From assembly GCA_944358875.1 (NCBI GenBank), contig CALVRZ010000014.1, positions 1-38,895 on the forward strand: 38,895 bases of DNA, read 5' to 3'. A model generated the notes under the pieces. That model did not search any database. It saw nothing but the letters and a program-made list of their open reading frames with translations, and was not told where the DNA came from. Below, piece after piece: positions 1 through 38,895 of this stretch; positions within the stretch are counted from its first letter, which is position 1, and each line of letters starts with the position of its first letter. The translations under genes were made by a program, and so were the position numbers. Source of the stretch: an uncultured Bacilli bacterium (GTDB lineage: Bacteria; Bacillota_I; Bacilli_A; RF39; UBA660).

Positions 1-1
1 T

Positions 2-37
2 CATATACTACCTCTATTCTATAATGATAGTATATCA
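2..37 (-). promoter_or_regulatory. Promoter, RBS and start codon of a gene running off the left edge
   Basis: On the minus strand an extended -10 box (TGaTATACT) lies at 29-37 and a GAGG ribosome binding site at 11-14, seven to eight bases before an ATG at 4-2. Only the first codon of this gene lies in the window, so nothing can be said about its product. The -10 region repeats the TGATATACTAT sequence of the rimP promoter. No good -35 box is visible, as is usual for extended -10 promoters. Confidence 0.5.
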
Positions 38-78
38 TAAAATTGTATCAAATTGCCCCGGATTTTTTTTTACACCCT

Positions 79-960
79 CTAATTTATATTGGTTATAGTT
101 AAAATTATATCTTCTAAATATAAGTTTTGATAGAAATTATTTTTTATTAGATTAACAAACCATTCACTAATGATTCGTTCTAGATTATCATCTGCTTTTC
201 TAAAGATAATTCTTAAGTTCATTCCTAGATGTGGGAAAATTTCTAATAATTCACTATTATTCAATGTTTCAGTATCGTGAGATACTTCGATAATAGCTTG
301 ACATATATAGAAAGCTTCTTCGTACTTTTGATTTAATACTAGTTTTTGGATTTTATCTAAATATTGTTTTAGAGAAAAAGGATGGTAATTGTTAGTTAAG
401 AAGTTATTATAAATTTCGTTATAGTAATATTCATAGGTTTGACTTGGCATGTATTTGATAAAATCTTGAGATAGTTTATCATAGTTAATGGTAAATGTCT
501 TATTACCTTGCTCGCTTAAGATATATGTTTTTAGTTCTGATGCTGGTATTTGGTCTAGCAGTTCAGATAGAGTTAATTCTTGTTTAGGAATGATTGGTTT
601 TAGATTTAATGTTTGGTATTTGTTATCTTTAATAGCTAGCATAGTTGCATAGATGTGCTTACATGGATATTCATAAGGACAATCACAGTAATAATCAATC
701 CATTCATCATCTAAATCATATTCAATCTTAACTTGATATATTTCATTTCCTATAACTGTTGCTTTGAAACAATTGTTAGCCTTTATTAAATTATGAACAT
801 GATCATGATGATAATAATCTATACCTCTTTGTTTAATTTGATATTCAAAGTCATCTTCGTATTCTTGAATTAATTTTTTTAGTTTCTCTTGTTCTGTTTC
901 TTTAGTGGAAAAATTATTTATGATAATTATTTCTTCTGGTGTATTATTTTCTTCATTCAT
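79..960 (-). CDS. SWIM zinc-finger domain protein
   Basis: The 293-residue protein carries a CxC(x)nCxH SWIM motif near residues 92-102 (YYCDCPYEYPCKH). SWIM fingers bind zinc and usually mediate DNA or protein contacts. The rest is mostly helical, with a long C-terminal half rich in Tyr, Leu and Asn that looks like helical repeats, and no enzyme motif is visible. Stand-alone SWIM proteins in Bacillota are often near helicase genes, but none is next to this one. The start is supported by AGGTAAT upstream of the ATG. It is a single gene behind the infB terminator. The domain call is fairly safe; the function is unknown. Confidence 0.75.
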   Translation of the reverse strand: MNEENNTPEEIIIINNFSTKETEQEKLKKLIQEYEDDFEYQIKQRGIDYYHHDHVHNLIKANNCFKATVIGNEIYQVKIEYDLDDEWIDYYCDCPYEYPCKHIYATMLAIKDNKYQTLNLKPIIPKQELTLSELLDQIPASELKTYILSEQGNKTFTINYDKLSQDFIKYMPSQTYEYYYNEIYNNFLTNNYHPFSLKQYLDKIQKLVLNQKYEEAFYICQAIIEVSHDTETLNNSELLEIFPHLGMNLRIIFRKADDNLERIISEWFVNLIKNNFYQNLYLEDIILTITNIN

Positions 961-986
961 TTTTATTACCTACCCTTCTTATTTTT

Positions 987-995
987 ATTTTAACA
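987..995 (-). promoter_or_regulatory. Possible extended -10 promoter of the SWIM gene
   Basis: TGtTAAAAT on the minus strand lies 27 bases before the start codon and downstream of the infB terminator. The -35 region is weak. Confidence 0.3.
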
Positions 996-1023
996 TAATT
1001 ATTATTTTAGGAAAATGGATTTA

Positions 1024-1052
1024 AAGAAAAAAAACTACTTTTTTAGTAGTTT
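1024..1052 (-). terminator. Intrinsic terminator of the rimP-nusA-rnpM-infB operon
   Basis: An 8-bp stem (AAACTACT / AGTAGTTT, loop of five) is followed on the minus strand by a run of T, 14 bases after the infB stop. It ends the operon without rbfA, which often follows infB in Bacillota. Confidence 0.85.
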
Positions 1053-1065
1053 CTAATATGATATT

Positions 1066-3195
1066 CTATTTTTTTATTTCAACAACTTCATAAGCTTCGA
1101 TGACATCTTGTTCTTTAATATCATTAAAGTTTTCAACGGTTATACCACATTCTAGTCCTTGCTTTACTTCTTTGACTTGGTCTTTTTCACGAGCTAAACT
1201 GTTGATATTGCCATCATATATGACAACATCATCTCTAATAATACGAGCTTTAGCATCACGTCTGATAATACCACTTATGACATATGATCCAGCGATAGTA
1301 CCAACTTTAGAGAATTTAAAGATTTTACGTACTTCGGCTTGACCTAATACTTTTTCTTCGTATTCAGGATCTAGTTTTCCTTTCATAGCGGCTTCCATAT
1401 CTTCTACTACTTTATAGATGATATTATATAACCTAATATCAACATTTTTTTCTTTAGCTAATTCAATTATTTTATTGTTTGGTCTGATATTAAAACCAAT
1501 GATAATGGCATTAGAAGCTGAAGCTAGAACGATATCACCTTCAGAAATGGCTCCTATTCCACTTCGGATGATATTGACTTTAACGCCTTCTACATTTATT
1601 TTTAGTAATGAGTTTTTAACAGCTTCTTCGCTTCCTTTGACGTCAGCTTTTAAGATGATATTGATTTCTTTAGTACCACTGGAAATACGATTAAAGAGTT
1701 CATCTAAACTTACAGCAGTCTGTGGATGATTGTTTTTCTCTTTTTCGATATTGGCTCTTTCGTTAGCGATACTATGAGCTTTTTTCTCGTTTTCGAAAAC
1801 CATGAATTTATCGCCTGCTGATGGACTAGCACTTAATCCTGTTATTGATACTGGAGTGGCAGGTCCAGCTTCAACAAGATTTTCACCTTTATCATTTTTT
1901 AGAGTTCTTACTTTGCCATAGGCAGTTCCAGCGACGATGGCATCTCCTAAACGAAGAGTTCCATTTTGAATTAAGAGGGTTGCAATGACACCTTCTTGTT
2001 TATCTAGTTTTGATTCTAATACTGTACCACTAGCATAACGATTAGGATTGGCTTTTAATTCTTCTAATTCACTGATTAGTAAAATTCTTTCTAATAAATC
2101 ATCTAGTCCCATGCCCGTTTTGGCAGAAATATTTACAAACATGGTATCGCCACCCCATACTTCTGGAGTTAGACCATAAGCAGCCATTTCGTTTAATACT
2201 TTTTCGGGGTTGGCGTCTGGTTTATCCATTTTATTTACTGCGACGATGATAGGAACACCAGCCGCTTTGGCATGATCGATAGCCTCTTTGGTTTGAGGCA
2301 TGACACCATCATCAGCAGCCACAATAATGATAACAATATCGGTAATACTAGCACCACGAGCACGCATTTCAGTGAATGCAGCATGGCCAGGAGTATCGAT
2401 AAATGTTAATTTGCGACCATTGTGATTAATTTGGTAGGCTCCAATAGCTTGAGTTATGCCACCGGCTTCACCTTCGGCAACATTTGTTTTTCTGATCGTG
2501 TCTAAAAGAGTCGTTTTACCATGATCAACATGCCCCATAATGGTTATAACAGGAGCTCTTGGTACTAAATCTTCAGGACGATCATTCATTTCTAATTCTT
2601 CAAAATTGACTTCACTTCTGGTTTCTTCTTTTTTTAATTCTTTCTTATACTCAGAAGCGATAAGGGAAGCTGTATCAAAATCTAGTGATGTGTTTAAATT
2701 AGTCATCATGCCTAAACCCATTAGTTTTTTAATAATTTCAACAGCATTTATTTTTAGGACTTGTGCAAGTTCTGAGACGGTCATGTTTTCTTTATAGAGA
2801 ACAATACTATCATCATCTTGAACGGCATTTGATTGTAATTTTTCTTTGTTTTTATACATATTTTTACGTTTTGATTTGAAATCTTCATTGTTTGTTTTAG
2901 GAGAATTAGATTTGTGCTTTTTCTTGGTATTTACGGGTGTGACTTCTTCTAGTTCTTCTTCATAGCTATCTGTGATATCATCTTCACTTTGAGGCATTTC
3001 TTCGTCGTCTTCATCAATATTGTCTAGATTATCCTCACTGGTTAGATTAGCTATTTCATTATCTAACATGATAATAGCATCATCATCTAACATGGTATTT
3101 TCATCTTCGATAGCTATGTTTAATTTTTGACATAATTTGGTTATTTCTTCAATTGGTTTATTAACATCATTAGCATATTCTAATACACTCATCAT
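1066..3195 (-). CDS. infB: Translation initiation factor IF-2
   Basis: IF-2 is the GTPase that brings initiator tRNA to the 30S subunit and drives subunit joining. The protein has an IF2_N-like helical segment at about 1-50, an acidic then lysine-rich linker, a second IF2_N at about 135-185, and the G domain with G1 GHVDHGKT near residue 221, DTPGH and NKMD, followed by the usual C-terminal domains. About 709 residues is normal for a Gram-positive IF-2. The reading frame opens upstream at GTG 3204, but that codon lies inside the AGGAGG site (3209-3204), so ATG 3195 (8-base spacing) or ATG 3192 is the likely start. It is the last gene of the operon, 19 bases after rnpM. Confidence 0.97.
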
Positions 3196-3214
3196 ATTAA
3201 CCACCTCCTAGGTT

Positions 3215-3478
3215 TTATTTATTTTCGATAATTTCTTTCAACTCCTCATATATGGTGTTATCGATTGGTGTTTCTAAATGCTTTTCTAAGACTTTGGTTT
3301 TAATGGCCTTGGCTAAGACATCTAAATCTTTTTTGATGTAGGCACCACGACCATTGCTTTTGCCTGTTAAATCGACAAAAACTTGATTATCATTATTTTT
3401 GACAATGCGAATTAGTTCTTGTTTGGGATATTTTTCCCTAGTAACAACACAAGTGCGCATTGGTACTTTTCTATTCAT
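3215..3478 (-). CDS. rnpM: RNase P modulator RnpM (YlxR, DUF448)
   Basis: This 87-residue protein has the YlxR signature: PMRTCVVTREKYPKQELIR at the N-terminus and GRGAY in the middle. YlxR/RnpM of Bacillus subtilis binds RNase P RNA and modulates its activity. Its start overlaps the end of nusA by 8 bases (ATGAATAG), so the two are probably translationally coupled. In most Bacillota a L7Ae-like gene (ylxQ) lies between ylxR and infB; it is absent here. Confidence 0.93.
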   Translation of the reverse strand: MNRKVPMRTCVVTREKYPKQELIRIVKNNDNQVFVDLTGKSNGRGAYIKKDLDVLAKAIKTKVLEKHLETPIDNTIYEELKEIIENK

Positions 3479-4541
3479 CTTGACCTTCTTCTTGAAGACT
3501 TACGTCTTTACTATTTTTTACTTCTATCTTATAGTGTGTTAGTTTAGAAGCTAAACGAACATTTTGTCCTTTCTTACCAATAGCTAGTGATAAGTTATCA
3601 TCATCGGCGACGGCAAGTGCTTCTTTTTTCTTTTCATCAGTAATGAAAACACGAACATTTTTGGCTGGTGATAAAGCGTTTTGGATAAATTTAACAGGAT
3701 CTTTATCATATAAAACGACATCAATTTTTTCACCATTTATTTGGCTTAAAACGCGACCAATACGTGATCCTTTTTCACCGATGATGGCACCGACTGGTTC
3801 AACATTGTCATAATCAGTATATACAGCGATTTTACTACGACTACCAGCATCTCTAGCAACAGAATATAACATAACGGTTCCGTCGCTTAGTTCAGGGATT
3901 TCTAATTCTAATAATCTTTTTAAGAAACCATAGTGTTTTCTAGATAGGAGAATAAAGACTCCTTTGTTGTTGATATCTAATTTAGATACGTAGACTTTGA
4001 CGGATGAACCCATTTCTAGCTTTTCACCCGGAATGATTTCACTTTTAGGTAATAAGCCATGAGCTCGTCCTAAGTTAACATAATAATTTTTTGTATCTTC
4101 ACGTTCTAATATACCAACTAGTAATTCGTCTTGTTTATCTTTGAATTCTTCTGATACAGCAGTTTTTTCAGCTTCTTTGACTCTTTGAACGACAACTTGT
4201 TTAGCAGTACCGGCAGCGACACGACCGAAATCGGTTAATGGTTCTTCTTTTTCAATGGTCTCTCCTAGTTCAATTTCGGGAACGATTTTTTTAGCATCTT
4301 CGATAGATATTTCGGTAACATCATTATTTACTTCTTCAACAACGTTTTTAAATGAATATAATTTGATATCACCAGTATCAGGATTAACCGTACAACGAGC
4401 ATTAGGATTACCTGTTTTTTTCTTGAATGCTGCCATCATGGCTTGTTCCATTGTTTCCACAACAAAATTTTGGTCTAAGCCTTTTTCTTGACATATGGCA
4501 TGTAGTGCTGTCATAAATTCTTTAGCTTGTTTTTTATCCAT
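3471..4541 (-). CDS. nusA: Transcription termination/antitermination factor NusA
   Basis: NusA binds RNA polymerase and nascent RNA and controls pausing, termination and antitermination. The 356 residues fit the short Gram-positive form: an N-terminal polymerase-binding domain (about 1-125), an S1 domain (about 135-200) and two KH domains with GxxG loops GEKGSRIG and GKKGQNVR. There is no acidic-repeat C-terminus as in E. coli. The ATG overlaps the rimP stop (TAATG) with GAGG just upstream. The leader hairpin before rimP could make this operon subject to NusA autoregulation. Confidence 0.97.
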   Translation of the reverse strand: MDKKQAKEFMTALHAICQEKGLDQNFVVETMEQAMMAAFKKKTGNPNARCTVNPDTGDIKLYSFKNVVEEVNNDVTEISIEDAKKIVPEIELGETIEKEEPLTDFGRVAAGTAKQVVVQRVKEAEKTAVSEEFKDKQDELLVGILEREDTKNYYVNLGRAHGLLPKSEIIPGEKLEMGSSVKVYVSKLDINNKGVFILLSRKHYGFLKRLLELEIPELSDGTVMLYSVARDAGSRSKIAVYTDYDNVEPVGAIIGEKGSRIGRVLSQINGEKIDVVLYDKDPVKFIQNALSPAKNVRVFITDEKKKEALAVADDDNLSLAIGKKGQNVRLASKLTHYKIEVKNSKDVSLQEEGQDE

Positions 4542-4798
4542 TATTGATTACCTCTTTCTTTTGACATTACTTCTAGAATGTAACTATCTTCGAATATGTC
4601 TTCATTTTTATCTAGAATAGGATTAATTACATTAGTTACTTCGACACAGGTGTCTAAGTCAACTGGTTCATCACGATCAATAGTGATACGTAGATAATTA
4701 TTACTTCCTTCTTTAACATATTCAATACTGTCGATAATTACGCCTAAGTTAGTAACTTCTTCTTCGACTAATTTTTTTACTTGTTCTTCAATATTCAT
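4541..4798 (-). CDS. rimP: Ribosome maturation factor RimP, N-terminal domain only
   Basis: RimP assists 30S subunit maturation. Residues 1-80 match the RimP N-terminal domain, with the typical LRITIDRDEPVDLDTCVEV and YILEV stretches. The reading frame stops at SKERGNQ, exactly where the conserved SPGLDRPL motif and the C-terminal SH3-like domain should begin, so this is 85 residues against about 150 for the family. The stop overlaps the nusA ATG, so the short form looks fixed and not a random break. The frame is open upstream to 4855, but GGAGG at the right distance selects ATG 4798, and the upstream part overlaps the leader hairpin. Confidence 0.85.
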   Translation of the reverse strand: MNIEEQVKKLVEEEVTNLGVIIDSIEYVKEGSNNYLRITIDRDEPVDLDTCVEVTNVINPILDKNEDIFEDSYILEVMSKERGNQ

Positions 4799-4815
4799 AA
4801 TACCTCCATTTAATC

Positions 4816-4848
4816 TAATAATAAAGAGTGGATTTTTAAGCCACTCTT
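4816..4848 (-). promoter_or_regulatory. Leader hairpin with weak U-tract before rimP (candidate NusA-dependent attenuator)
   Basis: A perfect 8-bp stem (AAGAGTGG / CCACTCTT, 9-base loop) is followed by an interrupted U tract (TATTATTA) before the rimP start. In B. subtilis the nusA operon leader carries a NusA-dependent terminator that gives autoregulation. This hairpin has the expected place and the weak U tract, but its activity is inferred. Confidence 0.65.
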
Positions 4849-4864
4849 CTGTCAAGATAACTAT

Positions 4865-4894
4865 AGTATATCACATTTTTAAAGAAATGTACAA
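4865..4894 (-). promoter_or_regulatory. Promoter of the rimP operon
   Basis: Extended -10 TGaTATACT (4873-4865) with a poor -35 (TTGTAC, 4894-4889) at an 18-base spacing. Transcription would start shortly before the leader hairpin. Confidence 0.6.
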
Positions 4895-4989
4895 CTTTTT
4901 TATGGTAATTATGTATTTTAGGACGATTAGTTTTAAAAAATGATAATTTATTTTTAGAAATTTAAGACTAACTATTTAGAAAATTCTGA

Positions 4990-5511
4990 CTATATGTTTT
5001 TGTTAAAGGTTAAAATTAGATCATGATCTTCTTCAATTTTTAACATATGGTATTTGATACCAACTTGATCGAACATGGCTTTAGAGGCTTTAACGCCATC
5101 AGTATCAGCATATTTATCACATAAATAAATTACTTCTTTGATTCCTGATTGGATTATTAGCTTGGCACATTCATTGCAAGGAAATAAATCAACATATATT
5201 TTGGCATTTTCTAATTCTTTGCGACTACCACGATAATTTAAAATAGCATTCATTTCACCATGGCATACATAAAGATATTTGGTTTGAAGTGGGTCGCCTT
5301 CTCTATCCCATGGGAAGTTATCATCTTCGATGCCATTGGGTGTTCCATTATAGCCGATGGATAAGATACGATTATCAGAACCGACGATACAGGCTCCGAC
5401 TTGAGTGTTGGGGTCTTTACTGCGCATAGCTGCTAGTTTGGCAATCCCCATGAAGAATTCGTCCCAACTGATATTATTAGAACGTTGTTTTTGTAGTTTT
5501 TGATCAAACAT
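4990..5511 (-). CDS. comEB: dCMP deaminase family protein (ComEB-like)
   Basis: The enzyme deaminates dCMP to dUMP, feeding thymidylate synthesis. The 173 residues hold the zinc site of the cytidine-deaminase fold: H-x-E in CHGEMNAI (His84, Glu86) and PCNEC (Cys112, Cys115). The length and the NGTPNG and DPNTQVGACIV stretches fit the ComEB/dCMP deaminase group and not tRNA adenosine deaminase. The ATG at 5511 has AGGAG upstream. It lies 11 bases after the small gene at 5523-5783 and is probably co-transcribed with it. I see no convincing terminator after it. Confidence 0.9.
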   Translation of the reverse strand: MFDQKLQKQRSNNISWDEFFMGIAKLAAMRSKDPNTQVGACIVGSDNRILSIGYNGTPNGIEDDNFPWDREGDPLQTKYLYVCHGEMNAILNYRGSRKELENAKIYVDLFPCNECAKLIIQSGIKEVIYLCDKYADTDGVKASKAMFDQVGIKYHMLKIEEDHDLILTFNKNI

Positions 5512-5522
5512 ATTTTCACTCC

Positions 5523-5783
5523 TTATTTGTGGGTTTCATTATAATAGTGCATTTCTTGTAATTTAGTGATAATAGCTTCTAGTTCTTCATCATCCGTGAT
5601 ATTTTCATCAATTATTTCTTCTAAATACATTAATAATTCACTTATATTATGGCAAGCGTAGAAATTTATTTGATATTTTGCTAATGTTTCTACTTCTTCT
5701 TTACTTAATAAAATACCATGGCCATTATCGACGGATAAATAACTATTAGGATTTATTTGTTTTAATAAATTATTGATGTCCAT
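5523..5783 (-). CDS. Small conserved-looking protein of unknown function
   Basis: This 86-residue acidic protein has a good ribosome binding site (AGGTGGT) and its own likely promoter, and it sits 11 bases before the dCMP deaminase. The N-terminal half looks beta-rich (YLSVDNGHGILLSKEEV), and the C-terminal half is a helix with many Glu and Leu. I recognise no domain. The operon position suggests only a loose link to nucleotide metabolism. Confidence 0.75.
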   Translation of the reverse strand: MDINNLLKQINPNSYLSVDNGHGILLSKEEVETLAKYQINFYACHNISELLMYLEEIIDENITDDEELEAIITKLQEMHYYNETHK

Positions 5784-5799
5784 ATTACCACCTAGTACT

Positions 5800-5808
5800 A
5801 TTGTATCA
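5800..5808 (-). promoter_or_regulatory. Likely extended -10 of the 86-aa gene / dCMP deaminase operon
   Basis: TGaTACAAT on the minus strand, 17 bases before the start codon and just after the terminator of the CotD-like gene. The -35 box is weak. Confidence 0.4.
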
Positions 5809-5827
5809 TAATTTGTTTAATTTTAAG

Positions 5828-5857
5828 AAAAAAACTACTAACTTTTTTGGTTAGTAG
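5828..5857 (-). terminator. Intrinsic terminator of the CotD-like gene
   Basis: Stem CTACTAAC / GTTAGTAG with a 7-base loop, followed on the minus strand by seven T. Confidence 0.9.
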
Positions 5858-5883
5858 CTTATTAGTTATTTAATATTTGTTTA

Positions 5884-6213
5884 CTATCTAAATTGACAGC
5901 AAGATCCACATTGTTGATTAGTCACAACATTTTCTTCACTACAAGTATATCTTGGTTGATAGGTGTGACGATAAATGTGATTGTTGATTATTCTTGTATT
6001 GATTGGACATACATGTGGCACTTCATGAATGATATTACGATATACACATCTTTCACGAGCTGGTTCAACAACTGGGCATGATGACATCGTAGCTGCCCCT
6101 TCGTAACCTCCCATTTGACTATTCATATTAGTATTGACATTTTGATTAGTGATGTTGATATCAATATCATTGTCATAAGGCATTTCTTGTCTGAAATCAT
6201 CGTTATATAACAT
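5884..6213 (-). CDS. CotD-like spore coat protein
   Basis: The 109-residue protein starts with an Asn/Asp-rich polar segment and continues with a Cys/His-rich core containing CPVVEPARERC, HEVPHVCPINTRIINNH, IYRHTYQPRYTC and a CGSCC end. This is the pattern I associate with the CotD family of spore coat proteins in Bacilli and Erysipelotrichia. If right, the organism makes spores or descends from spore formers. No signal peptide or membrane segment is present. The gene stands alone between two terminator or hairpin structures, and a possible SigK-like promoter lies upstream. The family call is moderate because coat proteins are low-complexity. Confidence 0.65.
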   Translation of the reverse strand: MLYNDDFRQEMPYDNDIDINITNQNVNTNMNSQMGGYEGAATMSSCPVVEPARERCVYRNIIHEVPHVCPINTRIINNHIYRHTYQPRYTCSEENVVTNQQCGSCCQFR

Positions 6214-6224
6214 AATGCTTTCCT

Positions 6225-6264
6225 CCTATCTACATTATATTATGTTATTTTTGCGTAGATAGGT
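6225..6264 (-). promoter_or_regulatory. Inverted repeat overlapping the CotD-like RBS, with embedded promoter
   Basis: A perfect 9-bp inverted repeat, CCTATCTAC (6263-6255) and GTAGATAGG (6233-6225), flanks a 21-base loop; its downstream arm runs into the AGGAGG site of the CotD-like gene. The loop holds CATAATATA (6244-6236), which fits the sporulation sigma -10 pattern CATAnnnTA, with AC at 6264-6263 about 17-18 bases upstream. It also contains TATAAT. Transcripts read through from ffh would fold the RBS into the stem; transcripts from the local promoter would not. Confidence 0.5.
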
Positions 6265-6281
6265 AATACAAATGTCTAGTT

Positions 6282-7589
6282 TTAAAAAGGAAGTTTAAAA
6301 TTATTGTTACTCATCATTTTCATCATTTTTTTCATTTCTTCAAATTGCTTTAATAATTGGTTTACTTCCGTGACAGTAGTTCCTGAACCTTTAGCTATTC
6401 GTTCTTTACGAGATGCTTTTAAGATACTTGGGTCTTTTCTTTCTTCGGGTGTCATCGATAAGATGATAGCTTCGATGTGACTCATTCTCTTAGGATCAAT
6501 ATTAACATTGTTAAGGCCCATCTTTTTGGCACCTGGTAACATTTTGAGGATGTTTTCTAAGGGACCTAGTTTTTTGATTTGATTTAATTGGGTTAAGAAA
6601 TCTTCTAAATCAAATTTACCTTTAGCCATTTTTTTAGCGGCTTGCATAGCTTCTTTTTCATCTATTTCGCTTTCGACTTTTTCAACTAAGCTTAGGATAT
6701 CACCCATACCTAAGATACGGGAAGCCATACGATCAGGATGAAATTCTACTAGTCCATCTAGTTTTTCACTAATACCAATAAATTTGATAGGAATATTGGT
6801 AAGATGTCTTACGGATAGTGCTACACCACCTCTGGTGTCACCATCTAATTTGGTTAGGATAACTCCTGTTAGAGGTAAGGCATCGTTAAAGCCTGTGATA
6901 ACGTTAATGGCATCTTGTCCCATCATGGCATCGATGACAAGTAATACTTCATGAGGATGTGATATTTCCACGATATTCTTTAATTCATCCATTAGGGTTT
7001 CATCGATATGAAGACGACCAGCGGTATCGATTAGGATATAATCGTAATTATTTTCTTTGGCATGGTTTAGAGCGTTAGTAACGATTTGGGTAGGATCAAT
7101 CTTTCCTTCACTATATACTTCGATACCTAATTCTTTACCGATTTGAATTAATTGATCGATGGCTGCAGGCCTGTAAATATCACACGCTACTAAAAGAGGT
7201 TTTTTCTTGTGTTTTTTTCTTAAATGATTAGCTAGTTTTCCAATTGTTGTTGTTTTACCTGAACCTTGAAGACCTACAAGCATGGTAATTGTAGGATTTT
7301 TATCGATTGTTAAAGGAGCACTTTCGCCTCCTAGTAATTCGGTTAATTCATCTTTAACGATTTTAACGAAGGCTTCACCAGGAGATAAGCTTTTGTTGAC
7401 TTCTTCACCTAGAGCTTTTTCTTTAACAGTATTGGTAAACTCTTTAACAACTTTATAGTTAACATCAGCTTCTAGTAAAGATAATCTTATTTCACGCATC
7501 ATATCAGAAATATTTTCTTCGGTTATTTTACCATAGCCTTTGATTTTATGCATAACATTTTGTAATCTATCACTTAAATTTTCGAACAT
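6282..7589 (-). CDS. ffh: Signal recognition particle protein Ffh (SRP54)
   Basis: Ffh binds signal sequences of nascent proteins and SRP RNA and docks with FtsY at the membrane. The 435 residues show the N domain (1-90), the G domain with G1 GLQGSGKTT near 106, DTAGR and TKLDGD, and a C-terminal M domain whose end is rich in Met and Lys (EMKKMMKMMS). The M domain is a little short. The ATG has AGGTGAT upstream. The HTH gene ylxM, often just upstream of ffh, is absent here, and a tRNA-Gly follows divergently. Confidence 0.97.
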   Translation of the reverse strand: MFENLSDRLQNVMHKIKGYGKITEENISDMMREIRLSLLEADVNYKVVKEFTNTVKEKALGEEVNKSLSPGEAFVKIVKDELTELLGGESAPLTIDKNPTITMLVGLQGSGKTTTIGKLANHLRKKHKKKPLLVACDIYRPAAIDQLIQIGKELGIEVYSEGKIDPTQIVTNALNHAKENNYDYILIDTAGRLHIDETLMDELKNIVEISHPHEVLLVIDAMMGQDAINVITGFNDALPLTGVILTKLDGDTRGGVALSVRHLTNIPIKFIGISEKLDGLVEFHPDRMASRILGMGDILSLVEKVESEIDEKEAMQAAKKMAKGKFDLEDFLTQLNQIKKLGPLENILKMLPGAKKMGLNNVNIDPKRMSHIEAIILSMTPEERKDPSILKASRKERIAKGSGTTVTEVNQLLKQFEEMKKMMKMMSNNNFKLPF

Positions 7590-7607
7590 TTTTCATCACC
7601 TGTTTCA

Positions 7608-7613
7608 ATTATA
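7608..7613 (-). promoter_or_regulatory. Likely -10 box of ffh
   Basis: TATAAT on the minus strand, 18 bases before the ffh start codon. The upstream region is A-rich with no clear -35. Confidence 0.4.
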
Positions 7614-7646
7614 CACTATTTTTTTAACTTTTTTTATAAAAAATGG

Positions 7647-7675
7647 TTGATTTTTAAATCTTTTTTCTATATAAT
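7647..7675 (+). promoter_or_regulatory. Promoter of tRNA-Gly
   Basis: TTGATT and TATAAT separated by 17 bases, ending 14 bases before the mature tRNA. Confidence 0.8.
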
Positions 7676-7689
7676 GGTATATGTGTGAT

Positions 7690-7764
7690 GCAGATGTGGT
7701 TCAATGGTTAGAATACGGCCTTGCCAAGGCTGTGATGCGGGTTCGATTCCCGTCATTTGCTCCA
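7690..7764 (+). tRNA. tRNA-Gly (GCC)
   Basis: Complete cloverleaf: acceptor GCAGATG pairs with CATTTGC, the anticodon stem is CGGCC/GGCTG, the loop TTGCCAA has anticodon GCC, the T loop is TTCGATT, and CCA is encoded. It begins the accessory stretch to the right; I found no second copy of its 3' end that would mark an integrated element. Confidence 0.97.
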
Positions 7765-7803
7765 TGAAAAGATCTGCTCGAGCTTTCGAGCATTATGATA
7801 AAT

Positions 7804-7834
7804 ATCAAATTCAGAAATGGATTTGATTTTTTTT
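7804..7834 (+). terminator. Intrinsic terminator after tRNA-Gly
   Basis: Stem ATCAAAT / ATTTGAT followed by eight T. A second, GC-richer hairpin (TGCTCGA-gctt-TCGAGCA, 7775-7792) lies between the tRNA and this terminator and may help 3' processing. Confidence 0.8.
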
Positions 7835-7960
7835 GTTTAAGAAAGTTAGTGTGATTTTTTAAGTGGTAAATGTTATTAAGAAAGAAATTAAAATTGATAA
7901 TACTTAAAAAAGAAATTAGAGTTTATTTGTAGTTTTTGTAATACTACTCCTACTTTTATA

Positions 7961-8158
7961 ATGGTAGTATTAAAACTATTGAGTATACATATTTTAATGT
8001 ATGTTGAGCCACATAGAGTTATCATTAAAAGTATTATTTTTTTAGTATTTAATTGTGATCCTTATATTTATGAAAAAAACTTGAGTAAATGTATTCCTTT
8101 AAATAAATTTGAAGATTATTTAAAAAATCTTAATAAAGAAAGAAAGAAAATTGCTTAA
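7961..8158 (+). other. Doubtful 65-codon ORF, possibly a gene fragment
   Basis: The open frame encodes 65 residues with a hydrophobic stretch (VIIKSIIFLVF) and a basic end. It has no clear ribosome binding site and matches nothing I know. An inverted repeat AATACTAC / GTAGTATT spans its start region. It may be the 3' end of a decayed gene; the flanks (7835-7960 and 8159-8220) show only AT-rich sequence. Confidence 0.2.
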
Positions 8159-8319
8159 ATAATTTTGCTTTTTCTAATAAAAAGTGTTAAAATAGTAAGC
8201 TAATAAACATTGATTATTAGTTAATTTTAAGGATGATAACCTGAAAAAAATATATTGTTCATGGCTATGTGTGCTTTGAATACGAGCCTTAAGCGAAGCG
8301 GAAAGGAATGGAACTTAAT

Positions 8320-9522
8320 ATGATAGAAACAAAGGAAAAATATGATTTCAAAAATTTAATAAAGCAAATAGAAGACTACATAAGAAAAACCGAACTTAAC
8401 CAAAATGATATGAAACAAATAAATAGAATACTATTTAAATTAAGAAATATAGATGCAATAACAAGCTCTATTGATGAAGATTTATATTCTGTTTTAATTG
8501 AAAATAATTATAATGACTTGAAAATTTATTGCAACTATTTTGTTTCAGGACAACATAACCATATATCTAATATGCAAACAACAACAAATAATATAATAAG
8601 CGATATTATTAGATATGTTGACTTTAATTTATTATTAGGAAATAAATCTGAAATAAAAAATAATATTAGAAATTATAAATACGAGATTACAAGACAAAAT
8701 CATCTTATTGAAACTGAAGTATCAGAATTTATGAAAATAGTACAAGAAAAAAAGAAAAATTTAGAAGAAGAAGATTCAAATTTAAATTCGTTATTTAGCA
8801 CTTTTAATAATAAATTAGAAGAACTAGAAAAAAAACATACTTCCTTAACAAATGACTTTGGAACATTATTAACACAAAGTAATGATAAAATAGACATGTT
8901 AATAAATGACGAAAAATTAAAGCTAGATGAGAATTATACTAAAGAATCAAATGATTATAAAAATAAATTTGATGAATTATCAAAAGAATATCAAGAAAAA
9001 TTTAACAATTTATACGTTGAAATAACTAAGAAAGATAATCAGATTTCAAAATTATTAGATATTGTAGGAGAAAAGGCAAGAGTTGGTGAATATAAAAGAA
9101 ATGCTGATATAGCAAGAAAAGAAAGAATTGTTTGGCAAATTATTACAATAGCATTATTCATATCAGCTTTTGCTTTGATGCTTTATGTTACTATGTGTTC
9201 TGATTATGACAAATTTACAATATTAAAATATGTAGTTAGTGCTATTTTAATGGGTGCTGCAACTTACACTGGCAAACAAGCATCTAATTTAAGAAAAGAT
9301 GAGGTCTATTATAGAAAACAAGAACTAGAATTGTCTTCTATTGATGTTTATCTAGAAAACATGCAACCAGAAAGTAAAGAAGAAATAAAGAAAGAATTAT
9401 CTTCTAAATTATTTGGCCAAGCTCAAAACACTTACACTAATAAATATGAAGAAAAGAAAGGATTTTCTGTAGAAGACATTTTTAAAATAATTGATTTAAA
9501 AAATCAAAGTCGAATGAAGTGA
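8320..9522 (+). CDS. Coiled-coil protein with two membrane segments
   Basis: About 400 residues: a helical N-terminal part, a long coiled coil (roughly 140-250, full of Lys/Glu/Leu/Asn), two hydrophobic segments (about 271-291 and 299-316), then a cytoplasmic tail ending in ELSSIDVYLENM and KLFGQ. I recall the same order (coiled coil, two membrane helices, a tail with an ELxxxDxY-like segment and a final FG) in membrane proteins of bacterial defence neighbourhoods, but cannot name the family. The first ATG (8308) abuts the AAAGGA site, so ATG 8320 is more likely. A GC-richer structured leader precedes it. It stands alone. Confidence 0.7.
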   Translation: MIETKEKYDFKNLIKQIEDYIRKTELNQNDMKQINRILFKLRNIDAITSSIDEDLYSVLIENNYNDLKIYCNYFVSGQHNHISNMQTTTNNIISDIIRYVDFNLLLGNKSEIKNNIRNYKYEITRQNHLIETEVSEFMKIVQEKKKNLEEEDSNLNSLFSTFNNKLEELEKKHTSLTNDFGTLLTQSNDKIDMLINDEKLKLDENYTKESNDYKNKFDELSKEYQEKFNNLYVEITKKDNQISKLLDIVGEKARVGEYKRNADIARKERIVWQIITIALFISAFALMLYVTMCSDYDKFTILKYVVSAILMGAATYTGKQASNLRKDEVYYRKQELELSSIDVYLENMQPESKEEIKKELSSKLFGQAQNTYTNKYEEKKGFSVEDIFKIIDLKNQSRMK

Positions 9523-9595
9523 GTCCATCTAGATCCTTGAATTTTTATTATGTAATTATAATGTTTATTCAAATAAAGTTTGTCTTTATTTGTTA

Positions 9596-9757
9596 TCAAT
9601 TAATATTAATCCTGTATAGAACATCTTCTACATATTCAACAATATTAGAATCAGGTTCTCTCATATCTGGGCATAAATGATTATATAATTCATAATTATA
9701 TTGAAACCATAAGAAAACACCTCTTTTTTGGAAGTGTTTTGTATCGCAACCCTTAAA
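9596..9757 (-). pseudogene. Short remnant of an unknown gene
   Basis: A 53-codon open stretch on the minus strand reads like real protein (KRGVFLWFQYNYELYNHL and PDSNIVEYVEDVLYRI) but has no start codon or ribosome binding site and is closed upstream by TAA. It is probably the 3' end of a lost gene. The rest of 9523-9920 is AT-rich with no other feature seen. Confidence 0.4.
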
Positions 9758-9920
9758 TTAGTTTTTTTCTATTGTCTCTCTATGTAGTGCATTCATTATG
9801 TATATGATTTTTTTTATTTAATGCCATTAAATTAGGAATTATAAAAATAAATGTTTAATATTTTTAAGAAACTTACTTAAAATAATAGGAAAATTTAGTA
9901 TAATATTATTGGTGATGAAA

Positions 9921-11414
9921 ATGATTATATACGATAAAATAGCAGATATTGAAATACAAATGGATAATGCTTTAGACAAAGGAAATAGTCAAATAATTAA
10001 TAATTTAATAAATGATTTACTTCTATTAGAAAAAAATGAAACTGACAAGAAGGCTCTATTCAAAATATATTATAACCTAGGAACAGCATATTCTGACTTA
10101 ATATTTATAAATGATAATAGTTTTATTGAAAATGAAGAATGTGTTAGAAAAAGTATTTTGTATTATAGAAAAGGTGAGTTTCTAATAGAAGAAAACTTTT
10201 TATCAGTAAATGATGGTATAATTCAATTGTTAACTAATTTAGGGAATACATATAGTCGCATGAATAGATTTACTGAAGCAATAGAGGTTTTTAAAAAAGC
10301 ACTTGTATTTGCACCTAATTTTAGTATGGCTAATGGAAATTTAGGGGAATGTTTATTAAGATACTCCTTGTATATATATAATCAATATAAATCATATTTA
10401 TTTCAGCAAGAAAGTCTAAAGTATTTGAAAAAGGCATTAGATTATCCTCAATATATAGATAGTGACTTTGCAAAAGAAGATTTTATGAATGCATATTATT
10501 CATTGAAAGAACATTATGAAAAATTTGAATTAAATTTTCCAAAAATTAAAACTACTAAATATAAAACAATAAAGGAAGCAAACTATAGAAAATGGTCTGC
10601 AGATAATAAACTTTTCTTAAATGAACTAAATGATATTGATAATTCTTTTTTAGCAAAAGAAGATTCTTTACACATTTTATTAATAATTGAAAATATAGAT
10701 AGTGGTTTAAATTCTAAATTTCATAGTTTTTTTAACGAATTAAAACAAGATTATATTTCCAATAGATATTTTCTATATGAAGTATGTCAAGAATGCACAA
10801 AACATCATTTTTCAGATAATTTTTCTGGAATTTTAGAAACTTTTGATGATTCAATCTATACTTTAAATACTACAAAATTGAAAAGTATCTTTAAAAACAT
10901 TTATTCTCTCTTCGATAAAATAGCTTTTTTTATTAACGAATATTTTAATCTTAACATTCCTTATAAAGCTGTCTCGTTCAAATCAATTTGGGAAAATAAA
11001 AATAGTGAAAATACTTTGTTTGATATTATAAAACATAATAATTCTTTATATTCACTTTATTGGATTTACATAGACTTGTTTAGTAACTTTGAATTATCTA
11101 CTGATCCAAAAATTGATAAAATAAATAAAATAAGAAATAATATTGAGCATAGAAACTTTAAAATAGTTGATGTTAGCTATGATATGGATATCTTAACCGA
11201 AAACAAAGATGATTCCTTTGAATTCAAAATTTCTTACTCAGAATTAAAAAAAGTAACATTTTACCTATTTAAAATCTTAAGAACTGCTATGATAAATTTA
11301 GTATATGCAGTTATGATTGAGGAAAAGAAAAAAATAAATATTAATGATGCTTATATACCATCAATTCAATTACCACAAAAAGACAAAAGAGATAATATAA
11401 TTATTTTTAATTAA
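9921..11414 (+). CDS. TPR protein with C-terminal HEPN domain (LA2681-like)
   Basis: The N-terminal part has tetratricopeptide-like helices, clearest at about 100-145 (LLTNLGNTYSRMNRFTEAIE), and the C-terminal part (about 310-470) looks like the LA2681-type HEPN domain: KIAFFINEYFNL, SFKSIWEN and the motif RNNIEH (Arg405, His410), which fits the RX4-6H active site of HEPN ribonucleases. HEPN proteins are RNA-cleaving effectors in toxin-antitoxin, abortive-infection and CRISPR systems. No antitoxin-like gene is adjacent, so the TPR part may sense or restrain the domain. TTG and GTG codons lie upstream in frame, but GGTGAT places the start at ATG 9921, the same arrangement as in ffh. Confidence 0.75.
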   Translation: MIIYDKIADIEIQMDNALDKGNSQIINNLINDLLLLEKNETDKKALFKIYYNLGTAYSDLIFINDNSFIENEECVRKSILYYRKGEFLIEENFLSVNDGIIQLLTNLGNTYSRMNRFTEAIEVFKKALVFAPNFSMANGNLGECLLRYSLYIYNQYKSYLFQQESLKYLKKALDYPQYIDSDFAKEDFMNAYYSLKEHYEKFELNFPKIKTTKYKTIKEANYRKWSADNKLFLNELNDIDNSFLAKEDSLHILLIIENIDSGLNSKFHSFFNELKQDYISNRYFLYEVCQECTKHHFSDNFSGILETFDDSIYTLNTTKLKSIFKNIYSLFDKIAFFINEYFNLNIPYKAVSFKSIWENKNSENTLFDIIKHNNSLYSLYWIYIDLFSNFELSTDPKIDKINKIRNNIEHRNFKIVDVSYDMDILTENKDDSFEFKISYSELKKVTFYLFKILRTAMINLVYAVMIEEKKKININDAYIPSIQLPQKDKRDNIIIFN

Positions 11415-11449
11415 TAAAAAGCTTAATTTTAAAATCACCATATTCTTTA

Positions 11450-12364
11450 TTCGTTTAAAGATTAAACAATTAAATAAGAATATATTGGTGCAAATAATGT
11501 AACTACCATTAGTAATATTTTTAAAATTACAATATTCATTGTAAAAGATACTAATAACATTAAAATATATCCAGTTTTTCTCCCTAGTCCTATGAATTTT
11601 TATGTATAACCAATGTATTATTTTCTATTTTATATTTTTTATCAAATCACCTTTTCTAGTATTATACAATACATCAAAAAATACAAAAGGTAACTATATA
11701 GCAAAAATAAAGATTATTAAAGTTATTTTATTAATATTAATTAAATAAGCCTATAGCACCTATTATTAAATGAATGATCATAGTGATAATATAAACTGGG
11801 CATTTCCCATATATATAATTTGTTATACAACATTATAGAAAATATTAAACATATTGAAAACCTGTAGTTAAAACACCTAAATTAAATGATGTTTTAAATG
11901 TAACTATAGTTATAATAATCATTAAAGTACTAATAGAACTTTCTATAATACCATATGCTATGCCTTATAAATTATATTTTTTCTTGTTATTATTTTGAAT
12001 GTCAGTTTTAATAGATAAGGTTATAATTATTTGAATAACAGAAAGGATAAAAATATATATTGCAATTTTAGTGAAGGAACATAACTATATTAAAACCCTA
12101 AAATAATGAGAGAAATGATGTTTACAATTTTCATAATATCTTTTTAACATACATGTATTTTTTTCTATTATCATTATTTGTTATATATATGAATTCATGT
12201 GCACGCCAATACAATATTTCTAAAAAGGTATATATTATTGCAATTAAAATATAATTAGAAACAATTTTATCTGATAATAAAACTATGGATAAAATTCTTG
12301 TTACAATTCCTAATGACATTATATGTTTACTTTTGTTTGAAAATTGTTTAATTATTCTTCCCAT
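11450..12364 (-). pseudogene. Decayed multi-pass membrane protein, probably an MFS-type transporter
   Basis: A 77-codon fragment (12131-12364) reads as membrane helices with a polar loop (NNDNRKKYMYVKKIL). Read across frames the next 650 bases keep giving hydrophobic segments (IINIISxIILGF-like, GIIESSISTLMIIITIV, NLGVLTT, LLVSFTMNIVILKILLMVV) broken by stops and frameshifts. Helices joined by short basic loops suggest a major-facilitator transporter that has lost its N-terminal half. The 11415-12130 stretch therefore holds no intact gene, only this remnant. The decay is plain to see; the product name is inference. Confidence 0.6.
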
Positions 12365-12519
12365 AGTTTAATAGATATGGGGTGATTAATTGATGTTAAG
12401 TTAAAAAAATCCATAATACTTTGATATTCACTTTTTAATTCTTGAATCAAATCATCAATGTAATTAACATCCTTATCGTTATATTCAATATTAAAATTAG
12501 CAAAACTTATCTTTTGCAT
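12352..12519 (-). CDS. 55-residue protein, perhaps the truncated N-terminus of a larger one
   Basis: A 55-codon frame starts at ATG 12519 with an excellent AGGAG site and ends at 12352, overlapping the start of the decayed transporter ORF. The sequence (MQKISFANFNIEYNDKD, YIDDLIQELKSEYQSIMDFF, ISIKLWEE) resembles the N-terminus of larger clostridial proteins of unknown or peptidase-like type as I remember them, so this is probably a truncated gene that keeps its translation signals. It faces the AraC gene divergently. A real small protein cannot be excluded. Confidence 0.5.
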   Translation of the reverse strand: MQKISFANFNIEYNDKDVNYIDDLIQELKSEYQSIMDFFNLTSINHPISIKLWEE

Positions 12520-12601
12520 TATATCAACTCCTATTAATATTTTAACATATAAATTACGATTTAGATTAAATTTATGATAAAATAGTATATAGGTGATTAC
12601 T

Positions 12602-13396
12602 TTGAATATTTATAGAAGTTTAAATGAAATAACTAAATATATTGATAATAATTTAGATGATAATATTGATTATAATGTATTAGCTAAATTTTTAGGAGTT
12701 AATGTTTATACGATGCAAAGGTTATTTACGATGATCGCGGGCATTTCTTTAGCGGAATATATTAGAAAAAGAAGATTATCTAATGCTGGTTTTGATTTAT
12801 ATGAAGGAAAGTTTAAAATAATTGATATTGCATTTAAATATCAATATGATAATGCTACATCTTTTTCAAGAGCTTTTGAAAAATTTCATGGTATTAAACC
12901 TAGTCTTGTTAATAAAGAATCTAAACTTAAGGTGTTTCCTAGAATAGTTTTTAATGAAGATATTAATGTAGTTACAGAACTTAATTATGAGATAATAACA
13001 TTGGATGAAATGGATTTATATGGTATCAGTATTATGACTAATAATGATAAAATTAGCGAGGATGCTCCTAGATTTTTTAAAGATGTGCAAAATAAATATA
13101 AAGATAAATATGGTCAAATTAAATATGGAATGGTTACTTATGATATAGAAAGAGATGAATGTCAAAAATATTATTGTCTATATGATAAAGAAATTAATGA
13201 ATTTGAACATATAGTGATACCTAAGAGTAAATGGTTAAGATTTAGGATTAATTCACAAGATGCTTCAGATATTCAAGAAATATCTCACAAGTTTTACCAA
13301 GATTTTTTACCATCAGTTAAATATAATTTAAAAGAATTACCAGAGCTTGAATACTACCATGATGGTATAACTGATTTTTTAGTAGCTATTTATTAA
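12602..13396 (+). CDS. AraC-family regulator with GyrI-like effector domain
   Basis: The N-terminal 100 residues form two helix-turn-helix motifs of the AraC/XylS type (YNVLAKFLGVNVYTMQRLF and the IIDIAFKYQYDNATSFSRAF signature with F-x-x-F-H-G-I-K-P). The C-terminal 150 residues look like a GyrI/SOUL-type ligand-binding domain ending in ELEYY and FLVAIY. Such fusions often control drug-efflux genes, and a decayed transporter lies divergently next to it, perhaps its former target. The frame opens at GTG 12593 inside AGGTGAT, so TTG 12602 is the likelier start. A clear terminator follows. Confidence 0.9.
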   Translation: MNIYRSLNEITKYIDNNLDDNIDYNVLAKFLGVNVYTMQRLFTMIAGISLAEYIRKRRLSNAGFDLYEGKFKIIDIAFKYQYDNATSFSRAFEKFHGIKPSLVNKESKLKVFPRIVFNEDINVVTELNYEIITLDEMDLYGISIMTNNDKISEDAPRFFKDVQNKYKDKYGQIKYGMVTYDIERDECQKYYCLYDKEINEFEHIVIPKSKWLRFRINSQDASDIQEISHKFYQDFLPSVKYNLKELPELEYYHDGITDFLVAIY

Positions 13397-13403
13397 ACTG
13401 ACA

Positions 13404-13432
13404 AAACTGATTATTAAAAAGTCAGTTTTTTT
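13404..13432 (+). terminator. Intrinsic terminator of the AraC-family gene
   Basis: Stem AAACTGA / TCAGTTT followed by seven T, eight bases after the stop codon. Confidence 0.85.
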
Positions 13433-13443
13433 CTTTTATCTTT

Positions 13444-13452
13444 TGTTATACT
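13444..13452 (+). promoter_or_regulatory. Extended -10 promoter of the HerA-like gene
   Basis: TGtTATACT about 20 bases before the start codon; no -35 box. The transcript would start close to the ribosome binding site GAGGTGAC. Confidence 0.45.
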
Positions 13453-13471
13453 TTATCTGAGGTGACGGTTT

Positions 13472-15334
13472 ATGGGGTTAACGTCAGAAATATATTTAAC
13501 TAAAAAAAATGTTAGTAAAGATGAATGGTTAGAATTAATTAAAACAATATCTAATTATAATGGTTTTTTAAGAGGATGGAAGATAATTATTACAAATGAT
13601 AAAAATCAAATAAGCTATTTTGTTGAAACGAGATGTAGTTTACCTGCAACAATTAATAATTTGAATTCTTTTTTGTTGAGAAATGCAAAAACTGTTAAGG
13701 TACCAAAGGAAGATTATACTTTCTTTTCTTTACCAAAAATTGGTAGTAATATTATCGATATAATAAATAATTGTGAAATTAAGAACAAAGGGATGCTTGA
13801 GTATTTAGAAATTAGTTTCTTAAAATTATCAGAAGATAAGATTCTGTCTAAAATTAATTATTACTTAAATAAGAATAGGTGTATTAAAAAGTATAAAGTT
13901 ATATATGCGATTGCTACAAATATTTTGGCAGTAGATTTTGATGGTAATAAAAGATATTTTTATAAGAGTCCCCCTAAGTATTTAGATATAAATAAAGTGT
14001 TACATTTATTAACTACAGATTATAATAATGCGTTATTAGAAATTGATACTTTTCCCTATTTGAATGGTAATTTTTATTTAAATCAGAATAGCTTTAGTTT
14101 TGATAAACACTCTATTATCATAGGTTCTTCGGGATGTGGCAAGTCTAAGTTTTTGAGTTTATTAATTAATAATATTAATAAAAATAATCGTCTTAAACAA
14201 AAATATAAGATTGTCGTTATTGATCCACATGCAGCATTAGAAGATGATATTGGGGGGATGGGAAAAGTAATTGACTTTAAAAATAGTTTAGATAGTATTG
14301 ATTTATTTATTAATAATAGTGATGATATTGTGGCTTCGACAGAATTATTATTAGATTTATTTAAATCTTTAATTGCTGATCAATATAATTCTAAATTAGA
14401 AAGAGTTTTAAGGCATTCAATCCATTTATTATTAATTAATCAAACGTTTAATTTTAGGAATTTACGAAAAATTATTTTAGATTTGGAATATCGTAATAAT
14501 TTGATTAAAAAATTTAAGTATGATTTACCAGTGAGTGTTATTGATTTCTTTTTATCAGATTTTAATGATTTAAAGACAAAAGCTTATGGGGAGGCTATTA
14601 GTCCTATTATTAGTTTTATTGATGAGATGGAAATGATACCAGTATTTAATTTGGAACAAAATTATGATAATTTAAAGAAGACGATTCATGACAATTTTCT
14701 TACCCTATTCTCTCTTGATCGAACGAAGCTTGGCGATAAGGTAACTAAAACGATTGCTGGTTTAATAATGGGACAGTTATTAACATTAGTACAAAGGCGA
14801 GAGATCGATGAACATATTATTTTTATTATCGATGAAGTTTCAGTGGTGGAAAATCAATTACTATCTAGATATTTATCAGAAGCAAGAAAATATAATTTAT
14901 CCCTAATACTGGTGGGACAATATTTTAATCAAATATCTGATAAGTTAAAAAGTTCAATATTTGCTAATGTTGTTAATTACTTTATATTTAGAGTTTCTAA
15001 ATTGGATGCTACGACACTTGTCGATAATTTTAACATGAAAATACCTTTAGATGATTCTAAGGAAAGAAAAATTAGTTTAATGACGGAACTTAATAATCGG
15101 GAATGTATTGTAAGAATTGATACGAATGGGGTGTTACTTCCAGCGTTTAAGGCTAGAACACTAGATTATACAAGTATACCTAGAATAAAGAGCAACGAGG
15201 AAAAGGTAAATGCAAATAAGTTGGATAAGCCAAGGACTTTGAAAAATGATTTTAAGCTAGATAGTAATGTAAACTTAAAGGATATATTAATATCTAACTC
15301 GACTAATAAGAAAGGTGTGGGAAATAATGGATGA
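13472..15334 (+). CDS. HerA/VirB4-like ATPase (FtsK-HerA superfamily)
   Basis: 620 residues with Walker A GSSGCGKS (218-225), a strand ending in VVIDPHAAL after it, Walker B IIFIIDEVS (449-457) and a following RxxxxNLSLILVGQ sensor-like segment. The order fits the HerA/VirB4 group of hexameric DNA-pumping ATPases. The N-terminal 200 residues resemble none of the domains I know; a low-complexity basic tail follows the ATPase. HerA ATPases usually act with a nuclease encoded next door (NurA, Sir2, DUF4297). Here the partner, overlapping by 8 bases (ATGGATGA), is a cysteine-rich protein instead. No relaxase or secretion genes are nearby, so a conjugative role is unlikely. Confidence 0.85.
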   Translation: MGLTSEIYLTKKNVSKDEWLELIKTISNYNGFLRGWKIIITNDKNQISYFVETRCSLPATINNLNSFLLRNAKTVKVPKEDYTFFSLPKIGSNIIDIINNCEIKNKGMLEYLEISFLKLSEDKILSKINYYLNKNRCIKKYKVIYAIATNILAVDFDGNKRYFYKSPPKYLDINKVLHLLTTDYNNALLEIDTFPYLNGNFYLNQNSFSFDKHSIIIGSSGCGKSKFLSLLINNINKNNRLKQKYKIVVIDPHAALEDDIGGMGKVIDFKNSLDSIDLFINNSDDIVASTELLLDLFKSLIADQYNSKLERVLRHSIHLLLINQTFNFRNLRKIILDLEYRNNLIKKFKYDLPVSVIDFFLSDFNDLKTKAYGEAISPIISFIDEMEMIPVFNLEQNYDNLKKTIHDNFLTLFSLDRTKLGDKVTKTIAGLIMGQLLTLVQRREIDEHIIFIIDEVSVVENQLLSRYLSEARKYNLSLILVGQYFNQISDKLKSSIFANVVNYFIFRVSKLDATTLVDNFNMKIPLDDSKERKISLMTELNNRECIVRIDTNGVLLPAFKARTLDYTSIPRIKSNEEKVNANKLDKPRTLKNDFKLDSNVNLKDILISNSTNKKGVGNNG

Positions 15335-16025
15335 TACTAAAGCACTTGATATGGTTAATAAAATTTTTAGAAATGTTTTTGATACTGATAATCATTATTC
15401 GTTAGATGAATTATTAGAAAAATTTGCTTTTGATGTTAAATTACCAAAACAAGTAAATGACTCTATTACTAATGAGATTACTTGGGCTGATGCGATTAAC
15501 AGTGGAAGATTTATTACAAATAAGAATATGGAAAAAAGAGATGAAACACAAGGATGGATGCTTCCTAAGAAAGAAATAAATAATTTACAAGAACTTATTG
15601 ATATATGGAAGACGATTAATTTAACGACAACTGAGAGAGTTTATGATTCTATTAATGTAATAAAAAGTGATACTATTTATCGGTGTGAAAATGTTTATCG
15701 TAGTACAGATTGTAGTGATTCAAAAAATATGATATTTTGTGATTCTTGTGGTGACAGTGAATTTCTTCTTGCTTCACAGAGATCTAGTGTTTGTAATTTT
15801 TGTATAAGAACTGATGACTCTACTAATTGTAGTAATAGTTATAATGTTATTTGTTCAAATAAAATTAGTAATTCATTGTTTATTCAAGATTGTTTTGATT
15901 TATATGAGTGTATGTTTTGTTCCCATATTGCTTCAAAAAGATTTTGTATTGCTAATATGCAGTTTGATGAAGATGAATATTATGAAATTAAAAAAGCCAT
16001 TGTGAGATGGATTTTAAGCTCTTGA
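15327..16025 (+). CDS. Cysteine-rich repeat protein paired with the HerA-like ATPase
   Basis: About 232 residues. The first 110 are acidic and helical. From about residue 115 the protein carries roughly twelve Cys in short repeats of the type S-x-x-C-x-N/S (RCENVYRSTDCSDSKN, FCDSCGDSEFL, CNFCIR, NCSNSYNVICSN, DCFDLYECMFCSH), ending in KRFCIANMQFDEDEYYEIKK. The regular Ser/Asn/Cys spacing suggests a small beta-helix or stacked metal-binding loops. The end recalls the YCIxNKQYxKEEY segment of Cys-rich proteins from candidate-phylum bacteria, from memory only. AGGTG before ATG 15327 and the overlap with the ATPase stop indicate coupled translation, so the two probably work together. Function unknown. 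Confidence 0.75.
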   Translation: MDDTKALDMVNKIFRNVFDTDNHYSLDELLEKFAFDVKLPKQVNDSITNEITWADAINSGRFITNKNMEKRDETQGWMLPKKEINNLQELIDIWKTINLTTTERVYDSINVIKSDTIYRCENVYRSTDCSDSKNMIFCDSCGDSEFLLASQRSSVCNFCIRTDDSTNCSNSYNVICSNKISNSLFIQDCFDLYECMFCSHIASKRFCIANMQFDEDEYYEIKKAIVRWILSS

Positions 16026-16031
16026 TGATGT

Positions 16032-16069
16032 TAAAAAAACGATTTAGATAATTCCTAAATCGTCTTTTT
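16032..16069. terminator. Bidirectional intrinsic terminator
   Basis: A 9-bp stem ACGATTTAG / CTAAATCGT with T runs on both strands ends the HerA/Cys-rich operon and the convergent gene, whose stop codon lies inside the stem. Confidence 0.9.
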
Positions 16070-17008
16070 CTTTACTATTTGACTTACTCTTTGTTTATTT
16101 AATTTATTTTCTATTTCTTTGACTTCCATATTATTTATATATTTGCAATAATCTCTTAAATTACGAAGCCTCTGTAACAGTACCTGTCTCATTTTTTGTA
16201 ATTCTATCTTTTCTTCATCGATAGATATTACTTCATTGTGATTACTTAAATTAATACCATTATAAACAAATAAAGGGGCTTGAACATTACCTTTGAAGTC
16301 ACTATTTTCATTATCAATCATAACACCATTATTTGATTTGATAATACTATTACTAGAAGTTATACTATCCGCGTTTAGATAGACTTCTGATCCAGTGATT
16401 GTTGAATCCGTAAGGTTCATTTCTTTGGTTTCAATAGTTATTTGACCTTTATTTTCAGCACATATATTAGAATTTATAATATTTACTTTATTGGCGCGTA
16501 TATCAACTTTGGTTTTACTATTATTAACAAAATTATCATTGATAATAGTTAATTTACCAATAAGACCGGCTTGGCCACAAGAATACTCGGTCGTTTGGTT
16601 TTGATATTTATTATTTTCTAAAGTTACACTTATTGAAGAATTGAGATGTAAACATTCTTTGAAAGTACAATTTTTAAATATGATATGAAATGACATTGAT
16701 GATAAATAAACGTCTTTATCAAAAATAATACCATTAAAAATAAAAAAGATTGGTTTATTTAACTTAATAATTTCAAAAGCATTTTTTAGTTCTTTTTCAA
16801 CTTCAAAATTATTGGTTCTATAAAGATTAATAACATTAAAATATTTTGTTTTTTTTATTTTTTTAGGATTAACATTAACAATAATTTTATCATCTTTTTC
16901 AATGATTTGGCCATGTTTTCCAACTAGTCCTTGTAAGTATTTTTTTCTTTTAATATTTTGGAATAATGATGATAATTTTGTTTTTGAATTATTAATAATT
17001 TTATTCAT
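16055..17008 (-). CDS. Beta-helix-like protein of unknown function
   Basis: 317 residues. After a basic N-terminus, residues 90-260 are short beta-strand repeats rich in Asn, Ile and Thr (FKNCTFKECLHLNSSISV, VDIRANKVNIINSN, ITIETKEMNLTDSTI, NADSITSSNSIIKSNNG), typical of a right-handed parallel beta-helix. The last 50 residues form a basic helix. No signal peptide or membrane segment is seen, so it is probably cytoplasmic. It is 14 bases after the next gene upstream and likely in one operon with it. It faces the HerA/Cys-rich pair, whose partner also looks repeat-built. AAGGAAGTG gives the ATG. Confidence 0.7.
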   Translation of the reverse strand: MNKIINNSKTKLSSLFQNIKRKKYLQGLVGKHGQIIEKDDKIIVNVNPKKIKKTKYFNVINLYRTNNFEVEKELKNAFEIIKLNKPIFFIFNGIIFDKDVYLSSMSFHIIFKNCTFKECLHLNSSISVTLENNKYQNQTTEYSCGQAGLIGKLTIINDNFVNNSKTKVDIRANKVNIINSNICAENKGQITIETKEMNLTDSTITGSEVYLNADSITSSNSIIKSNNGVMIDNENSDFKGNVQAPLFVYNGINLSNHNEVISIDEEKIELQKMRQVLLQRLRNLRDYCKYINNMEVKEIENKLNKQRVSQIVKKKTI

Positions 17009-17022
17009 ATGACACTTCCTTA

Positions 17023-17724
17023 TTAAAATCTAGTTAATTTTTTTACTGGTCCTTCTTCTTTATGAGGTGCAAAGGCATCAATATTTTTATGCCATGTAAT
17101 GGCATCCATTAGAGTATTATCTCCTCTTCTATCTAGGACATCAAAATATTCACTAGGTAAGATGCTTTCAGAAGTGCCATTACAAGTAAATGAGCGGTGT
17201 CCTTGCTGCTTTTGGATTCTAAATTTTCTTCTTTGTTTTGCTAATTCTTTTGGGTCAGTGATTTCTTTACCATGAGCATAAAATTTTACATCTTCCGCGG
17301 TAATTTCTTTCCATCCAAATAATTCACAATTATCCATAGCAAATTTTCCCGTAAAGAAAGTCTTTCTTATTTTCAGAATATCTTCATAAGATAACTCTTT
17401 CTTATAACCAAAATATGTAAGTAGTGCTGATAAGTTACAAGCATCTTTTATAACAACGCTTTCTTTAAGATGTAAGCAAGTATCATCATCAGTAATATTA
17501 AGGATTGGGTAACTAGGACTTTGATATAATAAATCATTTGATAACTTCTCTTCTGTTGGAACAAATAACATGCTTCGGTAAGAAAACCAACTACTTTCGT
17601 TTAATTGTCCTGGTTGGGTACGAAATAAATTAGTTTTTCCTTCATAACGATAGATTTTACTAGTTTTTACAACTTCTCCTATATAAATATTATCTCTACA
17701 TACAGTATACTTTCTATTGTTCAT
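17023..17724 (-). CDS. Unknown protein with C-terminal KKLTRF tail
   Basis: About 233 residues from ATG 17724, chosen because AAAGGAATG lies at a fair distance; the open frame extends upstream to 17766 without a site. The protein is mixed alpha/beta and soluble: TVCRDNIYIGEVVKTSKIYRYEG at the front looks like beta hairpins, and the middle has KELAKQRRKFRIQKQQGHR. I recognise no family. The last residues KKLTRF nearly repeat the KLTR end of the neighbouring 163-residue protein. It is 14 bases upstream of the beta-helix gene and probably co-transcribed. Confidence 0.65.
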   Translation of the reverse strand: MNNRKYTVCRDNIYIGEVVKTSKIYRYEGKTNLFRTQPGQLNESSWFSYRSMLFVPTEEKLSNDLLYQSPSYPILNITDDDTCLHLKESVVIKDACNLSALLTYFGYKKELSYEDILKIRKTFFTGKFAMDNCELFGWKEITAEDVKFYAHGKEITDPKELAKQRRKFRIQKQQGHRSFTCNGTSESILPSEYFDVLDRRGDNTLMDAITWHKNIDAFAPHKEEGPVKKLTRF

Positions 17725-17840
17725 ATTAATATCATTCCTTTCATTAATTGTTATATATAATAACATAAATTAATGGATATGACAACTGAATATACAAATT
17801 AATTACTTCACAAAATATTAATAAAAATTTATTTGACGTT

Positions 17841-17866
17841 AAAAAAAATTAACTAAAATTAGTTAA
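17841..17866 (-). terminator. Intrinsic terminator after the 163-aa repeat protein
   Basis: Stem TTAACTAA / TTAGTTAA with eight T following on the minus strand. Confidence 0.75.
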
Positions 17867-17877
17867 AATATTTTTTA

Positions 17878-18369
17878 CTATCTAGTTAATTTATGAGTTT
17901 TAGGTTTATCTTGAGTATCTAATTCTAATTCTTCTTCGTCTTGAGTTGGTGGTAATAATTGTTCTAATCTTTTACCTTGATTAGCCATTTCAAAAATTTT
18001 TCTAGCTTTTTTACTTGCCTCCGTAGATATATCCATCATCATTTTATCGTATGCCTCCAAATCCCTAAAACTCCCAGATTTCCCTTGTCTAACATTTATT
18101 GCCTGATAATATGATATATCTTTAACTCCACTACTTTCTTTTTTACTTGTTTCTAATTCTGAATTTTTTTTGTCATTCGTTGATGGTGTTGATGACAATT
18201 GTTCTGATTCTTTACCTTGATTAGCCTTTTCAAATAGTTCTCTAGCTTTTTTTCTTTGTTGTGGCAATGCATCCATCTCATCCATTTGCATCCGACGACC
18301 TACTGCTTCCCAATACCAAAAAGGTGGTATTTGTTTATTTTTTTTACTATTGTTTTTGCTATTTATCAT
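17878..18369 (-). CDS. Small charged protein with two internal repeats and a KLTR tail
   Basis: 163 residues, hydrophilic and Lys/Glu/Gln-rich. A segment occurs twice: KKARELFEKANQGKESEQL near residue 40 and KKARKIFEMANQGKRLEQL near 125, each followed by a Pro-containing linker. Each repeat could be one amphipathic helix, perhaps a binding motif. The protein ends in KLTR, as its neighbour ends in KKLTRF. GGAGG lies 7 bases before ATG 18369 (another ATG at 18372). Its own terminator follows, so it is separate from the two genes downstream though on the same strand. No known family. Confidence 0.65.
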   Translation of the reverse strand: MINSKNNSKKNKQIPPFWYWEAVGRRMQMDEMDALPQQRKKARELFEKANQGKESEQLSSTPSTNDKKNSELETSKKESSGVKDISYYQAINVRQGKSGSFRDLEAYDKMMMDISTEASKKARKIFEMANQGKRLEQLLPPTQDEEELELDTQDKPKTHKLTR

Positions 18370-18485
18370 CATTTTACCTCCAAGTTCATTATAACGTATG
18401 ATTTATTAAAAAGCAATATAATATACTTTTTTGATAAAGTTTTATATAGTTTTTTTGGATTGTACTTTTTTATGGTAAATAATGA

Positions 18486-18535
18486 TACTTACTTAAAAGT
18501 GCGTACTACCATTAATGTAATTAATAATGTATAAT
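18486..18535 (+). promoter_or_regulatory. HxlR-type operator and promoter
   Basis: An imperfect palindrome TACnnACTT-AA-AAGTnnGTA (18486-18505) lies upstream of a TATAAT box (18530-18535) and the HxlR gene. HxlR regulators commonly bind sites with TAC and GTA at the ends, so this is a likely autoregulatory site covering the -35 region. Confidence 0.5.
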
Positions 18536-18556
18536 GATAGTTAGGAGTTGATGGTT

Positions 18557-18879
18557 ATGCGTAAAACTTATACTAATTGCTCTGTTGAATATATAGCATC
18601 GATTATTGGTAGTAAATGGAAGATTATTATATTAAGAGATTTACTTACTGGGACGAAAAGATATAATGAATTAACGAGATCAGTCGTAGGAATTGCGGCT
18701 AAAGTTCTTACAGAAAATTTACGGGACTTAGAAAGAGATGGTATTGTTAAAAGAAAGGTATATCCAGTTGTACCCCCTAAAGGGAATATTCTCTTACTGA
18801 TAAGGGATTAGAACTTAAAGATGTTCTTGAATGTATGAGATTGGTTGGTGAAAAATATAAGGAGGATAATAATGAGTAA
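18557..18879 (+). pseudogene. HxlR-family regulator, frameshifted
   Basis: The winged-helix start is typical (CSVEYIASIIGSKWKIIILRDLL, RYNELTRSVVGIAAKVLTENLRDLERDGIVKR). At VVPPK the frame shifts after AAAGGG (about 18778) and ends early at 18811. Reading on in the -1 frame restores the family's end: EYSLTDKGLELKDVLECM then GEKYKEDNNE, stopping at 18879. One base is missing compared with the expected PPKVEYSLT. The DNA-binding part is intact. HxlR proteins often sense redox or electrophile stress. AGGAG precedes ATG 18557. The end overlaps the macrodomain start by 8 bases. Confidence 0.85.
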
Positions 18880-19610
18880 GAATGAATTGGTTGATAAATT
18901 ATTAGACTATTTTGTTAATGAAAATAAACGATTTTTAGAATATGAAAGACCTAATAATTATAATGAAAAGAGAATTTTTTTAAGAGGTATTATTAATATG
19001 CGACTCCCCTATCCTTTGGATGGAGAAATACTTGAAATGGAAGATAATTTATTGCAATTAGAATTAAAAGATAAATTAATTACCGATGTTAATGATATTC
19101 CTTTAACCGATGATAAGATTGGTTTATGGCGTGGTGATATTACGACACTTAGAATTGGGGCAATTGTAAATGCTGGTAATGAAAAACTACTTGGATGTTT
19201 TATTCCTAATCATTCTTGCATTGATAATGCTATTCATACTTATGATGGAATAAGATTACGCCTTACTTGTAATGAAATAATGAAAGGTAGAGATGAAGAA
19301 ACGGGAAAAGCAAAAATTACGGATGCTTTTAATCTTCCTAGTGATTATGTTATTCATACAGTAGGACCAATTGTATACCAAAAAGTTACGGATAAGGAAA
19401 GAAAGGAATTAGAAAATTGTTATATTTCATGTTTAGATCTAGCTAAAGAAAATAATATTAGGACAATTGCTTTTCCTTCAATATCAACCAGGGTATTTCA
19501 CTTTCCAAAGGATGAAGCAAGCGAGATTGCGGTAAGAACAGTAAGAAATTATTTTTAATGTCTTTACAGAGGAGGATATGGATTATTATGAAAGATTATT
19601 CAAAGATTAA
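18872..19610 (+). pseudogene. Zinc-containing macrodomain (protein-ADP-ribose hydrolase), 3' end damaged
   Basis: The start at ATG 18872 follows AGGAGG. The protein shows the macrodomain core (LWRGDITTLRIGAIVNAGNE), the zinc-binding pattern of this subclass (GCFIPNHSCIDNAIH with a further Cys), DAFNLPSDYVIHTVGP and AFPSIST. This family removes ADP-ribose from proteins and is typically encoded with a sirtuin. The frame ends at 19558 after VRNYF; in another frame the expected end continues (NVFTEEDMDYYERLFKD to 19610), so about ten residues and the frame were lost by a small deletion. Most of the catalytic core remains, so activity is possible but uncertain. Confidence 0.85.
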
Positions 19611-20419
19611 AAAACTTCTCGATGAAAGTGATGCAATTATTATTGGTGCAGGAGCCGGTCTTTCAACAGCAGCAGGAATTAACTTTGGGGAAGATGAATT
19701 TAAAGAAAAATTTCCCGAGTTAGTAGATAAATATGGAATGAAAGATATGTATACATCGTCTTTTTATCATTTTGATTCAGAAGAAGAAAGATGGAGTTAT
19801 TGGGCTAAACATATTGATTATTTATATAATGTTGAGGCTAAAGATCTGTATTTAAATTTATTTGAATTAGTTAAGAATAAGAATTATTTTGTTATTACAA
19901 CCAATGTCGATAGACAATTTTTAAAGGCTGGTTTTGCAAAAAGAAAAAGTCTTTGAAGTCCATGGTTCACTTGCTAAAATACAATGTGCTTTGGGATGTC
20001 ACGATAAACTTTGCGATGATTTAGAAATTGTTAGGGAGATGCTTGATAATAATATTGATTGTCATATACCTACTTCACTTGTTCCTATTTGTCCAGTTTG
20101 TAAAGGTAAAATGGAAGTAAATTTAAGAAAAGATGCTTTCTTTGTAGAAGATGATAATTGGCATAACTTAAATGATAATTATGAAAAGTTTATAATAGAA
20201 AATAAAAAGAAGAAATTACTTTTAATTGAGTTAGGTGTGGCTTATAATACCCCTAGTATTATTAGGTTTCCTTTTGAAAAGATGTGTCTTAGATTTAAAG
20301 ATACAACTTTAATACGGGTTAATGATAAATACTTAGATATGGCTTTTGAAATACAAGATAAGGCGATGTTGGTGCATGATGATTGTGGTAGTTTTATTAA
20401 CGGTTTATTAAATAGTTAG
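19588..20419 (+). pseudogene. Sir2-family NAD-dependent protein, frameshifted
   Basis: The N-terminal part has the NAD-binding GAGAGLSTAAGI and TTNVDRQF. At 19940 an extra A in the run GCAAAAAGAAAAAG breaks the frame; the next frame continues with KVFEVHGSLAKIQC, four Cys in zinc-ribbon spacing (CALGCHDKLC, CPVCKGK) and the Sir2 end to 20419. The macrodomain partner points to the SirTM-like protein ADP-ribosyl-transferase group, but here the HG of deacylases is kept where SirTM usually has QG. The lipoate ligase and GcvH-like genes of the known SirTM operon are not in the window. The ATG at 19588 lies within the old macrodomain end. Confidence 0.85.
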
Positions 20420-20502
20420 ATTCATATTTTGAAAATTTTTATTTTCTGATTAACTATTTTGATAGAAATTTATTTTCTTAAGCTGTGATAATACATTATA
20501 CG

Positions 20503-20535
20503 AAAAAAAAGAAGTTACACGTTTAAAGTAACTTC
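20503..20535 (-). terminator. Intrinsic terminator of the 66-aa membrane protein
   Basis: Stem GAAGTTAC / GTAACTTC followed by eight T on the minus strand. Confidence 0.9.
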
Positions 20536-20538
20536 TTG

Positions 20539-20739
20539 TTATTTTTGTTCACTATTTTTAAATAGTAATATAATTTTTAAAAGAAAATAGATGGTAATTA
20601 AAATACAAGTAAGTAAAATAATTATTTCCACTCCTTCGATGTTAGGCATGGTAAATAAAGACATTATACCATCACATTCTTCTATCTCTCTACTTGTTAA
20701 ATCATCATAGATAATGGTGCAAGATCTTAAAAAATACAT
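20539..20739 (-). CDS. Small single-span membrane protein
   Basis: 66 residues: a polar N-terminus with two Cys, then one membrane segment (GVEIIILLTCILITIYFLL) and a short basic end. AGGAGTG gives the ATG at 20739. It has its own promoter and terminator, so it is a one-gene unit. I recognise no family. The unusual promoter (19-base spacer holding a palindrome) suggests it is induced by a MerR-type or similar regulator not encoded here, which would fit a stress-response or ion-related membrane peptide. Confidence 0.65.
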   Translation of the reverse strand: MYFLRSCTIIYDDLTSREIEECDGIMSLFTMPNIEGVEIIILLTCILITIYFLLKIILLFKNSEQK

Positions 20740-20759
20740 ATAATCACTCCTACTTTTTT

Positions 20760-20790
20760 ATTATACACCCGTGAGTAGCTCACGTGTCAA
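20760..20790 (-). promoter_or_regulatory. Promoter with 19-base spacer and central palindrome
   Basis: Consensus TTGACA (20790-20785) and TATAAT (20765-20760) are 19 bases apart. The spacer contains the perfect palindrome CGTGAG-CTA-CTCACG (20784-20770). Over-long spacers with a central dyad are the hallmark of MerR-family promoters. Confidence 0.7.
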
Positions 20791-20874
20791 TAGAAAAAAT
20801 AATTTTAATTTTTTTAAAAAAAGTTATGAGTACTAACATTATTTTTAATTAATACTTTACAACTTTTTTCATAT

Positions 20875-21528
20875 TTATTTTAGTTCATGATCTATTATCC
20901 ATTTTATATCTTCAATTGATTTATCAATATTAAATCTTCCATTGCCAACAGGATAATAGACAGAATAAAATTTATATTCTTTACCGTTTATTTCTTTTAG
21001 AAAACATTTTTTTCTTACCTGAGATACGGATATTTTTTGATTTAAGACGATAGAGCTTACTTGATTACCAAAAAGGATTATTACTTTGGGGTTAATGATA
21101 GTAAATTCTTTATTTAATAAATGTAAATATTCTTTGTATACAGAATCTGATAATTCTCTAGCATCAACTTGGGTACATTTACCTAGATTGGTAATGAAAT
21201 ATTTATGCCTTGTCACATCTTCATAGACTTCCCTAGCAAATTCTATAGTCCATTCACTTCCTTTAAGAGACTTTATTTTATTATATATGTCTTTGTCTAA
21301 TAAATCTAAATTAATGAATAAATCCCAAATATTCTTAGTACCAAGCCAAGGCGCTTTTAAGCCTTTCCATGTTTTGGATGAAGCAATATTTCTTCCAGTT
21401 GGATTCATGAAAACAAAGCAAATATCAGGATGGTCTTCGCAACCTCCATTGTAGATAGAATCTAATTCTTTAGCACCATATTTCTTTTGTAGTTTATCAT
21501 ATTCTTTAGTTAATGATTTGATATTCAT
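20875..21528 (-). CDS. Uracil-DNA glycosylase superfamily protein
   Basis: About 217 residues with the layout of the UDG fold: motif I-like FVFMNPTGRNIA, PWLGTKNIWDLF, YFITNLGKCTQVDAREL, the strand PKVIILFGNQVSSIVL and a motif II-like YYPVGNGRFN where classical enzymes have HPS. Glycosylases of this fold remove uracil or other altered bases. The changed motif I (NPTG, not GEAPG) means the substrate may differ. ATG 21528 is preferred over ATG 21540, which overlaps the AGGG site and the previous stop codon. It is last in the minus-strand run that includes the base-hypermodification-like gene, which may be meaningful. Confidence 0.75.
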   Translation of the reverse strand: MNIKSLTKEYDKLQKKYGAKELDSIYNGGCEDHPDICFVFMNPTGRNIASSKTWKGLKAPWLGTKNIWDLFINLDLLDKDIYNKIKSLKGSEWTIEFAREVYEDVTRHKYFITNLGKCTQVDARELSDSVYKEYLHLLNKEFTIINPKVIILFGNQVSSIVLNQKISVSQVRKKCFLKEINGKEYKFYSVYYPVGNGRFNIDKSIEDIKWIIDHELK

Positions 21529-21532
21529 AGTA

Positions 21533-22588
21533 TTACACATCCCTATTTTTGTCTTGGACCATGTTCTTTTTCTTTTGTTTATATAATGAAATTATAACTG
21601 TAGCTAAAACTGTTATTGGTACAATAATAATAAAGAAAATAACAATTAATGTGGTAATAACAGTTCCTAGTTGTGACATTCTTTCTATTTCAAGTTCATA
21701 ATTTACAACATTTCCATCACTATCAGTTATTTCTATTCTATATTGATTTTGACCTTCTGATAGTTCAATATCTTTTGATAGTTCCTTTTCTCCTTGAAAA
21801 AGTTTTAGGGAAGCTGTAGTGTCACTTAGTTTAAATGTGTAATTAAATTTTTTAACATTATTTAATACAGAAATACTAGCTTTGTTATTAAAATCAAATT
21901 CTACCACTTCATCATTGACTTTAAATTCTAAGATTTTTATATTTGATTTTTGTGGTTCAAAAGTTATTTTTATTGTATATTCTTTTTTTGTTCCATCTTC
22001 AGCAGTTACTTGAATTTTTACATTATTTATATTATCCTTTGATAAGTTTTCAGTAATACCATCAATTTTATAAGTTGCTTTGTCATCTTCTAATTGTACT
22101 TCTATTTCAACATAGTTAATTGTTGAAGTATATTCTATTTCATCTTTTATTTCGGTAATGACATCATCATTGATGGTTATTTGTTTGATTTCAGTATTGT
22201 TACTTTGCGACTGTGTTATGGTTTGATTTTGGGTATTACTTTCGTTATTTTGATTAATATTACTGTTATTGTTGTTAGAAGATGAATTATCCTGTGAATT
22301 ATTTGAATTAGTCGGTGGAGCCGTATCTTGGTTGGTTGTCGATGATGGACATGGATCATCATAATAAGTTGTTTCACCGGTTGGATAATAGTTACCACTT
22401 GCATCTTGGACGGCTTGATGCCAATGTGTTCCACCATTACCATCACTATGTAATCCATAGGTTACACCATTAGGGCAAGTTTTTATACTTGCTTTTCTTA
22501 ATCTACCTGCTGTTGCATAAACAGGGTCAATGTTTAAAATAAATAGTATTGTAAAAATAAATATAATCTTCTTTATTTTTGTATTCAT
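21533..22588 (-). CDS. Surface protein with signal peptide, YHYH-like and cadherin-like domains
   Basis: About 351 residues: an N-terminal signal peptide (KKIIFIFTILFILNIDPVYA), a Gly/His segment (GVTYGLHSDGNGGTHWH) like YHYH domains of surface proteins, a long Asn/Ser/Gln-rich linker (about 85-140), two cadherin-like beta-sandwich repeats ending in KKEYTIKITFE and VVNYELEIER, and a C-terminal membrane helix with a basic tail. It is probably anchored with its domains outside the cell. The frame opens at GTG 22600, but AGGAAG fits ATG 22588. It is 24 bases after the HD gene, and the next gene starts at its stop codon. Confidence 0.8.
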   Translation of the reverse strand: MNTKIKKIIFIFTILFILNIDPVYATAGRLRKASIKTCPNGVTYGLHSDGNGGTHWHQAVQDASGNYYPTGETTYYDDPCPSSTTNQDTAPPTNSNNSQDNSSSNNNNSNINQNNESNTQNQTITQSQSNNTEIKQITINDDVITEIKDEIEYTSTINYVEIEVQLEDDKATYKIDGITENLSKDNINNVKIQVTAEDGTKKEYTIKITFEPQKSNIKILEFKVNDEVVEFDFNNKASISVLNNVKKFNYTFKLSDTTASLKLFQGEKELSKDIELSEGQNQYRIEITDSDGNVVNYELEIERMSQLGTVITTLIVIFFIIIVPITVLATVIISLYKQKKKNMVQDKNRDV

Positions 22589-22612
22589 AATTTTTCTCAC
22601 TTCCTAATTAAA

Positions 22613-23326
22613 TCATTTTTTTAATAAAATTTTACTCCTTTTGACTAAATAGTCATCTAAATATTTACACCATTCTAAGGCATCTTCTTCATAAAACAAT
22701 TGGTAAAGAAAGTCAACAATGATTTGGTGCCTTTTTAATGCTTCTTTTCTACCTGAATCAGTTAGCATTATATCTTTTAATTTTAATATTTTTTCAAACA
22801 TATGACATACGGCTGTGTCAGAAGTTCTTTGACTATATGTGGTGGGATTTAAATTTTCAATGGGATAGATATTTTTATCAAAAAAGGGTTTATTCTTTTT
22901 TAGACAATATTGGTGAACTCTTATAATACCTGTTGCTCCTAGAGCATCACACATGTCAGCATCGGAGACAATTTTTCCTTCGATAGTATCTGGTCTTATG
23001 CCTTTTATGGCTTTACTATAACCAATATTTTGTAATTGTGATAAAACTACTTTCTGAATATCAGGAAAAAGAGATGCATTATTCATAATCATCTTAGCAT
23101 GATAAAGTTCATTATTGTTTGTTTGAGAAAACAACTTATGGTCATCAACATCATGTAATAAGGCGATTAATGTTACGATTTTTTCATTGACATTTATTCC
23201 TTTAATTTGTTCTTGTTTAGTAAATTGTAAAGATAATTTGAGGACTCTTTTAATGTGATCAATACCATGGCCTGTATCATCTTGACCTAGTAAAGTATAT
23301 ACTTCTTTAGTAATTTGTTCGATCAT
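22613..23326 (-). CDS. HD-domain phosphohydrolase
   Basis: About 237 residues with the HD metal site: GHGIDHIKRV (first His), LLHDVDDHKL (HD) and IVSDADMCDALGATGIIR (second Asp). The layout fits the YpgQ/YedJ-like group of bacterial HD hydrolases acting on nucleotides or other small phosphates. No clear ribosome binding site is seen at either ATG 23359 or ATG 23326; the second lies just beyond the upstream stop (23331) and is the usual family start. The tight spacing suggests translational coupling with the COG3323-type gene. Confidence 0.85.
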   Translation of the reverse strand: MIEQITKEVYTLLGQDDTGHGIDHIKRVLKLSLQFTKQEQIKGINVNEKIVTLIALLHDVDDHKLFSQTNNNELYHAKMIMNNASLFPDIQKVVLSQLQNIGYSKAIKGIRPDTIEGKIVSDADMCDALGATGIIRVHQYCLKKNKPFFDKNIYPIENLNPTTYSQRTSDTAVCHMFEKILKLKDIMLTDSGRKEALKRHQIIVDFLYQLFYEEDALEWCKYLDDYLVKRSKILLKK

Positions 23327-23330
23327 AATT

Positions 23331-23678
23331 TTACTTGTCTTTAAAATACTCTTCATCAATTAAAGGGATAATATCAATTCCTGGTTCTTCATAAGGATGT
23401 TTTTCTTTTAATTTTTTTATTACTTCTTTTACATTGGTAATAGGACAAACAACTTCTAGTTTTTCTTCTTGGACAAATTCTAATTCACCTTTTTTACCAA
23501 TATATGGTGTGGCTTTATCATTAGGTTTAAATGTTCCTAGACATTTAGTGGTCATAGAACAGTAGGTATAGTTACCTATAATGCCCGCGCCGGCTTCACA
23601 GATGGCATTTCTTACTTCATCTACATTATCCTTAGGTATAGTTACAACAATTTTTACTTTATTTATATTTATATTCAT
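23331..23678 (-). CDS. COG3323/NIF3-associated-type small protein
   Basis: 115 residues: KIVVTIPKDNVDEVRNAICEAGAGIIGNYTYCSMTTKCLGTF, a GELEFVQEEKLEVVCP strand, and HPYEEPGIDIIPL at the end. This matches the small PII/CutA-like domain found alone (COG3323) or inserted in NIF3/YqfO proteins. It probably binds metal or a small ligand as a trimer; the exact role is unknown. AGGAGG precedes the start codon. It lies between the hypermodification-like gene and the HD gene in a minus-strand run with short gaps. Confidence 0.85.
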   Translation of the reverse strand: MNININKVKIVVTIPKDNVDEVRNAICEAGAGIIGNYTYCSMTTKCLGTFKPNDKATPYIGKKGELEFVQEEKLEVVCPITNVKEVIKKLKEKHPYEEPGIDIIPLIDEEYFKDK

Positions 23679-23699
23679 AATTAAACCTCCTCATATTTT

Positions 23700-24659
23700 T
23701 TATAAATTATTTATATGCCATTTTGGTGGATAGATATATTCTATTTTGGTTGGCTTAGGGTTATATTTCTTTTTAATTTTAGTACGATTTGATTTTAAAT
23801 TAGGAATAGCTTCACGACAATATTTATCTAATTCGCAGAAAAGATTTTGACAATCTATTAATTGTAATTTACGAGTACCTATTGGTCTAAAATTTAAATT
23901 TAATCTTTTAAACTCTTCTTCTTGATGCTCATACATATATCTAATAATATCTTCATTAGTCATGTTGCCTTTATCAATGAAACATTTTTTGATACCTCTT
24001 AATGAGCCAGGACCAGCGACTGTGAATTCATTTTCTTGCCAATTGACTACTTCGCTATAATTTATATCCGTGACTAACTGATAAGCCATAAAGTTACCTA
24101 TTAAGGGATAACTTTTAATTATATTGAAGGCTTCTTCCATGGTCTTACATTTGATTATTTTGTTACCAATCTTATCTTCATTAAACATTTTATTTAATAA
24201 AGCTAAGTGATTATCGTGTTTACGATTATAACCAAAGGCTTTATTGGCACAACTGATATAGGCATCATTATATATTTTGATACCATTAGATATAGCTTGT
24301 TCTAGAATTTTGGAATATTCTTTAAAGTTAAAAGTGGATAATATTATATCTTTAAAATTACTTATTAGTAATTCCCAAGTTGACTCTTTATTGAATAATT
24401 TGAATAAGATGATGCGAAAGATCATATCATTATTTGAGTATTTTTTTCCATTGTAGATAACATTTTTTAATAGATATTGACTAACACGATCATTAACACG
24501 GTAGCTATTACAAAATTTATATGTTTGTAAAATGGAGTCTTTTGTCCATGGTGGTTGTTTGCCTTCTTTTTTTTGCCAGAAGATATTTTGTCTTTCACAG
24601 GCAAAATACCAATATAAATCGTAAACTTCTTGTCTTTTTTGCATAATTAGTTCATACAT
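23700..24659 (-). CDS. Putative DNA base hypermodification protein (5-hmdU DNA kinase-like)
   Basis: About 319 residues with the signatures of the family described by comparative genomics as nucleotide-kinase-like or alpha-glutamyl/putrescinyl-thymine pyrophosphorylases: YWYFACERQNIFWQKKEG, PPWTKDSIL, TYKFCNSYRVNDRVSQYLL, the LFKLFNKESTWELL helix, and NEFTVAGPGSLRGIKKCF. Relatives in phages phosphorylate 5-hydroxymethyl-dU in DNA as a step to complex thymine derivatives. Here the gene is chromosomal and overlaps a radical-SAM gene by 13 bases. ATG 24659 follows AGGATGT; ATG 24644 is possible. No hydroxymethylase gene is in the window. Confidence 0.8.
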   Translation of the reverse strand: MYELIMQKRQEVYDLYWYFACERQNIFWQKKEGKQPPWTKDSILQTYKFCNSYRVNDRVSQYLLKNVIYNGKKYSNNDMIFRIILFKLFNKESTWELLISNFKDIILSTFNFKEYSKILEQAISNGIKIYNDAYISCANKAFGYNRKHDNHLALLNKMFNEDKIGNKIIKCKTMEEAFNIIKSYPLIGNFMAYQLVTDINYSEVVNWQENEFTVAGPGSLRGIKKCFIDKGNMTNEDIIRYMYEHQEEEFKRLNLNFRPIGTRKLQLIDCQNLFCELDKYCREAIPNLKSNRTKIKKKYNPKPTKIEYIYPPKWHINNL

Positions 24660-25651
24660 CCTGGATCTTTTTGTTGAAGACATCTTTTTAATGTTTTTAC
24701 TTTATCTTTTTCTTCTTGATAATAGGCAATTATTTTTTGACCGGGACAACCACTTTGACAAAGGGAATATTGTTTACATGATGAGCAATTGTTATTGGAA
24801 TTATATTGTCTAATATTAGTGAAATACTCAGAGTTATATAGTTCAGTTAAGGAATGATCTTTGATATTACCACTGATGCCTAGTTTGGTAAAATATTTGA
24901 TAGAGTCACAAGGATAAGCAATGCCATCAAAGCCAATAATCATTATTTCATCGGCGATTATGCATGGGTTATGGGTAATACCTAAAATATTCCAAGGACT
25001 TCCTAGTCTTATTCTTGATTGGTAATTACTATTTAAATATAAGTTTTTAAGCTGTAATAGTTCTTCTTTAGATAAATTCATCTTAGTAGTTCCTTTACCA
25101 TGAGGTACAAATCGTAGTAAACTTATCTTATCAAAATATTTTTTTGCGTTAAACTTTGATATTGTTTCATTAATTGTTGACTCTAACTTGCTTATAGAAT
25201 CTTTAGATACAGCATAATGAAAGCCTAAAGTTGCATTACTATTTTGGAAGATTTGATCAAAGAATGATTCTATATCATATGTTGATTGTTCTTCTTCCTC
25301 TGATAAAGTATCCGCAAGTGAATAAATTATTTTATTTAAACCATTTTTTAATAAATTTTGGTATTTTTTTAATGTTTCGTCAGTACGATAGGCAAAAGTA
25401 TATATCGTTGATTTCATTTTTAAATCATTAGTTAATTTGATTAATTTATCTAAATCATCATACATTAGTGGTTCTCCACCTGTAAAGACAATTGTTTCTA
25501 CACCCATTTGACTAGCTTCTTTAATAATTTTTACAACATCTTGAAAATCTAGTGAGCTTAATTTATTGGAATCACTGGTGGCGTTACTCGAACAATGTTT
25601 ACAATTTCTAGAGCATTTATTTGTTAGTTCTATTTTTACTTCTTTTAACAT
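24647..25651 (-). CDS. Radical SAM protein with SPASM domain
   Basis: About 334 residues. The radical-SAM cluster motif is CSRNCKHC (CxxxCxxC, near residue 13), followed by VFTGGEPLMY. The C-terminus has a SPASM-like set of Cys (PCDSIKYF, NCSSCKQYSLCQSGCPGQ), which would bind extra iron-sulfur clusters. Such enzymes modify peptides or other macromolecules by radical chemistry. AGGTGAT fixes ATG 25651. Its end overlaps the hypermodification-like gene, so the two products probably act on one pathway; a DNA base or a peptide substrate is possible. No small precursor-peptide gene is apparent nearby. Confidence 0.88.
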   Translation of the reverse strand: MLKEVKIELTNKCSRNCKHCSSNATSDSNKLSSLDFQDVVKIIKEASQMGVETIVFTGGEPLMYDDLDKLIKLTNDLKMKSTIYTFAYRTDETLKKYQNLLKNGLNKIIYSLADTLSEEEEQSTYDIESFFDQIFQNSNATLGFHYAVSKDSISKLESTINETISKFNAKKYFDKISLLRFVPHGKGTTKMNLSKEELLQLKNLYLNSNYQSRIRLGSPWNILGITHNPCIIADEIMIIGFDGIAYPCDSIKYFTKLGISGNIKDHSLTELYNSEYFTNIRQYNSNNNCSSCKQYSLCQSGCPGQKIIAYYQEEKDKVKTLKRCLQQKDPGCMN

Positions 25652-25741
25652 AAAATCACCTGTATTTCTTAATAATTGTATCATATATATTTTAGTTTTT
25701 CTATGTTTTGGCTAAATTAATTGGGAATTTTAAAAAAATTG

Positions 25742-25770
25742 TTGAAATTTTTAGGAAAATAGTATATACT
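25742..25770 (+). promoter_or_regulatory. Promoter of tRNA-Arg
   Basis: TTGAAA and TATACT with a 17-base spacer, 20 bases before the tRNA. Confidence 0.8.
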
Positions 25771-25790
25771 ATATATTGTAATTTTTTAGT

Positions 25791-25867
25791 GCGCCCATAG
25801 CTCAATTGGATAGAGCGTTTGGCTACGGACCAAAAGGTTTGGGGTTCGAATCCCTATGGGCGCGCCA
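25791..25867 (+). tRNA. tRNA-Arg (ACG)
   Basis: Complete cloverleaf: acceptor GCGCCCA/TGGGCGC, anticodon loop CTACGGA giving ACG (read as ICG), T loop TTCGAAT, encoded CCA. Confidence 0.97.
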
Positions 25868-25879
25868 CTTAGATATTAT

Positions 25880-25913
25880 ACAAATCCTTATAAATTAAGG
25901 GTTTGTTTTTTTT
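25880..25913 (+). terminator. Intrinsic terminator of tRNA-Arg
   Basis: A 10-bp stem ACAAATCCTT / AAGGGTTTGT followed by a run of eight T. The bases 25914-25975 hold nothing recognisable. Confidence 0.9.
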
Positions 25914-25975
25914 CTAATAATATGATAATTATATATAGCTTATAATCTAGATAGTTGCACCGCGTAGCTTGACGT

Positions 25976-26000
25976 AAAAAAAGCACTACTTAGTAGCACT
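25976..26000 (-). terminator. Intrinsic terminator of the coiled-coil operon
   Basis: Stem AGTGCTACT / AGTAGTGCT (with two wobble pairs) and seven T on the minus strand, directly after the stop of the 77-residue gene. Confidence 0.8.
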
Positions 26001-26234
26001 TTATTTGATAAACAAAGGTAAGATGTCTTTTAGGTTTTGTTCCCCTAATACTTCATTTATATAAGAATGTTCTTCATCTTTGTCAATAGTTACAATTTTG
26101 TAGTTATCTTTAATGTCAGTTTCTTCTTTGTTCACTTCAGCAATATAGTAATAGTCAATATCATTTTTAGTGGCCTTATCAATGGTTAGATATTTTTCAT
26201 TATTAGCTAAAACAATTATTTTATTTAAATCCAT
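26001..26234 (-). CDS. Small protein of unknown function (DUF1292-like look)
   Basis: 77 residues from ATG 26234, chosen because GAGAGGAAG lies upstream; the longer frame to 26255 overlaps the previous gene. The protein is acidic with alternating strands (KIIVLANNEKYLTIDKA, DYYYIAEVNKEETD, NYKIVTIDKDEE) like small DUF1292-type proteins, but the match is only in general shape. It is the last gene of the operon with the two large coiled-coil proteins and has its own terminator. Confidence 0.65.
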   Translation of the reverse strand: MDLNKIIVLANNEKYLTIDKATKNDIDYYYIAEVNKEETDIKDNYKIVTIDKDEEHSYINEVLGEQNLKDILPLFIK

Positions 26235-26247
26235 AATATCTTCCTCT

Positions 26248-27981
26248 CTATTCATTACCAGGTAAACTAGGCATTTCGATATTAGTACCTGGTTGGTCTT
26301 TATTTATTGTAAAATCATTGGGAATATTAGGTAGACCTTTATTTAGTTCTTTCTTGTCATCTTCCATTAGATCACTGGTATCTTCAGGCCAAAACATTTT
26401 ATCGATATTTTCATCATTTAAGATATTGCTTGTATTTCCAACTTCTGGCTCAGGTTCTACGATTGGTTGGACCTTTGGTGTCACAGGTGGAAATATTTCA
26501 TTTGGGAATATATCATTTGTGTTAGAAGAAACTTCTGTTGTAGTCGGCGGAACTGGTGGAGTCTCTATTTGGGGTTCGACAACTTCACTTGTAGTTGGAA
26601 AAATTGGCGTTATATCAGGAATTACAGGAGTAGCTTCTGGTGCTGCTGGTTCTTCTTTAGGTGTTTCCACTGGTGGTTCTTCAATTTTCTCTTCCTTTTT
26701 CACTTCTTTTTCTTTGATACCTAACATTTCCCCGACTCTTTTCATAACCGTGTTAGTTTTGGTTGTAACTATATCAAGATTCATTGAAGCAGGTATATCT
26801 TTTACTTCCACAATGGTATTTGGTTTTAATTGTTCAACTTCTTTCTCTAATGTTACTTCTTCTGTTGGTTCTTCCGTTGGTAATTCATAAGTGTCGATAA
26901 TACAGAATTCTTTTAATAGTTCTAGTATTTCTACTTTTTGATTATCAGCATGAAGATTTTCTAATTTGGCTTGTTTGAATTTGATTTTTTCATTGATACT
27001 ACTTATGTTATCAATGTTTTCTTTTTCAGTTTCTACTTCTTTGTATTGTTCATCAAGCATTGAATATAATGGTAGTAAACTGTCTCTTGTTTCGATATTT
27101 AATTCTTTTCTAATATCTAAACGTTCTTCTAAAAGACTATTTATTTGGGTTCTCTTTTGGAAAATGCTTTCAAAATCAGTAACACTATCAAATACTAGTT
27201 TGTATAGTTTAAGAAGATAACGTTGTTCAACATTTTTATAGTATACTTCTTTAGCTTCTTTAACATATTTTGAATATTCGATTTCATCTTGAGTTGAAAT
27301 GCCTGCAATACGAAGGGTTTCATATGACTTAGTGAAAATATCTAATGATTTTTTATTTTCTTCAATAGTTGTATCTAGTGTTGCGATATCACTATCAATA
27401 TTTGTAGCATCTAAGTTTTGGTAATAGTCATCTTCAAAGGAATGAATGATATCATTGAATTTATCAATTAGTTGATTTTCCATTTGGTCATTTAATTTTT
27501 CATACTCTTTTTTAATTTCTTCTTCTTTTTCTAATTGATTTTTTAATTCTTCAATATCTTTTTCTGTAGATTCTATTTTTTTGCTATTATCTAAATACTC
27601 TTTAATATAGTCTAAACGAACTTGATAATTATTAATATTTTCAGCTTCAGCGATTGGTTCTAATCCTCCAAGTGGCCTTCCTACAGCCTCTTCATATTCA
27701 TCTTCAATTTTCTTTCGACTTTCAACTCTTTCACTGACATATTTAATTAAATCTGATAATTTTCTTTCTTCTTCCTCTAATGTGACAGTCGTATAGAATT
27801 TACTATCTAAATTTTTATTGTATTCTTCTTGTTCAATATTATCTAATTTTATTGCTGTATCTTCAAAATTAGCAACTGTTTCATCTTTGTTTTCAGTATC
27901 CCCGAGTAATAAACTCATACGGAGAATGCGATATAAATTTTCTAAAATACTTTTATTGTTCAAACTACTTGGCCTTATCAT
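26248..27981 (-). CDS. Large coiled-coil protein with Pro-rich acidic tail
   Basis: 577 residues without signal peptide or membrane segment. Residues 60-370 are almost all charged helix and coiled coil; from about 380 the protein turns into a disordered Pro/Glu/Thr-rich tail (EEPPVETPKEEPAAPEATP) ending in MFWPEDTSDLMEDDK and MPSLPGNE. A segment LYKLVFDSVTDFESI recalls LYKLVFDEINKQYNTI of the neighbouring 28003-29796 protein, so the two may be distant paralogues or partners. Role unknown; a scaffold or cytoskeletal protein is one guess. AGAGGTG gives ATG 27981. It sits 21 bases after the other coiled-coil gene. Confidence 0.7.
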   Translation of the reverse strand: MIRPSSLNNKSILENLYRILRMSLLLGDTENKDETVANFEDTAIKLDNIEQEEYNKNLDSKFYTTVTLEEEERKLSDLIKYVSERVESRKKIEDEYEEAVGRPLGGLEPIAEAENINNYQVRLDYIKEYLDNSKKIESTEKDIEELKNQLEKEEEIKKEYEKLNDQMENQLIDKFNDIIHSFEDDYYQNLDATNIDSDIATLDTTIEENKKSLDIFTKSYETLRIAGISTQDEIEYSKYVKEAKEVYYKNVEQRYLLKLYKLVFDSVTDFESIFQKRTQINSLLEERLDIRKELNIETRDSLLPLYSMLDEQYKEVETEKENIDNISSINEKIKFKQAKLENLHADNQKVEILELLKEFCIIDTYELPTEEPTEEVTLEKEVEQLKPNTIVEVKDIPASMNLDIVTTKTNTVMKRVGEMLGIKEKEVKKEEKIEEPPVETPKEEPAAPEATPVIPDITPIFPTTSEVVEPQIETPPVPPTTTEVSSNTNDIFPNEIFPPVTPKVQPIVEPEPEVGNTSNILNDENIDKMFWPEDTSDLMEDDKKELNKGLPNIPNDFTINKDQPGTNIEMPSLPGNE

Positions 27982-28002
27982 TTTTTCACCTCTTCATTCT
28001 TT

Positions 28003-29796
28003 TTACATAGGCATCTCAGGGAAGATAATGTCTTCGACTGAAAAATCCTCTAGTGGTTTACTGTCTTCTTTAAAACGTTTGTCAATTTCTTCTTGTTTTA
28101 CGACTTCTTCATCAACTTTCTCTGGTACTAATTTATTATTTTGAATAACGGGGATCGCATCAACATTAGTTTTGGCATTCTTTTGAACGCGAGAAACAGT
28201 TTTTTCTTCTACTTGTGGTTCAGGTTTTGGATTTTCTGGTAATTCTTCACTAGCTTTCTTTAAATCCATGAACAAGTTCTCTTTCGAATCATCATTAATT
28301 GATTCTTTTTGACTAGGATTAGTATTAGCTTTTTCATCACTAACTTTACTTTGTGTCTTATTATTAGTTTGAGTCTTAGTTTCTTCAATCAACTTATCAA
28401 AGAATGAATATTCTTGTTTGTTAACTGGTGAATCTAATTTTAGTTCTTTCTTTGGTATTTCTTGACGTGGTAGTGATGGTGTTTCTAATTCTTTACTAGG
28501 AAGTTCATTTTTGAAAATGTTGGTACTAGTATTACTATGTGAACGTGTTTGGTTATCCACTTTGTTGTTGATAACTGATTTTTGTTTTTCAGAAAGAAGA
28601 ATTCTGGTTCTTTCCTCGATCTCTTTCTTTCTTTTTTCCTCTAGTTGTTTTTGACGTTTAAGAATTTCTTCTTGGCGTTTCTTTTCTTCTAGTTGTTTTT
28701 GACGAAGAATTTCTTCTTCATGTTTACGTCTTTCTTCTTCTTCTTGTTCTTTTTTACGACGTTCATTTTCAATTATTTCTTTAATACTGCTTAAGAATTC
28801 CTCACTACTATTCTCTTCTTCGATTTCATATAATAACTTACTCTTCTTCTCTTTATCTTCCGTAAGAGTGGTATAGGTTTTAACATCTTGACTTTCGATT
28901 TTGATGGTATTATATTGTTTATTAATTTCATCAAAAACTAATTTGTATAATTCACTACCGGATATACTACGAAGAAGATCATTTATTTCTTCACGTTTCT
29001 TTACTAATTCATCATAATTTTGAACTTTTAAATCATATATTTCTAACAGTTTTAGAATGGTTTTCTTTTCTTTATAATGGTTGAAATCTTCACTCGCGGC
29101 CTTTAACATTGATTCGCATTCTAAAATCAACTCATTATTGGATGTCTTCTTGGCTTTCATGAGATTATCACTGGCTTTAGATAATGAGAATTCTAGTTCA
29201 TTATAAGCTAAATTTATTTCTTTACTACGTTCTGGCAATGAGTATAAGTCTAATTTACGAAAACTTTCATTGAATAAAGAAATCATTCTTTTTTCTAATT
29301 GTTCATTCAAAGTAGCATTACTTTGCATTTTCTCTAGAGCATTGTTAATTCTTTCACCTAAACTGGCTATTTCTTTAGTTAAGAGTTCGATTAGTTTGAC
29401 ATTCTTTTCATATTTGTCAATCGTACTTATTTTCTTTTTGAAATCTGGTAGTTCATCTTCGCCAATAGTTATTGGTTGTTTAGCAATTAAGCCTGTGATT
29501 TCTTTATGTTCATGGCGACGTTTTTCTAAATAAGCAAGTCTTTCTTCGATTAATTCGATTAAACTATGAATGCGTTCTCTTTCTTCATCCATATAATCAG
29601 CCTTTTTGGCTAATGTTTGCATATATACTTTTTCGTACTCTTCATTAGTTAGGTTAAGAATATTTTCTTCAATGCGATTTAATTCATTACATATATCTTT
29701 TATTTCATCTTCATTTGTCATAAAACGAAGACTATTTTTTAGCATTTCGTATTGCTTTTGGCTTTGAATTATTTTTTGACTTTCATACTTCATCAT
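28003..29796 (-). CDS. Large coiled-coil protein, partner of the downstream one
   Basis: About 597 residues, soluble. Residues 1-330 are helical coiled coil, 340-410 a very highly charged Glu/Arg/Lys helix (EEEERRKHEEEILRQKQ), and the rest a Ser/Pro/Lys-rich disordered tail ending in DFSVEDIIFPEMPM. This acidic IFPEMP-like end resembles the end of the 577-residue neighbour and could bind a shared partner. The frame opens at TTG 29802; AGGTGG 6 bases before ATG 29796 marks that ATG as the start. First gene of a three-gene operon. No family recognised. Confidence 0.7.
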   Translation of the reverse strand: MMKYESQKIIQSQKQYEMLKNSLRFMTNEDEIKDICNELNRIEENILNLTNEEYEKVYMQTLAKKADYMDEERERIHSLIELIEERLAYLEKRRHEHKEITGLIAKQPITIGEDELPDFKKKISTIDKYEKNVKLIELLTKEIASLGERINNALEKMQSNATLNEQLEKRMISLFNESFRKLDLYSLPERSKEINLAYNELEFSLSKASDNLMKAKKTSNNELILECESMLKAASEDFNHYKEKKTILKLLEIYDLKVQNYDELVKKREEINDLLRSISGSELYKLVFDEINKQYNTIKIESQDVKTYTTLTEDKEKKSKLLYEIEEENSSEEFLSSIKEIIENERRKKEQEEEERRKHEEEILRQKQLEEKKRQEEILKRQKQLEEKRKKEIEERTRILLSEKQKSVINNKVDNQTRSHSNTSTNIFKNELPSKELETPSLPRQEIPKKELKLDSPVNKQEYSFFDKLIEETKTQTNNKTQSKVSDEKANTNPSQKESINDDSKENLFMDLKKASEELPENPKPEPQVEEKTVSRVQKNAKTNVDAIPVIQNNKLVPEKVDEEVVKQEEIDKRFKEDSKPLEDFSVEDIIFPEMPM

Positions 29797-29925
29797 GGCC
29801 AACCACCTCTTATTATAATTATATAATATTTACAAGATTTGTCAATTATTTCTGGTTTTATTTGTTAATTTTGTCAAGTAATATGGCTATTTTACAAATA
29901 GAAAAAATAGATAGAATGATTCTGT

Positions 29926-30570
29926 CTATTTAAAATATAAATATTTAAAACCTAATTCTTTATACACGTCAGATGATCTTGGAAGGGATAACATTTTGGC
30001 AAAGATTAAGTTATATATTTCATCAAAGAGAAAGATAGCACAGAGTGTATAACTTAAGATCAAGAAGTTTTTCTTTTTCATCTTCCTGGCTATATTAAAA
30101 CATAAAGGGACGATTACATAAATTAGTATTAGACTAAAGAAACCAAAAACGAGGACACTTCTTAGACATACATAGCCATTGATACTACTAAAGCTTAAAA
30201 TTTCTGAATTATAATCCCAACATTTTACTTTTAAGATATATTCCATGAACCAGCCCCCAATATATTCTAAGATGCCCGTGGCTAGAATACTGACTAAGAA
30301 TACATAGAGAGGATTTTTTCTTTTTTTATAAGTTAAAAGATAAACTAAAATGGCTCCAATAGCGTAGATATTTATCCAAGGTAAGAAATTGCCACCCCGC
30401 CAGTAAATGGTGGTCATGCCACTGTTGAAAAAGTAAAATATTACTTCATAAAGCCAACCACATACACCAGTGATAACAATTATAAGGCAAAAGATACCTA
30501 ACATGGTGCTTTTATCAAATTTATAGTCCTTATTTATATAGTCTTTTAATTTTATACTTCTCTTTTTCAT
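29926..30570 (-). CDS. CmpB-like putative ABC transporter permease (PF06541/DUF1113)
   Basis: 214 residues with about six membrane helices. The family signature is visible: GWLYEVIFYFF, GNFLPWINIYAIGA, ILEYIGGWFMEYIL, CWDYNSEILSFSSINGYVCLR. PF06541 is named a putative ABC permease, but its real function is unsettled; no ATPase is adjacent here. GTAGGTAGG gives the ATG. It is a single gene facing away from the kinase-like gene. Confidence 0.85.
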   Translation of the reverse strand: MKKRSIKLKDYINKDYKFDKSTMLGIFCLIIVITGVCGWLYEVIFYFFNSGMTTIYWRGGNFLPWINIYAIGAILVYLLTYKKRKNPLYVFLVSILATGILEYIGGWFMEYILKVKCWDYNSEILSFSSINGYVCLRSVLVFGFFSLILIYVIVPLCFNIARKMKKKNFLILSYTLCAIFLFDEIYNLIFAKMLSLPRSSDVYKELGFKYLYFK

Positions 30571-30710
30571 ACTACCTACCTACATCCATTTTTTTATTTT
30601 ATATTTATATTGTATCAGAAAAATTTAAATATGGAAACTATTAAAGAACAAAATCTTAAATTTTGATAATTAAATTTTAGGTGGATATGTATCGTTTTGT
30701 GAAGATTTAT

Positions 30711-30739
30711 TTGACGAAAGTTCTTTTTTTGATTATAAT
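30711..30739 (+). promoter_or_regulatory. Promoter of the kinase-like gene
   Basis: TTGACG and TATAAT with a 17-base spacer, 27 bases before the start codon. Confidence 0.8.
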
Positions 30740-30766
30740 ATATGCTACTTGAAAGGGGGATAAAAA

Positions 30767-31538
30767 ATGAAGAAGTTAGTTATCGGTGATGATTCATATG
30801 AGAGAATATTTCTTTTAAGGAAAAATTATCTTTTAAAATATTCACCAGTAGATGTTAAGGCATGGGAACTTTTGATGAAGAAACATTTACCTTTTGTAAA
30901 TTGTCCTATTAAAGTAGATGAATTAGATAAAGATGATAGTAACAGATGTAATGTAACTAATTGTAAAAGTAAAATTATTTTACCTTTTTTGACTGACTAC
31001 AAAGCACTTAGCTTTGAAACCTTTACACCTAGTATTAGTGATGAAGATTTTCTAAAGTTATGGAAAAGGAATGTTATTTTATTAAGAGAACTTCACGATA
31101 ACGATATTGTACATGGGGATATTTATGGAAAGAATATAATGATAAATGATAAACTTGATATTCAGTTTATTGACCTTGATGCGATGATTATTGGTGACAT
31201 GATAAGTATAGAACATGGATTAGCTGAAGAAAAAAGAAGATTATACTTGGGATGAATTTAAACAAGTTGGTAGATATGAGGATAAAGTATCTCTCATGGG
31301 AATGTATTTATATTATTTATTTTTAGGTAAATTTCCACCAAATATTGTTGCCTTGGATAATATTTTTAGATATATACATTTACTAGGTTTTAGTGAGGAA
31401 ATGGAACTTGAGTTAATTAGTTATATGATAGAAGATAAAAAAGTAGATGATAATTATTATTTTGAAGATATGATAGATGAGCTAATTAAGATGGGATACG
31501 AAAGAAGTTTTAGTAAAAAGCGCAAATTAATTCATTAA
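30767..31538 (+). pseudogene. Protein-kinase-fold (APH/RIO-like) protein, frameshifted
   Basis: The first 162 codons contain a lipid/aminoglycoside-kinase-like catalytic loop HGDIYGKNIM and the metal-binding DLD (FIDLDAMI). The frame breaks in the A run of GAAGAAAAAAGAAG (about 31230-31240): with one A fewer it continues as EEKEDYTWDEFKQVGRYEDK into the 31296-31538 frame (LMGMYLYYLFLGKFPPN). The full product would be about 257 residues. The substrate is unknown. Either a real frameshift mutation or an A-run sequencing slip is possible, since all catalytic residues precede it. Confidence 0.75.
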
Positions 31539-31568
31539 AGAGCGAATTATGTTTGCGTTTTTATTTTT
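31521..31568 (+). terminator. Intrinsic terminator after the kinase-like gene
   Basis: Interrupted stem CGCAAA+AATTC / GAATT+TTTGCG followed by a T-rich run; it overlaps the last codons of the kinase-like gene. Confidence 0.7.
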
Positions 31569-31622
31569 TTGTGTTATACTTAGTTTAACAAGAAAGTAAC
31601 TTTCATTTTTGATAATAAATGC

Positions 31623-31648
31623 TTAAAACTTCTACTTGGAAGTTTTAA
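31623..31648 (+). promoter_or_regulatory. Leader or operator inverted repeat before the lipoprotein gene
   Basis: A perfect 10-bp inverted repeat TTAAAACTTC / GAAGTTTTAA with a 6-base loop lies between an extended -10 (TGtTATACT, 31572-31580) and the start codon. There is no T run after it, so it is not a terminator. Confidence 0.4.
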
Positions 31649-31676
31649 AATAGATATATGGAAGTGAGGTGTGAAG

Positions 31677-32138
31677 ATGAAGAAAAAGTTAATTTTAGGA
31701 GTAATGACATGTCTTCTACTAACAGGATGTGGTAATGATGGTAACGGTACTTTAACATGTACTAAATCTTCAACTGATGATGATGGCTTAAAAACAGATG
31801 AAACAATTGAAGTGACTTATGAAAACAACAAGGTTACCAATGTTGTTGGTACGACAATTCAGGAAAATGATGAAGAGTCAATCGATATGGTTTATGAATT
31901 TTCAAAATTATTTATTGAATCATTTAATGAAATTAATGGTATCAATGCTGAAGTTGAAAAAGATAGTGATACTTCAATAAAAACTACAATATCTGTCGAC
32001 TATGAAAACCTAGATGTTGATAAACTTAATGAACTTATGGAAGATGCTGATACTGAAGATGCTGTTCTTAGTTCAGATACAGATATTACAATAGATGAGT
32101 TTAAGAAAAATAATTTGAAAGATTATACTTGTGAATAG
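31677..32138 (+). CDS. Secreted lipoprotein, DUF1307-like
   Basis: About 153 residues with a clear lipoprotein signal: basic MKKKLILG, a hydrophobic stretch and lipobox LLTGC, so it is lipid-anchored outside the membrane. The mature part is acidic with paired-strand stretches (IEVTYENNKVTNVVG, TTISVDYENLDVDKL) and a final Cys, as in DUF1307/YehR-type small lipoproteins. Function unknown. GAGGTG selects ATG 31677 over the in-frame GTG 31671. It has its own leader and terminator. Confidence 0.8.
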   Translation: MKKKLILGVMTCLLLTGCGNDGNGTLTCTKSSTDDDGLKTDETIEVTYENNKVTNVVGTTIQENDEESIDMVYEFSKLFIESFNEINGINAEVEKDSDTSIKTTISVDYENLDVDKLNELMEDADTEDAVLSSDTDITIDEFKKNNLKDYTCE

Positions 32139-32146
32139 GAATTAAG

Positions 32147-32192
32147 AAAAGTACGAGATAATATTTTAGTTTTATTATCTTCGTACTTTTTT
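32147..32192. terminator. Bidirectional intrinsic terminator
   Basis: A long stem AAAAGTACGA+GATAATA / TATTATC+TCGTACTTTT with one bulge and a T run; it ends the lipoprotein gene and overlaps the last codons of the convergent gene. Confidence 0.9.
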
Positions 32193-32639
32193 CTTTTCTT
32201 TACACTTCTCTTTTAAGTAGATAGTTGTAGTTAAGGTTATAAGATTTTCATCATTTAAAAAGTCTTCATAATCAATATTTCTCTTTAACCTTTCTACTTT
32301 TTCTAAGTAAGGAAAATTAATTTCAACATTAGGAATTGCATACTCTGGTATGGCCTCGATATATGAGAAGTTAATGTATTCAAAGTAATAACCTAAGCCA
32401 ATATATTTATTTAATATTTCATCAGGAATGTTATATGTACATAATATTTTATCAGAAGTGGTATCTTGATAGAGGATATCACTTAACTTTTGAAAAAAAT
32501 GTAAATATCTTTGATGAGGTTGATACTTATGATTGTTCAATTTAGGATTAGGATAAAAGAAACGACTTATTTTACTAAAATCATGAGTATTTAAGATAAT
32601 ATTTATTTCATATTCACTACATAGCCTATAAACTTGCAT
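32175..32639 (-). CDS. Unknown small protein with N-terminal MQVYRLCSEYE
   Basis: 154 residues, soluble. It starts MQVYRLCSEYEINIILNTHDF, has a middle with TSDKILCTYNIPDEILNKYIGLGYYF, and ends in a basic Lys/Arg tail. I recall similar small proteins in gut Bacillota but not a named function; the opening has some look of an RNA 2'-phosphotransferase or ADP-ribosyl-type fold, which is speculation. AAGGAAGTG gives the ATG, with the same upstream sequence pattern as the gene at 16055-17008. Single gene. Confidence 0.7.
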   Translation of the reverse strand: MQVYRLCSEYEINIILNTHDFSKISRFFYPNPKLNNHKYQPHQRYLHFFQKLSDILYQDTTSDKILCTYNIPDEILNKYIGLGYYFEYINFSYIEAIPEYAIPNVEINFPYLEKVERLKRNIDYEDFLNDENLITLTTTIYLKEKCKEKKKVRR

Positions 32640-32708
32640 ATGGCACTTCCTTATAATAATTTTTTCTTTAGTGATTTATTTTAATTATTTACTTAGGCAA
32701 AGACATAA

Positions 32709-33719
32709 TTATTTTGTTTTCTTTCGGCATTTGGTTTGAGAAAATTGTTTTATGATTGATATTAGTATTTCACTTGTCTTTGCCATATCCTCTAAACATA
32801 TATATTCATAGATACTATGGAAGTTATGGCCACCAGTTCCTAGATTAGGACATGGTATTCCTAAAAAGCTTATATTAGTTCCATCAGTACCTCCCCTTAT
32901 GGGAATTATTTGAGGAGTTATTCCTAAATTATTAATGGCAGATTTGGTTTCTTCAACTAAAGAAGTCTCCTTATTAATAATTTCAAACATATTACGATAT
33001 GAATCTTTAATATCTAATTCAATACAATTATGATACTTTTTATTTAAATTTTCTACAATACTTGATAATACTTGTTTTCTTTTTTCAAAGTTGTTTTTAT
33101 CGAAATCTCTTATTAAATATTTCATTGTAGCATGGGATACATTTCCTGTTATTTCATTTAAGTGAAAAAAACCTTCATATTTTTCTGTATTCTCTGGTAT
33201 TTCTTCTGGTAAGAGAGAATTAATGATGGTAGCAATACGTCCAGCATTGATCATTATTCCTTTGGCACTACCACAGTGAGAAGATATACCGTTAATGTTA
33301 ATATAAGCAGTAGCGGCATTAAAGTTTTCATAGGCAAATTCGCCTAAATGGCTACCATCAACAGTATAAGCAAAATTAGGATAGAAATATTTTTTATCAA
33401 AGTGCAAAGTGCCTAACCCTATCTCTTCATCAGGGGTGAAGCAGACAAATATATCGCCATGAGATTCTTTAGAGTTAGAAAAATATTCTAGCATTGTCAT
33501 TATTTCGGCGATTCCCGCTTTATCATCAGAACCAAGCAATGTGGGGCCATCTGAGGTAATGAGAGTTTTACCAAGATGATTTTTTAGATCGGGATAAACA
33601 TTTGAAGAAAGGATAACTCCATTATTTAAAGAAATATCTTTACCATCATAATTATAGATTATATTGGGTTTTATATTTTTACTGGGTGCATCTTCTGATG
33701 AAGTAAGTTCATTTTGAAT
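32709..33719 (-). pseudogene. pepT: Peptidase T (tripeptide aminopeptidase), 5' end lost
   Basis: PepT is a di-zinc cytosolic peptidase of about 410 residues. This frame keeps residues from TSSEDAPSKNIKPNIIYNYDG on: LLGSDDKAGIAEIM, CFTPDEEIGLG, the dimerisation domain, and RGGTDGTNISFLG plus GTGGHNFHS. The first roughly 80 residues, with the first zinc histidine (HMDTS), are missing. The frame has no ATG or RBS at its start and joins the stop codon of the element gene at 33720-33896. A 276-codon reading from TTG 33539 exists but would lack more. It is a truncated, probably inactive gene cut by the neighbouring element. Confidence 0.9.
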
Positions 33720-33896
33720 TTACTTTTTTATAACTATTTTTTTAACTTTAGCTTTATACTTTAAAACTAAAATTGCATCTTCTGTTGCACTTCTTTTTAA
33801 CTCATATCCTATAAGATTTTTATCGTCTATTACTTTATCTCCAACAATTATCTTAAAGTTCTTATTATCTCCCATATCATAAATTGTTAATTCCAT
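33720..33896 (-). CDS. Small element-encoded protein of unknown function
   Basis: 58 residues with repeated strands (LTIYDMGDNKNFKIIVGDKVID, DAILVLKYKAKVKKIVIKK), so probably a small beta protein. AGGAG lies 7 bases before ATG 33896 (another ATG at 33902). The upstream sequence (cATAAAAGGAGAATgaat) matches that of the 54-residue gene at 34306-34470. The stop codon abuts the truncated pepT, so it marks the left end of the element. No family recognised. Confidence 0.6.
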   Translation of the reverse strand: MELTIYDMGDNKNFKIIVGDKVIDDKNLIGYELKRSATEDAILVLKYKAKVKKIVIKK

Positions 33897-33968
33897 ATTC
33901 ATTCTCCTTTTATGTCTTGATTTTTAATTTATACTCCTTTACAATATCTTTAGAAAGGAGTGTAACGT

Positions 33969-34340
33969 ATGTCTGATACTATTTGGGTTGCAATTATTAC
34001 GGCTTTAGCCACTACCGTTCCTCAAATAATAAATTCTATTATTACTTACCGTAAGGATATTAAGCAAAAGCAATTAGATTTTTTTGAGAAAAACAGATTA
34101 AATGCTATAGTAGAATTTTTAGATACTGTCGGAGAAACTTATTCACGCGAAGGATTATCTCAAATTGAAAAATATAAATTTGATAAATCGCTTAATAAAT
34201 TACTTTTATATTTTCCAAATATAGACAATGAAGAAGTTACAAAAATATCTAATTCCACTAAAGAATGGGATTCTGTTAAACGTTTAGATGCTTTAAAGCC
34301 TTTAATTAACAAACTTTCCAAATCAATATCTGAAAAATAA
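33969..34340 (+). CDS. Small membrane-anchored element protein
   Basis: 123 residues with an N-terminal hydrophobic helix (IWVAIITALATTVPQIINSII) and a charged, helical cytoplasmic part. Such small N-anchored proteins are common in phages and integrative elements, function unknown. AAAGGAG gives ATG 33969. It is divergent from the 58-residue gene and its end overlaps the convergent 54-residue gene by 35 bases. Confidence 0.65.
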   Translation: MSDTIWVAIITALATTVPQIINSIITYRKDIKQKQLDFFEKNRLNAIVEFLDTVGETYSREGLSQIEKYKFDKSLNKLLLYFPNIDNEEVTKISNSTKEWDSVKRLDALKPLINKLSKSISEK

Positions 34341-34470
34341 TAAAACTCACAATCAAGTATATTGCCCATAATATATTTGATTTTTCTTTTTCCCATTTTT
34401 TTGTATTAGAGATGTAAAGATATACATACTCTATTAATACTAAAATAGTGCTTATTAATTTAATAGCCAT
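34306..34470 (-). CDS. 54-residue membrane protein
   Basis: The frame starts at ATG 34470 with AGGAG upstream and encodes 54 residues with two hydrophobic segments (LISTILVLIEYVYLYI and ILWAIYLIVSFIIFQILI) parted by a charged loop (NTKKWEKEKS), so a two-pass membrane protein. Its 3' end overlaps the convergent 123-residue gene by 35 bases. The leader matches that of the gene at 33720-33896, which argues that it is real. Could be a holin-like or toxin-like peptide; nothing proves this. Confidence 0.5.
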   Translation of the reverse strand: MAIKLISTILVLIEYVYLYISNTKKWEKEKSNILWAIYLIVSFIIFQILIWKVC

Positions 34471-34497
34471 ATACTCTTTATTCTCCTTTTATGCTTA

Positions 34498-34728
34498 TTA
34501 ACTTTCAGTGAAACTACTTTTTAAAAAAAATTCATCAATGTTACAACCAATAGCATTAGCAACATCATTTAATTTATTGATACTGTAATTCATCGGATTA
34601 TTTTCAATCTTTAGATATGTTTGTTTAGTTATTTCCATAATATTAGCGATATCATCTTGGGTTTTTCCTCTTTTTTCTCTGCAAGATTTTATATTTCTTG
34701 AAATTTGTAGCTCGTTAGTTTCCATCAT
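34498..34728 (-). CDS. HTH (XRE/Cro-type) regulator of the element
   Basis: 76 residues with a lambda-repressor-like HTH: RNIKSCREKRGKTQDDIANIMEITKQTYLKIEN, followed by INKLNDVANAIGCNIDEFF. It has no effector domain, as in Cro-like regulators. It faces the CI-like gene at 34866 across two palindromic operators. GAGGTGTG lies upstream; ATG 34728 or 34725 is the start. Probably sets the lysogenic or integrated state together with the divergent regulator. Confidence 0.85.
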   Translation of the reverse strand: MMETNELQISRNIKSCREKRGKTQDDIANIMEITKQTYLKIENNPMNYSINKLNDVANAIGCNIDEFFLKSSFTES

Positions 34729-34757
34729 CACACCTCACTTTCCTTTACTACATCATC

Positions 34758-34844
34758 ATTGTACTTCACTTTTAGTGAAAAATCAATACTTTTTTTAAAA
34801 TAAAGTGAAAAAATATTTTACTTTTAGTAAAAATATGATATAAT
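34758..34844. promoter_or_regulatory. Divergent promoters with paired palindromic operators
   Basis: Minus promoter: TTGATT (34786-34781), 17-base spacer, TACAAT (34763-34758); operator TTCACT-TTT-AGTGAA (34765-34779) fills the spacer. Plus promoter: TTTACT (34817-34822), 16-base spacer, TGaTATAAT (-10 at 34839-34844); operator TTTTACT-TTT-AGTAAAA (34816-34832) covers its -35. Both share ACTTTTAGT. A half site AAAGTGAA lies at 34803. Confidence 0.75.
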
Positions 34845-34865
34845 TATCGTGAAAGGAGGAATAAA

Positions 34866-35222
34866 ATGAATGGTGACTTTTTTCCACAAAATTTAAAATA
34901 CCTACTAGATAATGATATAATAACTGTCAAAACAATTTTAAATTTAACAAATAATAATAGTCCAAGTTTAGTCACCATGTGGAAGAATGGAGAAAGACAA
35001 ATTACAACAAAGGACTTACTAAAAATAGCTAATCATTTAGGATATACAGTTGATGACCTAATAAACAAAGATTTAAGTAAAATTAATGACAACGAAATTA
35101 ATAAAACACAAATATTATTTGATAAGAGTAAAGATATACTATCTGATGATGACAGGGCTACGCTTGAATTCATAATGAAAAAAACAATTGATAATTACGA
35201 AAAAAATAAAAAAAATGAATAA
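34866..35222 (+). CDS. CI/ImmR-like HTH repressor
   Basis: 118 residues: an HTH of the repressor type (VKTILNLTNNNSPSLVTMWKNGERQITTKDLLKIANHLGYTVDDLI) and a charged C-terminal helix (DDRATLEFIMKKTIDNYEK), probably for dimer formation. AAAGGAGG precedes the ATG at 34866. It is followed at once by an ImmA-like metalloprotease, the pairing known from ICEBs1 and many prophages, where the protease cleaves the repressor on induction. Confidence 0.82.
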   Translation: MNGDFFPQNLKYLLDNDIITVKTILNLTNNNSPSLVTMWKNGERQITTKDLLKIANHLGYTVDDLINKDLSKINDNEINKTQILFDKSKDILSDDDRATLEFIMKKTIDNYEKNKKNE

Positions 35223-35256
35223 GTATGCTAGTATAGGTACTAAAAAGGAGTATAAA

Positions 35257-35574
35257 ATGAATTTATTTAATCTAATTAAAGGAGAAGTAAATCAAAAAGA
35301 ATTATTAAACTATTATAACGCAACTATTATATATGAAGAATTACCGCTAAAAATAAATGGTTATGTTTTTAATTATGATGGTATTAATTTTATAGTAGTT
35401 AATAAAAGCTTGTCATATTATAAAAAGAAAAAAACAATTATACATGAACTAGCACACATAGAACTTAGTCAATTAAATCAAATCGATAAAGATTTAGCAT
35501 ATCTTAAAGTCGACAAATACGAAGATGAAGCTGATAAGTATATAAAAATGTTATTAGAATTAATAAAAGAATGA
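35257..35574 (+). CDS. ImmA/IrrE-family metalloprotease
   Basis: 105 residues with the zinc motif HELAHIE (HExxH) and a downstream EDEADKY that can give the third ligand. Upstream strands (ATIIYEELPLKINGYVF, INFIVVNKSLS) match the usual ImmA layout, so the protein is a short but complete version. AAAAGGAG selects ATG 35257; the frame opens 69 bases earlier within the repressor gene. By analogy with ICEBs1 it would cut the CI/ImmR-like repressor and release the element. Confidence 0.85.
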   Translation: MNLFNLIKGEVNQKELLNYYNATIIYEELPLKINGYVFNYDGINFIVVNKSLSYYKKKKTIIHELAHIELSQLNQIDKDLAYLKVDKYEDEADKYIKMLLELIKE

Positions 35575-35613
35575 ACACTAAAATTGTCAAAAATAAAAAA
35601 AAAATAAATCAGG

Positions 35614-35647
35614 TTAAAACTTTATTTTAAGTTTTAATATATATAAT
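35614..35647 (+). promoter_or_regulatory. Inverted repeat and -10 box before the Ltp-like gene
   Basis: A perfect 9-bp repeat TTAAAACTT / AAGTTTTAA with a 6-base loop lies 4 bases before TATAAT (35642-35647). It may be an operator of the Ltp-like gene or a weak terminator after the protease gene. Confidence 0.4.
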
Positions 35648-35671
35648 TTGCGTTAAGGGAGGTGAATGAAT

Positions 35672-36163
35672 ATGAAAGAGGAAAAGAAAAAAATGCCAGT
35701 CTGGTTAATCGTCATTATTATAATAGTTGTTATTGGTATAATTGGATCCTTTGCATCAACTTCAAGTAATGAAGAAAAAAGCAATAATACAAATGAAAGC
35801 GAAACATCTGAACAAATTACTGATGAACAAACTAATGAAATAACAAAAAATGACAGTATTCCTACTGAATATAAAAATGCACTAACTAAAGCAGAAGATT
35901 ATTCGGAGTTAATGCATATGTCTAAACAAGCAATTTATGATCAATTAACGTCTGAATATGGTGAACAATTTTCTGAAGATGCTGCTCAATATGCAATTGA
36001 TAATATGGAGGCAGATTGGAAAGCAAATGCATTAGAAAAAGCTAAAGACTATCAAGAAAATATGAATATGTCAAAAAATGCAATTTATGACCAACTAACT
36101 TCAGAATATGGAGAAAAGTTCACAGCAGAAGAAGCACAATATGCTATTGATAATTTAGAGTAA
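35672..36163 (+). CDS. Ltp-like superinfection-exclusion protein
   Basis: About 163 residues: a basic start, a single N-terminal membrane helix (VWLIVIIIIVVIGIIGSF), a polar linker and two tandem repeats of about 48 residues containing M-x-M-S-K-x-A-I-Y-D-Q-L-T-S-E-Y-G-E and AQYAIDN. These are the repeats of the Ltp family (PF07553), first known from temperate streptococcal phage TP-J34, whose lipoprotein blocks DNA entry of other phages. Here the anchor is a transmembrane helix and not a lipobox. GGGAGG suits ATG 35672 better than 35666. Position next to the repressor module fits a lysogenic-conversion gene. Confidence 0.85.
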   Translation: MKEEKKKMPVWLIVIIIIVVIGIIGSFASTSSNEEKSNNTNESETSEQITDEQTNEITKNDSIPTEYKNALTKAEDYSELMHMSKQAIYDQLTSEYGEQFSEDAAQYAIDNMEADWKANALEKAKDYQENMNMSKNAIYDQLTSEYGEKFTAEEAQYAIDNLE

Positions 36164-36171
36164 TAAAAAAA

Positions 36172-36192
36172 GACTAGCCCACTGCAATGGTA
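36172..36192. repeat. 21-bp direct repeat, copy 1
   Basis: GACTAGCCCACTGCAATGGT plus A, identical to 37125-37145, each preceded by an A run. The two copies flank the MazF-like gene and the plus-strand RNA. Copy 1 has only one arm of the hairpin seen in copy 2. Confidence 0.9.
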
Positions 36193-36210
36193 ACAGAAAG
36201 GAAGTAAAAG

Positions 36211-36975
36211 ATGAGTACGAAAGTAAAAGATATTGAAGAATTAAAACAAAAAGAATTACAAAGATCAGACAGAAAAAAAGCAAAACTACTGCAGGCATTT
36301 GAAAACAATGTTAAAATATCAAATATGAATTTACCAAATAAATACAATTCGTTTGAATCATGGGAATATACTAGAAGTAATAGATTGCTATATGAAATTA
36401 GTCTACCACCAGATAAAAAATATATGAGATATCCACGCGGAACCATAATAAAAGTTGACTTTGGTGTCAATGTTGGTAGTGAATTTTCTGAGCAACATTT
36501 TGCAATAACTTTATCAAAAAGAGATAGTATATATAATAATTGTGTAATAGTTGTCCCATTGACATCTAAAAGACACAAAAACTGTATAAATCTAGATGGT
36601 TTAATAAGCAAAAGCTATTTAGAAACCTTGCAAAAAAAAGTTGATGAATTGCAAAATAGAATTCAAGAAATTGATATAGAAAATTGTGAATTTAATCCCA
36701 ATTATGAAAAAGAAATAAAAAAAATCAAGAAAGTTTTAAGTTACTATAAAACCATTAAAGAAAATCTTTCTTATGCATGTATAGATCAAATAAGAACGAT
36801 AAGCAAATTAAATATTCTTCCCCCAATGAATGAATATGATATGGTAGGTTCATATAAATGTGCTGAAGAAATAATGAATAAAATCGACAAACAGATAGTT
36901 AGGCAATATACTGCGATTGACTTTAGAGAATTTGAAAAATTCTTTGACAATCTAAAAGATGAAAATAATAAATAG
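36211..36975 (+). CDS. MazF/PemK-like protein with coiled-coil insertion
   Basis: 254 residues. The core reads like a MazF/PemK mRNA interferase: YPRGTIIKVDFGVNVGSEF, QHFAITLSKRDS, CVIVVPLTSKRH and, after an insertion, LSYACIDQIRTISKLNI. An approximately 45-residue coiled coil (about 135-185) separates the core strands, and a further helix of 60 residues precedes it. These long forms are found in Bacillota elements. No MazE-like antitoxin lies beside it; the neighbours are the Ltp-like gene and two RNA units. AAAGGAAG gives the ATG. Toxin activity is unproven. Confidence 0.78.
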   Translation: MSTKVKDIEELKQKELQRSDRKKAKLLQAFENNVKISNMNLPNKYNSFESWEYTRSNRLLYEISLPPDKKYMRYPRGTIIKVDFGVNVGSEFSEQHFAITLSKRDSIYNNCVIVVPLTSKRHKNCINLDGLISKSYLETLQKKVDELQNRIQEIDIENCEFNPNYEKEIKKIKKVLSYYKTIKENLSYACIDQIRTISKLNILPPMNEYDMVGSYKCAEEIMNKIDKQIVRQYTAIDFREFEKFFDNLKDENNK

Positions 36976-36992
36976 AAATAGAAACGATAAGG

Positions 36993-37021
36993 TTGACATT
37001 TTACAAATAAAATGATATATT
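36993..37021 (+). promoter_or_regulatory. Strong promoter of the plus-strand small RNA
   Basis: Perfect TTGACA, 17-base spacer, TATATT with a TG two bases before it. Confidence 0.85.
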
Positions 37022-37027
37022 ATATGT

Positions 37028-37115
37028 GACAACTGAAACAGCAATGTTTTTTATGTAGTCATTTGGTCGGCGACGACTTATATTTTATAGCTAGTCAACT
37101 TGACTAGCTTTTTTT
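37028..37115 (+). ncRNA. Candidate small RNA, plus strand (about 88 nt)
   Basis: From the promoter at 36993 to the terminator hairpin GCTAGTCAA-C-TTGACTAGC (37090-37108) with seven T. It holds a hairpin with a GNRA loop (GTCG-GCGA-CGAC, 37066-37077) and the sequence TTTTTTATGTA, complementary to the 5' stem of the opposite RNA. No open frame of more than 10 codons or ribosome binding site is seen. Confidence 0.65.
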
Positions 37116-37117
37116 AT

Positions 37118-37193
37118 AAAAAATGACTAGCCCACTGCAATGGTACTAGTCAGGTACATAAAAAATTCTCCGACACGAGAAAGTCTTTTATGT
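37118..37193 (-). ncRNA. Candidate small RNA, minus strand (about 76 nt)
   Basis: Convergent with the plus RNA and ending 3 bases away. Its 5' part folds into a long hairpin (GTACATAAAA ... TTTTATGTAC, inner stem TTCTC/GAGAA), and its end is a terminator GACTAG ... CTAGTC followed by T6 (37151-37118). No convincing coding frame. Confidence 0.6.
37125..37145. repeat. 21-bp direct repeat, copy 2
   Basis: Identical to 36172-36192. Here it forms the terminator hairpin of the minus-strand RNA, because ctagtc (37146-37151) completes the stem. Confidence 0.9.
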
Positions 37194-37199
37194 ACTCTA

Positions 37200-37228
37200 A
37201 TTATAGCAAAAAAATGAAAAAATGTAAA
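37200..37228 (-). promoter_or_regulatory. Promoter of the minus-strand small RNA
   Basis: TTTACA (37228-37223), 17-base spacer, extended -10 TGcTATAAT (-10 at 37205-37200). Confidence 0.8.
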
Positions 37229-37245
37229 TAATGTAGGCAAAATAA

Positions 37246-38394
37246 ATGGATAAAAAAGTATATGAAAAAACAAGATATCAAAATATTTACAGGCACAAGA
37301 AAAACAAAAATTATATAGTTATGATGAGTAAGCCAGTAAAGACAAGTATTGCCACTGTTGATGGTAAAAAAATAATGAAACTAGAAGACGCCCTTAAAAT
37401 TAGAGACAATCCTAAAATAAAAATGCAAGTGGGTCTTGAAGTCACTTATAAGGAAGACTTTGATAGTTTATGGAATAAGTATATGGATAATTGTAAAAAT
37501 GTTCAAAGACAGTCTTACAATACGATAAGAAGAAAAGAGATCATGTATAACAAATATGCAAAGAATGAATTCAATAAAAAAGTATCTAAAATAACAGAAA
37601 AAAGATATGATATACTTTATAAATAATATGGAGTGTACTGTAAAACAAAAAAATCAAATGATAAAAGAATTAAAAACATTTTTTAATTGGTGTATAAAAG
37701 AAAACTATCTACTCTTTTCTCCCTTAAGGAACATAAAAAAATATAAAGTAGAAAAATCAGAAATGAATTTTTGGACGCCAGAAGAAGTATCAATGTTTTT
37801 AGATACTATAAATAATGATATTAAAAATAATGTAAATGTTGAAACTGCATATAGAACGAAAATATTTACATTGATAAATTTCAGCTTAGGCGATCGTGTC
37901 GGTGAGACTAGAGCACTAACGTTTGATAGTTTTGATGAAAAATTGTAAAAATCAAGCATTCAATAAATTACGATAGAAAAAGTAGTGACTTTTTGTCAGA
38001 TACTAAAAATTATCATTCGCAAAGAGTAATTAATATTACTTCAAAATTGATAGAGGAAATAAAATAATATAAATATTATCTAATAAATTTTTGTAATTAT
38101 TCTGTCAAAGACAATGATTTGATATTTTTTAATTATCAAAATAAAAAGCCATATACAGATGTAACTTTGAGGAAGTATTTTTATAAATACTGTGATAAAG
38201 CAAATGTTACAAAAATCAGAATGTATGATTTAAGACATACTTATGTAGCTACTATGATGTCGGAGGGAAAAGAATTATATCACATAAGTGAAAGAATCGG
38301 ACATAGTGACTACTCTACTACTGTTAATAAATATGGACACTTATCTAATAAAACAAGAAAGGAGATAGCATCAATTACTGACAAGTATATTTAA
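37246..38394 (+). pseudogene. Broken tyrosine recombinase (phage-type integrase)
   Basis: Three overlapping or adjacent fragments together give one integrase of about 380 residues: an AP2/SAM-like N-terminal part (37246-37626), the catalytic start with GDRVGETRALTF containing the first Arg (37607-37948), and the end with YDLRHTYVATMM, IGHSDYSTT and the nucleophile region NKYGHL (38119-38394). There is a frameshift near 37615, a second near 37945, and an in-frame TAA at about 38065. All catalytic residues can be seen, but no single frame is complete, so the element is immobile unless another integrase acts. It points at the tRNA array. A weak RBS precedes ATG 37246. Confidence 0.9.
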
Positions 38395-38420
38395 AGTCGG
38401 AGTAATTGAGAGAGTAAAAA

Positions 38421-38449
38421 TAATAAAAGTCCTTATAAAATAAGGACTT
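38421..38449 (-). terminator. Intrinsic terminator of the tRNA array
   Basis: A 10-bp stem AAGTCCTTAT / ATAAGGACTT followed on the minus strand by a T-rich run. It lies between the integrase remnant and tRNA-Phe. Confidence 0.85.
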
Positions 38450-38461
38450 AATTAACATATA

Positions 38462-38537
<76 letters not shown>

Positions 38538-38545
38538 AAAAATAA

Positions 38546-38622
38546 TGGCGGTTCCGACGGGATTTGAACCCGCGATCTTCTGCGTGACAGGCAGACGTGA
38601 TGGACCACTACACTACGGAACC
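38546..38622 (-). tRNA. tRNA-Asp (GTC)
   Basis: Acceptor GGTTCCG/CGGAACC, anticodon loop CTGTCAC giving GTC, T loop TTCAAAT, encoded CCA. Confidence 0.97.
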
Positions 38623-38623
38623 A

Positions 38624-38700
<77 letters not shown>

Positions 38701-38710
38701 ATAAATTAAG

Positions 38711-38803
38711 TGGCGGAGGAAAAGGGATTCGAACCCCTGCGCCGGTTTCCCGACCTCCCGGTTTTCAAGACCGGTCCCTTCAACCAGACTTGGGTATTCC
38801 TCC
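38711..38803 (-). tRNA. tRNA-Ser (TGA)
   Basis: Acceptor GGAGGAA/TTCCTCC, long variable arm, anticodon loop CTTGAAA giving TGA, encoded CCA. Confidence 0.96.
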
Positions 38804-38811
38804 AAAAATAA

Positions 38812-38895
38812 TGGTGCCTAAGGTCGGACTTGAACCGACACGAGGGTTGAATCTCGCAGGATTTTAAGTCCTGTGCGTCTACCTATTCCGCCACT
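38812..38895 (-). tRNA. tRNA-Leu (TAA), 5' end cut by the window edge
   Basis: Anticodon loop CTTAAAA giving TAA, long variable arm, 3' end CTTAGGC-A-CCA. The first five bases (GCCTA expected) lie outside the window. Confidence 0.95.

Follow-up and report, generated by a model that had tools for sequence, protein, structure and literature searches.

By its sequence, the open reading frame at positions 9921-11414 (+ strand) of the window, that is, the whole analysed stretch of 38,895 nucleotides, belongs to the LA2681-like HEPN family and carries N-terminal TPR repeats. Probably, the protein is a self-contained, horizontally moved LA2681-family HEPN ribonuclease that serves as a one-gene abortive-infection device. 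The family is widespread, combines a candidate sensor and an effector in a single chain, and can move as one gene. Its simplicity, wide distribution and direct testability in Escherichia coli make it moderately interesting.

The gene occupies a single open frame of 497 amino acids, stop codon included in the coordinates; the frame is also open from position 9909. The ATG at 9921 is the likely start, because the sequence GGTGATG lies directly 5' of it at 9911-9917. The TATAAT box further upstream is weak, since promoter-like sites in the region numbered 20 versus a shuffle mean of 21.2. The following features were assigned:

9921-11414, + strand: the whole TPR-HEPN gene (open reading frame, Pfam)
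9911-9917, + strand: GGTGATG, as read from the letters the likely ribosome-binding site for the start at 9921
9899-9904, + strand: TATAAT, possible -10 box, with TTAAAA at 9877 (consensus scan, weak)
9921-10532, + strand: predicted nine-helix TPR solenoid, residues 1-204 (Pfam TPR models, AlphaFold2 model)
10575-10706, + strand: conserved connector, residues 219-262, consensus YRxWCLxNxLFLNPLND...D (alignments)
10716-11321, + strand: HEPN_LA2681 domain, residues 266-467 (PF18733, model, structural matches)
11133-11150, + strand: RNNIEH (R405-N-N-I-E409-H410), predicted RNase active-site motif RX4H (alignment)

The Pfam profile PF18733 (HEPN_LA2681) matched residues 266-467 with an E-value of 2.4e-45 and a score of 154.9 bits, against a cut-off of 27. 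No NCBIfam model matched the protein, and none of the PADLOC (2023) families did so at E-values up to 10. The RX4H motif occurs once in the whole protein, as RNNIEH at residues 405-410. The motif alone was rejected as evidence for a HEPN domain, since 14% of shuffles of the protein contained RX4H (1422 of 10,000; R[NDH]X3H was present in 265 of 10,000). The family assignment rests instead on the profile score, which lies far above its cut-off.

Relatives were found with alignment queries rather than single-protein queries, which retrieved no relatives from the genome and viral collections. The resulting alignment comprised 117 sequences: the window protein, 80 genome loci (the best 80 of 165 with a relative), 24 loci of the viral collection, 11 plasmid loci and one locus of the phage collection. 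Both R405 and H410 were kept in all 116 sequences reaching the column; the sole aligned sequence lacking the motif comes from a contig that ends before it. Both residues were also present in 85 of 85 representatives, one per 70% identity cluster, and the scans for relatives had been seeded with peptides from outside the motif. E409 was kept in 110 of the 116 sequences that reach the column. The residue after the arginine was asparagine in 101 of 116, as with the polar N406 here, and a polar residue after the R of RX4-6H belongs to the description of the HEPN superfamily given in PMC3710099. Other near-invariant residues of the family are Y222, W225, N237, D248, K275, R282, D332, N373, R454 and E468. 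The preliminary description had proposed a TPR-HEPN protein with a complete RX4H motif and had named HEPN profile similarity and conservation of the Arg and His in homologues as its checks; the PF18733 match, four TPR models (see below) and the alignment bore it out on each point.

The predicted structures are compatible with this assignment. The full-length AlphaFold2 model, built with 15 sequences, had a pLDDT of 81.3 and a pTM of 0.85 and showed nine helices within residues 2-201; the model of residues 206-497, built with 78 sequences, reached 89.0 and 0.89, respectively. Searches with the full-length model returned TPR structures only, both in Foldseek and in a second look at the Foldseek hits, where the TPR half gave Z-scores up to 17.9 (2.4 A over 156 residues). 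For residues 206-497, the HEPN toxin 5yep_B was matched with Z 8.2 (3.6 A over 130 of 133 residues), and 13 of the 17 top rows of the second look, with Z of 7.2-8.2, were proteins of the HEPN superfamily, as judged by title or by the families tabulated in PMC3710099. They include HepT of MntA-HepT, other HEPN-MNT toxins, Csm6, and YutE (1ylm) and HI0074 (1jog), both classed as HEPN in that table. Three rhodopsins and an actin-binding domain tied with the HEPN proteins in the same Z range. Foldseek E-values for this half were 0.2 or worse, with no solved HEPN structure below 0.9, and its sequence profile found no solved HEPN structure in the PDB, only a chance match. The fold match is therefore supportive, not decisive, since the Z-scores are low for a helical bundle and rhodopsins tie. 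The HEPN assignment is carried by the PF18733 profile, and the predicted fold supports it without proving it.

In the N-terminal half, the Pfam models TPR_8, TPR_2, TPR_1 and TPR_17 scored above their cut-offs around residues 102-147 (TPR_8, 33.3 bits versus 25.7). This middle TPR is the most conserved, with a mean entropy of 2.06 bits at residues 98-150 versus 2.89 and 2.95 in the flanking helices. N106, N109, R116 and A137 are nearly invariant across phyla; among the 84 representatives with the column, N106 was found in 84, R116 in 82 and A137 in 83. N106 and N109 fall where the TPR consensus itself favours asparagine, so part of their conservation is that of the repeat. The face by which a sensor binds phage proteins should vary, while a face contacting the HEPN domain or a host molecule should not. 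Conservation of the middle TPR is thus no less compatible with an internal or unvarying contact than with the sensing of diverse phage proteins; direct sensing of fast-changing phage proteins is disfavoured, and restraint or guarding by the TPR half may be rated slightly higher.

HEPN domains with the RX4-6H motif are metal-independent RNases that need the histidine and, in two cases, the arginine (PMC3710099); both residues were required in the tested members KEN and PrrC (PMC3710099). HEPN RNases work as dimers (PMC11087260, PMC13092281). In the mechanism that we favour, the HEPN domain would pair with a second copy, and R405 and H410 of both chains would form a metal-independent RNase site. 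The TPR solenoid, joined via the conserved LFLNPLND segment, would keep the pair inactive and would release it upon binding a partner molecule that is newly present or changed when a phage (or plasmid) invades. Once active, the enzyme would cut cellular RNA, and growth would stop. We infer dimer formation and RNase activity by analogy with the HEPN superfamily; the TPR restraint, the trigger and the defence role are more tentative proposals. If the family is an abortive-infection device, it would offer a simple model for a repeat domain restraining a HEPN RNase. A guard mechanism is conceivable, though we give it a rather small chance: the middle TPR would contact either the HEPN half or some invariant host molecule, and the RNase would be freed when infection breaks this contact, without any phage protein being bound. 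The family would then represent a partnerless guard-type HEPN immune receptor of bacteria and archaea.

The preliminary description had stated that the gene stands alone, and the neighbourhoods of its homologues agree. The widest neighbour family within four genes spanned 8 of 87 clusters (116 loci), and at the level of protein families no recurrent adjacent antitoxin gene was found in these 87 clusters. With open reading frames called mechanically, 67 of the 105 loci having genes on both sides had no same-strand frame within 50 bp on either side. The E. coli copies, moved as single-gene cargo, have different flanking genes in the four opened records, which represent three kinds of element. 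All these observations argue against the toxin of a toxin-antitoxin pair, whose antitoxin would be a neighbour such as the open reading frame at 8308-9522 or a small RNA or protein that the annotation lacks. We regard such a pair as unlikely, although partners such as MNT or RnlB accompany many HEPN toxins (PMC3710099), and the upstream gene shares the strand of the homologue in 89 of 109 loci and lies within 50 bp in 26 of 109. Also in favour of a pair, an archaeal plasmid of Haloplanus carries the TPR and HEPN parts as two overlapping genes, in line with the 2013 remark "in operon with TPR" (PMC3710099). The candidate at 8308-9522 (+ strand) encodes 404 amino acids with, by eye, an apparent coiled coil and a membrane segment. 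It ends 399 bp upstream of the TPR-HEPN gene, belongs to no family and, among 59 other genomes of the class, gave one weak match of 20% and no clear relative.

On the other side, 2 kb downstream, a HerA/mad8-like ATPase gene overlaps a gene for a 236-aa protein that had no match in Pfam, NCBIfam or PADLOC. This pair (13472-16025, + strand) was considered as a partner and rejected: a pair of similar size precedes the Cetobacterium homologue, but the two pairs are not homologous.

The homologues travel on diverse mobile elements. In E. coli, a DNA search found a homologue in 11 of 5426 genomes, a lower bound as divergent copies are missed. There, at least three dissimilar elements carry it as a single gene, namely, a trb-bearing element adjoining yfgI (two of the four opened records), a Rac-like prophage, and an element with a MobQ relaxase adjoining ssrA, where the gene, encoding 579 amino acids, follows the integrase; the R...H pair was in an open frame in all four records. 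Such one-gene portability implies that sensing, restraint and killing either reside within this protein or rely on something that every host has, and the TPR half is the only candidate for sensing or restraint. The record MT836114.1 (positions 1-12877), although deposited as a bacteriophage, rather resembles a mobilisable element: its open reading frames, named by eye, are integrase-like, Xre-like, primase-like and Mob-like, followed by a methyltransferase-like gene and the TPR-HEPN gene.

Judged by annotation, 6 of the 11 opened plasmid loci had defence or toxin-antitoxin genes within 8 kb, each set at one locus: a DNA methyltransferase with a helicase, CBASS with AbiEii, NACHT, MazEF, a GNAT/DUF1778 pair, and CcdAB. 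The other five had no nameable gene of this kind by annotation within the same distance. For the genome loci, neighbours were sampled around 50 of them and compared with PADLOC models at E-values up to 1e-5. Proteins within two genes and 3 kb (110 of 138) matched 494 models, versus 84 for proteins at least 6.5 kb away (110 of 153); these figures give a direction, not a rate, since the models are redundant and the first near protein alone matched 44. The top families near the homologues were type I and type II methyltransferases (4-5 of 110 proteins each) and mad2 (5 of 110), while no PADLOC family was matched by more than 2 of the 110 far proteins. In the window itself the defence surroundings are thin, comprising the unclassified coiled-coil open reading frame upstream and the HerA/mad8-like ATPase downstream.

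The same carriers could point to an exclusion system borne by mobile elements, using the same RNase chemistry mainly against competing plasmids or conjugative elements. Many copies are indeed found on plasmids or on mobilisable or conjugative elements, not beside host genes. However, prophage-like contigs also carry the gene (24 viral-collection loci), and homologues occur beside restriction-modification and other phage-defence models as well. Genomic setting does not separate exclusion from phage defence, because defence genes ride all these elements; on balance, we consider exclusion as the main function quite unlikely.

A housekeeping or stress RNase, regulating RNA of the cell itself by way of a host protein bound to the TPR and playing no part against mobile elements, would fit the conserved middle TPR (residues 98-150), which suggests a constant binding partner. 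It would also fit the quick tree, a fast version of tree search, in which the sampled Bacillota members form one group and other phyla are mixed; homologues as a whole are spread over many bacterial phyla and archaea. Such a role is improbable, however, given the sporadic occurrence of the gene: it was found in only 1 of 60 genomes of relatives and scored over the cut-off in only 1 of 392 genomes of the phylum, in both cases the window's own. Moreover, its carriers are prophages, integrative elements and plasmids, and the GC content of the gene (0.22) is low compared with 0.34-0.345 for the adjoining ffh, nusA and IF-2 genes. Least probable of all is a decaying or inactive remnant in this genome: the copy is single in a small AT-rich genome, has an end branch of 1.5 changes per site and a best identity of 36%, and departs from near-invariant positions (N115 for G, L253 for P, N281 for A), but its 497-aa frame is open and of family length (median of 519 aa in 108 uncut sequences), and the motif with all other invariant HEPN residues is kept. 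The window gene is an ordinary, rather diverged member of the family.

Upstream, at 6282-7764, ffh adjoins a tRNA-Gly gene. In several relatives only a few kb separate ftsY from ffh, whereas here ftsY is on a different contig; the ffh/tRNA-Gly edge is common to one relative, at a contig end. There is thus a rearrangement at this spot. The tRNA-Gly gene (7690-7764) was rejected as an island insertion site, since no second copy of its 3' end was found in the window.

Several other loci of the window were recorded. Proteins of the UDG superfamily, cadherin-like, HD-domain and radical SAM/SPASM proteins are encoded in one cluster at 20875-25684 (- strand), together with a strong match to PF18723, the 5-hmdU DNA kinase helical domain (E 3e-105); this cluster looks related to modified DNA bases. 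A macrodomain gene (protein-ADP-ribose hydrolase model) is followed by a sirtuin-like gene at 18845-20419 (+ strand), the latter split into two frames near 19950. A PemK/MazF-like toxin domain is encoded at 36211-36975 (+ strand).

A literature search, with subscription papers and supplements outside its scope, found no toxicity, RNase or defence assays of LA2681/PF18733 or TPR-HEPN proteins and no use of TPR-HEPN phrases. LA2681 or PF18733 was named in a single article, in agreement with the preliminary description, which had called such effectors little studied. Two elements of our reading are already known: the LA2681 family with its TPR fusion, reported in 2013, and single-protein HEPN defence, represented by Tha and DS-11. 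Table 1 of Anantharaman et al. (2013; PMC3710099) lists the LA2681-like HEPN domain, PF18733, as "Fused to TPR, and in operon with TPR". The window protein has the same domain, TPR fusion and RX4H motif, and relative to the family as tabulated there it shows no categorical difference, being a diverged member with a best identity of 36%. The HEPN-MNT systems (HepT-MntA; 5yep, 7ae8) are among the best structural matches of its HEPN half, but they need a nucleotidyltransferase antitoxin, and none recurs beside TPR-HEPN genes. The earlier statement that HEPN effectors usually need a partner was overstated, since Tha and DS-11 are both described as single-protein defences (PMC11087260, PMC13092281). 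Tha, a 301-aa prophage defence of Staphylococcus aureus triggered by phage tail proteins (PMC11087260), resembles the window protein in that a single chain bears RX4H in a C-terminal HEPN domain and travels as mobile-element cargo (PMC11087260); the likeness is one of description. As described there, Tha differs in having no recognisable N-terminal domain and in having an inhibitor gene, ith, and the non-specific RNase activity and abortive outcome were shown for Tha itself (PMC11087260). DS-11, whose catalytic residues are needed for defence (PMC13092281), shares the layout of a sensor, putative in the window protein, and a HEPN domain in one chain, but its sensor is a CBS domain that binds an adenine derivative (PMC13092281), not a TPR region.

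Follow-up and report, generated by a model that had tools for sequence, protein, structure and literature searches.

A candidate RNA antitoxin behind a PemK-like gene abuts a conserved, recombinase-linked small RNA in an uncultured Bacilli bacterium

Two structured RNAs that converge between a PemK/MazF-like gene and a broken integrase gene are two separate modules that abut, not one pair. They lie in the window, by which we mean the whole stretch of DNA that was analysed (38,895 nucleotides; contig CALVRZ010000014.1); loci in other genomes are given by their L numbers. On balance, we favour a reading in which two mobile-element modules are independent of each other, one a PemK-like toxin with its RNA antitoxin and the other an sRNA that silences the integrase. 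Computed here were the folds of the RNAs and how they are conserved, which genes the RNAs are linked to, the MazF fold of the protein and the absence of a strong promoter between sRNA and recombinase; conservation is ranked as the strongest evidence that the observation holds.

Layout and setting of the locus

The features of the locus were as follows.

36163..36201, plus strand: part of the PemK-like gene leader that duplicates the terminator region of the minus sRNA (direct repeat of 39 nt, shared with 37116-37154 at 87% identity)
36211..36975, plus strand: PemK/MazF-like gene, 254 aa, candidate toxin (PF02452, PHROG 1412, MazF fold)
36993..37021, plus strand: promoter of the plus RNA (TTGACA-17-TATATT; 11/12 consensus, TG before the -10)
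37028..37115, plus strand: plus RNA, two GNRA-loop hairpins 29 nt apart and then a terminator; candidate RNA antitoxin (fold z -4.1; linkage to PemK genes; 80% homologue in L022)
37089-37115, plus strand: terminator of the plus RNA, stem 37089-37109 (terminator scan)
37118..37194, minus strand: minus sRNA, 5' hairpin with inner stem and then a terminator; recombinase-linked family (fold z -5.7; covariation)
37152-37126, minus strand: terminator hairpin of the minus sRNA, then U (seen in the fold)
37200..37228, minus strand: promoter of the minus sRNA (TTTACA-17-TATAAT; 11/12 consensus, TG before the -10)
37246..38394, plus strand: tyrosine integrase, frame broken into 37246-37626, 37607-37948 and 38119-38394 (C-terminal piece PF00589, E 9e-10)

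The predicted ends of the two RNAs meet at about 37115/37118, and both promoters, both terminators and this meeting point lie where an earlier, sequence-only reading had placed them. The terminator scan listed the plus terminator alone, and that of the minus RNA is evident from its fold. Promoter-like matches in this AT-rich region are overall in no excess over chance (18 against 15.9 ± 5.0 expected). Both transcripts fold far better than their shuffles, and the minus RNA recurs with covariation, as befits two structured RNAs. The integrase, previously called dead, does have its frame broken into three pieces.

The gene order at 34866-38394 is HTH regulator, IrrE-type peptidase, Ltp lipoprotein, PemK and integrase, with tRNA-Phe adjoining, an arrangement that resembles a lysogeny module left by a decayed prophage. 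Within the window, the end of tRNA-Phe is not duplicated.

The plus RNA and PemK-like genes

Relatives of the PemK-like protein were sought in 193 genomes, phages and viral contigs. A scan of the viral contigs with the single PemK sequence gave no match; profile A5 gave 22 loci there. Most PemK-like genes are followed by a structured RNA of ~70-110 nt that has its own promoter and ends in a terminator. By a crude automatic count, in which related loci are not independent and the 169 control ORFs include overlapping and non-genic ones, promoter and terminator follow 28/43 PemK ORFs and 5/169 other ORFs (p 3e-19); for some of the 15 PemK genes scored as lacking them, the -35 box lies within the gene and so outside the counted span. 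The co-occurrence with MazF-like genes that had been proposed as a test for both RNAs holds strongly for the plus RNA; the minus RNA is mostly found without a MazF-like gene. RNA subtypes, assigned by eye, fit the PemK tree with as few changes as possible.

Tandem hairpin units spaced by 27-40 nt are present in several of the PemK-linked RNAs (L122, L159, L123, L114 and L115); in Staphylococcus phage SA13 (L122) the units are ACAAGCCGCTGAAATATTTGCGGCA and ACAAGTCGCTGAAATATTTGCGACA. Some tandem units differ from each other yet keep the stem. Changes on both sides of pairs are seen in subtype B, and covariation is weak in subtype A. In the window, where one GNRA-loop hairpin had been reported, there are two, 29 nt apart and with no repeat of sequence, whereas some relatives have clear repeats. 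For this plus RNA there is a single close homologue (L022, 80%), in which one of its hairpins is weakened, and the idea of a GNRA hairpin conserved in sequence was rejected on that account.

The plus-type RNA of L022 is orphaned, its own PemK apparently gone, and Streptococcus suis phage Javan563 (L156) has a second PemK-type RNA without a PemK of its own. This is how retained antidotes would look. At L022, the PemK cassette, with its orphan plus-type RNA and a relic of the sRNA, is flanked by chromosomal gene-end repeats; these resemble the end of typA and perhaps mark an old integration site.

DNA searches were less productive. BLAST searches of phages and plasmids with the region returned short AT-rich or promoter-like pieces alone, and the exact terminator motif had zero matches in viral contigs. 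A degenerate promoter-plus-stem pattern had 14 matches in genome contigs, several of them in gut Bacilli MAGs and others in Pedobacter, Winogradskyella and Bacteroidales. Two Rfam RNAs, DUF3800-VII and skipping-rope, were noted just behind PemK genes (L115 2083-2177; L128 2857-2927). In the region upstream at L053, an intergenic sequence, AAAAGTATGCTAGTATAGGTRCTT, is repeated ahead of successive genes.

The plus RNA might instead be a leader or attenuator with a regulated terminator, acting on the integrase or on whatever gene lies downstream. Its position between PemK and a recombinase in the window, at L048 and L067 and in several phages would suit such a role, as would the strong recombinase-direction promoters, present only at the window, L048 and L067 (all gut-bacterial loci). 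We consider this unlikely. PemK-linked RNAs often occur without minus RNA or integrase, and an RNA of this kind also accompanies PemK genes that have no recombinase close by (L101, L102, L106, L107, L109, L110 and L111). Because the RNA is also found behind PemK genes with no recombinase nearby, it was assigned to PemK; that its subtype tracks the PemK clade likewise argues against an attenuator. The plus RNA is thus a candidate, and on these linkages probably the RNA antidote of the MazF-like toxin.

The PemK-like protein

The protein encoded in the window matches PF02452 (E 4e-8) and PHROG 1412 (E 6e-52), as do all 17 relatives; T118, S119 and K120 are conserved residues. Its AlphaFold model (mean pLDDT 80) has a MazF core to which helices are added at the N terminus and in the centre, and MazF is the best PDB match in Foldseek (TM-score by target 0.74). 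A profile search of the PDB also led to MazF, and Pfam to PemK_toxin alone; neither placed the protein in the ToxN, CptN or TenpN sequence families. No gene for a protein antitoxin of at least 60 aa adjoins the PemK gene of the window, which is preceded by the lipoprotein gene.

MazF being the closest fold, the protein could be a type II toxin that its own extra helices keep in check, or else a protein antitoxin encoded at an unlinked site or by the host; the RNA would then be an unrelated regulator. We give this little credence, since no antitoxin gene for 60 aa or more adjoins in the window and the constant linkage to an RNA and the tandem repeats would be left unexplained.

Structure and conservation of the minus sRNA

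Using the region as a DNA query against 291 genomes of the same family, sRNA-like matches were obtained in other genera (L021, L023, L024, L025 and L030). The six aligned minus-type RNAs show three elements: a 5' hairpin of ~10 pairs, which starts near +1; an inner stem; and a terminator. Covariance model R1 detected the minus RNA in 31/386 genomes (E <= 0.01) and the refined model R2 in 50/385, the two genome sets being overlapping draws from the family or order.

Over 31 sequences, 23/25 pairs have changes on both sides. In the alignment, 90% of cells were paired, against 37-53% once the partner was slid, and no shuffle matched the observed values; the alignment was fitted to the structure, which favours these pairing figures. 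With the controls and the two-sided changes, there is little doubt that the conservation of the predicted fold is genuine. The covarying pairs include G-U pairs, and the promoter and U-tract are also conserved.

The terminator loops of the sRNA at L040-L068 (for example UGGC, UCCA, UGCC and UGCA) are closed by a mostly conserved U-G pair. This goes beyond the needs of a plain terminator, and the loop is perhaps a contact site.

The minus sRNA and recombinases

At 46/50 loci, picked by RNA score alone, a site-specific recombinase (tyrosine or serine), or a recognisable piece of one, is divergent from the minus sRNA, which bears out the earlier suggestion that the spot is linked to integration. 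Among the 48 divergent ORFs beside the sRNA, 32 match Phage_integrase and 11 Resolvase/Recombinase; that of L089 has a SAM-like integrase domain. One RNA fold thus precedes unrelated tyrosine and serine recombinases. The remaining four loci are L045 (221-aa protein), L047 (no recombinase recognised), and L051 and L056 (no ORF); at L045 the protein that replaces the recombinase beside the sRNA (790-1452) has no Pfam match.

The recombinase start codon typically lies 36-38 bp (~37 bp) from the model start. On the opposite side of the sRNA, a variable gene often ends within ~3 bp of its terminator. Five loci in other families of the class have the same divergent layout of sRNA and recombinase. 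The recombinase frames are broken in the window and at L021, and the integrase is intact at L041; the window piece is 79% identical to that of L021, and the N-terminal piece of the window 63% identical to L041.

No promoter in the direction of the recombinase scoring at least 10/12 was found between the sRNA and the start codon in 27 loci; the sRNA promoter itself scores at least 10 in 19 of them. Since no strong promoter intervenes, the recombinase mRNA probably crosses the sRNA gene and so would carry the complement of the sRNA in its 5' leader. From this arrangement, we infer that the minus RNA probably keeps the neighbouring integrase silent.

Pairing between the RNAs and the terminator-region repeat

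The two RNAs had also been thought to pair in trans through complementary parts. Short complementary stretches exist, but the predicted duplex in the window (-27.7 kcal/mol) is at the level of shuffles (-26.6 ± 4.1 kcal/mol), and cofolding brought a gain of 0.0. At two other loci that hold both RNAs, pairing was also at chance level, making three loci in total. With cofolding and duplex energies at chance, the idea of trans pairing falls. GACTAGC/GCTAGTC arms are in both terminators of the window, as reported, but are not common to both terminators at L048 and L067.

A different pairing is predicted between the minus RNA and the PemK leader at 36163-36201 (duplex -56 kcal/mol against -20 for shuffles); the corresponding pairing at L047 is weaker. 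The leader repeat of the sRNA terminator region recurs at L067, is diverged or weak in L112 and L047, and is absent at L048. With one copy of the repeat on either side, the PemK-RNA cassette looks to have been inserted at the sRNA terminator, and the leader copy is what makes the toxin leader complementary to the minus sRNA. The repeat may be a scar of insertion or a sign of real cross-talk.

On the strength of the repeat and of the leader duplex, the minus sRNA could act mainly in trans on other genes of the element, such as the PemK mRNA leader, and not on the recombinase. This is decidedly improbable, for the recombinase is the constant partner and most sRNA loci have no PemK gene, L048 has no copy in the leader, and the repeat may be an insertion scar. 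Least credible of all is that the conserved hairpins are DNA sites, an attP core or integrase arm sites as the sequence-only reading had offered, and not an RNA gene: recombinase genes do adjoin the hairpins in nearly all relatives, but the covariation is of the RNA type with G-U pairs included, promoter and U-tract are conserved, the same fold stands beside serine and tyrosine recombinases, and in S. pyogenes sRNAs are expressed from the matching position (PMC6431027).

Proposed roles of the two modules

In the two-module reading, a promoter of its own behind the toxin gene would give the plus RNA, which would bind the RNase of MazF fold and neutralise it, as ToxN is neutralised by the RNA antitoxins of type III systems; transcription in this organism, binding of RNA to protein and toxicity are what we infer here. 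In the other module, the minus sRNA would pair with the leader of the recombinase mRNA, or its transcription would block read-through, and the recombinase would thereby be held off in the integrated state.

The wider proposal is of a widespread prophage class of toxin-antitoxin system, present in phages of Staphylococcus and Streptococcus as well as in gut Bacilli, in which a MazF/PemK-fold RNase is coupled to an RNA antitoxin that is built of tandem hairpins, lies downstream and has its own promoter, and which can adjoin a second conserved sRNA that silences site-specific recombinases of both chemistries; the chances for and against it seem to us about even. If it is true, a common phage protein family, filed as orphan or type II MazF or as 'antitoxin mazE-like', has an overlooked RNA partner, and the arrangement of the protein-RNA pair, with the RNA downstream under its own promoter, is new. 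No paper on PemK with an RNA antitoxin was found in the open-access literature, outside which most subscription journals lie. For the sRNA module, the implication is that a single RNA device may control tyrosine and serine recombinases alike; this would carry an RNA-seq observation made in streptococci over to uncultured gut Bacilli, and to the way in which integrated elements are kept in place.

Comparison with known systems

The convergent RNAs that end side by side recall Fst/par loci, to which the locus had been likened. The flavour of an RNA-regulated toxin-antitoxin system was right, but this is not one mutually pairing locus of that type: Fst/par type I was rejected for want of a peptide toxin, of a shared terminator and of trans pairing above chance. 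No small hydrophobic toxin peptide was found in the plus RNA, the longest reading frame of which has 10 codons, in agreement with the earlier reading.

With type II MazEF/PemIK, the PemK-like protein shares the toxin fold and the Pfam family. It differs in being longer, with extra helices, and in that the window has no adjoining gene for a protein antitoxin of 60 aa or more.

Type III systems (ToxIN, CptIN and TenpIN) likewise combine an RNase of MazF/Kid-like fold with an adjacent structured RNA, and their tandem short repeats closed by a terminator resemble the PemK-linked relatives of the plus RNA. They differ in that the toxin is of the ToxN family, whereas here it is of the PemK/MazF family, and in that the RNA lies upstream and is co-transcribed, with a terminator between, whereas here it lies downstream with its own promoter (PMC12373285; PMC4627078). 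As the pair departs from type III in these two defining features, toxin family and RNA position, it was not filed there; by analogy, we think that the PemK-linked RNA would work like a type III antitoxin. In AbiF-RCd22 of Clostridioides difficile, a prophage protein is neutralised through binding by an RNA of two motifs (PMC12373285); that protein is unrelated to PemK, and its RNA lies upstream of the gene.

For the minus RNA, Rfam searches of the window, at gathering scores and at E up to 10, gave nothing relevant; a ctRNA_pND324 match (20.4 bits against a cut-off of 45, on the other strand) was put down to chance. In Streptococcus phages, Rfam RF02589 (Spy779816) lies at the equivalent spot, upstream of the integrase, and model R2 re-finds its sites (L155, E 0.0012; L133, E 0.0019); the window RNA does not reach the RF02589 gathering score, which Streptococcus loci alone match. 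In S. pyogenes, RNA-seq revealed expressed antisense sRNAs of one family ahead of four prophage integrases (SP119_SR034/071/086/106), with the suggestion that they silence the integrase in lysogens (PMC6431027). These sRNAs, possible members of RF02589, are grouped with it here as one kind. Like them, the minus RNA is divergent from, and just upstream of, an integrase gene, and has a 5' hairpin of the GTAY..AAA / TTT..RTAC type, an inner stem and a terminator; its terminator differs from that of Spy779816, and its family also adjoins serine recombinases. It is best filed with the SP119_SR034 / Spy779816 kind, a likeness that may reflect shared ancestry or architecture alone, and it is a new branch of that known kind.
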